Positions 1 through 64,000 of a DNA stretch of 64,000 nucleotides are shown here, in pieces. Both the position numbers and the translations under genes were made by a program. Numbering within the stretch: position 1 is the stretch's first letter; each line of letters begins with the position of its first letter. The notes beneath the pieces were generated by a model. The model made no database searches. It was not told the origin of the DNA and worked only from the letters and a program-made list of their open reading frames with translations. The DNA is from Gimesia aquarii (GTDB lineage Bacteria > Planctomycetota > Planctomycetia > Planctomycetales > Planctomycetaceae): the NCBI RefSeq assembly GCF_007748195.1, contig NZ_CP037920.1:3694303-3758302 (forward strand), read 5' to 3'.

Positions 1-3000
1 GTTCTGCCCCCGTACCGGAAACAACCTGCAGTCCCTGGAAGCCGCTGAAGACCATATTGGTAAAACCACCGTTGGCCGTGATCTGGGAAACACCATCTCC
101 CGCGGCACCGTCATCGTCGATATTCACGGTTGTGGTCAAGGGAGTCGATGAAGCATCGACCCGCAAGCCACCACCGGCGCCGTTGATGCCCACACCTTCC
201 ACAGCACCAAAGGAGAGACCCAGATCGATGTCGGTTCCCGCTAGTGTCGAAGAGACGATGTTACCACTGCCCAGACTGTCAATATTGTCTGAGAAGTAAG
301 CCGCATTGTGCGCGGTCGTGAAGTTGACGTTGATGGCATCAGTACCATCACCACCGTCATAGTGAATCGTGATGTCGTCGGCATCGTAGGTGGTCGGATT
401 GAACTGATCTTCCAGCAACGTATCGGCGGCATTGTTCAGATGCGAACCGTTTGAGCCAGGAATCGCAGGTGCGGCCACATCGAACAGAGGCAGACCCCCC
501 GGTGATTCGTTGATGTTGAGTGTTTCGTTGTCGGTCGAACCAATGACGGTGAACGACAGAATGTCGGCGGCCGCTCCAGAGAAGATATTGCCGGTGTTGA
601 CGTCGATCAACAGGTTGGTGCCTGCGGCATCCAGTTGCACGTCAATCGTGTCATCGGCCGCATTCTGGAAACCGGCGGCAAACATGTCCAATACCAGGTG
701 GAAGGGAGTCCCACCGCTGTTGACGTTTTCGATGCTGGTGAAATCCACAGTCTGTTCGAGATCCGGAGCAATAAATCCGAAGGAACCCGAGCCAGGGGTC
801 GCCCCCAGTGTGAGGAACGGTGAAGCAGCCAGACCGCTGAAGTCGAGGTTGAGTACATCACCGGGTCCCGGCAATGTGGGATCGCCACCGTTCACCGTAA
901 TCGGGGAATCCGCGGTGGGCAGAATGTTGAAGATATCCGCGTCGTCACCACCGTTGATGGTTGTCTGTGTGGCGTCGACATTGCCTAACAGGTCCACGGT
1001 GGAACCGACGGGATCCGGGTCACCACCACTGGGATCAACGTTGATTTCAATCGTCGTAGTCGCGATCACTTCGCCACCCAGCGCGAGCAGAAAATCATCG
1101 CCGGCATTCAGAACCACATTGGCTCCCGTTGATTCGACGGTCACGCCAGCGTTAATAGTCAGGTCATCCCCGGGACCAGCGGAATCACCGGCGGTCAGAG
1201 TGACTGACGCACCTGTCACATCAGCGGCCACCGTCAAGGGACTGGCAGCGGAAACATCCACAGCACCACCAGCATCCACGCCATTTACACCATCGACAGA
1301 GCCAATTTCCAAAGCACCCGTGTTGCTGACTACGATATTATTATTAGTAGAATCCGCCGCTAATGTGGCAACAGCCGTATCAATATCGGAAGCACCAGGG
1401 GCACCAATACCAAAGGCGGCCAGCAGCAAGAGTTCGGTTCCCGCACCACCACTTACCAAAGGAGCTTCACCGGCAGTGTTGTCGAAGATGGTTCCGGTAA
1501 CGGCATTAATGATAATCGTACCGCCGGCACTTTGCAGATCAGCGATCCGCAGATCGCCGGTTCCCCTCACATCCAGATCGCCACCGCGTGCATTTACAAG
1601 ACCACCTTCTGTTTGTGTGAATAAACCACCGCCGGCACTGTCATTATCGGCCGTCAAAGTCACAATGGCTGCGGTGGTCGTATCGACAACGGAAGTCGCG
1701 CCCAGATTCAGGTCGTTAGATGCCAGCAGATCAATGGTTCCGCCGTTAGATTGCACCGTGGCATTGACGTCGATGTCAATAGCTGAGGTAACACTAATCG
1801 GTGAGGCGGCACCGCTGGATGTAATATTTTCATTGACTGTGACAGTTCCACCGGTCAATAGAGTAATCGCGGCACCACCCGCAATGCCAGAGAGTCCATC
1901 AACAGTTCCGATTTCCAGTGCATCGATATCACTGATATCAACACTACCAAGAAATGCCACTGCGGCCAGTGTGCTGACTGCAGTATCGATATTATCTCCA
2001 TTGCCAATATCAGTGCCCGCCCGCAATGCGACTTCATTTCCAGTAATCAATGCGGCTTCAAAAGCAGTGTTGTCAATAATCGACTCAGCAATGGACTCTA
2101 CAGTAATCGTACCACCGATACTTTGCAGGTCGGCTATCCGGACATCGTCGGTAGCACTGACATCCAAATCACCACCGCGTGCAGTCACGATACTGAATTG
2201 TGCCTGTGTAAATTGACCACCACCTGCAAAGTCATTATCAGCCGTCAGTGTCACAGTGGCGGCGTTTGTTGTATCAACTAACGAAGTCGCGCCCAGATTC
2301 AGGTTGTTATCAGCCACGAGATCAATAGTACCCCCGTTGGACTGCACGGTAGCATTGACGTTGATATCAACACCAGAACTCACGCTAATCGGTGAAGCAG
2401 CACCGGTTGTCTCGATGTTTTCATTAACATCCAAGCTATCGTCAGTCGTCAGGGTAATTCCTGTTACTGCCTGTAAGCCCTGCAATCCGCTAATCCCTCC
2501 AATGGTTAATAGCGCACCGCTATTATTGTCGAGATTAATAGCACCTCCCGCATCGGCTTCGAGATTCGCAACATCGATGTCTACCGCATCCCCGGCGCCC
2601 CCTACGTCAACGGTGGCAGTTAAGATCGCTGTGGCTGCGGTTAAGGCGTCGGCAGCACTGGATCCACCATCAGTAATTGAACCACCGGAGGCATTGAGGT
2701 CTGCGTTACCAGTTGTGATCACATCTTGATCGAGTACCACGTTGCCGATGTCCACAGTCAGGTCGCTTGAACCGAGGTCTGTGGCATTGGTCTGGAAGGT
2801 CACCGTGTCATCAGTGCCTCCGTTCACGGTCAGGTCTGCATCGAAGGTACTGTCCAGCCCTTCGATATTGACGGCATCCACACCACTACCACCGAATGCT
2901 TCGGTATTGATCGTTACGGAATCCGTGGCGTTCAAAAAGGCGACAACTTCACCGAAGTTATCGGAGTCAATTTGAGAGACACCATCGCCGACAACTCCAT

Positions 3001-6000
3001 CATCGGAGAGCGTGATTGTCTCTGCGCCACCGAGGAAACTGAAAGTACGATTGGTGGCGACAATCGTATCGAGAACTGGTTCCAGACCGGTATAGGTAAT
3101 CGTCGCTACGCTTTCACCATCAAAGAACATACTACCTGAGGCATTGTCCACAAAGCGATGTTCGACACTTGTGGCTACTCCACCCAGAATTTCCAGGGTA
3201 TCGCCGGCGCCATCTTCGCCACCGGTGCCTCCATTGAAGAAGAGACCATTTGTGGGGTTGAGCAAGCCACCGGCAGGATTGGTAATCCTGAGGATGTCAT
3301 CCCCTTCAAGACCATTGAAAGTGAACGAGGTAATATTTGTCAGGAGAATGGGGCCTGTGACGACTTCACCCAGACCACCCACATCTGTTGTCAGGGTCAT
3401 CATCGCTTCGGTTTCACTGGTGAAAACAATCTCAAGCAGGTCATCGGCATTGCTACCATTGATGACGATATCACCTGTACCGAAGAGCGATAAATCCTGG
3501 AATGCTCCAATATGAGGAGTCGTTGTCGCAGGATCACCGGCAAACTCGGTTGACATAAAGGCTGCAGGAGAACCGAAGCCAATAGCGAAAATTTCTTCCA
3601 AAGAGGTCGTTGCAGGGTTAAATGCAAGATCATGATCACGTGCAAAGAGTGGATCAACACCGAGCTTGTTTGATGGGTCCAGCACATGATTGGAGTCGTT
3701 ATCATTATCAAAGAAGAGGTTATTGGTTATTGTGGCATCCAGAGGTGCGATGACTCCAAAGCCTCCAATGGGAGGAGCAGGGGGCTCTGCTTGAATATGC
3801 AGATCAATACTGGTACCACTGTCGCCAGGAGCAATCATCGTTCCGGGAGCATCATCCAGATCCCAATGCGCAACGAGCCGTGGATCACCGGCGAGATTTG
3901 CGACACCATTGTTGCGAATATCATCACGATCGGTCTGGTTCAGCACACCATCAAACCAGCCAATATCGTCCATCAGGCCGGCAAAGAATCGACTTCCATC
4001 ACCGGGATCACGTCCGACACTCATTAAGCCGCTGAGTGTTTCCGTGAAATTGTTGATGTCAAATCCGGCCAGATTTTCATCGAAGGCTGCCAGATAAGTC
4101 ACTTCAGTACCATCCAGGTAAATCCTCATTTCACCTGTAGTGGCATCCCACGTGTATTGGACGTTGGTCCAAACTCCCTGGACACCTGCCGCACCACCAT
4201 CCTGAATCGTGAAATCGGCACCGTCCTGAGTTCGTCCAAAGAATTGTCCACCGCCGTTATCACGATACTGGAATTCTAATCCACCATCACCGGGACCTTC
4301 AAAGAACTGATTTCGTCGGCTGGTATCAGCCATGTTGACCCAGAAGTTTAAGGTTCCCTGTTCGCCCACATCGAAAGCTGCATCCTGGAAGGTGGCGAAA
4401 TCATCAAGTCCATCAAACTCAAGTGCACCACCAAACTGACCACCCGTTGGTTGAAAGACAGGACCGAGTGGGCTGATACCATTCGCCGAGAGAAACATCT
4501 GGATGCCATTTTCATTGTCCACGGCAATATTGCCAGCGGCTTGATCGAAGTCCCAATGAGCGATGAGACGCGCATCTCCACTCAAAGCGGCAACGCCGTT
4601 GTTCCGAATGTTGTCACGATCAGTCATATCCAGTGCGGCATTAAACCAGCCGACGTCATCCATCAAACCATCGAAGTGCCGGTCGCCACTGGCATCGCGT
4701 CCCACGGTGATTAATTGACTGACCGTGCTGACGACAGATAACCATTCACCTGTGAGATCTGAATCAAAACCAGAGAGATATCCTACTTCCACACCATCAA
4801 TATAGATGTGCATTTCAGGATTCACACCGCCATTAAAATCCCACGTATATTGCAAATTCTGCCAGACGTTTTCTGTTCCTCCCGCGCTTCCGTTTTGAAT
4901 GGCAAAATTACTTCCAGTATTACCAGCGCGTCCAGGGCTTCCAAAGAATTGCCCTCCGCTGTTATCACGAAACTGGAATTCAAAACCAGCGCTATTCAAA
5001 CCTTCGAAGAATTGATTTCGCTGGCTTTGATCATGCATGTTGACCCAGAAATTGAGAGTGCCTGCTGTGCCTACATCGAACAGTGCACTCTGGAAAATAC
5101 CGAAGTCATCCACACCATCAAATTCCAGGGCACCACCAAATTGGCCACCTGCCGTATTCCACAAGGGATCGTTGTTGGGTTGTGGTCCGTCGAAGGTAAA
5201 CCCACTAAAGATATTGTCTGAGATATCGACGGAGTTCGGGGCAAGTGAGATTGAAGGATCAAAGAAGATTCCTCCTGGCTGTCCGAAGTTGCCATCACCG
5301 TTTGTAACCGCGGAATCCTGCCAGTCGAATGTGTTATGGATAATATCCAGACCGGCAGCCGTGATACCCGGGTTGGTAATGGTCACAGTGTAGTTCTGGT
5401 CTCCCTCTTCCTGGAACGAACCGGGTTCTAAACCATTTCCAAAATAATTGAATGAAATTTCGCCACTATAAGCGCCCGATGAGCCTCCCGATCCCTGAGG
5501 ACCTATTGAAATGGGGCCCCAGCGGAAATGGTCGGCACGGAATTCATTTCGTGTGATGAGAAAATTCTCGCCCGCACCACCACTCCCGTCTCGAATGGCC
5601 GCACGACCGAATTTGCCCTCGAAAATCGAATCGGAAACTTCGAGATTATCTGCTCCTGCAAAGATGACCGCACTACGATAGTTGTCTGAGAACAATAAGT
5701 CTGTCAGTGTTGTGTTGTCTGCTGTCGTGACTACAACATAGCCCTGATAATCTGTAGCTGGGGTATGGGTTTCCCAGCCAAGCTGTGCGCCGCTGATCGT
5801 AACATCGTTTGCCGTGATAGAAATCGCCTCGTCAAAATTGCTTAAAGGAGCACCTGCTTTGCGAATTTCAACAACATCTTTTCCTTCACCGATAATTGAT
5901 ACGGATTTATTAATATCGAGCGTGCCAGTCGTGGTATAGAGGCCGGCTGCGACATTGATGGTATCACCTGTGGCAGCGGCGGCGGTGAGAGCTGCCTGAA

Positions 6001-6283
6001 TTGTATCAAACGCAGTGGTTCCAATAACCGCTTCTTGATCTCCAGGTGTGATGGGATCAGTATCTGTACCGGCAATAACCGAACCATTACCTAATCCACT
6101 GAAATCATCATCCACAAAGAATGTGGTTAATAGCGTTCGGTCTTCCAAGACTTCTGTTGTGGAAAATTGATTGCTGATAGCAGCTTGCCAACGCTTTCTA
6201 ATGTCACGTCGGTCTCGGGAACGAAAAGTGGGGCGTTTCTTAATACGTGAAGTGAGCGCATTGAGCCAGTTCGTAAGCAGCAT
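1..6283 (-). CDS. Giant secreted LEPR-XLL-type surface protein, N-terminal part (C-terminus outside window)
   Basis: Reading the minus strand from the ATG at 6283 gives one frame that I followed without a stop to the left edge, about 2094 codons, so the gene is partial. Instead of a classical signal peptide, the N-terminus is a basic stretch followed by LEDRTLLT at about residues 46-53. This matches the LEPR-XLL motif of large planctomycete surface proteins. Next come a right-handed beta-helix-like region (about 65-370, starting FDTIQAALTAAAATGD), two tandem LamG/concanavalin-like domains (about 376-575 and 612-818), and a long Gly/Asp/Thr-rich strand-repeat region. That region contains a roughly 197-residue repeat marked by NLNLGATS / DLNLGATS. 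The expected role is cell-surface or extracellular-matrix adhesion, which is inferred from architecture. Base composition is more GC-rich towards the left edge than in the genes to the right. Confidence 0.85.
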   Translation of the reverse strand, partial: MLLTNWLNALTSRIKKRPTFRSRDRRDIRKRWQAAISNQFSTTEVLEDRTLLTTFFVDDDFSGLGNGSVIAGTDTDPITPGDQEAVIGTTAFDTIQAALTAAAATGDTINVAAGLYTTTGTLDINKSVSIIGEGKDVVEIRKAGAPLSNFDEAISITANDVTISGAQLGWETHTPATDYQGYVVVTTADNTTLTDLLFSDNYRSAVIFAGADNLEVSDSIFEGKFGRAAIRDGSGGAGENFLITRNEFRADHFRWGPISIGPQGSGGSSGAYSGEISFNYFGNGLEPGSFQEEGDQNYTVTITNPGITAAGLDIIHNTFDWQDSAVTNGDGNFGQPGGIFFDPSISLAPNSVDISDNIFSGFTFDGPQPNNDPLWNTAGGQFGGALEFDGVDDFGIFQSALFDVGTAGTLNFWVNMHDQSQRNQFFEGLNSAGFEFQFRDNSGGQFFGSPGRAGNTGSNFAIQNGSAGGTENVWQNLQYTWDFNGGVNPEMHIYIDGVEVGYLSGFDSDLTGEWLSVVSTVSQLITVGRDASGDRHFDGLMDDVGWFNAALDMTDRDNIRNNGVAALSGDARLIAHWDFDQAAGNIAVDNENGIQMFLSANGISPLGPVFQPTGGQFGGALEFDGLDDFATFQDAAFDVGEQGTLNFWVNMADTSRRNQFFEGPGDGGLEFQYRDNGGGQFFGRTQDGADFTIQDGGAAGVQGVWTNVQYTWDATTGEMRIYLDGTEVTYLAAFDENLAGFDINNFTETLSGLMSVGRDPGDGSRFFAGLMDDIGWFDGVLNQTDRDDIRNNGVANLAGDPRLVAHWDLDDAPGTMIAPGDSGTSIDLHIQAEPPAPPIGGFGVIAPLDATITNNLFFDNDNDSNHVLDPSNKLGVDPLFARDHDLAFNPATTSLEEIFAIGFGSPAAFMSTEFAGDPATTTPHIGAFQDLSLFGTGDIVINGSNADDLLEIVFTSETEAMMTLTTDVGGLGEVVTGPILLTNITSFTFNGLEGDDILRITNPAGGLLNPTNGLFFNGGTGGEDGAGDTLEILGGVATSVEHRFVDNASGSMFFDGESVATITYTGLEPVLDTIVATNRTFSFLGGAETITLSDDGVVGDGVSQIDSDNFGEVVAFLNATDSVTINTEAFGGSGVDAVNIEGLDSTFDADLTVNGGTDDTVTFQTNATDLGSSDLTVDIGNVVLDQDVITTGNADLNASGGSITDGGSSAADALTAATAILTATVDVGGAGDAVDIDVANLEADAGGAINLDNNSGALLTIGGISGLQGLQAVTGITLTTDDSLDVNENIETTGAASPISVSSGVDINVNATVQSNGGTIDLVADNNLNLGATSLVDTTNAATVTLTADNDFAGGGQFTQAQFSIVTARGGDLDVSATDDVRIADLQSIGGTITVESIAESIIDNTAFEAALITGNEVALRAGTDIGNGDNIDTAVSTLAAVAFLGSVDISDIDALEIGTVDGLSGIAGGAAITLLTGGTVTVNENITSSGAASPISVTSAIDIDVNATVQSNGGTIDLLASNDLNLGATSVVDTTTAAIVTLTADNDSAGGGLFTQTEGGLVNARGGDLDVRGTGDLRIADLQSAGGTIIINAVTGTIFDNTAGEAPLVSGGAGTELLLLAAFGIGAPGASDIDTAVATLAADSTNNNIVVSNTGALEIGSVDGVNGVDAGGAVDVSAASPLTVAADVTGASVTLTAGDSAGPGDDLTINAGVTVESTGANVVLNAGDDFLLALGGEVIATTTIEINVDPSGGDPDPVGSTVDLLGNVDATQTTINGGDDADIFNILPTADSPITVNGGDPTLPGPGDVLNLDFSGLAASPFLTLGATPGSGSFGFIAPDLEQTVDFTSIENVNSGGTPFHLVLDMFAAGFQNAADDTIDVQLDAAGTNLLIDVNTGNIFSGAAADILSFTVIGSTDNETLNINESPGGLPLFDVAAPAIPGSNGSHLNNAADTLLEDQFNPTTYDADDITIHYDGGDGTDAINVNFTTAHNAAYFSDNIDSLGSGNIVSSTLAGTDIDLGLSFGAVEGVGINGAGGGLRVDASSTPLTTTVNIDDDGAAGDGVSQITANGGFTNMVFSGFQGLQVVSGTGAE
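3830..5155 (-). repeat. Tandem LamG-encoding repeat (two copies, 705-bp offset)
   Basis: Two homologous segments inside the giant surface gene both begin with a GGQFGGALEFDG-type stretch and both end near a LIAHWDFD / LVAHWDLD motif. The same string caccaccaaa lies at 5131-5140 and 4426-4435, exactly 705 bp (235 codons) apart. The copies are clearly diverged at the DNA level but keep the same LamG order of motifs (TLNFWVNM, NQFFEG, QYTWD, GLMDD). Confidence 0.75.
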
Positions 6284-6792
6284 CCTGTCATTCCTTTGCT
6301 AGTAATTCAAAGAATTCTTGAGGTAGGAAAATTGTCTGATAACGATAAAGGCCCGCAGATAAGGGAATGCATAATGCAGCAAACACCTTATTTTGATATA
6401 AATGTGAATGAATATGACGCAACTCTAGACGTAGTCTGCCCAGGTGCGCATTTCACCCAATGTCAGTTTAGTCACTATAATTACCTATGTGACGACTTCA
6501 ATTCCACAATAAATAATGCATATTCTACTTTTTTTAACAATTTTACCGAATTGTTTATTTTGTACATTGTGCCACTTGATTCCGTATTTATCCTATGGTC
6601 TCCAAGATCAAATTGGTTTGGATTAAGCATTAACAACACTTGGCCAAATCTGATTTTGAAAGTCTTCTACTTCCACCACACTATGACTTTACGTTTGTAT
6701 AAAGAGTGCTTATTAGTGGGCGGATAAATGGAGGGGAATTCTCGAGCGGACTGGCTAAAGTCCTGTTGGTGTTTCTGAGTTTACGAACATGA
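6284..6792. other. Intergenic region, no gene recognised
   Basis: AT-rich DNA between the giant surface gene and a transposase remnant. It must hold the promoter of the minus-strand surface gene. A 143-codon plus-strand open frame (6296-6727) has no recognisable motif and no credible ribosome binding site. Confidence 0.5.
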
Positions 6793-7263
6793 AAGACGAT
6801 TATCACCAAACCTAAAGAGCATTCCAACTTAGTCTGGGTTTGTGAGCTAGCTCAAAATTTCATTGAGCAGTGTAGGGAGCGTGATGTTATAACGATGATG
6901 ATCATGCACGACCGGAATGGGAAACAAACAAAAAAATTCACTGAGACTTTGCAGCAATCCAGAATCAAGACAAACACTCTTCCGATAGTTTCTCCAAATC
7001 GTAAGGGAAGATGTGAGCGATTCATTGAGACAATCAAATTGGAATACTGGGCGAAGTTTATTGTTTTTGGTAAGCAGCATCTAGACTATCAGATTTGTAG
7101 TTTCACCGCGTACTATAACACTCTTCGCTCGCACACGACGCATAACTATCAGCTACCGATTCGAGAGATTCCAGACGAAGTAGAGAAATTATTAATGGGC
7201 GAGGTGCAAGTGATTGCACACATCGGTGGCTTGATAAAGTCGTTTAAACACATAGCGGCTTAA
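6793..7263 (+). pseudogene. Decayed DDE/rve-type transposase, C-terminal fragment
   Basis: An open frame after the stop at 6790-6792 encodes the C-terminal half of an integrase-core transposase. It contains IMHDRNGKQTKKF (the 'HDRD.KFT' catalytic Asp segment), then SPNRKGRCERFIETIKLEYW (the catalytic Glu region of IS3/IS481-type proteins), then AYYNTLRSHTTHNYQLP and a GGLIKSF tail. The start codon, the N-terminal DNA-binding part and the first catalytic Asp are missing, and no terminal inverted repeats were found. A short stretch near 7455-7500 (reading NQKTVRSILKEEDI in one frame) could be another scrambled transposase fragment. This is a relic insertion sequence, not an active one. Confidence 0.7.
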
Positions 7264-7525
7264 AGTGGCTCGATGCGAGATTTCAATTGTTCAATCAATG
7301 GCTTCGTAGTACGTGATGGCTGTTATTTTGTGTCCGAAAAAAGTGAGTCAGACCTTGCAACAGTTATACATACTCGAAATTGTCTACGACGTGTTTTCTG
7401 AAAAATATTATGTCTGGATACTCTTTGAACCGAACGCATTCTGACTCAAAAATATTAACCAGAAGACAGTACGGAGTATATTGAAGGAAGAAGACATTTG
7501 TATCTACTACTAAGAGCAGTTAGAA

Positions 7526-9136
7526 TTGCTGAAAAACTTTGCTTATCTTCTCAACAGATGCCGAAATTGGGAGCTAGCTTCAAACTTGAAAGTTCTGCAT
7601 GATCATATTAGACAGTCTCGAGTTTTGTGGCTGCTAATCGTAGTTTCCATTGCGCTTTTTTTGCGAATAAGCTACCTCTTTCAGGTGGCGTATTGGTTTG
7701 ATGAAAGCTTCACGCTAAAAATGGTGGAATTCCCTTTTTTGGATATGATGCATCGAAATATTACTGATGATGACAATCCGCCATTCTATTATTTGGTTCT
7801 GAAGCTTTGGGTTTTTATATTCGGAAACCTCTTAACTGCTCCTCGACTACTGAGCGTACTGTGTAGTATGGGAACTGTTGTAGGAACATACTTCTTTATT
7901 AAAGAGGCTTATCAGAAACGAACGAGCGACGAGAAACAGGTCAATACAGAGTTTGCGGCTATCTTGGCGGCGTTATTGGTCGCCCTCAGTCCTATTCATG
8001 TTGACTGGGCTCAGCAAGTGCGGATGTATTCAATGTCTCCCACTTTTGCTGTTTGGTCTAGTTATTTCTTGTTTAGAGCACTATTTAGAGAAAAGTCGGG
8101 GCCGTGGATTTGGGGATTATTTGTACTCACCTCACTCTTAGGAGCTTATACTCATTATTTCGGTCTGTTTATTGCAATGGCTCAATTTCTATTTGCCTTG
8201 AGCTATATAGCAATTCAGCGATATAAAAAATCGAGTGCCACTACTACTCTTTCTTTTCAACCACTGTTAATCTCGGGAGCTGCATTTTATTTTTGTTTCC
8301 TTCCCTGGTTGCTTGTATTTCTTGACCATCGGCAAAGAGTGACTGAAAAAATGCCGACTCCACCTTTGACCTGGGATGCTGTTGGTACAAGGCTGTGTCT
8401 TGCTTTCGACTTACAGTGGGCATGGCCTGTGACACCTGAAATGGGGATTTTTGTAGGACAGTTCTTTTTTAGCATATTCCTCCTCCTTGCTATCCGCCGT
8501 CGTCCCGCGGATTATTTTTTAATTTTGGCATCGTTGTTACCATTTTTGGCAGCGATCATTGTTTCACAGTTTATGAGAACAATTTTTGTCCCTCGTTATT
8601 TAATTGCTGCCCAATTATTTGCATTGACGGCTGTTGCTGTTGTGATTAGCGATATTCCGTGGAAAGTATTCCGATGGACTGGTGTTTTTATTGTGGTATT
8701 GTCCATGGGCTGGCTGACTAAGGAGCAATATCTCACAAGAGCCTTTGATGCTTCATTGCCGGGAATGCAGGCAGCAGTAGAATATCTTGATAACAAACGA
8801 GAAGCTGGGGACTTAGCTCTTGTTTGTAATCCGATGCTATTTACCACAATTGTTTTTTATACAAGTGACCGGAATCAGCTATACACGAAAGGGACTCCAC
8901 GTAATTACCCGTATTATCAAGGAACCGCGGTTATGCGCGATGATGAGTACTTTGACTTAAAAGAGCTAGGTGGAGCTACTAATAAACGGGTTTGGACATT
9001 TGATGCTGATCGATGGTTGGGAGGCACTTGGTCGGTTCATATGCCGTCAGGATGGCGTGAGGTGAGCCGAAGACGTTTTAAGGAATTTAATGCGGAATTC
9101 ATTATACGTTGCTATGAGCGTGATCTAGTAAAATAG
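7526..9136 (+). CDS. GT-C family membrane glycosyltransferase (PMT/ArnT-like), paralogue A
   Basis: A polytopic membrane protein of 536 residues with the layout of the PMT_2/ArnT-like GT-C superfamily, which transfers sugars from polyprenyl-phosphate donors on the outer face of the cytoplasmic membrane. After TM1, an acidic first loop reads YWFDESF and a second loop reads DDDNPPFYYLVLKLW, the DE and NPP motifs expected for donor binding and catalysis. Further conserved blocks are VALSPIHVDWAQQVRMY and YTHYFGLF, and a soluble C-terminal part ends the protein. It is a clear paralogue of the minus-strand gene at 19250-20863. The first in-frame start is TTG at 7526, and no good Shine-Dalgarno sequence is visible, so the start is uncertain. 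It is convergent with the gene ending at 9179. Acceptor and donor are unknown. Confidence 0.8.
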   Translation: MLKNFAYLLNRCRNWELASNLKVLHDHIRQSRVLWLLIVVSIALFLRISYLFQVAYWFDESFTLKMVEFPFLDMMHRNITDDDNPPFYYLVLKLWVFIFGNLLTAPRLLSVLCSMGTVVGTYFFIKEAYQKRTSDEKQVNTEFAAILAALLVALSPIHVDWAQQVRMYSMSPTFAVWSSYFLFRALFREKSGPWIWGLFVLTSLLGAYTHYFGLFIAMAQFLFALSYIAIQRYKKSSATTTLSFQPLLISGAAFYFCFLPWLLVFLDHRQRVTEKMPTPPLTWDAVGTRLCLAFDLQWAWPVTPEMGIFVGQFFFSIFLLLAIRRRPADYFLILASLLPFLAAIIVSQFMRTIFVPRYLIAAQLFALTAVAVVISDIPWKVFRWTGVFIVVLSMGWLTKEQYLTRAFDASLPGMQAAVEYLDNKREAGDLALVCNPMLFTTIVFYTSDRNQLYTKGTPRNYPYYQGTAVMRDDEYFDLKELGGATNKRVWTFDADRWLGGTWSVHMPSGWREVSRRRFKEFNAEFIIRCYERDLVK

Positions 9137-9178
9137 AGGCGATGATGGAGTTTTAATCTTTGCCTCATGGAAAAGCAT

Positions 9179-11140
9179 TTATGGGCTCGGAGTCGTTTCA
9201 CAGATGACCCGAAAACCAAGATAGCGGTTGGATTTCCAAGGAGGAAGGATCGGGTAATTAATCCTGCAAAGTTCGCCGATGTAAATCCAATCGCTTCCTC
9301 TCAATACTTTAAGAAATCCTTCTTGAGGACCTTGAGGATTTTTTTTCGGAGATCGGCTATAATAGGTGCGATCAAACCAGTCTGCACACCATTCCCAAAC
9401 ATTTCCTCTCATATCATAAAGACCAAATTCATTTGGAGCATATGTTCCTACAGCAGAAATGGGTAGGGGGGCTACACCAGCATTTTCACCTGATTGAACA
9501 TATTTTCGCTTGGCAAAGGTCCAATCATAGGGCGTTGAACGCCCGGCTCGGCAAGCATATTCCCATTCAGCTTCTGTTGGCAATCGATATCGACGTTTGG
9601 CAGCACGTTCTTCAGGAAGATTACTGAGCCGTTGACAGAACTGTTCCGCATCGTACCAGGTTACTCTCTCCACAGGAAAATTTCCTGGTTGTAATTCTCC
9701 TTGGGCTGTTTGATGAAAGCTAGGATTATTTCCCATAACGGATTCGAAGGCCTGTTGCGTGACTTCATGCTGTCCCATCCAAACGTAGTTCGTAATTTGA
9801 ACCAGATGGGTTGGACTTTCAGGAGGAGCAGGAGAGCTATTACCAGTATCAGGTATACCCATCTGAAATTCTCCAGGAGGAAGAACAACAAAACTCATAT
9901 TTAGAGAGTTTTTGAATATGTCACCAGCCTTCAATTCTTTTATTTGACCGATGCTGAATTTAGCAACGGCATCTATAGAAGGTTCTAAGTGATTCAGTCG
10001 CTGTTCAAAATTATCAGCTAGAATCTCGAAAGGTGTGTCTCGTGCGTGCATGACATGCCACAGGCCACGATCCACTCGATCATGAACGAATCGAACAGCA
10101 CCATCTAAGAACAGTATGTTGACACCATCCTTGTGCATACTTCGTGCAGTGGCTTGATCATTCCGATCAATGTAGTGTGTGCAAGGCATCTTTGCCTTAG
10201 TCAATGCTTCTTTTCCAATTGTTGCGTGTAATTTTCCACATCCCAGCAGGTCGTCGGCACGATCCCATTGATTGTTAGGGCCTCCTGCATCCCCAGAGAT
10301 ACCATGTGCAGAAGTGATACTGCCACCAATCTGTCCTAATGCCCACACTCCTCGTGGATCTAATGGATGAATCCCAGCTCTCACTTCTTCAATCGCGACA
10401 AGCGTTGATTGGCCATTTGTGAAATCATCCATTGAAAACGCCCGATTCACACCAGCGATTCCAGTACCGACATATTGAAAATGACGATTTTCATCGTTGG
10501 CAATAATTTTAACCCCTTCACCTGCTGGATGCGAAGATGTACCAATTTGTGGGCGATGGCATTGTGTTCCACCATTTATTGCGTAATTTCCTCGAGCAAA
10601 TTGAACCTGAGGAGGAATGTCCGGATCTAACTCAAAGCGATAAAGATTATTTTGATGGTTATAGATATCAGTCGGACATGACATTTCGGTGAGTGAAGTA
10701 GTACGTAACATCTGATTTTCATCAGAGCCGATGGAGTGGGATGAATCAAATGTGTCCGCTAAATCTTTCCTATCAAGATAAGGTAAGAGCAAAAGAGCCC
10801 AGTTTTCATGTGTTATTAAATCGACTCGACGATTTTGATTGAGCATCATCGAATGAAAACGACCTGGATTCCAGACTGCTGCTGGAGGTAGGAATTGAAA
10901 TGTTTCATGGTATTGTCGAAGGCCTATTCCCAAATTACGTAGATGATCTTTACAGACTGTACTACGTGCACTCTCTGTTGATGAGAGAATTGCTGGAATG
11001 GAAAGGGCTGCGGTAATTATGATAAGAAAGATGATAACAAGTAGCTCGATGCGACTGATACCAGACCTAAAACATACCTGTTTAGAGGCAGAAGCCAAAA
11101 AACAATTTTTTTCAAAACGCGTAACATGCATGTTTTTCAT
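9179..11140 (-). CDS. Hybrid DUF1559 prepilin-like + formylglycine-generating-enzyme-like (FGE-sulfatase) protein
   Basis: A 653-residue two-domain protein. Residues about 28-385 are DUF1559: a degenerate prepilin-type N-terminus (SGISRIELLVII, then a hydrophobic helix), the C-K-D-H-L-R-N-L-G segment, and the DUF1559 end motif VNILFLDGAVRFV. Residues about 412-650 are an FGE-sulfatase (SUMF1-like) domain with the hallmarks FVVLPPGEFQMG, RLPTEAEWEYACRAG, GLYDMRGNVWEWCADW and VLRGSDW. I do not see the two active-site cysteines of true formylglycine generators in the final segment, so binding or structural use of this fold is more likely than catalysis. Its ATG (11138-11140) overlaps the stop of the giant EF-hand gene by four bases (ATGA), which implies translational coupling. 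DUF1559-FGE fusions are, as far as I recall, uncommon. Confidence 0.85.
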   Translation of the reverse strand: MKNMHVTRFEKNCFLASASKQVCFRSGISRIELLVIIFLIIITAALSIPAILSSTESARSTVCKDHLRNLGIGLRQYHETFQFLPPAAVWNPGRFHSMMLNQNRRVDLITHENWALLLLPYLDRKDLADTFDSSHSIGSDENQMLRTTSLTEMSCPTDIYNHQNNLYRFELDPDIPPQVQFARGNYAINGGTQCHRPQIGTSSHPAGEGVKIIANDENRHFQYVGTGIAGVNRAFSMDDFTNGQSTLVAIEEVRAGIHPLDPRGVWALGQIGGSITSAHGISGDAGGPNNQWDRADDLLGCGKLHATIGKEALTKAKMPCTHYIDRNDQATARSMHKDGVNILFLDGAVRFVHDRVDRGLWHVMHARDTPFEILADNFEQRLNHLEPSIDAVAKFSIGQIKELKAGDIFKNSLNMSFVVLPPGEFQMGIPDTGNSSPAPPESPTHLVQITNYVWMGQHEVTQQAFESVMGNNPSFHQTAQGELQPGNFPVERVTWYDAEQFCQRLSNLPEERAAKRRYRLPTEAEWEYACRAGRSTPYDWTFAKRKYVQSGENAGVAPLPISAVGTYAPNEFGLYDMRGNVWEWCADWFDRTYYSRSPKKNPQGPQEGFLKVLRGSDWIYIGELCRINYPILPPWKSNRYLGFRVICETTPSP

Positions 11141-14100
11141 CCTGCTTTACGTCGCATAAAATAAAAGGCCACTCCGATTAACAGAACTATATTAAGCGTC
11201 ATAATGACTGGGAATAGCCACTTTGAACCATCATCAGCGGTTGTTCTTCCCACCGCTCGACGATGGCGTTCAGCAATTTTGGCTGCTGCCTGCCGAGATT
11301 GTAAGAATTCTTTGTAGTCAAGTGAATTGTCTTTATTTCGATCGTCATTCATAAACTTATCTTCTGCTCTTGCTTGACGAATCTGATAACGTTGATACTC
11401 GAGAGAATTCTTTTTTTCAGGTGCTTTATCAGTGAAAACTTCTGTAAATGTAAGCTTTCCGTTTTTATCTTTATCTGCAACCTGAAAAAATATTTCTGGT
11501 GATATTTTGGCAGGATCGTAACGAAAATCAAACTCACTCAATTCCAACTGGTTGTTCTGATTTCGGTCAAAACGACTGAACAATTCCCAAGCCAGGCCGA
11601 TGAGTTGTGGAGAGTCTTCCTGATAGAATTCCTTCCAGGAAAGAGTCCCATTGTTATCTAGGTCTCTTCTGCCATACACGCGTAGTGTGACATAATTGCA
11701 GCCAAGTGGAGATAAACGGAACTCACGCAGGGAATATTTCCCATCCTTATTTTCATCAAATGCTGGTAAGGCCTGAGACAAAAGTAATTCCGTCGCACCA
11801 TTTGATCCAATTTTTAGTATTTCTTCCGGGCTCAGAAAACCATCCAGATCTTTATCGCTATTCAGAAAGAAGCTGAATTCATCGATATTCGTTGTAGGGG
11901 ATGTGGTCAGTTCTGCGTGTGTCAGAAATCCATCTTGATCGGCGTCCATCCCGGTAAACAAAGACTGCACATACTCTTTAGGGCGTCGAATAGAGGGTAG
12001 ATACTCCTCTTTTGATAGCCGATGGTCACCGTCTTTGTCTGTTGGATTGATATAAGAACGATATAGCACTAGACCATTTGGTGCTCTCAATGGAAATCCA
12101 CTTAGATGTTTCATCCCATAAGCCAAAGCTAGTAACTGCTCCGCCTCTTTGTGTGTTACCTGACCATTCTGATCGGTATCCCAAACCTTAAACTCCAAAT
12201 CGGCTAACGGAGTCAACTGCTTCTTTAAATTGGCCTGGGGCCACTCGCTCTGAGAGAGCTGACCATCTTTATTTCGATCGGCGGTTTTGTGCAAAGCTTT
12301 CCATTTTTGCTGAGCTATTTCAGCGAGATCGGCGACAGGATCAGGGATCATACCCCGTTCTGCGGCAGAAAACAGGCCGGGTAATGCTTTGTACTCTTCT
12401 TGTGTCAGTTGACCATTCCCATCAAAATCGACGACATTAAAATTCCGTTTTGCTAATTCGGGCTTTGTGGAAGCAACTAAGGGGAGGTATTCTTCCAACG
12501 TCAGTTCTCCATCGGAATTTTTGTCAGAAGTAGCAAAAGCTAATTTCGGTGATATTTTTGCTGGATTATATTGAAACTCAAACTCATTTGGATCCAGCTG
12601 ACCATCCTGATTGCGATCAAATCGGCGAAACAGCTCCCAGGCCAAACCGATGACCTGTGGGGAAGGTTCTTGATAGAATTCTTGCCAGGAGAGTTTTCCG
12701 TCATGGTCCAAATCTGTTCTACCATACACGCGCAACGTGACGTAATTGCAACCAACCGGGGCCAAACGGAACTCACGTAAAGAGAATTTGGCATCGCCAT
12801 CTTCGTCGAAGGCTTTTAAACCCTGAGATAAGCTCTTTCCGATTGTGCTGTTTGAACCGACTTTGAGCAACTCTTCCTCATTCAACAAACCATCTAGGTC
12901 TGTATCACTACGCAAAAAGAAATTGAATTCATCAATATTGGATAGAGAAGATGTAGCAAGTTCTGCATAGGTAAGAAATTCATCTTGATCCGCATCCAGT
13001 TTGGTAAATTGTGCCTGAACTTTTTCTTTGGGCCAGCGAATGGAAGGTAAATATTCCGATTTTGAGAGCCGATGATCGCCATCTTTGTCTGCCCCTTTAA
13101 TATAATAACGGTAGAGTACCAATCCATTAGTAGCCCTTAAAGGAAAGCCATTCACTTGCTGCATTCCATAGGCAATAGCAATGAGTTTGTCTGCCTCCTT
13201 GCGCGAGACCTGTCCGTTCTGATCTGCATCCCAAACTGTAAATTTGACATCCGCCAGGGGCGTCAATTGCTTCTGTAATTCGGCTTTTGGCCATTCCGCT
13301 TCTGAAAGCTGGTCGTCAGAATTCTGATCGGCAGCTTTGTAAAGAGCCTGCCATGTTTGCTGGGCTGCATTAGCTAACTCTTCGACTGGATCGGGAATTG
13401 TACCTCGTCTCTCGGCAGGAAGTAGACCTGGCAGTGCTTTATACTCTTCCAATGAGAGTCGATCATTCTTATCAAAGTCTACGACATTAAAATTTCGTTT
13501 TGCCAACTGTGGTTTTGTACTAGCGACTAAGGGGAGATACTCTTCCAGGGTTAACTCACCATCTGAGTTTTTATCTCTGAAAGCAAAGGCTTTCTTCGGT
13601 GAGAGTTTTGTGGGATCGACACGGAACTCAAACTCGCTCAGATCTAGTTGGCCATTTTGGTCACGATCAAAACGACGAAATAGTTCCCAGGCCAGACCGA
13701 TGACCTGGGGTGAAGGTTCTTGATAGAATTCCTGCCAGGAGAGTTGCCCGTCGTGATCCTGATCTGTTCTGCCATACACGTGCAAAGTGACGTAATTACA
13801 ACCGACTGGCGCCAAACGGAACTCACGTAATGAAAATTTGCCATCGCCATCCTCATCGAAAGCTGGCAAAGCTTGAGATACACGCGTGCCAGTTGCGCCA
13901 TTTGAATTCACTCTGGGCAATTCTGCCGGGCTTACAAGTCCATCCAAGTCTTTGTCACTATTCAGAAAGAACTTCAATTCATCGATATTTGTTGTGTCGG
14001 AAATGGTCATTTCCTGGTAACTCAGAAATCCATTCTGGTCGGTATCCATTTTTGTAAACTCTGCTTGAACCTGTTCTTTGGGTCGACGTATGGAAGGCAA

Positions 14101-17100
14101 ATACTCCTCTTTTGAGAACTGATGATCGTCGTCCTTGTCTGTCGGATTGATATAGGATCGGTAAAGTACCAAACCATTGCTGGCTCTTAATGGAAACCCA
14201 TTGAGATGTTTCATCCCATAAGCCACAGCAATTAACTGTTCCGCTTCTTTTTGAGTGACTTGGCCGTTCTGATTTGCATCCCAGATTGAAAACTTCACAT
14301 CTGCCAGAGGTGTCAGCTGTTTCTGTAGTTCAACTAGGGGCCATTCCTTTTGCGAGAGTTGTCCGTCAGCATTTTGATCCGCTGTTTTCTGTATAGCTTG
14401 CCATGTTTGTTGGGCCGTGGTGGCCAGATCTGCGACAGGATCAGGGACGGTTCCCCGTTCTGTTACCGAAAACAGTCCGGGTAGTGCTTTGTATTCTTCC
14501 AATGATAATTGACTATTCCGATCAAAGTCGACGACATTAAAATTCCGTTTTGCCAACTGTGGTTTTATGCTAGCAACTAAAGGCAGATATTCTTCCAGGG
14601 TCAACTCACCATCAGAGTTTTTGTCTCTGAATGTAAAGGCTTTTTCGGGTGAAAATTTTGTGGGATCCACGCGGAACTCAAACTCATTCAGTTCCAACTG
14701 GCCATTCTGATTGTGATCAAAGTGGCGAAACAACTCCCAGGCCAGACCGATGACTTGGGGAGAAGGCTCTTGATAGAATTCCTCCCAGGAGAGCATACCA
14801 TCATGGTTTTCATCTTTCCGGTCATATACATGCAAAGTAACATAACTGCAGCCAACTGGTGACAGGCGGAACTCATGTAAAGAGAATTTCCCATCGCCAT
14901 CGTTGTCGAAGGCTTTCAAACCCTGAGACAAACGTAATTCCGTCACACCATTTAAACCGGCTTTGAGTAATTCCGCTGAACTTAAGAGTCCATCTAAATC
15001 TTTGTCAAAACTCAAAAAGAAATTCAATTCATCAATATTCGTTGTGCTTGATGTGCTCAGTTCCTGATAAGTCAAAAACCCATTCTTGTCGGCATCCATT
15101 TTAGTGAACAGAGCTTGTACTTGTTGTTTAGGTCTTCGAATAGAAGGTAGGTATTCCTCTATCGAGAGTTGGTTATCTCCATCTTTATCAGTACGATGAA
15201 TATAAGAGCGGTAGAGCACTAATCCATTGGGAGCTCTCAAAGGAAACCCGTGCAGATGTTTCATTCCGTAAGCAACAGCCACCAGTTGTTCTGCTTCTTC
15301 ATGAGAAACTTGTCCATCCTGATCAGTGTCCCAGACCGAAAACTTGAGATCTACCAGAGGAGGTAGTTGTTTCTGTAATTCGTCTTGCGGCCATTCTTCT
15401 TCTGAGAGTAGACCATCAGTGTTCTGATCGGCAGCTTTGTGTATTGCTTTCCATTTTTTCTGGGCTGTGGTGGCCAGATCTGCGACAGGATCAGGGACGG
15501 CCCCCCGTTCTGTTACCGAAAACAGTCCAGGCAGTGTTTTGTATTCTTCCAGTGACAGTTGACCATTTCGGTCAAAGTCGACGACTTTAAAATTCCGTTC
15601 CGCCAACTGAGGTTTTGTGCTAGCGACTAAGGGCAGATATTCTTTGAGTGCTAATTGACCATCAGAGTTTTTGTCACTGAAAGTAAAAGCCTTTTCAGGT
15701 GAAAGTTTTGTGGGATCCACGCGAAACTCAAATTCACTCAGTTCCAGTTGATTGTTTTGATTGCGATCAAAGCGACGAAATAATTCCCAAGCCAGGCCGA
15801 TAACTTCAGGAGAGTCTTCTATGTAAAATTCTTTCCAAGAAAGTGCTGCGTCATGATTTAGATCTGTTCTACCATAAATACGCAAAGTAACATAACTGCA
15901 TCCAATTGGGGCAAGACGGAATTCACGTAAAGAGAGTTGGCCATCATCATTTTCATCAAACGCTGCAAAGCCTTGAGGGAGGCGTGAATCGACGACGTCA
16001 TTCGAATTGATTTTGAGTAATTCTTCCGCACTTAATAAACCATCCAGGTCTTTGTCAGTATTTAAAAAGTAGCTAAATTCATCGATATTTGTTGTGTTAG
16101 ATTTAGTCAATTCCTGGTAATTCAAGAAGCCATCTTTATCCGCGTCCATTTTTGTAAATTCTGCTTGAACCTGTTTTTTGGGACGGCGTATGGAAGGTAG
16201 GTACTCTTCTTCCGAGAGCCGGTAATCGTTATCTTTATCCGTCGGTTGGATGTAGGAACGATAAAGTACCAAACCATTGGTGGCTCGAAGTGGTGCGCCG
16301 TTTGTTTCACGCATTCCATATGCAACGGCAATCAATTGAGCAGCTTCTTTACTGGTGACTTGACCGTTCTGGTCAGCATCCCAATCTGTGAACTTCACAT
16401 CGGCTAGTGGAGTCAATTGTTTGTGTAATTCTTTTTGCGGCCATTCAGCCTGTGAGAGTTGACCATCTTTATTCTGATCGGCTGCCTTCTGAAGTACATC
16501 CCATTTTTGTTGAACTGTAGATGCTAATTCCGCGATGGGATCAGGAATCGCTCCACGCTCTGCCACAGGGAACAGACCAGGTAGTGCTTTGAACTCTTCC
16601 ATCGACAATTGACCATTCCCATTAAAGTCGACGACATTAAAATTCCGTTTTGCTAACTGTGGCTTCGTGGAAGCGACTAAAGGGAGATACTCTTCTAATG
16701 ACAGTTCTCCATCGGAATTTTTGTCCCAGAGAGTAAAAGCTTTTTCTGGAGTGAGCTTGGAAGAATCAATTCGAAATTCAAACTCGTTCAGTTCCAATTG
16801 ACCATTCTGATTGCGATCAAAGCGACGGAACAACTCCCAAGCCAGACCGATGACCTGGGGAGAAGGTTCTTGATAGAATTCCTCCCAGGAAAGTACTGCG
16901 TCATGATCTAAGTCGTTTTTGTCATACACATGTAACGTGATATAACTACAACCGACCGGTGCCAGACGGAATTCACGTAAAGAAAATTTCCCATCACCAT
17001 CTTCGTCGAAGGCTTTCAATCCCTGAGACAAACGTGATTCAGTCACACCATTCAGACCGGCTTTGAGTAATTCTGCTGAACTTAAAAGTCCATCTAAATC

Positions 17101-19116
17101 TTTGTCAAAACTCAAAAAAAATCTCAGTTCATCAATGTTAGAAAGGGGGGACATGGCTAGCTCCTGATAAGTCAGAAAACCATCTTGGTCTGCATCAAGT
17201 ATTTTGAACTGAGTTTGTGTCTGTTTTTCTGACCAACTACTGGAAGGCCGGTATTCGTCTTTTGAGAGCCGGTGATCCCCATTTTTATCAGATCGTCTAA
17301 TAAATGAGCGATAAATCACACGTCCATTCGGAGTTCTCAAGGGGGCTCCTGTGACATGTCGCATTCCATAGGCGACGGCCATCAACTGCGCGGCCTCCTT
17401 TTGGGTAACTTGACCATCTTGGTCTGCATCCCAGACTTTAAACTTTACGTTCGCTAGAGGAGTCAGTTGTTTTTGCAATTCAGCCTGGGGCCATTCGGCC
17501 GCTGAGAGTTGACCATCATTGTTTTGATCGGCTGTCTTTTGAAGTACATCCCATTTTTGCTGAGCTGCGGTTACTAATTCCGCGATGGGATCCGGGATCG
17601 TGCTACGTTTTTCCAGAGGTAACAGGTCGGGTAGTGTCTTGAACTCTTCAAGTGACAATTGACCATTGCCGTCAAAATCAACGACGTTAAAATTTCGCTT
17701 CTCTAGTTGTAGTTTTTTTGATTCTACAAGGGCCAAATATTCTTCCAGTGTGAGTGCTCCATCGGCGTTTTTATCTCGGAAAGTAAAGGCTTTTTGGGGT
17801 GAGAGTTTTGTGGGTTCGATCTGAAATTCAATCTCACTGGTTTCTAGCTTGCCGCTTTGATTGCGATCAAAGCGACGAAATAATTCCCAAGCCAGGCCGA
17901 TAACTTCGGGAGAGTCTTCTATGTAAAATTCTTTCCAAGAAAGTGCTGCGTCATGATCTAGATCTGTTCTACCATAAATTCGCAAGGTAACATAACTGCA
18001 TCCGATTGGTGCCAGACGAAACTCGCGCAAATTCAGCTTTCCATCACGGTCTTTGTCAAACGCTGCAAAGCCTTGAGGCAGACGTGATTTCACTGAATCA
18101 TTCGAATTGACTTTGAGTAATTCTTCCGCACTTAATAAACCATCCAGGTCTTTGTCAGTATTTAAAAAGTAGCTAAATTCATCGATATTTGTTGTGTTAG
18201 ATTTAGTCAATTCCTGGTAATTCAAGAAGCCATCTTTATCCGCGTCCATTTTTGTAAATTCTGCTTGAACCTGTTCTTTGGGACGGCGTATGGAAGGTAG
18301 GTACTCTTCTTTCGAGAGCCGGTAATCGTTATCTTTGTCCGTCGGTTGGATGTAGGAACGATAGAGGACTAATCCATTGGTGGCTCGAAGTGGTGCGCCG
18401 TTTGTTTCACGCATTCCATATGCAACGGCAATCAATTGAGCAGCTTCTTTGCTGGTGACTTGACCGTTCTGGTCAGCATCCCAATCTGTGAACTTCACAT
18501 CGGCTAGTGGAGTCAATTGTTTTTGTAATTCTTTTTGCGGCCATTCAGCCTGTGAGAGTTGACCATCTTTATTCTGGTCGGCTGACTTCTGAAGTACATC
18601 CCATTTTTGTTGAACTGTAGATGCTAATTCCGCGATAGGATCAGGAATCGCTCCACGCTCTGCTACAGGTAACAGACCAGGTAGTGCTTTGAACTCTTCC
18701 AGAGACAGTTGACCATTCCCATTAAAGTCGACGACATTAAAATTCCGTTTTGCTAACTGTGGCTTCGTGGAAGCGACTAAAGGGAGATACTCTTTTAATG
18801 ACAGTTCTCCATCGGAATTTTTGTCATGATAGCGGAAATTATTAACTCCTGATAATTTCTGACTGGAAATTTTGGCCTTCAATTCATCGTATGACAGACT
18901 GAGATCTTCATTAGTGTCATATTGAAAGAACAATCGACGTCGTTTCTGATCTTTCGTTTTCCCGACAAGAAATTCGGTGAGAGTGATCTTACCATTGGAA
19001 TCAATATCGAGTTTCTTTGCCAACTCTCCTGGAGTAGGGTCTGCAGCGAAAACGATTCCATTGACTAAAATTAGCCCCGTAAAGAAAGAGCAAATAATTT
19101 CACTATATTTTAACAT
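11137..19116 (-). CDS. Giant membrane-anchored EF-hand repeat protein (2659 residues)
   Basis: Starts at the ATG at 19116 with a signal peptide (hydrophobic core about residues 8-24, then FAADPTPG) and ends with one transmembrane helix (WLFPVIMTLNIVLLIGVAFY) and the short basic tail MRRKAG. The body would therefore lie outside the cytoplasmic membrane. The body is almost entirely EF-hand-like 12-residue loops (for example DADKDGFLNYQE, DKDLDGLLSAEE). I count 10 per repeat unit, 7 units, plus 2 N-terminal and 2 C-terminal loops, about 74 in total. Several are non-canonical, such as DKDNDYRLSKEE with Tyr at loop position 6. Every unit carries one conserved Cys in a P-x-G-C-[SN]-Y-[VI]-T-L motif. 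The most likely activity is cooperative calcium binding at the cell surface, giving a Ca-stiffened rod or adhesin; this is an inference. It is coupled to the downstream DUF1559/FGE gene, and a GT-C glycosyltransferase gene lies 133 bp upstream. Confidence 0.9.
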   Translation of the reverse strand: MLKYSEIICSFFTGLILVNGIVFAADPTPGELAKKLDIDSNGKITLTEFLVGKTKDQKRRRLFFQYDTNEDLSLSYDELKAKISSQKLSGVNNFRYHDKNSDGELSLKEYLPLVASTKPQLAKRNFNVVDFNGNGQLSLEEFKALPGLLPVAERGAIPDPIAELASTVQQKWDVLQKSADQNKDGQLSQAEWPQKELQKQLTPLADVKFTDWDADQNGQVTSKEAAQLIAVAYGMRETNGAPLRATNGLVLYRSYIQPTDKDNDYRLSKEEYLPSIRRPKEQVQAEFTKMDADKDGFLNYQELTKSNTTNIDEFSYFLNTDKDLDGLLSAEELLKVNSNDSVKSRLPQGFAAFDKDRDGKLNLREFRLAPIGCSYVTLRIYGRTDLDHDAALSWKEFYIEDSPEVIGLAWELFRRFDRNQSGKLETSEIEFQIEPTKLSPQKAFTFRDKNADGALTLEEYLALVESKKLQLEKRNFNVVDFDGNGQLSLEEFKTLPDLLPLEKRSTIPDPIAELVTAAQQKWDVLQKTADQNNDGQLSAAEWPQAELQKQLTPLANVKFKVWDADQDGQVTQKEAAQLMAVAYGMRHVTGAPLRTPNGRVIYRSFIRRSDKNGDHRLSKDEYRPSSSWSEKQTQTQFKILDADQDGFLTYQELAMSPLSNIDELRFFLSFDKDLDGLLSSAELLKAGLNGVTESRLSQGLKAFDEDGDGKFSLREFRLAPVGCSYITLHVYDKNDLDHDAVLSWEEFYQEPSPQVIGLAWELFRRFDRNQNGQLELNEFEFRIDSSKLTPEKAFTLWDKNSDGELSLEEYLPLVASTKPQLAKRNFNVVDFNGNGQLSMEEFKALPGLFPVAERGAIPDPIAELASTVQQKWDVLQKAADQNKDGQLSQAEWPQKELHKQLTPLADVKFTDWDADQNGQVTSKEAAQLIAVAYGMRETNGAPLRATNGLVLYRSYIQPTDKDNDYRLSEEEYLPSIRRPKKQVQAEFTKMDADKDGFLNYQELTKSNTTNIDEFSYFLNTDKDLDGLLSAEELLKINSNDVVDSRLPQGFAAFDENDDGQLSLREFRLAPIGCSYVTLRIYGRTDLNHDAALSWKEFYIEDSPEVIGLAWELFRRFDRNQNNQLELSEFEFRVDPTKLSPEKAFTFSDKNSDGQLALKEYLPLVASTKPQLAERNFKVVDFDRNGQLSLEEYKTLPGLFSVTERGAVPDPVADLATTAQKKWKAIHKAADQNTDGLLSEEEWPQDELQKQLPPLVDLKFSVWDTDQDGQVSHEEAEQLVAVAYGMKHLHGFPLRAPNGLVLYRSYIHRTDKDGDNQLSIEEYLPSIRRPKQQVQALFTKMDADKNGFLTYQELSTSSTTNIDELNFFLSFDKDLDGLLSSAELLKAGLNGVTELRLSQGLKAFDNDGDGKFSLHEFRLSPVGCSYVTLHVYDRKDENHDGMLSWEEFYQEPSPQVIGLAWELFRHFDHNQNGQLELNEFEFRVDPTKFSPEKAFTFRDKNSDGELTLEEYLPLVASIKPQLAKRNFNVVDFDRNSQLSLEEYKALPGLFSVTERGTVPDPVADLATTAQQTWQAIQKTADQNADGQLSQKEWPLVELQKQLTPLADVKFSIWDANQNGQVTQKEAEQLIAVAYGMKHLNGFPLRASNGLVLYRSYINPTDKDDDHQFSKEEYLPSIRRPKEQVQAEFTKMDTDQNGFLSYQEMTISDTTNIDELKFFLNSDKDLDGLVSPAELPRVNSNGATGTRVSQALPAFDEDGDGKFSLREFRLAPVGCNYVTLHVYGRTDQDHDGQLSWQEFYQEPSPQVIGLAWELFRRFDRDQNGQLDLSEFEFRVDPTKLSPKKAFAFRDKNSDGELTLEEYLPLVASTKPQLAKRNFNVVDFDKNDRLSLEEYKALPGLLPAERRGTIPDPVEELANAAQQTWQALYKAADQNSDDQLSEAEWPKAELQKQLTPLADVKFTVWDADQNGQVSRKEADKLIAIAYGMQQVNGFPLRATNGLVLYRYYIKGADKDGDHRLSKSEYLPSIRWPKEKVQAQFTKLDADQDEFLTYAELATSSLSNIDEFNFFLRSDTDLDGLLNEEELLKVGSNSTIGKSLSQGLKAFDEDGDAKFSLREFRLAPVGCNYVTLRVYGRTDLDHDGKLSWQEFYQEPSPQVIGLAWELFRRFDRNQDGQLDPNEFEFQYNPAKISPKLAFATSDKNSDGELTLEEYLPLVASTKPELAKRNFNVVDFDGNGQLTQEEYKALPGLFSAAERGMIPDPVADLAEIAQQKWKALHKTADRNKDGQLSQSEWPQANLKKQLTPLADLEFKVWDTDQNGQVTHKEAEQLLALAYGMKHLSGFPLRAPNGLVLYRSYINPTDKDGDHRLSKEEYLPSIRRPKEYVQSLFTGMDADQDGFLTHAELTTSPTTNIDEFSFFLNSDKDLDGFLSPEEILKIGSNGATELLLSQALPAFDENKDGKYSLREFRLSPLGCNYVTLRVYGRRDLDNNGTLSWKEFYQEDSPQLIGLAWELFSRFDRNQNNQLELSEFDFRYDPAKISPEIFFQVADKDKNGKLTFTEVFTDKAPEKKNSLEYQRYQIRQARAEDKFMNDDRNKDNSLDYKEFLQSRQAAAKIAERHRRAVGRTTADDGSKWLFPVIMTLNIVLLIGVAFYFMRRKAG
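11476..18825 (-). repeat. Seven tandem 1050-bp (350-aa) coding repeats with no net length change
   Basis: Units run 18825-17776, 17775-16726, 16725-15676, 15675-14626, 14625-13576, 13575-12526 and 12525-11476, each beginning at the Asp codon of a D-K-N-x-D-G or related loop. Two independent markers repeat at exact 1050-bp spacing. The start of the PIGCSYVTL-type segment (cataactgca or variants) ends at 18000, 16950, 15900, 14850, 13800, 12750 and 11700. The segment after the D-Q-N loop ends at 18600, 17550, 16500, 15450, 14400, 13350 and 12300. A partial eighth start (DKDKNGKLTF) follows in phase at 11475. Confidence 0.92.
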
Positions 19117-19249
19117 TGTAATCAGCCTTAATTACCCGAAGTATGTGTTTTGAGAAGCGTTGTGATACTCTAAACAAATCACATTACTTCCTTTTTTTGT
19201 TGAATGAAATTTCATAGTGAACCAATAGGTTGTGATCTTAATGTGAAAT

Positions 19250-20863
19250 TCAATTAATAGAATTAATTCGTTCGTATTGTTGTACGATAATTTGTCCATA
19301 ACGCCAGTCATTAAATCGTTCTTCAGTGATGTCCACCCAGTTTTTGGGCATCTCAACACCCTTTGGATACATTGACTTATTGCTTGCAAAAATTACCCAT
19401 GCTCGTTGTGATTCCAGATCGGCAACGGAAGTGGGGGTAAGGTGTTTTTGAGTGCTGACGACTGCTGTTCCTGTTCCAAAAACAAAGTCCCACTCTTTCG
19501 AAATTACAAACATTGGGTCACAATCTTTCAAGTAAGGACTCACGGCGACAAAGTCACGAGGGCCATTGACGAAGATTAATTCGTCTTTTTCACGCAAGGC
19601 TTCAACATAATTCACTGCAGCTTGAAAACTGGGGTAATCAATGCGTGTATCTCGCCATTGGAGCTGTTGAGCAAATTGCCAGCCTGCACTGATCAGTACA
19701 GCGGTAATTGCGATTCGAGATAAATAGCGAGATGGAATTCGAAACAGCATTACCGCTATTGCACAGAGAAAAAAAACGTGAGCAAAAAGGAAATACCAGG
19801 AAGCAATCAGGCTTTTCGAACCGGATCCTAAAAACAGAGCGAAACCAAAAGAACACAAGACGATTAACCCCAGAAATCGTTCTGATTTTCTACCAAAGAA
19901 AAATGCGATAATAGTAAGTATCGAAAATAGGATTGCTATTATCTTCGCACGATACATTTCAGTGCTGGCGGGATTCCACATAAAACCAAACATTTCAGCC
20001 ACTGATCGGGTCAAATGATCAATCCCTTGGGGACGACCCCACTCTTGCTCAAGACCTCTTTGTCTTTGTAATAGAAATTCATCCATCCAAGGCCACCATA
20101 AGATTCCAACGATGGCGACCGAGAGTAAAGGAAGCAACACGATTCGTACTTTAAGAGGTCGCTGATTCTCCTTGCTAAGCAGAGCCAGTAGAATTCTCAT
20201 TCCTCCATAAAGTCCATGCGCTGCTAAAATGAAGAAACCAAAATAGTGTGTGTAAATCAAGCCTGCTGCAAGGAATCCATAAACGATCCAATCCCGCGTT
20301 CGAAATTTGGGGGCAGTTAGTGCCCGTAATAGTGCCCAAGAAGCCCATACCCCCAGAGATGCCCCCAGAGCATACATGCGAATGGTTTGTGACCATTCGA
20401 TCTGAAAAGGGCTTAAAGCAACAAGAGCAGCCGCTAATAACGCTGGTTTCATAACTCTCGGATCAACTCTGGTGCTTTTGAAGACGTCGGCTTCAATCTC
20501 CCTTACAAGGAAAAATGTTCCCAAAATAGTTGAAAGGCCAAACATCACACTTAGTAATCTCACAGTAGCAGGAGAGCTACCTAAACCTAACGTCCAAACT
20601 TTTAATATAAAATAGAAGAGAGGTGGATGATTGTCTTGTGAGGCTCGTTGCCATTGCTCTGAGAGAGGGAAAGTCGACATCTTCCAGCAAAAACACTCAT
20701 CGAACCACAGGCTCAAGTCACCCAAACCATAAACTCGCCCGGCTGCTCCCATCATCACGACTAGCAATAATAAACAGTACCAGATGAATTGCTCTGAATA
20801 CATATCCGGCTTTGTTAATTCCGTTGAGTTGTCCTTTTCTGTTTTAAGGTTTACTCTGGACAC
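19250..20863 (-). CDS. GT-C family membrane glycosyltransferase (PMT/ArnT-like), paralogue B
   Basis: A 537-residue polytopic protein read from GTG at 20863, with an in-frame ATG slightly downstream (MYSEQF) as an alternative start. It shares the family layout with the gene at 7526-9136: first-loop acidic pair in LWFDECF, second-loop motif QDNHPPLFYFILKVW, then RLLSVMFGLSTILGTFFLV, VALSPFQIEWSQTIRMY and YTHYFGFF. A soluble C-terminal part ends in WVIFASNKSM and the final IVQQYERINSIN. By family, it would transfer a sugar from a lipid carrier to a protein or lipid outside the membrane. It lies upstream of and in the same direction as the giant EF-hand gene (133-bp gap), so co-expression is plausible. 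Glycosylation of that protein is a hypothesis, not something the sequence shows. Confidence 0.82.
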   Translation of the reverse strand: MSRVNLKTEKDNSTELTKPDMYSEQFIWYCLLLLVVMMGAAGRVYGLGDLSLWFDECFCWKMSTFPLSEQWQRASQDNHPPLFYFILKVWTLGLGSSPATVRLLSVMFGLSTILGTFFLVREIEADVFKSTRVDPRVMKPALLAAALVALSPFQIEWSQTIRMYALGASLGVWASWALLRALTAPKFRTRDWIVYGFLAAGLIYTHYFGFFILAAHGLYGGMRILLALLSKENQRPLKVRIVLLPLLSVAIVGILWWPWMDEFLLQRQRGLEQEWGRPQGIDHLTRSVAEMFGFMWNPASTEMYRAKIIAILFSILTIIAFFFGRKSERFLGLIVLCSFGFALFLGSGSKSLIASWYFLFAHVFFLCAIAVMLFRIPSRYLSRIAITAVLISAGWQFAQQLQWRDTRIDYPSFQAAVNYVEALREKDELIFVNGPRDFVAVSPYLKDCDPMFVISKEWDFVFGTGTAVVSTQKHLTPTSVADLESQRAWVIFASNKSMYPKGVEMPKNWVDITEERFNDWRYGQIIVQQYERINSIN

Positions 20864-21308
20864 TCAATTTTCTTTCTCTTCAATTGCTGCGGACTTACCA
20901 TCGAAATCGCTTCCGATCACGACTCGAACTACCCTAAAACTGTTATACTATTTGTTTGCAGTTCCAGAATCGTAAGAACCAAGGTGACTTTTTCGGTCAT
21001 AAAAGTGTTGCCAGAGATTGTTTAGGCCTCTACAAATACTCCGAATAAGTTTGAATATTCTTATGTGAGTCACTGTACTTGGTTCCTACTCATTTGATCA
21101 TTGTTTTGGACTGTTATCAAGTACAATGGTTTAATTTTGAATCAATCTTAAATAAATTGAGATGCCAAAAGACTTCTCCAAAGTGAAGAAGCTTGGTACC
21201 AGTCATGGCTTTTGCTTTGGGGGTTATTGGGGCCAAATCTCAATCGCAAGAAGCACTGCCATTTCTAAGAAAACTCAGTAGATATAAGAATCGCAAGTTG
21301 CCATTTGG
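20864..21308. other. Intergenic region with a possible HEAT-like coding relic
   Basis: No complete gene. On the plus strand about 21205-21290 reads MAFALGVIGAKSQSQEALPF, which has the look of a HEAT repeat (helix-turn with ALG-x-IG). It starts without context and runs into the DUF1559 gene antisense, so it is at most a gene fragment. The rest must contain the promoter for the glycosyltransferase. Confidence 0.3.
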
Positions 21309-22406
21309 TTATTGTTCCAAAGTCGTCCCGTTCAATGATTGGCCTTGTGGACTAGCGAGAGCAGCATACACTTTTCCATCAATGTCTTCTGAGAGGAACT
21401 GAACGTGTCCATCACAAAACCCCACATTGACTCCGCCTGCATGAAGTGAGCTTGGGAAGGGGGAAGATCCCTCTGGTTGTGAGATACCAGCATTAATTCT
21501 ACTTGAACCTGAATTCGAGCGATTATAATCGACATTTCCACTTGAACAGTTCCCATTCAAACAAGGATTTCCGATATAAAAACTGGTAAGATAAGGATTG
21601 GGAGATGCCCAATTGGAGCTCGGTTTTGCAGGGTCATATCCTGTGCGAATATTTTCTGAAATGAGCATGGTATTTGAGGCCCCATCGGTAATCCCCGCCA
21701 TTTTATGATGACGTTTCGCTCTGGTTTCCCCCTTCCATGTCTCATTAAAAAACAAACCCATCTGCTTCAGTAATTCTCGGTCTGATGGTGTACCATCACC
21801 AAGAGTTGAGGAATTACAGGTAATCCCATTTCCATTGAGATCCAATTTTCCACTCGATGGACCAACCGGGCAGTCATGAATACCAGCTATTTGAGCAGTA
21901 AAGCCCACGCCACTACTCACGACATAAGTTAAATTTCCATTGCCAACGACTTCAGTGATATCATCAGGGCAGGTTAATACAGGAATATGAGTATTTGCCA
22001 ATGGGTCATTTATGGGATTCGTATAACGTACATCAAAATCCCATTTGTTATAGATAATCGATTGGTCAATATAAGGGAGAATATCCACAACCCAGCTACG
22101 ATAAGTACCAACGGTGGCAGGAGTACCATCACCATAATAGCCACAGGCAGGGAATCGATCTGCACTATCGGTTATCTGTAGAATAGCGAGGCTGACATTG
22201 CGTAAATTGTTCAAACAATGGACTCGTCTTGCAGAATTTCGTGCTGACTGTACCGCGGGTAATGCAATCGAAATTAAAACTCCAATGATGGTAACGGAAA
22301 CCAGGAGTTCAATAATCGTGTAACCTGAAAGAGGATAATTTCTCCAAGTGATATAAGAAGACGCCGTTGTTTGATTAAACTGACGTTTTTTATACATCAT
22401 CAGCAT
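21309..22406 (-). CDS. DUF1559 prepilin-like protein
   Basis: A 365-residue protein with a type IV prepilin-like N-terminus (SGYTIIELLVSVTIIGVLIS), followed by ALPAVQSARNSARRVHCLNN, the start of DUF1559. The usual end motif appears as HAGGVNVGFCDGHVQFL. Such proteins are thought to be exported by a type II/IV-pilus-like route and to stay at the cell envelope; their role is unknown. The chosen ATG at 22406 has GGAGG five bases upstream and lies inside the last codons of the upstream GYF-domain gene (17-bp overlap), so the two are probably co-translated. A downstream ATG at 22400 is possible but has worse spacing. Confidence 0.88.
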   Translation of the reverse strand: MLMMYKKRQFNQTTASSYITWRNYPLSGYTIIELLVSVTIIGVLISIALPAVQSARNSARRVHCLNNLRNVSLAILQITDSADRFPACGYYGDGTPATVGTYRSWVVDILPYIDQSIIYNKWDFDVRYTNPINDPLANTHIPVLTCPDDITEVVGNGNLTYVVSSGVGFTAQIAGIHDCPVGPSSGKLDLNGNGITCNSSTLGDGTPSDRELLKQMGLFFNETWKGETRAKRHHKMAGITDGASNTMLISENIRTGYDPAKPSSNWASPNPYLTSFYIGNPCLNGNCSSGNVDYNRSNSGSSRINAGISQPEGSSPFPSSLHAGGVNVGFCDGHVQFLSEDIDGKVYAALASPQGQSLNGTTLEQ

Positions 22407-23559
22407 GTGCCTCCAACCACCAGGCTACAAAATAAGTGAATACAGCTACAAAAATTATGACATCAACAAAGTACATCCAATAGGCAAATGAAGAGCACTC
22501 TCCGATTAACGGAAAGGCTATCTTTGCCTCAGTAGGGGTGGGATTCCGAGTAGGAAAGGTTACCACGGTCTCATCCGACCAGTTTAATAACATGTATGCT
22601 GTTAAGTTAGCAGTAACGATAACCGACCCCAGTTTAAAGCCGATGCGTAAATAAGATGAGGAAAATAAAACGAGCAGAGAACCAATAACGATTACTACCG
22701 CAAAGGTTAGTACAGAATAGACCAAAAACATCAGTGGTGAGCAGTCACCGATGAGTGGAAAAAAGAGTGTGCCTTGCCCCATCCAATCTACAAATCCATA
22801 AATAGCTAGACTGGCACACAGCACGATGGCACTCGCCTGTAAGGTTTTACGAAAGGCTGGTGTGTCCAGAAATGAGAATGTAATCGCAGGCATGATTTGC
22901 TTAGGAACAGGCGCTTCTTCGGGCTTTGGTGCGCGGGAGTCAATTCGTTCAACGGCTGCATCAATTGCCGAAGACCATGTGTCTTCAGAATACGCTCCAA
23001 CATTGGCTTCTTCGTTAGAGTTTGGCTCCTCATTGGTTTCAGCACTATTTTCCGCAGTAGCCCCCACATGATTATCGGATTCAAAATCCACACTTTCATC
23101 TAGTTGATCTAAGCTGGATTCAGCCGTTACAGGCCGACTGAGATCAACGTCGATATCACGATTTGGGTCAAGAGGTACAGCGGGAATTTTACTGTTTCTT
23201 AGAGAGAGCAATCGTTTTAACCAACCTGGTTTTTCCGCTACTTCAGCAACATCAGTTTCTGTATCATCATCTCCCACTTCATCAGAAGAAGAAAGTAACG
23301 CATCTATATCTTCAGCATCCGCATACTCATCGACTTCTTCTATGGCAGATTCTTTCACTGGGGGAAGGGTAGCTGGATCACGCCGGGCCATATGAAAGAG
23401 GCCGACTACAGAATCTGCCCGCTGCCATTCATTAGTGTAATGAGGGCGAACCAACACTTCAGCTGTAAGCTTCTCCTCTCGTACCATTTCGACCAGATCG
23501 CGAAATGTATACGGTCCAAGTTCTTGATCATCTTGTTTATAGTACCAGTCACTCGCCAT
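22390..23559 (-). CDS. GYF-domain membrane protein with four transmembrane helices
   Basis: Residues 1-52 from the ATG at 23559 (MASDWYYKQDDQELGPYTF) form a GYF_2/DUF4339-type domain, a small module that in other proteins binds proline-rich partners. A very acidic, low-complexity linker of about 160 residues follows, then four hydrophobic helices. An internal repeat is visible: FFPLIGDCSPLMF and AFPLIGECSSFAY each precede a helix pair. A TTG six codons upstream (23577) is in frame, but the ATG marks the start of the conserved domain. The gene overlaps the DUF1559 gene by 17 bp and likely supplies a membrane-bound partner for it. The function is otherwise unknown. Confidence 0.78.
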   Translation of the reverse strand: MASDWYYKQDDQELGPYTFRDLVEMVREEKLTAEVLVRPHYTNEWQRADSVVGLFHMARRDPATLPPVKESAIEEVDEYADAEDIDALLSSSDEVGDDDTETDVAEVAEKPGWLKRLLSLRNSKIPAVPLDPNRDIDVDLSRPVTAESSLDQLDESVDFESDNHVGATAENSAETNEEPNSNEEANVGAYSEDTWSSAIDAAVERIDSRAPKPEEAPVPKQIMPAITFSFLDTPAFRKTLQASAIVLCASLAIYGFVDWMGQGTLFFPLIGDCSPLMFLVYSVLTFAVVIVIGSLLVLFSSSYLRIGFKLGSVIVTANLTAYMLLNWSDETVVTFPTRNPTPTEAKIAFPLIGECSSFAYWMYFVDVIIFVAVFTYFVAWWLEAHADDV

Positions 23560-24261
23560 ATGTGTAAAAGTCCGCAATGATTTGGTGGGTAATTCTTATT
23601 AATCAGACAACATTCAAGCTGAAATACTGCACGAATTAGATTAAGAAGGCTTATTTTCATCCACTAGCCTATTGTATATATACTGTGTTGATCTTCGGTA
23701 GAAATAATTAAACAAAATTACTAGTTTTTGGCGATTTAAAATCGACGCTTCAGTGCTTCTATTATCTTTTTTAGTTCTGTAACCAAGACTGTCTGGCCAT
23801 AATGGCTATATAGAACTCATGGTGGAAGATACACAAACTTAGGACGTGATTCTATTGGATGGACTGTCGAAGACGAGTGCACTTCCTTAGGAAATTGAGG
23901 GACAAGAAGATAACAGGAAAACTATTCTTGACAACCTGCTCGGGCCATTTATTGAGGCAAAGCTTTTATTAGAGATTGAAATCTGCTTTTTTTCTCTTGC
24001 TTCAAATCCAGTCAATAAATCGACCACGGCTATACCAGTTTCCTCATGTGATAATCGAAATCCAAAGCTAAGCATTCAGCGATTACCATGTTGGATTTCT
24101 GACTGAACAGCGAATGGTAATTCAAGTTGAGTGCTTCTGTCTGATTTTGACTTGCAGCATGTTTCTCACTTGCTTTGTGATTCAATCCAGTGTATTTGTA
24201 TGTACACAGTGTTTGTGTAAATATTATTATAATTGTCAAACATAAGGCCTGTTAATTTATA
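23560..24261. other. 702-bp intergenic region, no gene recognised
   Basis: Lies between divergent genes (GYF protein to the left, aminotransferase to the right) and must hold both promoters. Short minus-strand open frames at 23887-24075 and 24030-24239 have no recognisable motif or ribosome binding site. I see no RNA gene or repeat. Confidence 0.5.
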
Positions 24262-25536
24262 ATGGACACTAATCTTGGTCCTCTGTTAAATTCGTATGAA
24301 TATGATATAGACAAGCTATCACATAAACAGCGTTCTACAATTCCTTCTCCTGATCCTGCTTTGGGGCAGACCACTCTTTCCGCGGCTGATCGGAGTAGTC
24401 CCCGTTCTTACATTCCTGTTTGTGAACCAGACATCGATGCCGCAGCTTTGGAGAATCTTCAGGCGTGTATTGAAGAAAACTGGATTTCTTCTGGGGGACG
24501 GTTTGTTACTGAGTTCGAATCACAGTTTGCAGAACTGACGGGTGTCAGGCATTGTATCGCTACGTCGTCGGGAACCGCTGCACTCCATCTTCTCCTTGCC
24601 GCCTGTGGCGTAAAATCAGGAGATGAAGTCATTATTCCGTCGTTTACGATGGTGGCTGTTGCCAGTTCGGTTGTCCATCTTGGGGCGCGTCCCGTTTTTG
24701 TCGACTGCGATGAAGGTTCAGAAAATATATGTCTAGAAGAGATTCTCAAGAAAGTCAATGTGCGGACACGAGCGATTGTTGTGGTCCACACATATGGCAG
24801 ACCATTGGATGTTTCTGCTCTTTTGCAACAGGTTGACACTGATCGAATTGCGGTAATCGAAGATGCCGCCGAGGCACACGGAGCGACAATTCATGGAAAA
24901 ACCGTTGGTTCTTTAGCTTATGGTGCCGTGTTTAGTTTCTATGCGAATAAAATTATCACCACCGGAGAAGGAGGGGCGATTACTACGGACAATGATGACC
25001 TTGCGATGGTTTGTCGCACGATGCGAGACCATGCTTTCTCACCCGAGCGTCATTTCTGGCATCGATACCGTGGTTATAACTTTCGAATGACAAATCTTCA
25101 GGCGGCAGTGGGAGTCTCACAGTTAGCAAAATTTCATCAATTGTGTGACGCCAGAAAAAAAATAGCAGCACGATACACTCAGGCTTTCTCAAACTTTAGT
25201 GGTTTAATTTTACCTCAAGAGGATCAAGGGACTGAGCACGCTTACTGGGTGTATTTTCTTCGGACTTCACCCGGATCTATTTCTCGTGATCAATTGCGGC
25301 TGGAACTGGCTCGCAATGGAATAGAAACACGAACTGCTTTTGTGCCATTACATCTTCAGCCAGCGTATCGAGAGTTTTATGATGAGAGTGACAACTTTAA
25401 GAATGCGGAGCAATTAGCGGCAACGGGGCTCTACTTGCCTTCCTCATCTAAGCTCACTTCAGTTGAGATTGAATATGTTTGTCTGAATGTATGTCATATC
25501 CTCAAAGAACTGAGGGGAGCCTCAACATACTCTTGA
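24262..25536 (+). CDS. DegT/DnrJ/EryC1/StrS-type sugar aminotransferase (perosamine synthase-like)
   Basis: A PLP-dependent transaminase of the DegT/DnrJ/EryC1 family, which makes amino sugars for surface polysaccharides from nucleotide-linked keto-sugars. Visible hallmarks are ATSSGTAALHLLLAACG (phosphate-binding), DEVIIPSFTMVA, VIEDAAEAHGA (cofactor Asp/Ala region), and FYANKIITTGEGG, where the Lys forms the PLP Schiff base. Then come YNFRMTNLQAAVG and FVPLHLQP. The order and the GGRFVTEFE start resemble GDP-perosamine synthase (RfbE/PerA), but the substrate cannot be fixed from sequence. A roughly 50-residue N-terminal extension precedes the usual start (YIPVCEPDID), and no internal Met allows a shorter protein. 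No polysaccharide genes sit next to it; the nearest glycosyltransferase is 19250-20863. Confidence 0.88.
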   Translation: MDTNLGPLLNSYEYDIDKLSHKQRSTIPSPDPALGQTTLSAADRSSPRSYIPVCEPDIDAAALENLQACIEENWISSGGRFVTEFESQFAELTGVRHCIATSSGTAALHLLLAACGVKSGDEVIIPSFTMVAVASSVVHLGARPVFVDCDEGSENICLEEILKKVNVRTRAIVVVHTYGRPLDVSALLQQVDTDRIAVIEDAAEAHGATIHGKTVGSLAYGAVFSFYANKIITTGEGGAITTDNDDLAMVCRTMRDHAFSPERHFWHRYRGYNFRMTNLQAAVGVSQLAKFHQLCDARKKIAARYTQAFSNFSGLILPQEDQGTEHAYWVYFLRTSPGSISRDQLRLELARNGIETRTAFVPLHLQPAYREFYDESDNFKNAEQLAATGLYLPSSSKLTSVEIEYVCLNVCHILKELRGASTYS

Positions 25537-25794
25537 GACTTCTAGAAAAATGTCATCTGATATCGATTCTTGGGAAACCATTAAGAAAATGGTATTGGAC
25601 AGTCATGATGAATGCCATGCAGAATAAAGCTCGCGGTACCAGAGTGGAGAAGCCAATTTACAATCCTATGAAAACAACACTCAAATTCTAGGTAGGCTTG
25701 AATGCTTAAAAAGTGGCTGACACACGATACGAGGCAGCCACGGTGCGGTCGTGCAGGGCTTTAGGTAGCATTCCTGAAAACGAGCAGGGAGCCT

Positions 25795-25834
25795 AAAAAG
25801 AGAAAGGCTACAACTCGTTATGAGTCATAGCCTT
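25795..25834 (-). terminator. Rho-independent terminator of tRNA-Lys
   Basis: Stem of seven pairs (25804-25810 with 25828-25834) continuing after a small internal loop into four more pairs. On the minus strand it is followed by a T-run (A's at 25795-25799 on the plus strand). It lies immediately downstream of the tRNA. Confidence 0.75.
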
Positions 25835-25839
25835 ACAAA

Positions 25840-25912
<73 letters not shown>

Positions 25913-26041
25913 AATATACAAGCTGGCTTTATTTTAATTCTCATAAAATCATTCGACAAGCGAATCAATGATTCTTCTCTGAGTTGATAAAAAGAATTAT
26001 CGTCATACATAGTAGAAAACATCTACTAACTTATTTGAAAT

Positions 26042-26076
26042 TCAGGAACCGACTGATTATCGCAGTCGATTCCTGA
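26042..26076 (-). terminator. Hairpin downstream of the sulfhydrylase gene
   Basis: Inverted repeat with seven pairs (26042-26048/26070-26076), one mismatch, six more pairs and a 7-nt loop, 33 bp after the stop of the gene ending at 26109. The following T-run is weak, so termination efficiency is uncertain. Confidence 0.55.
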
Positions 26077-26108
26077 GAGAATCTGAATCCCGTGTTAGGC
26101 TTTTGAGA

Positions 26109-27815
<1,707 letters not shown>

Positions 27816-28895
27816 ATGCTCTGCTTGCAATCTGTAAAAGCGTTTATCATTCTTTTATTTCCTGTGTACTTTGGTTTTTTTACTGAAACAGCGTTAATGG
27901 GAAAAGCTCCCAAAGCAACGACCTCTGAGCAACCTGGATTAGTGATGCAGGAATTTGTCTATAACGAAGCTCCATTTCCCTCTTGCCACGCTTCGACGAT
28001 TGCAGAGACACCAGAAGGATTAGTCTGTGCATTTTTTGGTGGTACAGCTGAAAAAAATCAAGATGTGGAAATCTGGCTTTCCCGCAACAAAGGGGCAGGG
28101 TGGTCGGCACCAGTGAGTGTTGCTGATGGCATCCAAGACGCTAATCATCGCTGGCCCTGCTGGAACCCTGTCTTATTTCAAACGAAACCGGGGACCTTAC
28201 TGCTTTTTTACAAAGTGGGACCCAATCCAAGTGAATGGTGGGGGATGCTGAAGATTTCTCACGATCACGGAAAGACCTGGAGTAAAGCGACACGTTTACC
28301 GGATGGTTTTGTTGGTCCAGTAAAAAATAAACCCTTTCTTCTGTCTGATGGAACTCTTTTGTGTCCCGCAAGTACAGAACATGATGGCTGGCAGCTACAG
28401 ATGGAATGGACTCCCGATTTAGGAAAGACCTGGCATCGGACTGGCCCGCTTAACGATGGCCATAAAGTTGGTGCGATTCAACCGTCCGTACTTCGTTATG
28501 GAGATCGATTACAAATCCTCTGCCGAAGTCGGAGACTAGGTAAAATTGTCGAAGCATGGTCAGATGATAATGGGCGATCCTGGAGTGAAGTCACTGCCAC
28601 TTCGCTTCCCAATCCCAATAGCGGTACAGACGCGGTCACACTCAAAGATGGTCGTTCACTTTTAGTGTATAATCCAACAACAAAAGGCAGAAGCCCTTTA
28701 CATGTCGCAATTTCTTCAGATGGAAAAAACTGGAAAACCGGCCTTGTTCTTGAAAACCAAAAAGGTGAGTACTCTTACCCTGCTGTCATTCAAACGGCTG
28801 ACGGAAAAGTACATATCACATATACCTGGAAGCGAGAGTTGATCAAACATGTTGTCCTGGATCCTGCCAAGCTGAATCTCAAAGAGATAAATTGA
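27816..28895 (+). CDS. Secreted sialidase-like (BNR/Asp-box) six-bladed propeller protein
   Basis: A 359-residue protein beginning with a hydrophobic export signal (AFIILLFPVYFGFFTETALM) preceded by GAAGG. The body carries degenerate and good Asp-boxes (S-x-D-x-G-x-T-W): SRNKGAGW, SHDHGKTW, TPDLGKTW, SDDNGRSW. Each marks a beta-propeller blade of the sialidase/neuraminidase fold. Planctomycetes have many such proteins with unproven substrates, so exo-sialidase activity is only a family guess. A 12-bp gap to the next gene (acyltransferase at 28908) suggests an operon. A second, only distantly similar Asp-box protein lies at 48461-49663. Confidence 0.8.
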   Translation: MLCLQSVKAFIILLFPVYFGFFTETALMGKAPKATTSEQPGLVMQEFVYNEAPFPSCHASTIAETPEGLVCAFFGGTAEKNQDVEIWLSRNKGAGWSAPVSVADGIQDANHRWPCWNPVLFQTKPGTLLLFYKVGPNPSEWWGMLKISHDHGKTWSKATRLPDGFVGPVKNKPFLLSDGTLLCPASTEHDGWQLQMEWTPDLGKTWHRTGPLNDGHKVGAIQPSVLRYGDRLQILCRSRRLGKIVEAWSDDNGRSWSEVTATSLPNPNSGTDAVTLKDGRSLLVYNPTTKGRSPLHVAISSDGKNWKTGLVLENQKGEYSYPAVIQTADGKVHITYTWKRELIKHVVLDPAKLNLKEIN

Positions 28896-28907
28896 GAGGC
28901 GACGGAG

Positions 28908-29594
28908 TTGGCAGAAATTAAACAATTTTCGACAGCTAATAGTAATCGCAGAAATTTTCTCTGGATTCTTTTTCAATGGATCCTGCAAGTTTTTTTTGCG
29001 TTTTGGCTGCGATACCAGTCACGGGGGAAAGAGCATTTACCAGCACGGGGAGGAGGCCTGATGGTCAGTAATCATCAGAGCTTTCTCGACCCCTTGCTGA
29101 TTGGTCTCCCACTTAACCGTCCAGTGAGCTTCATGGCTCGTGACTCTCTATTTAGGGTGCCGATTCTGGGGCCTTTTTTACGTTACGAATTTGTGATTCC
29201 TATTAGTCGAAAGGCGGCAAGTTCACAAAGTTTTCGTGCTGCCATTCAGAACATAGAAGACGGGAACTTTGTTGGCATCTTTCCGGAAGGTACTCGTTCA
29301 GACAATGGAACAGTCCAACGATTCAAACCTGGTTTTTTAGCTCTATTAAAGCGAACTGATTGTGCAATCTATCCAATTGGAGTTGCAGGGGCGTTTCGCG
29401 CGTTACCGCGCGGAGCCTGTTTTCTTCGATTGAAACCTGTGCGAGTTGTATTTGGCAAACCAATTTCTGCAGAGTTGATCAAGCAATACTGCGACAGAGG
29501 TGCAGAAAAAGAATTATTGGAGCTCACGAGACAATGTGTTATTGAGTGCCAGCAGCAAGCCGAGGAATGGATAAATCCTGTAAGAACGAATTGA
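28908..29594 (+). CDS. 1-acyl-sn-glycerol-3-phosphate acyltransferase (PlsC-like)
   Basis: A 228-residue membrane-associated acyltransferase. It has a hydrophobic N-terminal helix (LWILFQWILQVFFAFWL), the catalytic NHQSFLDP (H-x4-D) motif, and FPEGTRSDNG (substrate-binding EGTRS). The closing segment DCAIYPIGVAGAFRALPRG is typical of PlsC. By family it acylates lysophosphatidic acid at the membrane for phospholipid synthesis. The start is TTG at 28908 behind GACGGAG; no ATG precedes the conserved core. It follows the sialidase-like gene by 12 bp. Its functional link to that gene is unclear. Confidence 0.88.
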   Translation: MAEIKQFSTANSNRRNFLWILFQWILQVFFAFWLRYQSRGKEHLPARGGGLMVSNHQSFLDPLLIGLPLNRPVSFMARDSLFRVPILGPFLRYEFVIPISRKAASSQSFRAAIQNIEDGNFVGIFPEGTRSDNGTVQRFKPGFLALLKRTDCAIYPIGVAGAFRALPRGACFLRLKPVRVVFGKPISAELIKQYCDRGAEKELLELTRQCVIECQQQAEEWINPVRTN

Positions 29595-29704
29595 TTTCTC
29601 TCAAGACAGGGATTGTCAATTGAAGCGAGCTTAATTATGGTTTTCCAGAGTATACAACTTTTGAATGATTGAATTTTGACTCAACCTAATTTTCAGGTGT
29701 AATT

Positions 29705-31054
29705 ATGTCGGAACGGATTCTCAGTATTTCTGGATTACGGGGCGTTGTCGGAAATGGATTAACTCCTGAATATTTAACAAAATTTGCATCAGCAGTGGGA
29801 ACATTAGCAAACCAAGGGACTGTAGTTCTATCGCGTGACGGTAGGGCGAGTGGTGAAATGGTACGTCATGCGGTTATTGCCGGGTTGATAGCGACAGGTT
29901 GTCGTGTAATTGATGCTGGCATCGCAACGACTCCCACCTGTGGTGTTCTTGTTACACATCTGAAGGCCGCTGGTGGAATTCAAATTACAGCCAGTCACAA
30001 TCCCATTCCCTGGAATGGTTTGAAGCCTTTTTCAGCAGCCGGTTCTGTCTATGACCAAGCACAGGGTGAAGCACTACTTGATGTACTCAATAACGAAACC
30101 TTCAACTATGTTTCCTGGGACAAGTTGGGAAAACTAGAACTCTATGATGACCCGGCAGCACCTCATATCGATCGTGTTTTAAAATTGATTGATAGTGAGA
30201 ATGTCGAGCAACAAAACTTCAAAATCGTCTTGGATTGCAATCATGGTTCAGGAGCAGTTGCTACTCCTCAATTATTGGAAGCACTAGGCTGTGAAGTCAT
30301 TGTTCTCGGTGGCACGGCAGATGGTCAATTTGCACACACTCCAGAACCTCTCAAAGAAAACCTCACCTCTCTTTGTGAAGAAGTTGTCAAACACAAAGCG
30401 GACGCTGGTTTTGCCCAAGACCCTGATGCAGACCGTCTTGCAATTGTAGATGAAACAGGTCGCTATATAGGAGAAGAACTTACTCTAGCGTTGGCAGCCG
30501 ACTATGTTCTAGCAAGAACTCCGGGCCCGATTGTCGTTAATGGCTCAACGAGTCGTGTCACGGCAGATATCGCAGCAAAATATAATTGCCCCTTTTCCCG
30601 CTCATATGTAGGAGAAGCCCATGTTTGTGCCAAAATGAAACAGGAATCCGCAATCATTGGCGGCGAGGGAAACGGGGGAGTGATCGATCCTCAAGTAGGC
30701 TATGTACGAGACAGCTATGTCAGCATGGCTTATATTCTGGCGGGCCTGGCTGATTCCCAAAAGCCCTTGAGTGAATGGGCTGATGCATTGCCTCAATATA
30801 GCATCGTCAAAAACAAAATCACTTGTCCCAGAGAAAAAGTTGACCACGCTTGCAACGCCCTTGAAGACCATTTTGATTCTGCAACAGCAACAAAGGGTGA
30901 TGGCCTGCGGTTGGATTGGGACGACCGTTGGGTACAAGTCAGAGCCAGTAATACTGAGCCTATTATTCGGGTAATTTCAGAAGCACCACTAATCGATGAT
31001 GCGGAAATGCTCTGCGCATCTGCGATGGAAATTGTAGCTAAAGCTGTTGCTTGA
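29705..31054 (+). CDS. glmM: Phosphoglucosamine / phosphomannomutase family protein
   Basis: An alpha-D-phosphohexomutase of 449 residues. It begins RILSISGLRGVVGNGLTPEY. The catalytic phosphoserine loop is TASHNPIPWNGLKPF, the metal-binding loop is DPDADRLAIVDETG, the sugar-binding loop is GGEGNGGVIDP, and the phosphate-binding tail is RASNTEPIIRVISEA. These features fit GlmM (glucosamine-6-P to glucosamine-1-P, for peptidoglycan or LPS precursors) or ManB-type mutases. The GEGNGG sugar loop leaves both open, so the symbol is provisional. The start ATG has AGGTG upstream. A perfect 13-bp hairpin terminator follows. Confidence 0.85.
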   Translation: MSERILSISGLRGVVGNGLTPEYLTKFASAVGTLANQGTVVLSRDGRASGEMVRHAVIAGLIATGCRVIDAGIATTPTCGVLVTHLKAAGGIQITASHNPIPWNGLKPFSAAGSVYDQAQGEALLDVLNNETFNYVSWDKLGKLELYDDPAAPHIDRVLKLIDSENVEQQNFKIVLDCNHGSGAVATPQLLEALGCEVIVLGGTADGQFAHTPEPLKENLTSLCEEVVKHKADAGFAQDPDADRLAIVDETGRYIGEELTLALAADYVLARTPGPIVVNGSTSRVTADIAAKYNCPFSRSYVGEAHVCAKMKQESAIIGGEGNGGVIDPQVGYVRDSYVSMAYILAGLADSQKPLSEWADALPQYSIVKNKITCPREKVDHACNALEDHFDSATATKGDGLRLDWDDRWVQVRASNTEPIIRVISEAPLIDDAEMLCASAMEIVAKAVA

Positions 31055-31062
31055 ATAAAAAA

Positions 31063-31096
31063 AGAGAGTAAACATTCAGCACGATGTTTACTCTCT
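31063..31096. terminator. Bidirectional terminator between convergent genes
   Basis: Perfect 13-bp inverted repeat (31063-31075 and 31084-31096) with an 8-nt loop, A-rich on the left and AT-rich on the right. It lies between the stops of the mutase (31054) and the epimerase-like gene (31118), so it can serve both. Confidence 0.85.
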
Positions 31097-31117
31097 ATTA
31101 AATCAAAGCATCGAAAC

Positions 31118-31960
31118 TCAACTTTCCCAACGGGTTTTCATGAATTCCAGTCCTTTGGTTGCTAAATGTTCTTCGGTTGGAAACATTTTGCGCCAGATTC
31201 GAGTTGCTGCTGCCAATTCTGGTAATGCCAACCCAAATGCTTCAATCATTAACCAACCATCATAGTTTACTTCCTTCAGAGCAGAAAACGTTTCGTCCCA
31301 GTTCACTCCGCCTTCACCAGGAGTAGAACGATCGTTTTCAGAGATATGCACATGCACCATTTGATCGGCACATGCCTTGACTGCGGAAGTGATTGATTTC
31401 TCTTCAATATTGGCATGAAACGAATCATACATCATTTTTAAGTGCGGGTGATTGACTTCACGCGTAAACTGTGCACAGTCTTCTGCACAGTTTAAGAAAT
31501 AACATTCGAAACGGTTCAGATATTCACAGACGAGCATCACGTCATGCTCTTGTGCATAGTCGGCCGCTTTGGCAAGCGTTTCCTTACCATAATTCCATTC
31601 ATCGGCTGTTCTTCCTGCACCAGAAAATTCACCTAAAGCAGAGTGTATGGGGCCACACATGTGAGTTGCTCCTGAAGCAGCACACATATCAATCATACGT
31701 TTCAATCGAGACAATCCCGCTTCGCGGATTTTTGCATCACTGGAGATCGGGTTTTCTTCAGGCGTGCAAACTGTGACGGCAGTACATTCTAAACCTAATT
31801 CAGATAGTTTTTTTCCGACCTGCAAAAATTTCTGTTCGTCGGCTTCAAAAACAGGTAATTCAACGCCGTCATATCCCCAGCCTTTAATCTGTTCAAGCAG
31901 TCCGAAATGCGACTCATTCACATCCGAAGTCCAAAGCAGCATATTCAAGCCGTACTTCAT
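31118..31960 (-). CDS. Sugar phosphate isomerase/epimerase (AP-endonuclease-2-type TIM barrel)
   Basis: A 280-residue protein of the xylose-isomerase-like TIM-barrel superfamily, close in motifs to D-tagatose/D-psicose 3-epimerases. It starts MKYGLNMLLWTSDVNE, has the barrel segment GYDGVELPVFE, the VCEYLNRFECYFLNC segment with a metal-ligand Glu, MMYDSFHANIEEKS (Asp and His ligands), HVHISENDRSTPGEG, and GWLMIEAFG (the second catalytic Glu). It is expected to be a cytosolic, divalent-metal-dependent ketose epimerase; the substrate is unknown. It is followed downstream by the bidirectional hairpin and lies 20 bp after the gene ending at 31981, so the two may be co-transcribed. Confidence 0.85.
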   Translation of the reverse strand: MKYGLNMLLWTSDVNESHFGLLEQIKGWGYDGVELPVFEADEQKFLQVGKKLSELGLECTAVTVCTPEENPISSDAKIREAGLSRLKRMIDMCAASGATHMCGPIHSALGEFSGAGRTADEWNYGKETLAKAADYAQEHDVMLVCEYLNRFECYFLNCAEDCAQFTREVNHPHLKMMYDSFHANIEEKSITSAVKACADQMVHVHISENDRSTPGEGGVNWDETFSALKEVNYDGWLMIEAFGLALPELAAATRIWRKMFPTEEHLATKGLEFMKTRWES

Positions 31961-31980
31961 AGTTGTTTTCTTTCAATCAA

Positions 31981-32640
31981 TTAAGACACATAATGTTCGG
32001 GCGGCAATAAATCGTTGAGACGTTTTTCGACGATCCCGCGGCCGGTTTTCAGTATTGGAATCGTTTCTCCAGGTAATGGCTGTAGTTTGACTCGTTTCAT
32101 AACTTGATTCAAGCGTACCAACATTTTTTGTGGGACGAGATAATCCTTTAAAAAACCTTCTTTATAAAAATGGATGAGCCAGTGTTTTAACTGATCGGTT
32201 TTGTTGTTGACCATTTTATTTGTGGCAACCTCTACTTTTAATGAGTCGATTTGATGAAACGCTTCATAATAATGATCAATTAATCCTGGATTTTGCTCCA
32301 TTAAAACCGCATCCAATAACAGTTCAGTCACGATATGTCCCAGAAATCCGACGCGTGCGTATTGATCGTTAACAAAGAGCTTACGAAACATAAGCGAGAG
32401 GTCGGTACTGATTTCCAAAAATCCTTGAGTCGAGTGAAACCAATGGTCGTCATCAAGGTGTTGTTTGATACCGGAGGCGATTTCAGACTGGATCCATGAT
32501 TCATCTTGTGTGAATGGGAGCACATTTTTTCGCCGCAGTCGGACACGACGATCGACGACTGATAGCAAATCGGGCAGGGCGGTTCCTGTCAGAAAATAGG
32601 GGCGATCAACAAATCTCATTCCATGTGCAAAGTAATTCAT
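31981..32640 (-). CDS. Conserved hypothetical protein, possibly ACP-phosphodiesterase-like helical hydrolase
   Basis: A 219-residue, soluble, probably all-helical protein. It starts MNYFAHGMRFVDRPYF, continues TGTALPDLLSVVDRR, then has DDDHWFHSTQGF and LGHIVTELLLDAVLM. The combination of an N-terminal MN-x-[FL]-AH, an early Asp, a D-x2-FH pair and a GH-x4-E-x4-D stretch recalls the metal site of the AcpH (acyl-carrier-protein phosphodiesterase) or related HD-like families. I am not certain of the match. It is located between the epimerase-like gene and the divergent NAD kinase. Confidence 0.6.
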   Translation of the reverse strand: MNYFAHGMRFVDRPYFLTGTALPDLLSVVDRRVRLRRKNVLPFTQDESWIQSEIASGIKQHLDDDHWFHSTQGFLEISTDLSLMFRKLFVNDQYARVGFLGHIVTELLLDAVLMEQNPGLIDHYYEAFHQIDSLKVEVATNKMVNNKTDQLKHWLIHFYKEGFLKDYLVPQKMLVRLNQVMKRVKLQPLPGETIPILKTGRGIVEKRLNDLLPPEHYVS

Positions 32641-32909
32641 GGAGACATTTCATTGGTGAAAGTCAGATAAAATAGAATAAAGCGTGAATTCTAGTCGATT
32701 GGGAACTAAATTCACAGTTGAGCAGGGCTTGTTGAGATGAGATCCGCTCGAACTCGATCCCGTTTGCTTGTCGCTTGTTTTTACTAACAATAATTTCCGG
32801 CGTTGTTTGAGAACTGAGGACGTGACATTGGATACAACCTGAAAGATGCATATAATACCGGGCACACCATAGTCTTCATCAATCTTTGATTCTGCTCTGA
32901 AAGTGGGAT

Positions 32910-33770
32910 ATGTCTGATCGCCCTTTAAATATCATGTTTCTTCAGCGTGATCAAAGTACGCATATACAAACAGCCTGGGATCAAATCCATCAGTATCTCA
33001 AAGCACAACCTTCTGTCTATGTCTCTTCAGTTTCAGTTATCGAAGACTTCGATCCAGATAACTCCGACGCCGATTTGGTGATTGTGCTCGGTGGTGATGG
33101 AGCCATCCTCAGAGCCTGTCGCCAGATGAGACTGAACCAACTTCCTATGATCGGAATTAATTTGGGGCGGTTAGGTTTTTTAGCTGACCTGACCCCTGAC
33201 GGATTCTGTAAGAACTTTCCACTGATTTTAGAACGAAAGTATAAAATTGTTGAGCACTTAATGTTTGAATGCAAACATTTCCTGGCTGACGGAACAACCA
33301 ATTCGTATTTGGGGCTCAATGAAGTTGTGATTAGTTCAGCAGGCGCGATGTCAATGATTGATGTTGAATTAGCAGTTGACAACGAATTAGTCACGACTTA
33401 TAGCGGAGATGGGCTCATCATCAGTACTCCTGTTGGATCGACGGCACATAGTTTATCGGCAGGAGGTCCGATCCTGAAACAGGACCTTCAGGCGTTTGTG
33501 ATCACACCAATTTGCCCGCACACCCCCTCGAATCGTCCTTTAGTTGACAATGCGAGTGCGCTTTATTCTTTGACTGCTGCCAATGTTCCACCAGGCGCGA
33601 TGCTGGTGATTGACGGGCAAATCAAAGTGCCTTATTCTTCCGGGGACCGTCTGGAAATTTCAAAAGCGACCGTCGCATTTAAACTCGCGCGTATCCCCGG
33701 TTTCAACTACTATTCTCGGCTCAATCGCAAGCTGGGCTGGGGGGGACAGCCGAAATATGGTGCTGAATGA
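32910..33770 (+). CDS. nadK: NAD kinase
   Basis: ATP- or polyphosphate-dependent NAD kinase, 286 residues, cytosolic, the only route to NADP. Key motifs are VLGGDGAILRACRQM (GGDG), GINLGRLGFLADL, LNEVVISSAGAMSMIDVEL (NE-x-V segment) and YSGDGLIISTPVGSTAHSLS. The sequence continues AGGPILKQDLQAFVITPICP. All conserved blocks are present and the length is normal. It is divergent from the hypothetical gene at 31981-32640 and is followed by a secreted-protein gene 124 bp later. Confidence 0.95.
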   Translation: MSDRPLNIMFLQRDQSTHIQTAWDQIHQYLKAQPSVYVSSVSVIEDFDPDNSDADLVIVLGGDGAILRACRQMRLNQLPMIGINLGRLGFLADLTPDGFCKNFPLILERKYKIVEHLMFECKHFLADGTTNSYLGLNEVVISSAGAMSMIDVELAVDNELVTTYSGDGLIISTPVGSTAHSLSAGGPILKQDLQAFVITPICPHTPSNRPLVDNASALYSLTAANVPPGAMLVIDGQIKVPYSSGDRLEISKATVAFKLARIPGFNYYSRLNRKLGWGGQPKYGAE

Positions 33771-33894
33771 TGTCTGCCGATAAATTTCTTCTGACTTCCG
33801 AAAAAATGACCTCCCCATAATTTCATCGATGTGTTAATCTCAGCAAAGGTTAAGGAATTTAGTAACCCATTTTCATTAAGGGAAGGAGTCCCTG

Positions 33895-34773
33895 ATGCGG
33901 TCCTTTGTGTTCTGCGTACTATCATTGAGTTTGATTTGTTCCTCTGTATCTTACAATCTTACTTTTGCAGAGGAAGATACAGCGCAATACCTTTTACGCT
34001 ATAAATTTACGCCTTCTCAGTTTGTACATTATACGGTCGATTCACAGAACAAAATATCAGTGCAATTGAACCTGAATAAACAAACAACAATCAACACTGC
34101 TAAAACCGAAAAACACTATCGTGTGGTATGGGTTGATGAAAAGGGAAATGGCACTCTGGAAACTGTGATTGATCGTGTGCGAATGAGCGCTCAGTTTGAT
34201 AATCAGGCACCAGCCACTTTTGATTCCCAAGATCCAAAACAGAAGGACCTGAAACAATATGAGAAAATACGAGAAACCATCGGTAAACCCTCTCGTATGG
34301 TCTATTCTCCACTCGGAAAGGCGATGCCTAAGAAGAGTGAGTCAAAACCTGATAACCAGGGTTTCTTGATTCCACTTCCCGAAGAGGAAGTAAAAATCGG
34401 AGATACCTGGAAAGAAGATTATGAGATCGAAGTTGCTGTTGGCAAAAAACTAAGAAAAAAAATTCCTATCAGACGGACTTTCACTTTAGAATCCGTCGAT
34501 GACCAAATTGCTGAAATCAAATTCAAAACTAAGATTATCGCACGCCAAAATGACCCCAAAATTGGACTACAATTAATACAAAAAACACCCTCCGGGACCG
34601 TTAAATTGGATATCGAGAAGGGGATCATTGTTTTACAAGACATTTCTCTTGATAAAGCACAGGTCGGGATATTTCAAGGGCAAGGAGCAATGCGAGCAAT
34701 TTCGTCTCGGGTAGAAACATTGGTCGATCCTACTGAAATTGCACAGAAAAATACGAAGTCAGATTCTCAATAA
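33895..34773 (+). CDS. Secreted protein of unknown function (DUF6263-like)
   Basis: A 292-residue protein with a signal peptide (FVFCVLSLSLICSSVSYNLTFAEE) and AGGAG seven bases before the ATG. The mature part looks like an all-beta planctomycete family I associate with DUF6263, with segments YKFTPSQFVHYTVDSQNK, KIGDTWKEDYEIEV and a closing SSRVETL. I do not recognise a catalytic motif. A hairpin follows the stop. Its neighbour downstream (diadenylate cyclase) is separated by about 370 bp, so no functional link is implied. Confidence 0.7.
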   Translation: MRSFVFCVLSLSLICSSVSYNLTFAEEDTAQYLLRYKFTPSQFVHYTVDSQNKISVQLNLNKQTTINTAKTEKHYRVVWVDEKGNGTLETVIDRVRMSAQFDNQAPATFDSQDPKQKDLKQYEKIRETIGKPSRMVYSPLGKAMPKKSESKPDNQGFLIPLPEEEVKIGDTWKEDYEIEVAVGKKLRKKIPIRRTFTLESVDDQIAEIKFKTKIIARQNDPKIGLQLIQKTPSGTVKLDIEKGIIVLQDISLDKAQVGIFQGQGAMRAISSRVETLVDPTEIAQKNTKSDSQ

Positions 34774-34787
34774 GAGAAATGGGGGGG

Positions 34788-34822
34788 TATATGCCTGATA
34801 TTTCTCTTATGTCAGGCATATA
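34788..34822 (+). terminator. Hairpin terminator candidate after the DUF6263-like gene
   Basis: Perfect 11-bp inverted repeat (34788-34798 and 34812-34822) with a 13-nt loop, 15 bp after the stop codon. There is no strong T-run after it, so termination is probable but not certain. Confidence 0.55.
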
Positions 34823-35141
34823 GAAAATTTCCATTGTCTATGCGAAACTTCAGTCTGGACTTCGTTTTTTTAAGAGCTGGCAATCACTTATGAGTTGACG
34901 CTGACGTCAATTATTTTACACTGAGATAACAACGCGACGAGAAGGTAGGCAAGTGACTGCAAATAGCCATATTCTCTTTGCCCTGACGAATGATTCAAAT
35001 GAACACCGTGCGGGCGCCTCAAATTTACCAAGAACTTTCTTTGAGAATGCTGTAGCTGGTACAAACTAGTCAGATACCTAAATTGCGTGAAGTTTTAAAT
35101 TATATGCTATTATAGGTAATCTACTTCTACTGAGACCGGAC
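34823..35141. other. Upstream region of the diadenylate cyclase gene, nothing recognised
   Basis: About 320 bp with no open frame of note. I searched by eye for ydaO/yuaA-like c-di-AMP riboswitch features and saw none. Confidence 0.4.
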
Positions 35142-36071
35142 ATGCAACGGGTTGAGCTCTCTTCACAATTAACAAGCTTGTTAAAAGCCGCCAAACGGTT
35201 GGCTAGTGATTGTGAGATTGAAGTCGTATTCCTGTTAGCTGATATTCCCTATAATTTTCTGGAAATCAAGAAAGCTTTAGGGAAGTTACGCCTTGTCGTT
35301 TCGTCTGATAAGCCTGATGTTCAGCGCGCTGCTCAGGAAGATGGTATTGACTTGGTACCTTTGATTCACGAACCACAAACGCGACAAGTCCAAATCAGTC
35401 AGGCGATATTAGAAGCGATTGCAGATGAATTTCTTGCATCAGGCGAACGGATCGTTGCTCTGTATGCAGGATTTGAGAGGGAACAGGCTGATTCTCTGAG
35501 TATTGTCAGTCTTGCAGATCATTTAGCAAAACTAACTTCACGCGATTTGCAGCGTTTGGAAACCAAAGTCCCCTTGCAGACGCTACGAACGGTCGTCGAT
35601 TTAGCAGTTGAAATTGGTAGGGAAGGTCGTGAAGGAAAACCCGTTGGTGCCTTATTTGTAGTAGGAAACCATCGCAAAGTCTTAGGTCTCTCTCACGAGC
35701 AAGTTCATGACCCGTTTAAAGGCTACTCACAAAAAGATCGCGTTGTGACGAATCCACGCGTCAAAGAGAGTATGAAAGAGCTTGCTCAAATTGATGGGGC
35801 ATTCATAATCAGCTCTGATGGGGTCGCGCAATCTGCGGGGCGTATTTTGAATGCTTCAGCCGAGGGGTTGACTCTCTCTAAAGGTTTGGGGGCTCGTCAC
35901 TGGGCTGCCGCTGCCATCTCCAAATCGACAGGGGCGATTGCGATTGCCGTCTCAGAATCAACGGGAACTGTGCGTATCTTTCAGGATGGTTATGTCGTAT
36001 TGAGAATCGAACCGATGAGTAGTGCGATGAAGTGGTTTGATTTTGACACTGAACCACCCCAAACAGAATAA
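35142..36071 (+). CDS. Diadenylate cyclase, DacZ-like (c-di-AMP synthase)
   Basis: A 309-residue soluble protein. Residues about 1-110 resemble the pyruvate-kinase-C-like domain (EIEVVFLLADIPYNFLEIKK) found before the DAC domain in archaeal DacZ. Residues about 160-300 are a DisA_N/DAC domain: VGALFVVGNHRKVLGLSHEQ, AQIDGAFIISSDGVAQSAGR containing DGA, and GLGARHWAAAAISKSTGAIA containing the RHx-AA motif. DAC enzymes join two ATP into the second messenger c-di-AMP. The usual RHR triplet reads RHW here. Domain order and length fit DacZ better than DisA (no HhH DNA-binding end) or CdaA (no membrane helices). I expect it to be active, with osmotic/potassium or envelope signalling as likely use by family. 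Confidence 0.85.
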   Translation: MQRVELSSQLTSLLKAAKRLASDCEIEVVFLLADIPYNFLEIKKALGKLRLVVSSDKPDVQRAAQEDGIDLVPLIHEPQTRQVQISQAILEAIADEFLASGERIVALYAGFEREQADSLSIVSLADHLAKLTSRDLQRLETKVPLQTLRTVVDLAVEIGREGREGKPVGALFVVGNHRKVLGLSHEQVHDPFKGYSQKDRVVTNPRVKESMKELAQIDGAFIISSDGVAQSAGRILNASAEGLTLSKGLGARHWAAAAISKSTGAIAIAVSESTGTVRIFQDGYVVLRIEPMSSAMKWFDFDTEPPQTE

Positions 36072-36344
36072 ATATCTGTATCTGTTCAATCAAATCGTAT
36101 CCGTATCATCTTTTTTTGAAAGCAGATACGTAAATTTTCTCAAATATTCTCTTCCCATGATTTGTAATATTTGCTATGAATCCCTCGCAAGAAGCAATCC
36201 TTGAATTTCTTCGATAGTTTTAGTGTGAGCTAAAAATACCAATAATCACTTCAACTTAGGTTGAAAGATTTTTATCTCGGGTTTGCTATCAGCTTCAATA
36301 CAATTTGTATTACTTAAGAGCTTGTTCAGCGGGAAGGGAGTCCC

Positions 36345-39095
36345 ATGTCGAATGTAGCGATCAAACTCATCGCCGTTACCGGAGTCGTTGGTCTAGGCTT
36401 TTTGATGTTCCTTCAGGCACAGAAAGGGATGCAGACTGGTGCTGATGAGAGCCAGATGAGCCAATTAGAATCACTCGATGGTGTGAATGATAAGGTCTCA
36501 TATCCCGACGCTCCTGCAACTGTGAGAAAACAAACAGAAAAAAATACGGAGCCACTTAAAATCCCTTTCAGCAAAGTACCTGCTGAGCTTTCTGAATTGG
36601 CAGCCCGCACTGCAAAACTTTTACCAACTCAGAAAAAAAAGCCTCGCGAAATACCATTTGAACCGAACACAAAATCTTCCAAAATCAAACTTACGGCAGC
36701 ATCTGATGAAGTAGTAACCGATGACCAGAAAGTGGCTGAAGTTACTGAGTTTAAGAAGGGTATGACTCTTGAGGCCCCTCCCAAAGGTCTTGACTTCCGT
36801 GAATCTTCAGAGATGAAAGTGTCCAAAGCCACCGAGAATCCCTTTTCAGATTCTCTAAAAACACCTCTTGAAAAAGTGGAGTCACTTACTCCAACTCAAT
36901 CAGAGTTTAAGACAGGACCACAGTTTGGTTTACCAGCATCGGATTCAACTGCAAGCTCGCTTTCTAAAGAAACGAACCCATCTGAAAAGATTCCCGGCAA
37001 AGAAAATTCAGTGAATCCGTTTAAACAAGCTGACACAGCATCAGATCAACCTCGTTTGTCAGATCAGAAAATTCAGCCGGTTGAACAAACTCAAGTTGAA
37101 GAAAACCCATTTACAGAAGAAGAACTGCCTGTTAAGAAACTGGAAAATAATGAACCACCGTTTGAGGTAAGTAAAAAAAATACGAATGACATTCCTACTA
37201 TCGATTCCAATCCGTTTATGACAGTTCCTGATCAAAAATCAGAACCGAAGACACTTTCGATTCCACCGAAACAAAAATTAACTCCCGAAGTAGAACCGGA
37301 ATTCAATCCATTTGCTACAGAATCAAGTGCGAAATCAATAGAGCCCGTTCCTGATAAGCAAGATGAAATTGGGACTGCTCCACAAATCACAACTGAAAAT
37401 CCTGAAGCAAAAGAGATTACAGATAACTCAATTCAACTCGATAAGGATAGATCGCCATTTAATAGTGATCCTAAGCCAAAACGAGAGCCTGTCTCTGAAA
37501 AGAAGTCTTCGGATGTTGTTGTCATAAAAAAACGTAAAGGAAAGTCGAGTCCTGAAACACCTCCCCTATTTACGATCGAAAGTGGGCCCAGGAAAGTCAC
37601 TGAAGCAACTCCTGATCCTGTCGAACTTGCCCCGAGTCCAGAACCAAAGCCTTTAAGCCTTGTTGAAGAGAATCAACCTGTTCCACATGAACCAGCAAAA
37701 CTAAAGGTTCAACAGAAAATTCATTCCCCTAAAATGACGATTCAAAAAATGGCACCTCCCGAAGCAGTCTTGGGAGAACCATTTATTTACCATGTACTCG
37801 TTAAAAATATTGGAACTACTTCTGCACAGGAAGTGGTCGTCGAAGACCGTATTCCTAAAGGCGCAAAGCTTACCGGTACAATTCCGCGTGCAGAACAAAT
37901 CAATGATCGCATCATTTGGCGCTTAGGTTCAATGGGACCAGGAGTTGAAAAGAAAATATCCATTCGAGTTATACCTGAAAAAGCAGGCCAAATTGGAAGT
38001 GTCGCAACGGTGAACTTTGTGACCGAAGTCGCTGCGGCAACAAAAATCACATCACCAAAACTGATCATCCAATCAGATTCTCCGGAGGCAGTGAAACCTG
38101 GTGAAATCACTGTAGTCAATTATACGATCACGAATTCAGGATCGGGTGATGCAAAAAATGTGTATGTACGAAGTCTCATTCCACCACAATTTTCGCATCC
38201 TGGGGGCGATGATATTGAATACAGTGTCGGTGTGATTCCTGCCGGTGAAACTAAACAGATTCAACTGAAATTAAAGGCAATCAAACCCGGTTCAGGTAAG
38301 AATGTTTCCAGTGTCATTGGTGATGGGAACCTAAAAGCGGAAACAGAAGTTCCCCTTAAAGTTGTCGGTAATGGTGAGAAAATTTTGTTAACTCGAAAAG
38401 GCCCCAAAAACAGATATCTTGGACGCTCAGCTCAGTACGAAAACGTTATCACCAACAATTCAGAACAGCCAATACAAAACATCTCTGTTTTTGAATCAAT
38501 CCCTCCTGGCATGAAGTTTATTTCTGCATCAGCCAACGGACAGTTTGATCCGGTTCGTAAGGTTGTTCAATGGGATATTCTTGAATTACCAGCCAGTGAT
38601 CAGCAAATGCTATCCATCGAATTGGAACCAACGACCGTGGGAAAAGCACTAAGCACTGTTCAGGTCGTCATTGATAACAGCAGTAAGTTTGCAGTAAATT
38701 TACAGTCAGAAACGACTATACTTGGCCAACCTTTACTGAAAGTGGAAACAAGCGAATTAAAAGGACCACTTGAAGTAGGCGAAAAAATGGCAATGCAAGT
38801 ACAGCTGCTGAATCAAGGAAGTGCCTCAGCTACGAATGTCGAATTCCGGGTCAAAATCCCACAAGAATTGATGTTTCTCTCTGCAAAAGGACCTGCAAAA
38901 TATAGACAAGCCGGATCCTATGTGATTTTTGAATCGACTCAGGAATTACCAGCAAAACAAGCATTAGACTTTGAACTCTTCCTAGCTGCCCGAAATAAAG
39001 GCGATGCGCGAGTGTTGGTTCAAGTCCAGTCCAGGCAAATGGAAAAACCTCTTAATCAGGAAGAAGCCATTCCTGTATTAGATAAACTCCAATAA
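36345..39095 (+). CDS. DUF11/Ig-like repeat protein with long disordered NPF-rich N-terminal half
   Basis: A 916-residue protein starting behind GGGAG with an uncleaved-looking N-terminal helix (AIKLIAVTGVVGLGFLMFL). Residues about 30-450 are Pro/Lys/Glu/Ser-rich and look disordered. They contain five Asn-Pro-Phe tripeptides (Asn at residues 165, 224, 254, 289 and 321) and one Ser-Pro-Phe (370). The C-terminal half contains at least four DUF11-type beta-sandwich repeats with KNIGTTSAQEVVVEDRIPKG, TNSGSGDAKNVYVRSLIPP, TNNSEQPIQNISVFESIPPG and LNQGSASATNVEFRVKIP, plus the typical WRLGSMGPG / WDILELPA endings. It is likely an envelope protein projecting beyond the membrane; binding partners are unknown. 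A shared hairpin separates it from the convergent HNH gene. Confidence 0.82.
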   Translation: MSNVAIKLIAVTGVVGLGFLMFLQAQKGMQTGADESQMSQLESLDGVNDKVSYPDAPATVRKQTEKNTEPLKIPFSKVPAELSELAARTAKLLPTQKKKPREIPFEPNTKSSKIKLTAASDEVVTDDQKVAEVTEFKKGMTLEAPPKGLDFRESSEMKVSKATENPFSDSLKTPLEKVESLTPTQSEFKTGPQFGLPASDSTASSLSKETNPSEKIPGKENSVNPFKQADTASDQPRLSDQKIQPVEQTQVEENPFTEEELPVKKLENNEPPFEVSKKNTNDIPTIDSNPFMTVPDQKSEPKTLSIPPKQKLTPEVEPEFNPFATESSAKSIEPVPDKQDEIGTAPQITTENPEAKEITDNSIQLDKDRSPFNSDPKPKREPVSEKKSSDVVVIKKRKGKSSPETPPLFTIESGPRKVTEATPDPVELAPSPEPKPLSLVEENQPVPHEPAKLKVQQKIHSPKMTIQKMAPPEAVLGEPFIYHVLVKNIGTTSAQEVVVEDRIPKGAKLTGTIPRAEQINDRIIWRLGSMGPGVEKKISIRVIPEKAGQIGSVATVNFVTEVAAATKITSPKLIIQSDSPEAVKPGEITVVNYTITNSGSGDAKNVYVRSLIPPQFSHPGGDDIEYSVGVIPAGETKQIQLKLKAIKPGSGKNVSSVIGDGNLKAETEVPLKVVGNGEKILLTRKGPKNRYLGRSAQYENVITNNSEQPIQNISVFESIPPGMKFISASANGQFDPVRKVVQWDILELPASDQQMLSIELEPTTVGKALSTVQVVIDNSSKFAVNLQSETTILGQPLLKVETSELKGPLEVGEKMAMQVQLLNQGSASATNVEFRVKIPQELMFLSAKGPAKYRQAGSYVIFESTQELPAKQALDFELFLAARNKGDARVLVQVQSRQMEKPLNQEEAIPVLDKLQ

Positions 39096-39103
39096 GTAAT
39101 ACG

Positions 39104-39142
39104 AAAGCAAACGCTCCCAACTTTAGTTTTCAGGAACGCTTG
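39104..39142. terminator. Imperfect hairpin between convergent DUF11 and HNH genes
   Basis: Inverted repeat of 12 positions with 10 pairs (39104-39115 and 39131-39142), AT-rich loop, between the stop at 39095 and the stop at 39149. It could terminate both directions. Confidence 0.5.
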
Positions 39143-39148
39143 CTCTAT

Positions 39149-39745
39149 TCATGTTTCCAATTCAACATTCCAATAGGATTCACTGATGAAGCGGAACCAG
39201 CTGTCGATTCGTATGCTTTGCATCGCATAAAAGGGTTTCCACTTCGGACGAATTGGTTCTTTTTGCAATTTCATCCTTGCTTGCGATGGCGTTCGGGCAG
39301 CCTTTTTTGAATTGCATTCCACACAAGCCAGGACACAATTCTCCCATGAAGTTTCGCCACCTTGAGACCGCGGCAATACGTGATCGATTGTGAGTTCTTC
39401 GCTGCCTGGTTGGCAACCACAGTACTGGCACGTAAAACGGTCACGCTTGAAAACATTTCGACGACTGAACGTCACAACATTGCGCGGGACGCGATCATAC
39501 TTCAGAAGTGTAATCACTTCTGGTACCCGAAATCGTGAATGACTACTTTGAATCGACAATTCATCGTCATTTGGATATAACTTTGCCCAATCTGACCACG
39601 AATATGTTTGATAGTCAGCAGGGTCGACGATCAACGCGCTCTCGTTCCAGATTTTGACAACGGCACGAGCAACGGTCGTAACCCCCACAGGTTGCCAGTT
39701 TCGATTCAGTATCAGCGTTGGTCGTTCCAATGTTGATGCTACCAT
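39149..39745 (-). CDS. HNH endonuclease family protein
   Basis: A 198-residue protein from the ATG at 39745, which has CAGGA eight bases upstream; an earlier ATG at 39763 is in frame but has no such site. The C-terminal part is a full HNH domain: CQYCG and CVECN zinc-knuckle cysteines around LTIDHVLPRSQGG (the H of HNH) and WENCVLACVECNSKK (N and second Cys pair). The N-terminal half (TLILNRNWQPVGVTTVARAV) is typical of a family of stand-alone HNH proteins common in planctomycetes. I recall no assigned function; nicking or cleavage of DNA is expected. It directly follows four tRNA-type sequences on the same strand, the nearest 28 bp upstream, so it may be read from the same transcript. Confidence 0.85.
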   Translation of the reverse strand: MVASTLERPTLILNRNWQPVGVTTVARAVVKIWNESALIVDPADYQTYSWSDWAKLYPNDDELSIQSSHSRFRVPEVITLLKYDRVPRNVVTFSRRNVFKRDRFTCQYCGCQPGSEELTIDHVLPRSQGGETSWENCVLACVECNSKKAARTPSQARMKLQKEPIRPKWKPFYAMQSIRIDSWFRFISESYWNVELET

Positions 39746-39772
39746 GATTTCAGTCCTGATCATTTAAAAAAG

Positions 39773-39847
39773 GGTGTTCGGGGGGAATTGAACCCACCTC
39801 TTTAACATTCACAGTGTTACGTGCAAAACCATTACACTACGAACACC
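39773..39847 (-). tRNA. tRNA-His(GTG)
   Basis: Cloverleaf on the minus strand with the extra G-1 pair typical of tRNA-His (GGTGTTCG with CGAACACC). Anticodon stem TAACA/TGTTA encloses loop CTGTGAA with anticodon GTG. The T-arm has GGGTTCAATTCCC, with one mismatched pair at its base. CCA is not encoded. It is the last member of the tRNA array before the HNH gene. Confidence 0.93.
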
Positions 39848-39868
39848 ATATCGAATTTCAACAAAAAG

Positions 39869-39953
39869 CGGAAGCCGTGGGACTCGAACCCACAAGCGAT
39901 TTTAATCGCCACCTGTTTTCAAGACAGGCTCCTCATCCAGCCGGATGACTTCC
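39869..39953 (-). tRNA. tRNA-Ser(TGA)
   Basis: Class II tRNA of 85 nt with a long variable arm (GGCGATTAAAATCGC region). Acceptor GGAAGTC pairs with GGCTTCC and the discriminator is G. Anticodon stem CCTGT/ACAGG encloses loop CTTGAAA with anticodon TGA. The T-arm GTGGGTTCGAGTCCCAC is perfect. CCA is not encoded. Confidence 0.95.
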
Positions 39954-40007
39954 TGAAAGAAAAAATTTTCATGATTCAATCAAATCGAACGGATTTCCGT
40001 TACTTTG

Positions 40008-40080
40008 TATTTCTTGGGGAAATTGAACTCGTATCTTTGACTTCAAAGGCTTGTTCCCTGTCCATTAGATCAAAGAGGTA
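40008..40080 (-). pseudogene. Degenerate tRNA-like sequence inside the tRNA array
   Basis: Reading the minus strand, this has an A-box-like GATCTAATGGACAGGG, a central hairpin (CTTT...AAAG with a 6-nt instead of 7-nt loop) and a B-box-like GAGTTCAATTT. The acceptor stem keeps only about five of seven pairs and the T-stem is poor. No anticodon can be assigned safely. It is probably a decayed tRNA gene lying between tRNA-Phe and tRNA-Ser. Confidence 0.45.
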
Positions 40081-40093
40081 AGAATTTGATAAA

Positions 40094-40165
40094 TGAATCG
40101 GGAGGCGCTCGAATCCTCGTCTACGGTTCTTCAGACCGTCGCTATACCGTCTCAGCTACCGATTC
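40094..40165 (-). tRNA. tRNA-Phe(GAA)
   Basis: Minus-strand cloverleaf of 72 nt. Acceptor GAATCGG pairs with CCGATTC and the discriminator is A. Anticodon stem ACGGT/ACCGT encloses loop CTGAAGA with anticodon GAA. In the T-arm (GAGGA TTCGAGC GCCTC) the normally invariant G53-C61 pair appears as A-G, an oddity that suggests mild decay. It is the first member of the array. Confidence 0.85.
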
Positions 40166-40176
40166 TTCCAGATAAC

Positions 40177-40208
40177 AAAAAAGCCTGATGTCACGAGAAC
40201 ACCAGGCT
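40177..40208 (-). terminator. Strong rho-independent terminator with no obvious gene in front
   Basis: Ten-pair stem (40182-40191 with 40199-40208, one G-U) with a 7-nt loop. On the minus strand it is followed by a run of six T (A's at 40177-40182 on the plus strand). It faces minus-strand transcription arriving from the right, where no minus-strand gene is annotated. Confidence 0.8.
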
Positions 40209-40793
40209 ATATATACATTCGAAATTGCAAATACCGGGTGTTACAAGCAGAGCAAGTGACTGCACTGATCTTCCTTGAATAAGGAATGATTCGCCTTTCC
40301 TATACCATAATTAAAGAGTCTATTCTGTGTAATCACTTTTGGAACTGCTCCTTTACTAGTTGATTCGAACTTAGAATTCTTTTGTTTCAACTAAGACGGA
40401 ATCCGTGAATAAAAGTTCGTGCTAAACTGAATTTTCTACCTTACTAACAAAGAAATCAAAACAAAATTTGGTGGGTATTTTGAGAGATGTATTCGAAACT
40501 GAAATATCAAATTCAGTTATCTTAGAATTTGTTAAGAGCAGATGACCTTCGTTTCATTTAGCCTTGTTCTATGAAATCTACTTATTCAGTGAAGTGAGGA
40601 ATTGTATCAACAAGGGTACTATAGTTCACATTTAGGGCGTCAGATATAACTGTAGAAATTCACAAAAAGTTCTGAGATGCGAGTGATTTCTATTGACCTT
40701 ATTATACAATTTATATCATATATAATATATTATATGTTTGATTTTATTATTCTACTTCTATAGATCGTTTTATGTTTTGTAAGGAGAGTGAAA
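40209..40793. other. 585-bp region without protein gene; possible small RNA source
   Basis: No convincing open frame on either strand. A weak tRNA-Cys-like pattern occurs at about 40237-40306 on the plus strand but does not fold well. The right end is very AT-rich (around 40690-40760) and should contain the promoter for the DUF1559 gene. Together with the minus-strand terminator at 40177-40208, a minus-strand untranslated transcript is possible. Confidence 0.4.
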
Positions 40794-41888
40794 ATGATGT
40801 TGTCCAAGCCCCGAAAACAGAACGGTTTTACTCTGATTGAATTACTGGTCGTTATCGCGATTATTGCGATACTGATCGCGCTTCTCTTGCCAGCTGTACA
40901 ACAGGCAAGAGAGGCAGCGCGTCGATCTACCTGTAAGAATAATCTCAAACAAATCGGATTGGCATTGCACAATTATCATGACACGTTTGGGGTCTTTGTC
41001 CACATGATGGGGGGAACCGCCAATGGTCGATGTTTTGGAGGTAGCCCTGTTACTGATGGCTGTGGGACGGGTACGTTTGGAAGTGGAAATGAAAGCCGTG
41101 TCAGTGGATTCATTGGTCTGTTACCTTATATTGATCAGGCACCTTTATTTAATCAAATTGCTTCACCACTGGGAAGCTACCCGGCATTTGGCTCTTCACG
41201 CGATGATGGAGGTTACGCCCCCTGGAAAGCAAAGCTTTCTTTAATTCTTTGTCCTTCAAATCCAGCACCTGCATCCTATCGAAATTTTGGCTGGACGGTC
41301 CCACAAAGCTACGTCTTTTGCATGGGGGACACGATAAATAATTGGGGTGTCAGAAATACAAGGGGAATTTTTGGATTTCAATCCAGTACTCGCTTTCGAG
41401 ATATTATCGACGGTGCCAGCAATACAATCATGTTAGCAGAAAGAGGTATCTATTCTGGTAATGACAGAGACGTTCGTGGTTTGGCTGCCAATGGTGTGAG
41501 CTCGGTTCTCACGGCGCCGAATACCTGTTTTACAACCGCCAGTGGTGGACTCTACAACGCAGGTCAGAGCGTCCAGAAAGACAGACATATGGGGGGGATG
41601 TGGCAACATGGTCAACCACATTTTGCCGGATTCTGTACAGTGTTACCTCCCAATAGTCCTTCATGCATGTCGAATACACACGGCGATAGTTGGGCGCTTG
41701 CGAGTGCCAGTAGTTATCACGAAGGAGGCGCACATGTTCTCCTGGCTGATGGCGCCGTACGTTTTGTCAGTGAAAATATCGACACAGGAAACTTAGGCGC
41801 GGCACCAGCCACTAGTGGCCCAAGTCATTACGGGATTTGGGGAGCCCTGGGGACGAAAAATGGAACTGAGACGGTTGGTGAGTTCTAA
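40794..41888 (+). CDS. DUF1559 prepilin-like protein
   Basis: A 364-residue protein with the canonical planctomycete start: [20 protein letters not shown], then [20 protein letters not shown] and [16 protein letters not shown]. The closing motif is [15 protein letters not shown]. The ATG at 40794 has AAGGAGA six bases upstream; a GTG at 40788 in frame is less well placed. It is presumably processed by a prepilin peptidase and exported. The gene is followed by a lipoprotein gene in the usual planctomycete DUF1559-lipoprotein order. Confidence 0.92.
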
Positions 41889-41970
41889 AAAAAATCCTCA
41901 CCACGGCGTTGCACGATTGCACGTGTGTCATTTCCAAATTCAGAATTACAATTTTACGAGGCTTTTAATC

Positions 41971-42498
41971 ATGTTTTGCATTAATTGTCTACATCGAATC
42001 AGCATCACACTCTGTTTTTTCGTAGTTGGTTCACTGGCCGGTTGTTCGTCTGAAACTCGTGAAATTCCAGAAACAGTTCCTGTCAAAGGCGCGGTTTTAT
42101 TTAAAGGTGAACCTGTAAAGGGAGCTTCGGTTGTTTTTTATAATCCAGAAATAAAATCAGCGAATGCAACAATTAATGCCACGACTAATGAGATGGGAGA
42201 ATTTGAACTGAAATCCTACTTCGGACCTCGAGACGAAAGAAATGGTGTTGTCCCAGGGACTTATAAAGTCACCATTTTGAAAATGGCTCCTCCCGGAAAG
42301 ATGACGGAAGAAGAGTATCAAGCGAAAGTCACAGAGGCTGACAAAATTGTATCTGCTGGTGGAGTTCTGACGCAGGCACAAACCCCGCCAGAACTAACAC
42401 AAATGATTCCGCGACAGTATTCTGATGTAACCGTTTCAAAATTGGAAGCTAAAGTGGATCCTGAGCAGGATAACCATTTCCAATTTGATTTGAAATAA
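41971..42498 (+). CDS. Small lipoprotein with carboxypeptidase-regulatory-like (transthyretin-like) domain
   Basis: A 175-residue protein with a lipoprotein signal ending in the lipobox LAGCSS (Cys about residue 27). The mature part begins VPVKGAVLFKGEPVKGASVV and continues NEMGEFELKSYFG and VPGTYKVTILKM. This is the short beta-sandwich found after DUF1559 genes in planctomycetes. The frame extends upstream into the DUF1559 gene, but the ATG at 41971 with ACGAGG upstream and the signal peptide mark the real start. It is membrane-attached and the role is unknown; co-transcription with the DUF1559 gene (82-bp gap) is likely. Confidence 0.85.
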   Translation: MFCINCLHRISITLCFFVVGSLAGCSSETREIPETVPVKGAVLFKGEPVKGASVVFYNPEIKSANATINATTNEMGEFELKSYFGPRDERNGVVPGTYKVTILKMAPPGKMTEEEYQAKVTEADKIVSAGGVLTQAQTPPELTQMIPRQYSDVTVSKLEAKVDPEQDNHFQFDLK

Positions 42499-42544
42499 TC
42501 CAACCAATCTCAATGTAATTGTTGAAAGAAGTCACCAACTCAGC

Positions 42545-43240
42545 TTACTTGTTTTGGAGTCGTTCCTGCATTAATTTTTCAACCAGATTTGCTGTGTTAC
42601 AGATATGTTTTTCCATTGTTTGTGCAGCGAGATCACAATCGTTTGATTGTAGCGCTTTGATGATTTGTTTGTGGTCCGAGAGCGCGATTTCTTGTGCCTG
42701 ACTTTCATTGTCAACAACTTCGCGAATTGCTTGAACCAGGGTATTGTATCGGCGTAACTCATCTTGCAAACGTACACTGCCACAATGATCTGCAATCAAT
42801 GTATGTAGCTTGATATCAAGCAACATCGCTTTTTGTGACCAACTATCGCCCCGAGGCTCTTTGGCGATCGTTGCAAACTCATCTGACATTTCAGACAGTA
42901 GTCTTGGTTCAATATTCCCACACGCTGTTCGAATCGCTTCAACTTCCAAAATTCTTCGAAGTTGATAAATTTCACGGATCTGAGCGACTCCAAATTCACG
43001 CATTACCGCACCACGGTTGGGAAGGTTTTCAACAATCCCGATCGAAGCCAATTCGACCAGAGCCTCGCGAACGGGGGTAGCACTGACTCCAAATTGCTCG
43101 GCTAGATTTTGAATCACCATCCGGTGTCCAACGGGAAATTCGTCTCGAATCACCGCTGCCAGAATTCGTTGCACGACAACCTCACGGATATTCCCTCTGG
43201 GAACCATGGAGAACGATCCAGGTAGATTGGTAGTAGACAT
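42545..43240 (-). CDS. GntR/FadR-type transcriptional regulator
   Basis: A 231-residue regulator. The N-terminal winged helix (about 18-85) contains VVQRILAAVIRDEFPVGHRM and IQNLAEQFGVSATPVREALV. The C-terminal FCD effector domain (about 90-225) contains IREIYQLRRILEVEAIRTAC, and later LHTLIADHCGS and SDHKQIIKALQSND, whose Asp/His residues usually hold a metal or organic acid. AAGGA precedes the ATG. It is downstream of the DUF1501 gene on the same strand (159-bp gap). FCD regulators typically repress uptake and catabolic genes, here plausibly the DUF1501/PSD1 pair or the nearby sialidase and transporter. Confidence 0.9.
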   Translation of the reverse strand: MSTTNLPGSFSMVPRGNIREVVVQRILAAVIRDEFPVGHRMVIQNLAEQFGVSATPVREALVELASIGIVENLPNRGAVMREFGVAQIREIYQLRRILEVEAIRTACGNIEPRLLSEMSDEFATIAKEPRGDSWSQKAMLLDIKLHTLIADHCGSVRLQDELRRYNTLVQAIREVVDNESQAQEIALSDHKQIIKALQSNDCDLAAQTMEKHICNTANLVEKLMQERLQNK

Positions 43241-43275
43241 GACATTTCCTTGAATGGCCGTGTAAATGCTTACAA

Positions 43276-43316
43276 TCTCACACTAAAGCATTGTGTATAT
43301 TATATATGATGTGAGA
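43276..43316. promoter_or_regulatory. Candidate operator upstream of the GntR-type regulator
   Basis: Inverted arms tctcaca (43276-43282) and tgtgaga (43310-43316) flank an AT-rich, partly palindromic core (gtatattatatat). They lie 36-76 bp before the regulator's ATG. The symmetry and position fit autoregulation, but no family consensus is matched exactly. Confidence 0.3.
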
Positions 43317-43399
43317 GGCAGTTAAAAGAGGGGCTGCAATAAGTTCTGAAAAAGGAATACAACATACCTGAAAAAAGGGAGTCTTATTGATTTGATTCC

Positions 43400-44791
43400 T
43401 CAGGCAATGATATTTTGTACAACTTCTCCAGCCACATCAGTCAGGCGAAAATCTCGCCCTGAATAATGATAAGTCAGCCGTTCATGGTCAATGCCCAGAA
43501 GATGCAAAATCGTGGCATGTAGATCGTGAACATGAACTTTGTCCTGCATGGCGCGGAACCCGAATTCATCCGATTCACCATGTACGACTCCACCTTTGAT
43601 TCCGCCGCCCGCCAGCCACATGCAGAATCCAAACGGGTTATGATCACGGCCATTGATGCCCCCTTGTGCAGTCGGAGTCCTGCCAAACTCGCCTCCCCAG
43701 ACAATGAGCGTTTCATCCAGCAAACCCCGTTGTTTCAAGTCGGTCATCAGTTGTCCAATTGGTCGATCTATGTCTTTACAAAGTCGCTCATTACTCTTGT
43801 CATGATTACTGTGTGTGTCCCACGGTTGTCGATTCCCATAGTAGATTTGGACAAATCGCACGCCACGTTCACTTAAGCGGCGCGCCAAAAGGCAAGATTT
43901 CGAAAACTCGCTCTTACCGTAAGCTTCCTGTAATTTTTCAGGCTCTTGCGAAATATCAAATGCATCCGTTGCTGCAAACTGCATCCGGTAAGCTAGTTCC
44001 ATTGATTTAATTCGTGTCTCAAGGGCACTGTCTCCCACTCTGTTATTGAGGTGTTGTTTATTAATTGCCAGTACCAGATCCAACTGTTTTTTCTGTTCTT
44101 CGGGAGTCAATGCCTCATTCTTCAAATAGGGAATCATTTTCTCTGGCGTCAGATCTTTATTATTGATATGTGTCGCCTGATGCTTGCCTGGTAAAAATGC
44201 ACTCCCCCATAATTTGGGACCAACCACGGGTTTACCAGGGCACAGTGCAAGAAAACCGGGCAAGTTCTGATTCTCAGTTCCCAGACCATACGTTAACCAT
44301 GAACCGAGACTGGGACGAGTAGGCGTGAGCGTTCCTAAGTTCATCATGCACAGCGCTGGCGCATGATTGGGAAAATCAGTATGCATTGAGCGAATAATCG
44401 CCATGTCATCGACATGTTTGGCAATGTTGGGAAGGTGCTCTGAAACGGGAATACCTGATTTTCCCGAGTTAATAAACTTGACGGGTGAAGGGAGCAAGCC
44501 CATTGTTTTGGAAGCAGTTCGAATATTTGCCGCCGCGGGACGCTGCCCCTCGTACTTTTTCAAGGCAGGTTTCGGATCAAAGGTATCAACCTGAGAAGGA
44601 CCGCCACTCATAAACAAAAAGATGACGCGTTTTGCTTTGGGAGCAAAATGGGGAGTTTGCTGCGGTACTTTTTTGGGGGCTGCGTCCAAAGTGGAAAGCA
44701 TACCAGCCAGACTCATCATACCAAAACCGCCGCCCACTTTCTGTAGAATTTCGCGTCGGGTCAATATTCCATGTCTGCTTGTATTGATCAT
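43400..44791 (-). CDS. DUF1501 protein (sulfatase/phosphatase-fold, Tat-exported)
   Basis: A 463-residue protein with a twin-arginine signal (LTRREILQKVGGGFGMMSLA). The domain begins AKRVIFLFMSGGPSQVDTFD, with the metal-site-like SGGPSQ segment of the alkaline-phosphatase superfamily as seen in DUF1501. It continues [37 protein letters not shown] and HDLHATILHLLGID. Such proteins are usually next to PSD1/DUF1549/DUF1553 genes, as here (51 bp after the stop of the PSD1 gene). The substrate is unknown; sulfated or phosphorylated polymers are a guess from the fold. Localisation would be the periplasm or cell surface. Confidence 0.9.
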   Translation of the reverse strand: MINTSRHGILTRREILQKVGGGFGMMSLAGMLSTLDAAPKKVPQQTPHFAPKAKRVIFLFMSGGPSQVDTFDPKPALKKYEGQRPAAANIRTASKTMGLLPSPVKFINSGKSGIPVSEHLPNIAKHVDDMAIIRSMHTDFPNHAPALCMMNLGTLTPTRPSLGSWLTYGLGTENQNLPGFLALCPGKPVVGPKLWGSAFLPGKHQATHINNKDLTPEKMIPYLKNEALTPEEQKKQLDLVLAINKQHLNNRVGDSALETRIKSMELAYRMQFAATDAFDISQEPEKLQEAYGKSEFSKSCLLARRLSERGVRFVQIYYGNRQPWDTHSNHDKSNERLCKDIDRPIGQLMTDLKQRGLLDETLIVWGGEFGRTPTAQGGINGRDHNPFGFCMWLAGGGIKGGVVHGESDEFGFRAMQDKVHVHDLHATILHLLGIDHERLTYHYSGRDFRLTDVAGEVVQNIIA

Positions 44792-44841
44792 CTTCTGAGT
44801 CTCTTTAGCTTATCAAATATGTAATAACGAGGATGGAAACA

Positions 44842-47800
44842 TTAGTCAACAAACATCATTTCATTACTGCAGAGCAAAGCCTGACAGTATCGTTGCCAAG
44901 GTGTGAGCTTCTTGGGATCAACATCCTGCCGGCCTTCGTAAGTCCCGTTATTTTTGTTTTTTGTGATATCAACAGCTTGAGAAAATTTCGGATTGTCAGT
45001 CCGTAATGGCCAGCAGGATAGCGGGTCTGACTCCAAAATCGAAGCCAGGTACTCAGCATGAGCAAGCTCGTCTTTTTCCAGCTTGGCTGCTTGAAAATGT
45101 TTTTGAATTTCATTGGGATTCAAAACACGATTAAACACCGCAACCGCCCCCAGCTGCCCGTGGAAATTCGAAAAATTATCATTCCGACCAGCGATAATGA
45201 TTTCAGAAACACCTGATTCATACCCCGGCTTCGCTTTTCCTGAAATTTCCGGTTTCGAATTTCCGTTGAGATAAACCCTAATATTTTGCTGGTCGCGAAC
45301 CATGACTACATGATTCCAGGTTCCCGGTTGAATCACCGTGTTTCCGAAAAGTGATTGCCTTTTTTGATCACCGTTGTAGAAAAACAGCCGCCCCTCTTTG
45401 TTAGGTCGATATTTTCCCGCGATACCTAAATGGTCGCCGGCTGCCTTGGGAGCAGAATCTTTACCACGTGAAAAGAAATAACCGGTGATGATACGCTGGT
45501 CATTGGGGATCTGGTTTTTCACCCAAAGTTCAACCGAGTAGCGGTCACCCAGTTTTTTGACATTCGCTTTGATACGTTTGCCTGCAAATGTCGGGATCTG
45601 TTCAACAGCGGGTGTGGGTGTGCCAGTAGAATCGGTCTGTTCTATAAACTGCAGGCCAATCTGCATTTCGGAACGTGTCGGCGTACGTGAGAATAAGATT
45701 TGATAAATGGCGTCGATTCGTTTTTCTGAAGATTCTCCTTCCAGCCTTTTCGCTAGTTTTTGTGCTTGCTGCCTGACAAACGGCGAATTCAATACAAATA
45801 GTTGTTGTAATGGTGTCGTCGTGTTGGCACGTCGGGCCGCATGGATGGCGGGATCAGGAAAATCGTAAGATTGTAAGAATGTGCTCAGTTTGTGACGCGA
45901 GACCATCGCATAAACACCGCGCCGATCAAATTTGGAATCGTCAATATCGCCGGAAGGTCCTGATTTTGTCAGATCCAGATTATCGCCGGCCACTAATAAC
46001 GCATCGCGGTAGACTTCCGCTTCCAGTCGTCTTCGATTGAAGTAAGACAAAAGACGATTATTCGGATCAGTAATCTTCTGTGCTTCCGACAATGAGACAT
46101 TTGAAGTTTGCCGATACGTGGCTGATAACATGATCCGTCGATGTAACTTTTTGATCGACCAACCCTGATCCATAAACCAGACAGCGAGATCGTCCAATAA
46201 TTCCGGGTGACTGGGAAGGGCTCCCGTTTTTCCAAAGTTACTCGGCGTATCAACCAGACCTTCACCAAAATGGTGTAGCCACACTCGATTCACCATGACT
46301 CGCGCCGTCAAAGGATTGTCGCGGTTCGCAATACTATGCGCCAATTCCAGTCGACCACTCCCTTTTTGAAAAGGCTTTGGTTTCTCTTTTGAAAGCACTT
46401 GCACAAATCGTCGTGGCACAAGTTTTCCCAGGTTGTTGGCACTTCCGCGAATGAACACATTTAAGTCGCGCGGCTTATTGGGATAATAGACGATCTTCAT
46501 CCGGTCTGCTGTGATTTCTTCAACTCGAATTTGCTCTTCAGTGAGCGCATCAGCCAGTGGCAGATCAAAACCGGGAGTTGCTTTTTTGATGTCAGCAATT
46601 TTCGCCTTATTCTCTTTGATGGTCTTATTGGATTTGGCGATCTGGGCTGTGTTCTGCTTCAATTCTTCTGCCGGGGGAAAGAATTTGATAATGGCCTGCT
46701 TTTTGATGTCTGGTCGAGGTGCGATCAAAGTCGACTCTGGTTTCGGCGACTTTTTAATGATTTCTTTAAGTAAGGCGTTTCGCTTATTCCATGTTCTAAT
46801 TTTCTCAGTCAGTTCTGTATTTTGTTTTGTGAGCTTATCTGCTTTATCACGGGCAGGTTGTGTTTTCGCAATTTCTGCATCGGGAATGATTGGCCGAGTC
46901 GTCTGTCGAACCGACGCAAAAACACCTGCGATACCGTAATAATCTTCAACAGTCAAAGGGTCATACTTATGATCATGACAACGGGCACATGCCATGGTCA
47001 GCCCCAACAAACCACGACACAAACTATCGACACGGTCCTCCCAGTCGTCCGCATAGCGATTTTCCAGCGTGAGTCGGGAAAGTGCGACTTCTTTATGGTA
47101 GGAAGGCCCCAATCCCATATAACCCAACGCGGGGTAATCTTCGGGTCCTGTTTCTGGGAGGAAGTCGGTCGCCAGTTGACGAATGATGAACTTGTCATAG
47201 GGCAAATCATCATTGAATGCTTTGATGACCCAGTCACGATAACGGTACGCGTGAGGATAAGGACCGTTGTGTGGTCCCATATTCGTGTTGTCTTCTGCAT
47301 ACCGCGCGACGTCGAGCCAATGGCGTCCCCAGCGTTCGCCGTAATGCGGAGAGTTTAACAACCGATCAATCAGTTTTTCATAGGCTTGTGGAGAAGAATC
47401 ATTCACAAACTGCTTAACTTCTTCCGGTGTCGGAGGCAAACCAATTAAATCGAAATAGGCACGACGAATTAAAGTCTGTTTATCAGCCGCGGGAGCAGGC
47501 GCAAAACCTTTCGATTCTTGCGCAGCTAAAATAAAGTAGTCGATTTTGTTAAGTGGCCATTTCTGTTGTTTCACGGCTGGAGCTGGCTGGCTTTGGGGAG
47601 ATTGAAACGACCAGAAATCACGCGCTTTCGCAAAATCAATTTCTGCTTTGACTTGTTTCTTGCTCGTTTTGTTGCGTGGATCGGGAGCGCCCATTGCGAT
47701 CCATTTTTCAAAATTGGCAATCACTTCATTGGGTAGCTTGCCTTTGGGAGGCATTTGATAACTATCTTCGCCATAACGTAAGGTTTCGAGTAACAGGCTT

Positions 47801-48078
47801 TCTGCTGGTTTGCCAGGAACAAGAGCTGCCCCCGAGTCACCACCTTTTAATAACCCGTGTTTTGAATCCAGCAACAAACTCCCTTTGAGATTTTTGGTAT
47901 CCTCTGAATGGCACTCATAACAGTGCTGAATCAAAACAGGACGAATCTTCTTTTCGAAGAAATCGAGCCCTGCTTGATCTGGCTGTGACTCTGCTCCGAA
48001 AAACGCGGGAGTCAGTAAACCGAAAAGACCCGTGAATACGATGCCGAATGTCACTTTTTGCAAAGTTTTCATGATCAT
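44842..48078 (-). CDS. PSD1 cytochrome-like + DUF1549 + DUF1553 protein with LamG inserted near the C-terminus
   Basis: A 1078-residue exported protein. After a signal peptide (VTFGIVFTGLFGLLTPAFFG) comes a single-haem-type PSD1 domain with CYECH. Next is DUF1549 (from WPLNKIDYFILAAQESKGFA to the GLTMACARCHDHKYDPL motif) and a coiled region rich in Lys/Glu. DUF1553 begins ANRDNPLTARVMVNRVWLHH. A LamG-type domain (YSVELWVKNQIPND, TWNHVVMVRDQQN) sits inside the end of DUF1553: the final DUF1553 block WQRYCQALLCSNEMMFVD comes after it. The ATG at 48078 (MIMKTLQ) is chosen because the signal peptide begins there; TTG 48114 is in frame. Its partner DUF1501 gene follows after 50 bp. Confidence 0.9.
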   Translation of the reverse strand: MIMKTLQKVTFGIVFTGLFGLLTPAFFGAESQPDQAGLDFFEKKIRPVLIQHCYECHSEDTKNLKGSLLLDSKHGLLKGGDSGAALVPGKPAESLLLETLRYGEDSYQMPPKGKLPNEVIANFEKWIAMGAPDPRNKTSKKQVKAEIDFAKARDFWSFQSPQSQPAPAVKQQKWPLNKIDYFILAAQESKGFAPAPAADKQTLIRRAYFDLIGLPPTPEEVKQFVNDSSPQAYEKLIDRLLNSPHYGERWGRHWLDVARYAEDNTNMGPHNGPYPHAYRYRDWVIKAFNDDLPYDKFIIRQLATDFLPETGPEDYPALGYMGLGPSYHKEVALSRLTLENRYADDWEDRVDSLCRGLLGLTMACARCHDHKYDPLTVEDYYGIAGVFASVRQTTRPIIPDAEIAKTQPARDKADKLTKQNTELTEKIRTWNKRNALLKEIIKKSPKPESTLIAPRPDIKKQAIIKFFPPAEELKQNTAQIAKSNKTIKENKAKIADIKKATPGFDLPLADALTEEQIRVEEITADRMKIVYYPNKPRDLNVFIRGSANNLGKLVPRRFVQVLSKEKPKPFQKGSGRLELAHSIANRDNPLTARVMVNRVWLHHFGEGLVDTPSNFGKTGALPSHPELLDDLAVWFMDQGWSIKKLHRRIMLSATYRQTSNVSLSEAQKITDPNNRLLSYFNRRRLEAEVYRDALLVAGDNLDLTKSGPSGDIDDSKFDRRGVYAMVSRHKLSTFLQSYDFPDPAIHAARRANTTTPLQQLFVLNSPFVRQQAQKLAKRLEGESSEKRIDAIYQILFSRTPTRSEMQIGLQFIEQTDSTGTPTPAVEQIPTFAGKRIKANVKKLGDRYSVELWVKNQIPNDQRIITGYFFSRGKDSAPKAAGDHLGIAGKYRPNKEGRLFFYNGDQKRQSLFGNTVIQPGTWNHVVMVRDQQNIRVYLNGNSKPEISGKAKPGYESGVSEIIIAGRNDNFSNFHGQLGAVAVFNRVLNPNEIQKHFQAAKLEKDELAHAEYLASILESDPLSCWPLRTDNPKFSQAVDITKNKNNGTYEGRQDVDPKKLTPWQRYCQALLCSNEMMFVD

Positions 48079-48460
48079 GTCTACGATGGTTGAGGTCAGG
48101 TGGGAAAAAGCCAAGCAGGCTGAGGAACTCTGTTATCTATCTTGTTGTATCACAATCAGATACATCAAGTAGCATTTATATCATATCGGGAAAAATCGGG
48201 AATAACAATATATTATTTAAAAAAGCACCTGAATCGAACAAGATTCAAGGCTTTTCGGCAAGAGTGATTCATAATTTGATTCTTCACATAGGGCAATAAT
48301 GCTTTATGCCTCTATGTTATTGTGAATATGGATATTGAAGCGATATCAATTCCTCGTTAGGGTGAATGAACGCCACTTTCAAGTCTGATAGAACATGTAA
48401 CGAATTCTTATCAGCGGCACTCTGAAATCAATCAATGCTCCCAGACAGTAAGGACTTTTG
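48079..48460. other. Divergent intergenic region between PSD1 and sialidase genes
   Basis: About 380 bp containing the two divergent promoters. An imperfect palindromic stretch (CATAGGGCAATAATGC then GCCTCTATG) near 48285-48325 is visible but unassigned. No gene was seen. Confidence 0.4.
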
Positions 48461-49663
48461 ATGATATTGAAAGCTCTCACGTATATGAGTCAAATTCTGA
48501 TGGTCCCAGCCATTATTTGCTGTTGGTTTCAAACTTCGTTTGCATCTGAACCCGGTACCACTCAAGTAAAACCACAGAAACCCGGATTTACAATCCCTTA
48601 CATTGACCTCAATGACCAAGCCCATCGGCAGGTGATCGTCGATCGTGAAGCAGGTCAATATCTGGGACATCCCACCACTGTTTTACTGGAAGACAACAAA
48701 ACGATGCTCTGTGTCTATCCTAAAGGGCACGGGAAAGGGGGTATTGTTTACAAACGCTCGAATGACGCTGGCAAAACTTGGAGTGAACGTCTCCCGACTC
48801 CCGCGTCCTGGGCGACATCCAGAGAAGTTCCTACTCTGCATCGGGTTATTGATGCCAATGGTAAAAAACGAATCATCATGTTTTCCGGTTTATATCCGAC
48901 ACGCATGGCAGTCACAGAAGATGACGGCAAAACCTGGAGCGAGCTCAAACAGGTTGGCGACTGGGGCGGCATCGTCGTCATGGGTTGTGTCGAACTGCTG
49001 AAAACAGGCAAAGGCCATTACATCGCTCTGTTTCACGATGATGGGCGATTTATCTCCAAAAATTCCAAACAGGAATCACCGATCGCTTTCACTCTTTATA
49101 AAACGATTTCCAAAGACGGTGGTTTGACCTGGTCTGATCCTGATGCAATTCATAAATCCTCCGACTACCATATTTGTGAGCCTGGCATCATTCGTTCCCC
49201 AGACGGAAAACAACTCGCTGTTCTATTGAGAGAAAATAGTCGGCGACATAACTCGCAAATCATTTTCTCAGACGATGAAGGTAAAACCTGGACGAAGCCC
49301 CGCGATCTTCCCGGTTCCTTGAACGGAGATCGTCATACCGGAAAATACGATCCCATCTCTGGACGACTACTCATATCGTTTCGCAGTAAAACTCCCAAAG
49401 GTCACACCGCGCCCACCGAAGGCGACTGGGTGGCCTGGGTGGGAACTTACGATGATCTCGTCAAAGGAAACGAAGGACAGTACCACGTCCGCTTAAAAGA
49501 TAATACCAAAGGCGCCGACTGTGCCTACCCCGGCGTGGAAGTCCTCCCCGATGGCACTTTCATCGTCACCACCTACGGCCATTGGGACAAAGGCAAAGCG
49601 CCTTATATCCGCAGTGTACGTCTCAAACTTTCCGAGCTGGATGAACTGGCGAAAAGTAAGTAA
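48461..49663 (+). CDS. Secreted sialidase-family (Asp-box) propeller protein
   Basis: A 400-residue protein from ATG 48461, with TAAGGA eight bases upstream (a TTG just before it is not preferred). The signal peptide (SQILMVPAIICCWFQTSFAS) is followed by a six-bladed propeller with four clear Asp-boxes: SNDAGKTW, TEDDGKTW, SKDGGLTW and SDDEGKTW. Arginine-containing segments (VDREAGQYLGHPTTV, SGRLLISFRSKT) and a late Tyr-rich strand are compatible with sialidase active-site geometry. I therefore keep exo-sialidase as a family-level call with an unproven substrate. It is followed by a convergent MFS transporter (14-bp gap). Confidence 0.85.
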   Translation: MILKALTYMSQILMVPAIICCWFQTSFASEPGTTQVKPQKPGFTIPYIDLNDQAHRQVIVDREAGQYLGHPTTVLLEDNKTMLCVYPKGHGKGGIVYKRSNDAGKTWSERLPTPASWATSREVPTLHRVIDANGKKRIIMFSGLYPTRMAVTEDDGKTWSELKQVGDWGGIVVMGCVELLKTGKGHYIALFHDDGRFISKNSKQESPIAFTLYKTISKDGGLTWSDPDAIHKSSDYHICEPGIIRSPDGKQLAVLLRENSRRHNSQIIFSDDEGKTWTKPRDLPGSLNGDRHTGKYDPISGRLLISFRSKTPKGHTAPTEGDWVAWVGTYDDLVKGNEGQYHVRLKDNTKGADCAYPGVEVLPDGTFIVTTYGHWDKGKAPYIRSVRLKLSELDELAKSK

Positions 49664-49676
49664 TTCTATTTCTGGA

Positions 49677-51398
49677 CTAAGTCGATGCCAGTTCGCCTTC
49701 AGACTCTTCGTCAACAATCAGAGTTTGCGCCGTATCGACACCCAGCGAAGCCACGCCGGCAACGAAAAAGGCAATTGCACAGGTAACAAAAGCCATGCTC
49801 CAGTAATGATCGTCTTCGCCAATCACCCAGATCATTAGATAGGGAGCGATTGCTGCTCCCAGATTACCCCACATATTTCCCCAACCAAGCACAGACCCTA
49901 CATGTTTTCCCCCGATATCTTGATTAAAAGCCCACATGGCAGGAGATCCAAAGTCGGTCGAAAAAGCGACCACAGAAAATAAGGCCACTGCTACCCAGGG
50001 AGAGACATCAAGAAAACATAACAAGATATAGGCAGCCATGGCAGTGAATCGTGACACGACAATTGGAAGCACACGACTCCAGCGCAAACTGATTCGATTC
50101 CGCAGCCAGTCGGTCGCTTTACCACCGGACAGAGTGCCGAACCAACCAACTGCGAGTGCGACAGTGATCATTGTTCCGCGCTCTTTCAAGGGCACTTGAT
50201 ATGTCTCGTCCAAATAACGTGGTAACCAGGTAACAAGAAATAACCAACCGATATTCGTACAAAATTGAGACAAAGAAAGCATCCAGAGACTTCGGTTCTC
50301 CACAATCGCTTTCAGGGGAATTCCACCAATCTCTTTTGTATGGTCTTTGTCTTCTTCATTGCGTCCAAATTCAATTGCTTCCAACTCCTGCTCGGAACAG
50401 GATGGATGCATCCGTGGATAATCTCGAATGGTCCACCAGAAGAAACCGGCAATGACGATTCCAAACACCCCATAGACCACCATCACGGGGCGCCAGCCTT
50501 TGCCCTGAACTTTCCGAAATTCAGTGTAGTATCGAGCCTCCAGTAAGAGCCGGTTCAATCGAGATCTCTCCTCAACATTCAATTCACCAGGAGTAATAAT
50601 GAGCAATTGTTCTGCTTGCTGATTCAGTTTCAGATCTGCAAAATCGGAAGAGTGATACAGCGTGTCGTTTTGCAAAATGGAATTCAAATTCACTAGAAAG
50701 TCGGCTTCAACGGCCGTTCCCGTTTCAGTCTCTTTTTCTGAAGCCGCTGCTTTGAGATACTCTTTACTTTCTGGAGTGAGGTGGTCGTAAATCGTCGTTT
50801 CATATTTCTGTTTTTTGTTTAAATTCTCCATAAACTTGACGGCAAATTGCTGTGGTTGCATTAGATCACCGGTAGTCAATTCAGACGACTGAGAAATCGG
50901 CACGAACAACACGATCAGAAATGCGGTGAGAATTGGAGCAAGCGCACCGCCTAAACGTCCCCCAACGGCGACCATACTGCTGGCAATGCCTCGTGCGGAA
51001 AGTGGCATCCATTTACTGACGATATTCGCACTCGTAGGATAGGCTCCCGCTTGTCCTACCCCAAACCCCAAGCGAAACAGTAACAGCATTATGAAACCGG
51101 TCACAAAGCCGGTGAGTGCGGTAAACAGTGACCACATCAAAATATAAAGAGTCAGCATTGTACGCGCGCCAAAACGGTCGCTTAACCAACCGGAAGGCAC
51201 TTGACAAAATGCATAAGAGACGAAAAACGATCCCAGAATGATCGCAATCTGTTTGTCGCTCAACCCCAACTCATCTTTGATAAAAACCTCTGCGAACGAA
51301 ATACAAAATCGATCCAGATACAACAAAATCGCCATCAGCATGCAGGCAAAAATCACACGATAACGAACAAAGGATGTAGTTGGTTCGGTGCTGGACAT
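49677..51398 (-). CDS. MFS transporter of the ACS (organic anion/hexuronate) type with large extracytoplasmic insertion
   Basis: A 573-residue major facilitator. Motif A is present as GWLSDRFGARTMLT, TM4-5 as RLGFGVGQAGAYPTSANIVS and GGRLGGALAPILTAFLIVLF. The ACS hallmark after TM6 reads RDYPRMHPSCSEQELEAIE. The second half contains WLPRYLDETYQVPLKERGTM and GNMWGNLGAAIAPYLMIW. Between TM5 and TM6, where relatives have a short periplasmic loop, there are about 130 extra residues (QSSELTTGDLMQP to YYTEFRKVQGKGW), which accounts for the excess over the usual 430-450 residues. ACS members carry uronates, sialic acid-like anions or other organic anions. The adjacent sialidase-like gene makes a sugar acid plausible. 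Confidence 0.85.
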   Translation of the reverse strand: MSSTEPTTSFVRYRVIFACMLMAILLYLDRFCISFAEVFIKDELGLSDKQIAIILGSFFVSYAFCQVPSGWLSDRFGARTMLTLYILMWSLFTALTGFVTGFIMLLLFRLGFGVGQAGAYPTSANIVSKWMPLSARGIASSMVAVGGRLGGALAPILTAFLIVLFVPISQSSELTTGDLMQPQQFAVKFMENLNKKQKYETTIYDHLTPESKEYLKAAASEKETETGTAVEADFLVNLNSILQNDTLYHSSDFADLKLNQQAEQLLIITPGELNVEERSRLNRLLLEARYYTEFRKVQGKGWRPVMVVYGVFGIVIAGFFWWTIRDYPRMHPSCSEQELEAIEFGRNEEDKDHTKEIGGIPLKAIVENRSLWMLSLSQFCTNIGWLFLVTWLPRYLDETYQVPLKERGTMITVALAVGWFGTLSGGKATDWLRNRISLRWSRVLPIVVSRFTAMAAYILLCFLDVSPWVAVALFSVVAFSTDFGSPAMWAFNQDIGGKHVGSVLGWGNMWGNLGAAIAPYLMIWVIGEDDHYWSMAFVTCAIAFFVAGVASLGVDTAQTLIVDEESEGELAST

Positions 51399-51591
51399 TC
51401 GATTCTAGGCTTTCCATCAGAGTCTGTGAGCATTTGGGGAATGCGAAAGTATAACAATAATTTGATATGAAAACGAGCACTAAATTGTTTGAGACTGGCT
51501 TCAAATTAGACAGCTTTACGTGATCTAACACCTTGAATGCAGTGATCACGTTTTGGGTTGAGAAGCAAGCATTATGGTGGGAGGAATCTTT

Positions 51592-52125
51592 TCATTGAAC
51601 GGCATTGATCAATTTAAGAAACTCGTTAATCGGCATCTCGAATTTGACGAGATCTTCAGAATTCACACGAAAACGTGAAATGGTTTTGATCTGTTCTCTT
51701 TGCTCAGGCGGAAAGAGTTCACAGATTTTTAATTCACAAACTGCTTTTGGAGCCTGTCCTGTCAAAACAGACAATTGTTCTAAAATGCTTTCTTTTTGCC
51801 CGGCGCGTTCATAGCCACAAAGTGAAATAAAAGAATAAGCAGGCAGCGATTCCTTCTCACGTCGAAGCAAAGATTTCATGGGATTTGCTATTTTTGAGTC
51901 CCAAATTGGGGCAACGAGAATAATATGATCATAATCTGAAACCGTGTGCGCAAGCGGTTCAATTTTTGGGTTCCGCTTAAAGAACATATCTAAAATGATC
52001 GTCAACATGGTGCGATGTTTCTTTTCAATGATGGGGCAGGTATCGCATTCCATCTGTTTGGCAAGATACTCAGCGAGTAACTGATTGTTTCCAGAATAGG
52101 AAAAATAAATTACGAGTGTTTTCAT
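51592..52125 (-). CDS. Flavodoxin-like protein
   Basis: A 177-residue cytosolic protein starting LVIYFSYSGNNQLLAEYLAK. This is the FMN phosphate-binding loop of flavodoxins (T/S-x-T/S-x-N-T-like, here YSGNNQ). It is followed by YDHIILVAPIWDSKIANPMK (the second flavin-contacting loop) and a later ISLCGYE segment. It likely carries or binds FMN and may act as an electron-transfer protein or protoporphyrinogen-oxidase-like quinone reductase; the exact role is open. It is 32 bp downstream of the alpha/beta hydrolase gene on the same strand. Confidence 0.75.
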   Translation of the reverse strand: MKTLVIYFSYSGNNQLLAEYLAKQMECDTCPIIEKKHRTMLTIILDMFFKRNPKIEPLAHTVSDYDHIILVAPIWDSKIANPMKSLLRREKESLPAYSFISLCGYERAGQKESILEQLSVLTGQAPKAVCELKICELFPPEQREQIKTISRFRVNSEDLVKFEMPINEFLKLINAVQ

Positions 52126-52157
52126 TATTTATGTGCTCGTTTACCAAATCAAATTAT

Positions 52158-53024
52158 CTATGCGAGATTCATGAATTCGAAAAACGTTTTCGCGAATATT
52201 TCAGGTTGCTCTACGGTAACTACATGCCCCGCATTCTCAATCACAGCAATGGTAACCTGGGGTGCGGCTTTTTTCACTTTGTTCACCGCAGCATCAATGG
52301 AATAAATCCGATCATCCTTGCCAAGAATCAAGAGCGTTGATTCTGGTAGTTTGGACAGATCTTCTTCAGTTACAACGGGAATTGCATTTAAATTTAAACG
52401 TTGTGCTTTTGACCGCACCACTTGGTCTTCTAACGCCCATGCGGGAGGTTGAACAGAATTTGGCGACGTAATGTAGCGGTAAAAACTTTTTGTAATTGAG
52501 CTAGTCGGAAACAGAGCAGATAATAGGCCTCTTAAAATAAATCCAGTGTTCATTTTCTCTAATGAGGGGGGAGCGACCAGTACCAATTGATCGATGAATT
52601 CAGGTGTTCGAATCGCAAATTGAATTGATAAGGTGGCACCCAATGATGTTCCCAACAGATGGGAACGAGAAAGCGACAGTTCGTGAAAGACTTCACCTAA
52701 CCAGTTTGGATAATCATCCGTTGTATAGGACAACCGGGTGTCATCACTTTTCCCCATTTCGCCAACAATGTCGACCGCATAAATTTTAAAATGCTGCGTC
52801 AAAGCAGCAATATTCGGAAACCACATCGTGGAATTTCCTCCACCGCCATGCAGTAATACCAACGGCGGGTTTTGCTTGTCTCCCGATTCAATGACATGCG
52901 TAGTGCCAAAGCTCGTTTCAAGGTCGCGCTCCTGAAATGGAACCTCCCAATGTTCCAGCATCAAAGAATACGAATCCATGACCGCTTTTCTTACTTGAGT
53001 CGATTTGTACGCCTTGACATTCAT
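52158..53024 (-). CDS. Alpha/beta hydrolase
   Basis: A 288-residue alpha/beta hydrolase. The oxyanion-hole motif is VLLHGGGGNSTMWFPN, the nucleophile elbow is LLGTSLGATLS (Ser), the acid is in LLILGKDDRIYSID, and the His is in VIENAGHVVTVEQPEIF. The order and a short helical lid (FILRGLLSALFP to YITSP) suit an esterase or C-C hydrolase of the general family; the substrate cannot be told. ATG 53024 is preferred over TTG 53036. It probably forms a two-gene unit with the flavodoxin-like gene. Confidence 0.85.
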   Translation of the reverse strand: MNVKAYKSTQVRKAVMDSYSLMLEHWEVPFQERDLETSFGTTHVIESGDKQNPPLVLLHGGGGNSTMWFPNIAALTQHFKIYAVDIVGEMGKSDDTRLSYTTDDYPNWLGEVFHELSLSRSHLLGTSLGATLSIQFAIRTPEFIDQLVLVAPPSLEKMNTGFILRGLLSALFPTSSITKSFYRYITSPNSVQPPAWALEDQVVRSKAQRLNLNAIPVVTEEDLSKLPESTLLILGKDDRIYSIDAAVNKVKKAAPQVTIAVIENAGHVVTVEQPEIFAKTFFEFMNLA

Positions 53025-53180
53025 TAATAAGCTCAATCTACGAAGTGCAATATAAATTGCCAGTCGCTTTTTTCTTCCGTTGGTTCTGGTAGTCGTTACA
53101 TGCGATTGATAAGATCATTTAACATCTTTTTAAGCGAAATGAAAGTATTCGACAATGTCTGTTCTTAAGGATAGATGAAG

Positions 53181-54311
53181 ATGAAAACAAACGCCGCCGT
53201 TCTCTACGACATGCAGCAACCCACTCCCTATGCCGAATCAAAACCGCTGGTCGTAGAAGAAGTCACGTTATCCAACCCTGGTCTGGGAGAAGTTCTGGTT
53301 GAAATGGCCGGCGCGGGTTTATGCCACTCCGATCTGTCTGTGATTGACGGTTCTCGTCCCCGAGTTATGCCAATGGTGATGGGGCATGAAGCCAGCGGCA
53401 TTGTCCGCGAAGTCGGGCAGGGCGTGCATGATCTTAAGCCAGATGACCATGTCGTCTTTTCCTTCGTTCCATTATGCGGACACTGCATTCCCTGTGCAAC
53501 GGGGAGGCCCGCGCTCTGTGAGCCGGGGGCTCAAGCCAACCTTGCGGGGACATTGCTTTCCGGTCAAAGGCATTTTCAAAATCAATCCGAATTAGAACTC
53601 AATCATCATCTCGGCGTTTCCGCTTTTTCCGAGTATACGGTCGTTGCACAAGAATCATTGATTAAAATCGATTCCCAGCTTCCTTTGAGTACGGCGGCCT
53701 TGTTTGGTTGTGCCGTCATGACCGGTGTCGGAGCCGTCGTTAACACAGCAAGAGTAGAACCGGGATCAAGTGTGGCAGTCTTCGGTCTGGGCGGGGTTGG
53801 ATTGAGCACCATCATGGGGGCTCGCGCTGCCGGCGCAGAAACGATTTTCGCCATCGATCTACTCCCGGATAAGTTGGATCTGGCCCAAAAAGTTGGTGCC
53901 ACACATTCAATCAATGCCCGTGAAGAAGACCCGGTCACAAAAATCAAAGACATGCAAAACGGGGTCGACTACTCCTTCGAAAGCGTGGGCAACGAGCAAG
54001 TTCTGCAGCAAGCCTATGCTGCCACGAAACGCGGCGGCACAACGATTACAATCGGGCTTCCGCATCCTAACAAGATGTTCTCTGTTCCCGCCGTCAGCCT
54101 GGTTGCGGAAGAACGTACGATCAAAGGTTCTTACATGGGTTCCGCTGTCCCCCGACGTGACCTGCCACGTTTTATCGCCATGTATCAGGCGGGCCTGTTA
54201 CCCGTGGATCTACTTCTGTCACGCACGATCCAACTGGACGAGATCAACGAAGCTTTCGACGATCTCGCCACAGGGGCCGCTGTTCGACAAGTCGTGACGT
54301 TTGAGAAATGA
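53181..54311 (+). CDS. Zinc-dependent alcohol dehydrogenase (MDR family)
   Basis: A 376-residue medium-chain dehydrogenase. Catalytic-zinc ligands are in GLCHSD and GHEASG. The structural-zinc lobe is CGHCIPCATGRPALC, spaced C-x2-C-x2-C-x7-C as in class III-type ADHs. The Rossmann site is VFGLGGVGLSTIMGARAAGA, followed by the acidic residue in AIDLLPDKL (NAD preference). The enzyme should oxidise an alcohol or reduce an aldehyde with NAD(H). ATG 53181 has AAGGA nine bases upstream; ATG 53175 is too close to the same site. It is convergent with the SGNH hydrolase gene. Confidence 0.9.
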   Translation: MKTNAAVLYDMQQPTPYAESKPLVVEEVTLSNPGLGEVLVEMAGAGLCHSDLSVIDGSRPRVMPMVMGHEASGIVREVGQGVHDLKPDDHVVFSFVPLCGHCIPCATGRPALCEPGAQANLAGTLLSGQRHFQNQSELELNHHLGVSAFSEYTVVAQESLIKIDSQLPLSTAALFGCAVMTGVGAVVNTARVEPGSSVAVFGLGGVGLSTIMGARAAGAETIFAIDLLPDKLDLAQKVGATHSINAREEDPVTKIKDMQNGVDYSFESVGNEQVLQQAYAATKRGGTTITIGLPHPNKMFSVPAVSLVAEERTIKGSYMGSAVPRRDLPRFIAMYQAGLLPVDLLLSRTIQLDEINEAFDDLATGAAVRQVVTFEK

Positions 54312-54332
54312 ACAACTCCGATTCACAAGATT

Positions 54333-55190
54333 TCAATGAGTAGTATAAGCGGGTTTGACGAGTCCCCAAACTACATCTGCCATATTCTGATGTCCCGCCT
54401 CTGAAAGATGAATCGAATCCAACGTCGATTCGCCCCCAGCAAGAATCGACAGAAATATCCTTTTGGGAACGAGAGCAACATCATATTTCTGCGCCAGATT
54501 CCGCTGAGTACGACCGTATTCATGGTAGAACGGAGGTAGCGGCAATTCCAGCATGATTAATTGCCGATCCGGTGCTGCTAGCTCAGTCAGCAATGCCTCC
54601 AGATTTTTCACAAATTGCTCAGTGGTCGTCGATCCCAGAATATCATTTCCACCAATTTCTAATAAAACGATTGAAGGATCAACAGGTTCTTTCTGAACTC
54701 GTTTCAGTGCTGTCGAAACAGTATCCCCTACGTGCGAAATATCTTGCACTTGTAAATCATGCTCGCGTGCCAAAATCCGTGGCCATGTTTCTATTTTATC
54801 GTTTCCCAAACCCGAAGTTACGGAGTCCCCGATCACTGTCATTGATCGAGAAGCGACCGGCTTCAGCGTCGGCGTCAGGTGATAAGGCGCTTCCAACCCA
54901 ATTGCGATTGCCCACACACCGATCACAGCATAAGCCGACCAGCGCCGCCATTTCTTGACAAAACAGGAACTTATCCAGACTAGCGTGATCACTCCCGCGC
55001 ACCCATAGAACCAGTAAGGCAGGGGCGTTGATGAAACGACAATCGCAATCATGCCAAGCAAAAAGACCAATACCATCACACGCTTTACAACGCGACTCTC
55101 ACACGTGGATAAACACGCCGCCAGCATCACAAACACGGCCCCTGTAAAAAACGCCTGTCCTGAGACGAGATGAAAGACAATCGGATTCAT
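54333..55190 (-). CDS. Membrane-anchored SGNH/GDSL hydrolase
   Basis: A 285-residue protein with three to four hydrophobic helices in the first 100 residues, then an SGNH hydrolase domain. Block I is VIGDSVTSGLG (nucleophile Ser), block III is LLEIGGNDILG (Asn), and block V is LDSIHLSEAGHQNM (Asp and His). The family contains esterases, lipases and acetyl-hydrolases for surface glycans; the membrane anchor suggests action outside the cytoplasmic membrane. The gene is transcribed toward the alcohol dehydrogenase with 21 bp between stops. Confidence 0.85.
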   Translation of the reverse strand: MNPIVFHLVSGQAFFTGAVFVMLAACLSTCESRVVKRVMVLVFLLGMIAIVVSSTPLPYWFYGCAGVITLVWISSCFVKKWRRWSAYAVIGVWAIAIGLEAPYHLTPTLKPVASRSMTVIGDSVTSGLGNDKIETWPRILAREHDLQVQDISHVGDTVSTALKRVQKEPVDPSIVLLEIGGNDILGSTTTEQFVKNLEALLTELAAPDRQLIMLELPLPPFYHEYGRTQRNLAQKYDVALVPKRIFLSILAGGESTLDSIHLSEAGHQNMADVVWGLVKPAYTTH

Positions 55191-55293
55191 ATGATGTTGA
55201 AGAGAATTATATTAATTACGACATAGTAACATGTAAGGAGATCACTCAAATTCCAAAATATTATTGACGATCAGGGAAGAAAAAAGATGAGGT

Positions 55294-55785
55294 TCACACT
55301 TCAGTAACTGCTTGATGTGTATCTGCTTCACGTCGCTTATTTCGATATCTGCCAATCATAATTCCAGCAAATGGTCCAATGACAAATGATGCCGGGATAC
55401 CATAAACCCGTGCTGCGTCGATAAAAGATCTTTCTGCTACCTTAAGCATATTAAAAGGCTGTTCATTGTTGATTGCTGCTCCAATGAGAGCAACCGCAAC
55501 GACGATCGCGAGACATCCTACTAAACCATAAATAGCATGCCGCATCCAACGACCGTAAGACGCCGATGCCACGAAAGGTCCCACAACAGAAAAAACAAGC
55601 ACGAAACTAAGGATGACCGCAGTGTTGTATCTCCCATCCGCATTTTCATAGAGAATAGGATGAGTGTAGTCAGCTCGTTGAATTACATTTTGGGAAGTAA
55701 GCACACAAATATAAAAGCCCAACAGCAAGCCAGAAAACGCGCCTACACAAACTCCTTTGAGAATGGTACCAACCGACTGAACCAT
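55294..55785 (-). CDS. Small membrane protein of unknown function
   Basis: A 163-residue protein read from ATG 55785, which has AAAGGCAG upstream; a GTG at 55848 extends the frame but lacks support. There are four hydrophobic helices: LKGVCVGAFSGLLLGFYICV, AVILSFVLVFSVVGPFVAS, HAIYGLVGCLAIVVAVALIG and IPASFVIGPFAGIMIG. The tail is basic and ends in ADTHQAVTEV. No family recognised. Confidence 0.6.
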   Translation of the reverse strand: MVQSVGTILKGVCVGAFSGLLLGFYICVLTSQNVIQRADYTHPILYENADGRYNTAVILSFVLVFSVVGPFVASASYGRWMRHAIYGLVGCLAIVVAVALIGAAINNEQPFNMLKVAERSFIDAARVYGIPASFVIGPFAGIMIGRYRNKRREADTHQAVTEV

Positions 55786-55991
55786 TATTGAACTGCCTTT
55801 CTTAATAGGCATTTGGCTGTTTACTATCCATGATGAAAATAAATGCACAGACCATTGTTAATTAGTTAACCAGTTGATTCTAATACAAATTGAATGTCTT
55901 AACCAGAAAAATGTATTCCAGCTCGTCTCAAAAACATACAATAGAACAATAAATATAATACTACAACGTACTCAGTTATAAGGACAAAAGC

Positions 55992-56450
55992 ATGCGAATA
56001 AGTATGATCTGTTTAACATGTTTTTCTTTGTCTGTTTTGTTATTCTTCGGAACTGCAACGGCTTTTGGCGAAAATAGTCCCTCGCAGGCAAAAGGTAATT
56101 ACGTCACATGGCCCTGGCAGGTTGCCGTTAACCAATCAAGTACCCCCGAAATTCAGGCGGCAGCATCTCGTTTGTCAAAGTCCCTCAAAAGTAAATGGGG
56201 AAGCATATACAAGGCGAACAAAAACCCCGGATGCTGCCTTTGGATCGAAGTTGGCACATGGACTCCCAATCCGGGGGAACCAGGATACCTCATCGTGATT
56301 CAACCAGGAGGAGCACTATTGATGTCAACCAATACCAAACAGCTCAATCTTGCCATTGATAGACTCACCAAAATAAAACGTATTCAAGGCGAGAACACAA
56401 TGCTTCCTGTGGGAGTCATTACTAGTTATCCGGTTATCAGCGAGAAGTAG
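55992..56450 (+). CDS. Small secreted protein of unknown function
   Basis: A 152-residue protein with a signal peptide (ICLTCFSLSVLLFFGTATAF) and AAGGA nine bases before the ATG. The mature part (about 127 residues) has a YVTWPWQVAVNQSSTPEIQA segment, a Cys pair in GCCLW, and alternating strands ending VGVITSYPVISEK. I do not recognise the family. It is flanked by a divergent membrane-protein gene and the FG-GAP protein. Confidence 0.6.
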   Translation: MRISMICLTCFSLSVLLFFGTATAFGENSPSQAKGNYVTWPWQVAVNQSSTPEIQAAASRLSKSLKSKWGSIYKANKNPGCCLWIEVGTWTPNPGEPGYLIVIQPGGALLMSTNTKQLNLAIDRLTKIKRIQGENTMLPVGVITSYPVISEK

Positions 56451-56563
56451 TTGTTGAACCACCTTTGAATTGTACTTACCCTATTTTAATGACGAACACG
56501 TACTACTAAAGCCAATCCGTTTGAGCTAAATTGTCGTCTCTTTTATTTCAGGAGAGTGCAGAC

Positions 56564-57823
56564 GTGCGAATTCGAAACGATCCCACTGTCAGTGTTATCT
56601 TATTAGGCCTGATACTCGCCTGCATTTGCGGCAGCACCTCACTCAGTCAAGAAAAACAAAACCCACCTTCGGTTCAATTCTCTGAGCATCTCATTGCCGA
56701 TAATTATGCTTACGCTTATGGAATCGCCGCAGCGGATTATGATCAAGATGGCGATCTCGATTTATCGAGCGCCGACTACACGCCTCACAATAAACTTTAC
56801 TTGTTTGAAAATGACGGCAAGGGAATCTTTAAAAAGCACATCATTCAGAAAGACGATCCGGAAAGACTGGAACGCCACTTAGTCGGCGATGTCGACAATG
56901 ACGGCGATTTAGATATTGTGATCGTCAAAAATCTGCGCGGACACCTGATCTGGTTCGAAAACAGTGGCTCTCCGAATAACGACCAGTTATGGAAACGACA
57001 CATCATTACGACCAACTTACCGGGCGCCTATGATGTGGCCTTGGCCGACTTCAATCATGATGGTCATCTGGATGTGGCCGCTTCGAGTTGGAGGCTGGGA
57101 AACCAGTTTGCCTGGTTCGAAAATAGTGGAAAACCCAAAAGTGGTGCATGGAAAAAACACCTCATTGAAGAAAATGTTAGCGAAACCCGCACGATGCGCG
57201 TTGCCGACTTTGATGGCGATGGTGATCCCGACCTGCTGGGAACGATTCGTGGGATGGATCAAGTGGTCTGGTATGAAAACCAAAAAAGTACTACGGGCAT
57301 AAAATGGTCAAAACACATGATCGACGATCAATCGCGTTGCCCCACACATGGAAACCCCGTTGATATGGACGGCGATGGAGATCTGGATGTGGTCATGGCA
57401 CTCGGTTTTTACTTCAGACCAGGCTCGAAAGACAAGACAAGTTCGCAGCGCCGGGAAGATAACGAGATCGTCTGGTATGAGAACGACAATCCAAGCAAAG
57501 ATGGCTGGAAGAAACATGTCGTGCAAGAAAAGTTTGACGATGCATTCGAAGCCATCGCTGCAGACCTGGATGCGGATGGTGATATTGATATCGTGGCTAC
57601 AACCTGGCGCAATCCTGGGCGCGTGGCCTGGTTTGAAAATTCAGGTGACCCCCTTCAGAAGTGGAAAAAGCATCTCTTGAAAGACAATTGGCGCAGTGCC
57701 AATCAAGTCATCATTGCTGACATGAATGGAGACGGAAAGCCAGATATTATTGCCTGTGCAGAACGGGGCAGTGTGGAAGTTCGCTGGTGGAAAAACGAAG
57801 GACGACCCCAAAAACAGCAATAA
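56564..57823 (+). CDS. FG-GAP/VCBS repeat beta-propeller protein
   Basis: A 419-residue protein from GTG 56564, which has GGAGAG seven bases upstream; an in-frame TTG at 56531 is less likely. The signal ends near ILACICGSTSLS, possibly a lipoprotein lipobox. The body repeats a D-x-D-x-D-G-D-x-D calcium-loop pattern (AADYDQDGDLDL, VGDVDNDGDLDIV, LADFNHDGHLDVA, VADFDGDGDPDLL, PVDMDGDGDLDVV, AADLDADGDIDIV, IADMNGDGKPDII), each followed by a W-[FY]-E-N strand. This is the integrin-like seven-bladed propeller. It may bind carbohydrate or protein at the cell surface. It precedes the PSD1-DUF1501 pair by 163 bp and could belong to the same unit. Confidence 0.88.
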   Translation: MRIRNDPTVSVILLGLILACICGSTSLSQEKQNPPSVQFSEHLIADNYAYAYGIAAADYDQDGDLDLSSADYTPHNKLYLFENDGKGIFKKHIIQKDDPERLERHLVGDVDNDGDLDIVIVKNLRGHLIWFENSGSPNNDQLWKRHIITTNLPGAYDVALADFNHDGHLDVAASSWRLGNQFAWFENSGKPKSGAWKKHLIEENVSETRTMRVADFDGDGDPDLLGTIRGMDQVVWYENQKSTTGIKWSKHMIDDQSRCPTHGNPVDMDGDGDLDVVMALGFYFRPGSKDKTSSQRREDNEIVWYENDNPSKDGWKKHVVQEKFDDAFEAIAADLDADGDIDIVATTWRNPGRVAWFENSGDPLQKWKKHLLKDNWRSANQVIIADMNGDGKPDIIACAERGSVEVRWWKNEGRPQKQQ

Positions 57824-57986
57824 TCAGGCACTTTCAATCTCCATATCAGGCTGCCAAAACTTGGGGAACAGCGGATTTATTCCAATAATTAGGTGACAAA
57901 GGCACCGCTATTTGCTAATATTTAAACTATCTTAAATATTAGCCGAGATCCAACCTGCATCCCTCCATTCCGTTAAGAGCTGACCT

Positions 57987-60900
57987 ATGTTTGATACGGT
58001 ACGTAAACCACGCCTGCTGAGTCTGTTCTGCATTTCGTCCCTCATCATTGCGGGGTTTAGTTTCTCTGCAAAATTGAGTTGGGCAGAACCAAATAAAAAA
58101 CAACAGACGAAACGTATTAAATTTAACCGCGATATCCGTCCGATTCTTTCCGATAAATGTCTGCATTGCCATGGCCCCGATGCATCAACTCGCGAGGCCG
58201 AACTTCGTTTAGATGATCAACGCGATGTACTGAAACCTCGTGATGATTATCACATTATTGACCTCAAGCAGCCTCAGCAGAGTGAATTACTCAAACGTAT
58301 TCTGTCATCGGACTCAGCGGACAAAATGCCACCGGAAGATTCCGGAAAAGAACTTTCGCAACAGGAAATGGAGCTCATTCAACGTTGGATCGAGCAGGGA
58401 GCCCCTTATCAGAAGCACTGGTCATTCATTGCACCAAGTCGCCCTGAACTCCCTACGGTCAAAAACCAAGGCTGGGCTCGAAAGCCAATGGACCATTTTA
58501 TTCTTGCGCGTTTGGAACAGGAAAAGTTGTCTCCCAATCCCCGCGCATCAAAAACGACGCTTTGTCGGCGTCTCTTTCTGGACCTGACTGGCTTGCCTCC
58601 GACATTAAAAGAACTCGATACGTTTCTCAACGACGATTCCCCGAATGCAACGGAAAAACTCGTCGATCGATTACTCAAATCTCCCCATTATGGCGAGCAC
58701 ATGGCCCGTTATTGGTTGGATGCAGCTCGCTATGCAGATACCAGTGGCTACTTCACCGATGAAGAATGGTACATGTGGCACTGGCGCGACTGGGTGATCA
58801 ATGCCTTCAATCAGAATATGCCGTTTGATCAATTCACAGTGGAACAACTGGCGGGTGACTTGTTACCCAAACCATCGCTCAGCCAAATGATCGCGACCGG
58901 CTTCAATCGCAATCACATGACGACTCGCGAAACGGGAGTCATCGATGAAGAATACCGTGTCGAATACGTGGTTGATCGGCTCGATGCGACTTCGACCGTC
59001 TGGATGGGACTCACCATGGGTTGTGCCCGCTGCCACGACCATAAGTTTGATCCGATTTCGCAAAGAGAATTCTATCAATTCTTTGCGTTTTTCAATAACA
59101 GCCCGGAAAGAGGGAATACAGGCACTGCCGGTAATGCCGTGCCATTGATTCAAGTTCCGGACCCCGAAATACAGAAGCGGATAGAACAGCATAAAAAACA
59201 GATTGCGGTACTCGAAAAACAACATCAACAGCGCAAACAGGAATTGAATCAAAAACAGGCAAAGTGGGAACAAACGATTTTAACTAACCTCACTCCACCG
59301 TCAGATGATGGCTTGCTCCACCATTTTCCTCTGGATGAATTCAAACAGAATAAAAACAATTCCGATACCAGTGTTAAATCTGTTGGTAAGCCCCAGTCAG
59401 TCGCTGGCGTCAAAGGCAAAGCGGTAAAATTTGACGGCGGATCACTTCTCGAAATCGATGCACCACTCACAATTGAGCGCGACACTCCATTTTCGGTGGC
59501 CGCCTGGATCAAACCATCTTCGGGTGGACCCATTTGTATTCTTTCCAAAAATGATGATCGAAATCATTTAAGGGGTTTCGACATCATGTTACGTAAAGGT
59601 AAATTGGGGGTCCATTTCATCAACAAATGGAATTCCAACGCCATTCAAGTCGTGACAACCAACTCCATCAGCACCGGTCGCTGGCAGCATCTGCTTGTGA
59701 CATACGATGGTTCTTCGAAAGCCAAGGGCGTCCGCATTTACCTGAATGGTGAAGCACAACAAACGAAAGCTCCCTTTGATCGTCTGACCGGCAGTATCGC
59801 GACTAGTGAACCGTTACGCATTGGACGTCGCAGCACAAGTGCCTTCTATAAGGGATTTGTGGATGATGTGCGCATTTATGGTCGAACGTTAACCGCTGCC
59901 GAAGCAAATCAACTCGCCACCTACCAGTTTCTGAACAGCACCGTCACAGTACCGGCCAAAAAACGAACTGCAAGGCAGAAAGAGGACTTACATGCGTTTT
60001 TCCTCAAGACGGCTGCTTCAGACGAATCGCGGAAAGCGGAACAACAACTCAAAAGCATGCGTCGAAAACTGACCTCACTACAAAAAAACATGCCCACGAC
60101 AATGGTGATGCAGGAAAACAAAAAGAAACGCGACACCTTCATTTTGGTACGTGGCGTCTATAATGCACACGGTGAAAAAGTAACCGCCAACGTTCCCGCC
60201 GCATTGCCTGAATTCAAATCAAGCCTGCCATCGAATCGACTGGGACTGGCAAAATGGCTGACAAGTCCAAAGCATCCGCTTACAGCGCGTGTTTTTGTGA
60301 ATCGTGTCTGGCAGCAACTTTTTAGTACCGGTTTAGTCAAGACAGTCGAAGACTTTGGCTCGCAGGGAGAATGGCCCAGCCATCCGGAACTACTTGACTG
60401 GTTGGCGGTTGACTTTCAGGAAAACGGCTGGGATGTCAAACGTCTCGTCAAACAGATTGTGCTCTCAGCCACCTATCAACAATCGTCACATGTGACCGAC
60501 GTGCTCTACGAACATGATCCCGAAAACCGACTACTGGCCCGTGGTCCCCGATTTCGATTGGACGCGGAAACCGTCCGCGACAACGCACTCAAAATCAGTG
60601 GTTTACTCAGTCCGAAGCAGGGGGGGCCGAGCGTGAAACCGTATCAGCCAGCCGGGCTTTGGGAGGCGGTTTCCTATGATGGAGAATTGAAGTACAAGCA
60701 AGACAAAGGTGACGCCTTGTATCGCAGAAGCATGTATACATACTGGAAACGTCAAAGTCCGCCTCCTGCTTTAATGGCCTTTGATGCACCCACGCGTGAA
60801 ACCTGTACGGTTCGTCGTCCTCGCACGAATACACCGCTGCAGGCACTGGTGCTGCTCAATGATCCAACTTATGTAGAAGCGGCTCGCATCTTGGCAGAAA

Positions 60901-61175
60901 AGACATTAAAGCAACACGACTCCCAGGCGGCTCGAGTTCAATTTGCATTTCGGTCAGCCACCAGTCGTCCGCCAAGCCAACAGGAACAACAAATATTAAC
61001 TACCATTCTGAATCAACAACGGCAGGTCTTTAAGAAGAATCAACCTGCCGCCTTAAAATTAATTGGCGTTGGAGAAGCTCCCGTTGACAAAACGGTTTCC
61101 CCTACTGAATTGGCTGCCTGGACAATCTTGACCAGCACGATCTTCAATATGGATGAAACGGTTACCAAAAATTAA
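57987..61175 (+). CDS. PSD1 cytochrome-like + DUF1549 + LamG + DUF1553 protein
   Basis: A 1062-residue exported protein. The signal anchor (LSLFCISSLIIAGFSFSAKL) is followed by PSD1 with CLHCH and a KMPPEDSG methionine segment. DUF1549 (about 160-360) contains RRLFLDLTGLPPT, RYWLDAARYADTSGY and CARCHDHKFDPIS. A coiled stretch of Gln/Lys is followed by a LamG domain (about 440-650; PFSVAAWIKPSSGG, RWQHLLVTYDGSSK, GFVDDVRIYGRTL). DUF1553 starts about 750 (PKHPLTARVFVNRVWQQLFS) and includes RRPRTNTPLQALVLLNDPTY. Relative to the paralogue at 44842-48078 the LamG module is in a different place. Haem-c attachment at CxxCH is expected. The DUF1501 partner follows at once. Confidence 0.92.
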   Translation: MFDTVRKPRLLSLFCISSLIIAGFSFSAKLSWAEPNKKQQTKRIKFNRDIRPILSDKCLHCHGPDASTREAELRLDDQRDVLKPRDDYHIIDLKQPQQSELLKRILSSDSADKMPPEDSGKELSQQEMELIQRWIEQGAPYQKHWSFIAPSRPELPTVKNQGWARKPMDHFILARLEQEKLSPNPRASKTTLCRRLFLDLTGLPPTLKELDTFLNDDSPNATEKLVDRLLKSPHYGEHMARYWLDAARYADTSGYFTDEEWYMWHWRDWVINAFNQNMPFDQFTVEQLAGDLLPKPSLSQMIATGFNRNHMTTRETGVIDEEYRVEYVVDRLDATSTVWMGLTMGCARCHDHKFDPISQREFYQFFAFFNNSPERGNTGTAGNAVPLIQVPDPEIQKRIEQHKKQIAVLEKQHQQRKQELNQKQAKWEQTILTNLTPPSDDGLLHHFPLDEFKQNKNNSDTSVKSVGKPQSVAGVKGKAVKFDGGSLLEIDAPLTIERDTPFSVAAWIKPSSGGPICILSKNDDRNHLRGFDIMLRKGKLGVHFINKWNSNAIQVVTTNSISTGRWQHLLVTYDGSSKAKGVRIYLNGEAQQTKAPFDRLTGSIATSEPLRIGRRSTSAFYKGFVDDVRIYGRTLTAAEANQLATYQFLNSTVTVPAKKRTARQKEDLHAFFLKTAASDESRKAEQQLKSMRRKLTSLQKNMPTTMVMQENKKKRDTFILVRGVYNAHGEKVTANVPAALPEFKSSLPSNRLGLAKWLTSPKHPLTARVFVNRVWQQLFSTGLVKTVEDFGSQGEWPSHPELLDWLAVDFQENGWDVKRLVKQIVLSATYQQSSHVTDVLYEHDPENRLLARGPRFRLDAETVRDNALKISGLLSPKQGGPSVKPYQPAGLWEAVSYDGELKYKQDKGDALYRRSMYTYWKRQSPPPALMAFDAPTRETCTVRRPRTNTPLQALVLLNDPTYVEAARILAEKTLKQHDSQAARVQFAFRSATSRPPSQQEQQILTTILNQQRQVFKKNQPAALKLIGVGEAPVDKTVSPTELAAWTILTSTIFNMDETVTKN

Positions 61176-61208
61176 TCCGCGACAAGACAAATGAATCAGG
61201 AAGTCGTC

Positions 61209-62669
61209 ATGCACATTGACCATGCAGAACTACAACAGGAACTCACACGACGCCATTTCTTTCGTCGCAATGCGACAGGAATTGGAGCCGCTGCCCTCGG
61301 TTCACTCTTGAATCCCGCGTTGTTCGCCAATGAATCAAAGTCGAACCCAGGTGAGTTAGAAGGTCCCCATTTTCCCGCCAAAGCGAAACGTGTCATCTAT
61401 CTCTTCATGCACGGCGGTCCATCCCAGATGGAAATGTTCGACTATAAACCGCGTTTGAAAGACCTTAATACCTCACCGCTCCCCGATTCCGTTCGAGGCA
61501 ACCAACGTCTGACCGGCATGACATCGGGACAGAAATCATTTCCGATTGCGGCTCCGAATCAATTCAAATTCAAACAACATGGCGAAAGTGGCACCTGGGT
61601 CAGCGATGCCTTACCGCATTTTTCGAAAGTCGTCGATGATGTTTGTGTGATTAAATCGATGCATACCGAAGCCATCAATCATGATCCCGCGGTCACACTG
61701 ATGCAAACCGGCCATCAACAACCGGGACGCCCCAGCTTTGGCGCCTGGTCGAGTTATGGCTTAGGCAGCGAGAATCAAAACTTGCCCTCTTTTGTCGTGC
61801 TCATCTCCCGTGGCAGTGCCTCACGTCCCGCGGACCCTTTGTATGCTCGCTTGTGGGGTACCGGTTTTTTGCCCTCAAATCATCAGGGAGTCAACTTTCG
61901 ACAAAGCGGCGATCCCGTGCTCTACCTTTCCAATCCTCCCGGAATTGATGCCGCGAGTAGACGCCGCATGCTGGATGGACTGTCGAAACTTAATCAACGC
62001 CAGTTCGAAGAATACCGCGACCCCGAAATACGGACTAGAATTGCCCAATACGAGATGGCTTATCGGATGCAGACTTCCGTACCCGACCTGATTGACCTTT
62101 CTGAAGAGACAGACCAGACTTTCAAGGCGTATGGAGAAGAATCCCGCAAACCGGGGACTTACGCCGCCAATTGCTTATTAGCCCGCAAAATGGCAGAGCG
62201 GGGTGTACGGTTCATTCAACTCTATCATCGTGGCTGGGATCAACATTACAATCTACCCAGTGATATCCGACTCCAGTGTGGCGACATTGATCAGCCCACC
62301 AGCGCGTTGATCACAGACTTAAAACAACGTGGCTTGCTCGATGACACTCTAATCGTCTGGGGTGGCGAATTCGGCCGCACAATTTACAGTCAGGGAAAAC
62401 TGACATCCACCGATTACGGGCGGGATCATCATGGCCGCTGCTTCTCCATGTGGATGGCAGGTGGCGGCATCAAGCCCGGTATCTCTTATGGTGAAACCGA
62501 TGATTTCTGTTACAACGTCGCCAAAGACCCCGTCCACGTTCACGATCTCAATGCGACGATGTTACACTGCCTGGGATTCAACCACGAACGCCTCATCTAC
62601 AAACACCAGGGCCGCGACTATCGTTTGACTGATGTGCACGGCACTGTGCTCGACAAGATCCTGGTATGA
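61209..62669 (+). CDS. DUF1501 protein (Tat-exported)
   Basis: A 486-residue partner of the preceding PSD1 protein. The Tat-type signal is [20 protein letters not shown]. The domain contains [73 protein letters not shown] and [21 protein letters not shown] 61209 is chosen because AGGA sits about seven bases upstream; ATG 61191 is also in frame. It resembles the DUF1501 protein at 43400-44791 and was probably duplicated with its PSD1 partner. A hairpin follows the stop. Confidence 0.9.
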
Positions 62670-62719
62670 CCAGAACGACATTCAATTCAAAATCAGTTAA
62701 AAGATTAGATGTCGTGTGT

Positions 62720-62741
62720 CACTGATGATTTATCATCAGTG
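62720..62741 (+). terminator. Hairpin after the DUF1501 gene
   Basis: Perfect 9-bp inverted repeat (62720-62728 and 62733-62741) with a TTTA loop, 50 bp after the stop. There is no T-run, so termination strength is uncertain. Confidence 0.5.
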
Positions 62742-63534
62742 GTGACAAACTTACCGATTATGAACCCTCGCCAATCAATGGAACGCGTGAGAGAGTGATC
62801 CGTCTTTGGTTTTGTAATTCACGATGTTCATCTGCGGTTGGTTTCCTGCTTTGCAGTATAATACGAGGGCGCATCTTTTATGAGGGTGTCTTTCAGGCGG
62901 AGGGCCATGTGCGGTTTTTACCTGAGATATTTCTTACGCTGCTTTTCCCCGTGCTGTTTATTCTGGATTGTATAAGTGTTGTCTCGTTAATAGGGAGCAG
63001 GCTGTGGTTGTAGTCTATTGGATTTTGGTTGACTCAGTATTTTTCTTGATTGCATCACGATCTCGGAAAGCAGATTTGCGCAGTTTTGTCTCGGGTATGG
63101 TAAAACGACATGTTTTAGCTCTCTGTTTTTTGTTGAAAATGATCCGAAACGGGGTTCTCCATACTGCACACCCTGAAGTGGTTTTGGTGTCGGTCTCTGA
63201 AATTCGTCTCTTTTCAGGGGTTTTTATAGTGCTGAAAATTGCAGGGGGGCAGAAATTCACCCGCAAAATTTCACTGCCTCGCGCGCGCGACGCAGAAATT
63301 AAGAGTTTCGAAAACGGGAGCCACCCGTCAATGTGAATATCGACATTTTTTTTCAAGAGTGGAGGGCAGATGAGCCCGATGACCACTTGCTGATCACTGC
63401 AGAAATGCGCACGAGTGAATTCGGTTTCCTGACCAACGCTTTACGGATGCGTTACTTCGTAGTCCAGCTCATCAGTTTACATTGTCGCCAATATCATATA
63501 AAATGCCCAAATGTAATTAATACTGAGGGGCACT
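62742..63534. other. 793-bp intergenic region, no gene recognised
   Basis: Overlapping open frames occur on both strands (for example 62968-63336 plus and 63015-63386 minus) but none has a recognisable motif or ribosome binding site. Part is rich in alternating CG (around 63285). The right end carries the promoter and GAGGGG site for the regulator at 63535. Confidence 0.45.
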
Positions 63535-64000
63535 ATGCAGATTTTGACACTGACGAACTACATTAAAGAGGATTTGATTTCCCGGCTTTCACGCGAGGAA
63601 TTGCCACCGGAATCGCTAACGCTGGCTGGGCTCTCCGGTCATTATCAAGTCAGCGTCACACCAATCTACCACGCCGTGAATGAGTTAATCGAAGAAGGTT
63701 ATCTTTATCGAGAGAAAAATCGGCGTTTGTGTGTCAACAAAGAGAAAATCGGAACCGCACAAACTGCAGCAGGAACACCGCGACCGATTCCTCCTGAAGA
63801 TCAATTCAAGCGGATTTCTGAAGATCTATTACAGATGAGCCTGAAAGGGGAATCGCTTTATCTCCGCGAAGCGGCATCTGCCCAAAAATATGGAATCAGT
63901 CGTACAACCTTACGTAATGTTTTCAATCGGCTGGCGGGAGATGGGGTACTCGAACATGTTCCGCGTCGCGGCTGGAAGTTGCGGCCTTTCAACCAGCATG
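63535..64000 (+). CDS. GntR-like regulator with two tandem winged helices (partial, runs off right edge)
   Basis: ATG 63535 follows GAGGGG by five bases and the frame stays open to the end (155 codons). The first winged helix (about residues 5-65) contains LAGLSGHYQVSVTPIYHAVN and ELIEEGYLYREKN. A Pro/Gln linker (about 70-90) leads to a second helix-turn-helix (about 95-155): YLREAASAQKYGISRTTLRN and VFNRLAGDGVLEHVPRRGWK, the GntR-type recognition helix and wing. Any effector domain lies outside the window. Two GntR-type wHTH units in one chain is an unusual arrangement compared with single-wHTH GntR proteins such as the one at 42545-43240. Confidence 0.8.
   Translation, partial: MQILTLTNYIKEDLISRLSREELPPESLTLAGLSGHYQVSVTPIYHAVNELIEEGYLYREKNRRLCVNKEKIGTAQTAAGTPRPIPPEDQFKRISEDLLQMSLKGESLYLREAASAQKYGISRTTLRNVFNRLAGDGVLEHVPRRGWKLRPFNQH

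What the first reader, a model, noticed from the sequence alone, without database searches (positions are those of the whole stretch)
11476..18825. Seven-unit EF-hand array with exact 350-residue periodicity
Seven tandem units of 1050 bp keep identical length across the whole gene, although units differ by many substitutions. Two separate markers repeat at exactly 1050-bp spacing, and a partial eighth unit continues in phase. Each unit carries ten EF-hand-like loops and a single conserved Cys, giving about 74 loops in one membrane-anchored protein. Zero net indels over diverged repeats suggest selection on unit length, as in a stacked superhelix or calcium-rigidified rod. I know no described family with this long-period EF-hand unit, but could not search.
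Basis: partly seen in the sequence, partly recalled or inferred. Interest (0 to 1): 0.72.

Follow-up and report, generated by a model that had tools for sequence, protein, structure and literature searches.

The report
Giant calcium-binding repeat protein gene module
A marine-type bacterium of the Planctomycetes carries a gene for a giant protein built from seven equal blocks of ten calcium-binding loops each, and the gene sits in a conserved set with pilin-like proteins and sugar-adding enzymes, a combination for which I found no description.

Summary
On the minus strand, window 11137-19116 encodes 2659 aa with seven gapless 350-aa units (11476-18825; 65-93% identical) and 74 EF-hand loops, all with canonical ligand residues. 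AlphaFold2 models two units as EF-hand chains (mean pLDDT 88). In the 350 and 353 lineages indels between units are far rarer than in neighbouring proteins at equal divergence; in the 410 lineage they are not. Synonymous sites are mostly saturated (dN/dS about 0.1), so recent copying alone does not explain it. That pseudopilin subtype lies beside an array at 18 of 19 places (6 of 21 genomes have it); the full-length fusion at 13 of 15. The fusion's FGE domain lacks one of two catalytic cysteines. Best reading: a calcium-loaded, inner-membrane-anchored rod working with dedicated pseudopilins, its length changed by whole units. Anatomy and linkage are shown; calcium binding, rod shape, glycosylation and location are inferred.

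The parts
11137..19116 (-). EF-hand array gene, 2659 aa, 74 EF-hand loops
17776..18825 (-). unit 1 (residues 98-447)
16726..17775 (-). unit 2
15676..16725 (-). unit 3 (92.6% identical to unit 1)
14626..15675 (-). unit 4
   Evidence: units 4-5 modelled
13576..14625 (-). unit 5
   Evidence: units 4-5 modelled
12526..13575 (-). unit 6
11476..12525 (-). unit 7
19045..19116 (-). putative signal peptide (residues 1-24)
   Evidence: hydrophobic stretch; cleavage site judged by eye
18883..19008 (-). two N-terminal cap EF loops (residues 37-48 and 67-78), at phases 289 and 319, close to EF9 (287) and EF10 (319)
11140..11475 (-). C-terminal cap: two EF loops, linker, transmembrane stretch near residue 2630 and basic tail
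9179..11140 (-). DUF1559 pseudopilin fused to FGE-sulfatase-like domain (653 aa); start codon overlaps the end of the EF gene by 4 bp
19250..20863 (-). PMT_2-type (GT-C) glycosyltransferase, 537 aa
21309..22406 (-). DUF1559 pseudopilin (prepilin N-terminus, H-X9-DG C-terminus), 365 aa
22390..23577 (-). GYF_2-domain membrane protein, 395 aa
7526..9136 (+). second PMT_2-type glycosyltransferase, convergent to the module, 536 aa
   Evidence: same place and orientation in L047 and L049

Best explanation
The repeat is an evolutionary domain of about 350 residues made of ten EF-hands (most likely five pairs), and the protein is a chain of seven of them. The chain has a signal-peptide-like N-terminus and a C-terminal transmembrane helix with a basic tail, so it most likely hangs from the cytoplasmic membrane into the enlarged planctomycete periplasm or beyond. 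With calcium bound at most or all loops it would be a stiff, extended rod. It is the large component of a dedicated module: a DUF1559 pseudopilin and a GYF membrane protein are the most constant partners; in 12 of 19 uncut array loci a second pseudopilin with an FGE/C-type-lectin-like domain is added together with PMT-like glycosyltransferases. I propose that the rod and pseudopilins form one calcium-dependent envelope tether or surface structure, that the lectin-like pseudopilin binds a ligand at it, that the glycosyltransferases decorate that pseudopilin or the rod, and that recombination between units sets the length in whole units. Shown: anatomy, loop ligand residues, purifying selection, indel scarcity in two lineages, predicted EF-hand fold, gene linkage, whole-unit copy-number change. 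Inferred: calcium binding itself, rod shape, location, glycosylation, physical contact between the partners, function.
Against: No measurement of calcium binding, location or shape. The structure covers two of seven units and has lower-confidence spots at the same place in each unit (residues 251-260 and 601-610, pLDDT 69 and 59), which may be flexible joints rather than a stiff rod. pTM 0.70 leaves the long-range path open. 410 units are no poorer in gaps than the partners, and 350 against 353 comparisons have gaps. The array is patchy: 5 of 17 Gimesia genomes searched (own included) gave no match at all and two only weak ones. Two full-length fusions lie away from any array (L057, L058), one locus has GYF but no detected DUF1559 (L055), three modules have no detected GYF (L056, L079, L080), and 7 arrays lack fusion and glycosyltransferase, so those two cannot be needed by every array.
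Confidence: 0.5

Rival explanations
1. Calcium-dependent capture or adhesion device: the array only presents the lectin-like pseudopilin and glycans at the surface, for attachment or for polysaccharide capture.
For: The fusion carries an FGE-fold domain whose best solved relative by sequence is the Treponema variable protein 2y3c; planctomycete pili-like fibres bind dextran (PMC5394234, passages seen).
Against: Seven of 19 uncut array loci lack the fusion and glycosyltransferases. In a sample of 392 genomes of the phylum the array unit was found only in one family, while the fibres were described in Planctopirus and Gemmata.
Confidence: 0.2
2. Calcium store or buffer of the periplasm: 74 sites per molecule matter, not length or stiffness.
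For: All 74 loops keep ligand residues; K+R-D-E is -117.
Against: A buffer needs no fixed unit length, yet indels are nearly absent in two lineages; a buffer does not explain the tight link with a single pseudopilin subtype; sea water is rich in calcium (general knowledge).
Confidence: 0.15
3. Equal unit length is only a by-product of recent tandem duplication and gene conversion.
For: The seven window units form one clade (99/99), so the array was amplified or homogenised in this lineage; the own 353 gene has DNA-identical units and window units 1 and 3 are 92.8% identical in DNA. The 410 lineage shows no lack of gaps.
Against: 20 of 21 window unit pairs have dS of about 1.46 or more, or saturated synonymous sites, and 350 or 353 units of different genes and species at 45-65% identity are still almost all gapless.
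Confidence: 0.1
4. Calcium sensor that signals to partners, calmodulin-like.
For: EF pairs resemble calmodulin lobes; a GYF-domain protein is a frequent partner.
Against: Seventy-four near-equivalent sites on a protein with a signal-peptide-like start are an odd design for a switch; no regulator was seen as a recurring neighbour in the loci annotated.
Confidence: 0.05

Closest known systems
Calmodulin/calcineurin-B type EF-hand pairs
   Same: Canonical 12-residue loops and paired helix-loop-helix fold.
   Different: Ten EF-hands in one about 350-aa domain, repeated seven times, probably exported and membrane-anchored; loop-to-loop spacing 30-33 in 58 of 73 steps, with one of 50 and one of 47 per unit.
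Calsymin (CasA) of Rhizobium etli
   Same: Secreted bacterial protein with three domains of predicted EF-hands (PMC10574481, passages seen).
   Different: Far fewer EF-hands and no pseudopilin module (recalled); sequence not compared here.
Multi-EF-hand chain of ciliate doublet microtubules (PDB 8v3l chain A, Tetrahymena)
   Same: Best Foldseek match, E 1.6e-7 over 829 columns: a long EF-hand chain in a structural setting. That this chain is CFAP115-like is recalled, not from a call.
   Different: TM-score 0.13 by query length, so the overall path differs; eukaryotic and cytoplasmic. An analogy, not homology.
Staphylococcal Bap
   Same: Giant surface protein with tandem repeats and EF-hands that sense calcium (PMC7785521, passages seen).
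   Different: Two EF-hand motifs in region B, not 74; a staphylococcal surface protein.
DUF1559 (PF07596) pseudopilins of Planctomycetes
   Same: Two module partners belong here. Known paralogue expansion: 68 in Planctopirus limnophila, two essential (PMC10632474, passage seen); 74 in Rhodopirellula baltica, nine up-regulated in the first hour of cold and salt shock (PMC2754498, passages seen).
   Different: None of the four papers that hold the word DUF1559 in the library also turned up in the search for EF-hand with Planctomycetes.
FGE-fold proteins: formylglycine-generating enzyme, PorK/GldK, Treponema variable protein 1
   Same: Module fusion carries this domain.
   Different: First catalytic Cys absent in 14 of 14 aligned fusions; fused to a pseudopilin.

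Membership tests
EF-hand superfamily | 12-residue loop with ligands at 1, 3, 5 and Glu/Asp at 12 | tested here: met
   74 of 74 loops; Pfam EF-hand models far above cut-off
EF-hand superfamily | paired helix-loop-helix fold | tested here: met
Lanmodulin (NCBIfam NF053806) | Pro at loop position 2 (definition recalled) | tested here: not met
   0 of 74 loops, although the score 184 exceeds the cut-off 135
XopAW effector family (NCBIfam NF041410) | score above the model's cut-off | tested here: inconclusive
   441 bits against a cut-off of 120, but over 16 stretches of repeated EF-hands; a 915-aa relative scores 118.6, under the cut-off
XopAW effector family (NCBIfam NF041410) | type III secreted soluble effector | tested here: inconclusive
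   N-terminal and C-terminal hydrophobic stretches argue against it; no secretion signal predictor was available
Dockerin / thrombospondin type 3 calcium repeats | match to a dockerin or TSP3 model | tested here: not met
   none among the 13 Pfam families at E 0.001
Calsymin | sequence similarity to CasA | not tested
   its sequence was not fetched or compared
Type IV prepilin / type II pseudopilin (module partners) | prepilin N-terminus with G at -1 and acidic residue at +5 | tested here: met
   window 21309-22406: TIGR02532 20.3 against cut-off 16.3; N_methyl 20.1, just under Pfam's 21.2. Fusion: G in 13 of 14 and E or D in 14 of 14 aligned rows
Type IV prepilin / type II pseudopilin (module partners) | processed by prepilin peptidase and assembled | not testable with these tools
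   needs experiment
Formylglycine-generating enzyme | two catalytic (copper-binding) Cys (recalled) | tested here: not met
   first Cys position is F, Y or A in 14 of 14 aligned fusions, second Cys kept in 14 of 14 (alignment to 6muj and 2q17)
GT-C glycosyltransferase (PMT_2) | polytopic membrane protein with acidic DE motif in the first outer loop (recalled) | tested here: met
   PF13231, 8 and 9 hydrophobic windows in the two window proteins; of 29 related ORFs, 21 match the strict motif and 28 show F/Y-D-E near the N-terminus

The most novel reading that the evidence does not exclude
A previously undescribed class of bacterial envelope structure: pseudopilins of a dedicated DUF1559 subtype coupled to a calcium-stiffened EF-hand rod whose length is a heritable multiple of a fixed ten-EF-hand block, optionally armed with a lectin-like, glycosylated pseudopilin. 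It would be a bacterial molecular ruler built from EF-hands, and would give a role to a member of the large, functionally unassigned planctomycete DUF1559 family.
Probability: 0.3. Interest if true: 0.85.

Novelty: new variant of a known kind. Interest (0 to 1): 0.62.

Why it matters
DUF1559 is a very large planctomycete protein family of unknown function. A specific subtype tied to a giant EF-hand protein and a lectin-like partner gives it a testable context. The array itself is a natural series of EF-hand blocks of fixed length, useful for studying how EF-hand chains stack and for building calcium-responsive rods. It also shows how giant genes, which are known from this phylum, can grow and shrink in whole units.

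Tried and rejected
Lanmodulin and XopAW names from NCBIfam were set aside as repeat-inflated scores. The FGE domain as an active formylglycine enzyme was rejected. A fold of the DUF1559-FGE fusion was predicted but poor (mean pLDDT 47.6), so no fold search was made with it. phmmer of the glycosyltransferase against solved structures found nothing at E 0.01. The fold search with the two-unit model returned EF-hand pairs and long multi-EF chains; the rows shown include no solved structure with the same overall path, and the tool warns that absence there proves nothing. Rfam found only tRNAs in the window at gathering thresholds. Paper searches on EF-hand with Planctomycetes, Gimesia, giant or tandem proteins and surface anchoring and on DUF1559 listed no description of such arrays; I saw listings and abstract starts, and passages of six papers, not whole texts; only open-licence papers are held. 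Single-unit relatives in G017, G019, G024, G031 and G033 have none of the module neighbours; the two scanned with Pfam also carry WD40-like PD40 repeats.

Limits: whole-genome searches scored only the best candidates of each genome (EF array 5; fusion 20; DUF1559 up to 96), so arrays or partners may be missed. Loci for the module table were chosen because they matched the EF array, fusion or glycosyltransferase; several end at contig ends, and two solo-type arrays (G008 C44 and C45) were not fetched. The 19 uncut loci leave out L047-L050, L052, L053 and L055 (cut by contig ends), L061 (EF cut), the single-unit loci, the remnant L081 and the diverged arrays L083 and L089, which have a separate FGE protein and no glycosyltransferase. 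In the indel test near-identical arrays (G350, L046, L051, L060) and arrays without a clear AYG anchor were left out, and 4 of 105 pairs of 353 units over 95% identical fall outside the bins; the last 410 units include part of the C-terminal cap, which may add gaps. Related genomes are not independent observations. Signal peptide and transmembrane helix rest on hydropathy alone.

Full report
What was checked. The ORF is on the minus strand, window 11137-19116, 2659 aa. Identity of the protein with itself is 66% at shift 350, 69% at 700 and 62% at 1050, and 13% or less at every other shift from 20 to 1399. Units 1-7 (residues 98-2547) stack without gaps at 65-93%. All 74 loops have Asp at 1, Asp/Asn at 3, Asp/Asn/Ser at 5 and Glu at 12; Gly at 6 is present in 55 of 74. 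Across 40 units of ten arrays, 383 of 400 loops keep the four ligands; 12 of the 17 exceptions are Asn at position 1 of EF2 in the 353 lineage.

The unit is an evolutionary domain. Loop spacing within a unit is 30-33 except for 50 (EF2 to EF3) and 47 (EF4 to EF5). The own genome, one contig of 7.4 Mb, has two more giant arrays next to each other: 1802 aa with period 410 and 3365 aa with period 353. Alignment shows that all three share the same ten-EF unit with the AYG(M/L) element after EF4, and that 410 is the unit plus one extra EF pair. Single-copy relatives occur in ORFs of 643-746 aa in other genera of the family; the two scanned also have WD40-like repeats. A profile of 18 units hits 11 of 392 genomes of the phylum at E 1e-20, all in the same family, six in the own genus with the own genome counted (best five candidates per genome scored). 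The genus is Gimesia: contig C58 of the same-genus genome G011 has 288,135 bases, and the named scan returned PAJV01000058.1, Gimesia sp. SAT87, of 288,135 bases.

Equal unit length. Pairs of 350 units at 45-55% identity are gapless in 15 of 16 cases and 353 units in 18 of 18; at 55-65% it is 29 of 30 and 41 of 48. Partner proteins of the same loci at 45-55% have 1.05-1.72 gaps per 100 residues and no gapless pair (fusion 0 of 65, glycosyltransferase 0 of 6, DUF1559 0 of 12); at 55-65% they have 0.32-0.50 and 1 gapless pair of 15. Against this: 410 units have 0.63 gaps per 100 residues at 45-55% (2 pairs) and 0.48 at 55-65% (4 of 17 pairs gapless), which is like the partners; 350 against 353 units have about 1.4, with none of 180 pairs gapless; one 410 array reads 411/410/347; arrays of G330 and G016 are spaced 349/342 and 342. 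So the constraint is strong in two lineages and not universal. It is not explained by recency alone: of 21 window unit pairs, 8 are saturated at synonymous sites and 12 have dS of about 1.46 or more, only pair 1-3 being recent (0.21); dN/dS is 0.06-0.12 in those 12 and 0.20 in pair 1-3.

How the array grows. The seven window units form one clade with 99/99 support among 20 rows, while the last unit of the 1216-aa relative groups with the last units of the G004 and G008 relatives of the window gene (99/99). The own 353 gene has units 2 and 4 identical, 3 and 7 identical, and 1 and 3 99.2% identical in DNA: whole-unit copying is recent there. Two relatives in G001 have 4 units each where it has 9.

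The module. Upstream of the array on the same strand lie a PMT_2-type glycosyltransferase (19250-20863), a DUF1559 pseudopilin (21309-22406) and a GYF_2 membrane protein (22390-23577); downstream, overlapping by 4 bp, a DUF1559-FGE fusion (9179-11140), and convergent to it a second glycosyltransferase (7526-9136). The order GYF, DUF1559, GT, EF, FUS recurs in L008 (own genome) and L078 (genus g40). G020 and the two G330 modules keep DUF1559, GT, EF, FUS without a detected GYF; other Gimesia loci have changes of order (fusion before the array in L044, L054 and L055) or an esterase-like gene added (esterase Pfam). Seven solo arrays (L038, L059, L060, L063, L082, L084, L088) keep only GYF, DUF1559 and EF. 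Among the 19 array loci not cut by contig ends, fusion and glycosyltransferase are both present at 12 (window, L008, L009, L044, L045, L046, L051, L054, L056, L078, L079, L080) and both absent at those 7 (counted by hand on the table; what was left out is told under Tried and rejected). In 21 genomes the DUF1559 subtype has 19 matches at E 1e-60, in six genomes, all of this genus; 18 are within 4.5 kb of an array and the last is a partial match on a contig with no listed array. Full-length fusions: 15 in the own genome and its 58 searched relatives, 13 of them within 0.7 kb of an array; the exceptions are in G020 and G034.

Structure. AlphaFold2 of units 4-5 with 20 rows gives mean pLDDT 88.3 and pTM 0.70, with EF-hand-like secondary structure along both units and lower confidence at about the same spot of each unit. 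EF pairs match calmodulin lobes. Foldseek's best hit is a long chain of a ciliate doublet microtubule, with a low TM-score of 0.13, so only the idea of an EF-hand chain as a structural element carries over. The fusion model is too poor to use.

Partners. The fusion starts with a prepilin-like segment (G at -1 in 13 of 14, acidic residue at +5 in 14 of 14) and its FGE domain keeps only the second of the two catalytic Cys positions in 14 of 14 aligned fusions; its best solved relative by sequence is the Treponema variable protein 2y3c. It is therefore more likely a binding domain than an enzyme (inference). DUF1559 proteins number 68 in P. limnophila, two of them essential (PMC10632474, passage).

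Mechanism and verdict. The best-supported reading is a calcium-loaded rod or tether anchored in the inner membrane and working with dedicated pseudopilins; the glycosyltransferases go with the fusion protein. Planctomycetes have press-stud-like contacts between outer and inner membranes and dextran-binding fibres (PMC5394234, passages), which such a rod could resemble or serve, but the unit was found in one family only, so it is not the general fibre. Calcium binding, location and function are untested.

Noticed in passing
window 2-6283, minus strand: Start of a second giant gene (at least 2094 aa, running off the window), with repeated segments by eye and an N-terminal 'LEDRTLLT' stretch; no NCBIfam match at E 0.001.
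   Followed up: partly
window 6895-7263, plus strand: Likely remnant of an IS transposase (rve_3, E 1.2e-7) between the two giant genes.
   Followed up: no
L083 (G016) 5947-14565 and L089 (G013) 4907-13524: A second kind of EF array: 1689 aa plus an about 350-aa EF protein, next to a DUF1559 pseudopilin and a separate FGE-domain protein, without a detected glycosyltransferase. The EF array, DUF1559 and FGE theme recurs with different parts.
   Followed up: partly
L076 (G017), L077 (G019): Tandem single-unit relatives, two copies side by side; in the one copy of each scanned, EF-hands plus WD40-like PD40 repeats.
   Followed up: partly
own genome C1:2375744-2385841 (L009:245-10342): 353-aa units with 100% DNA identity between units 2 and 4 and between 3 and 7: very recent block copying.
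   Followed up: yes
own genome: The fusion query has 136 matches in the genome, most of them, by their query ranges, only to its DUF1559 half: a large paralogue family.
   Followed up: no
window 11137-19116: NCBIfam models XopAW and lanmodulin are both scored above their curated cut-offs by this repeat protein: a trap for automatic annotation.
   Followed up: yes
L057 (G020) 7874-9766 and L058 (G034) 7365-9356: Full-length DUF1559-FGE fusions with no EF array or glycosyltransferase detected in the 18 kb held.
   Followed up: no
window 21309-22406 (P0006): The DUF1559 partner has a 'DLNGNGITC' stretch, also in the L008 copy, that resembles a calcium loop (seen by eye).
   Followed up: no
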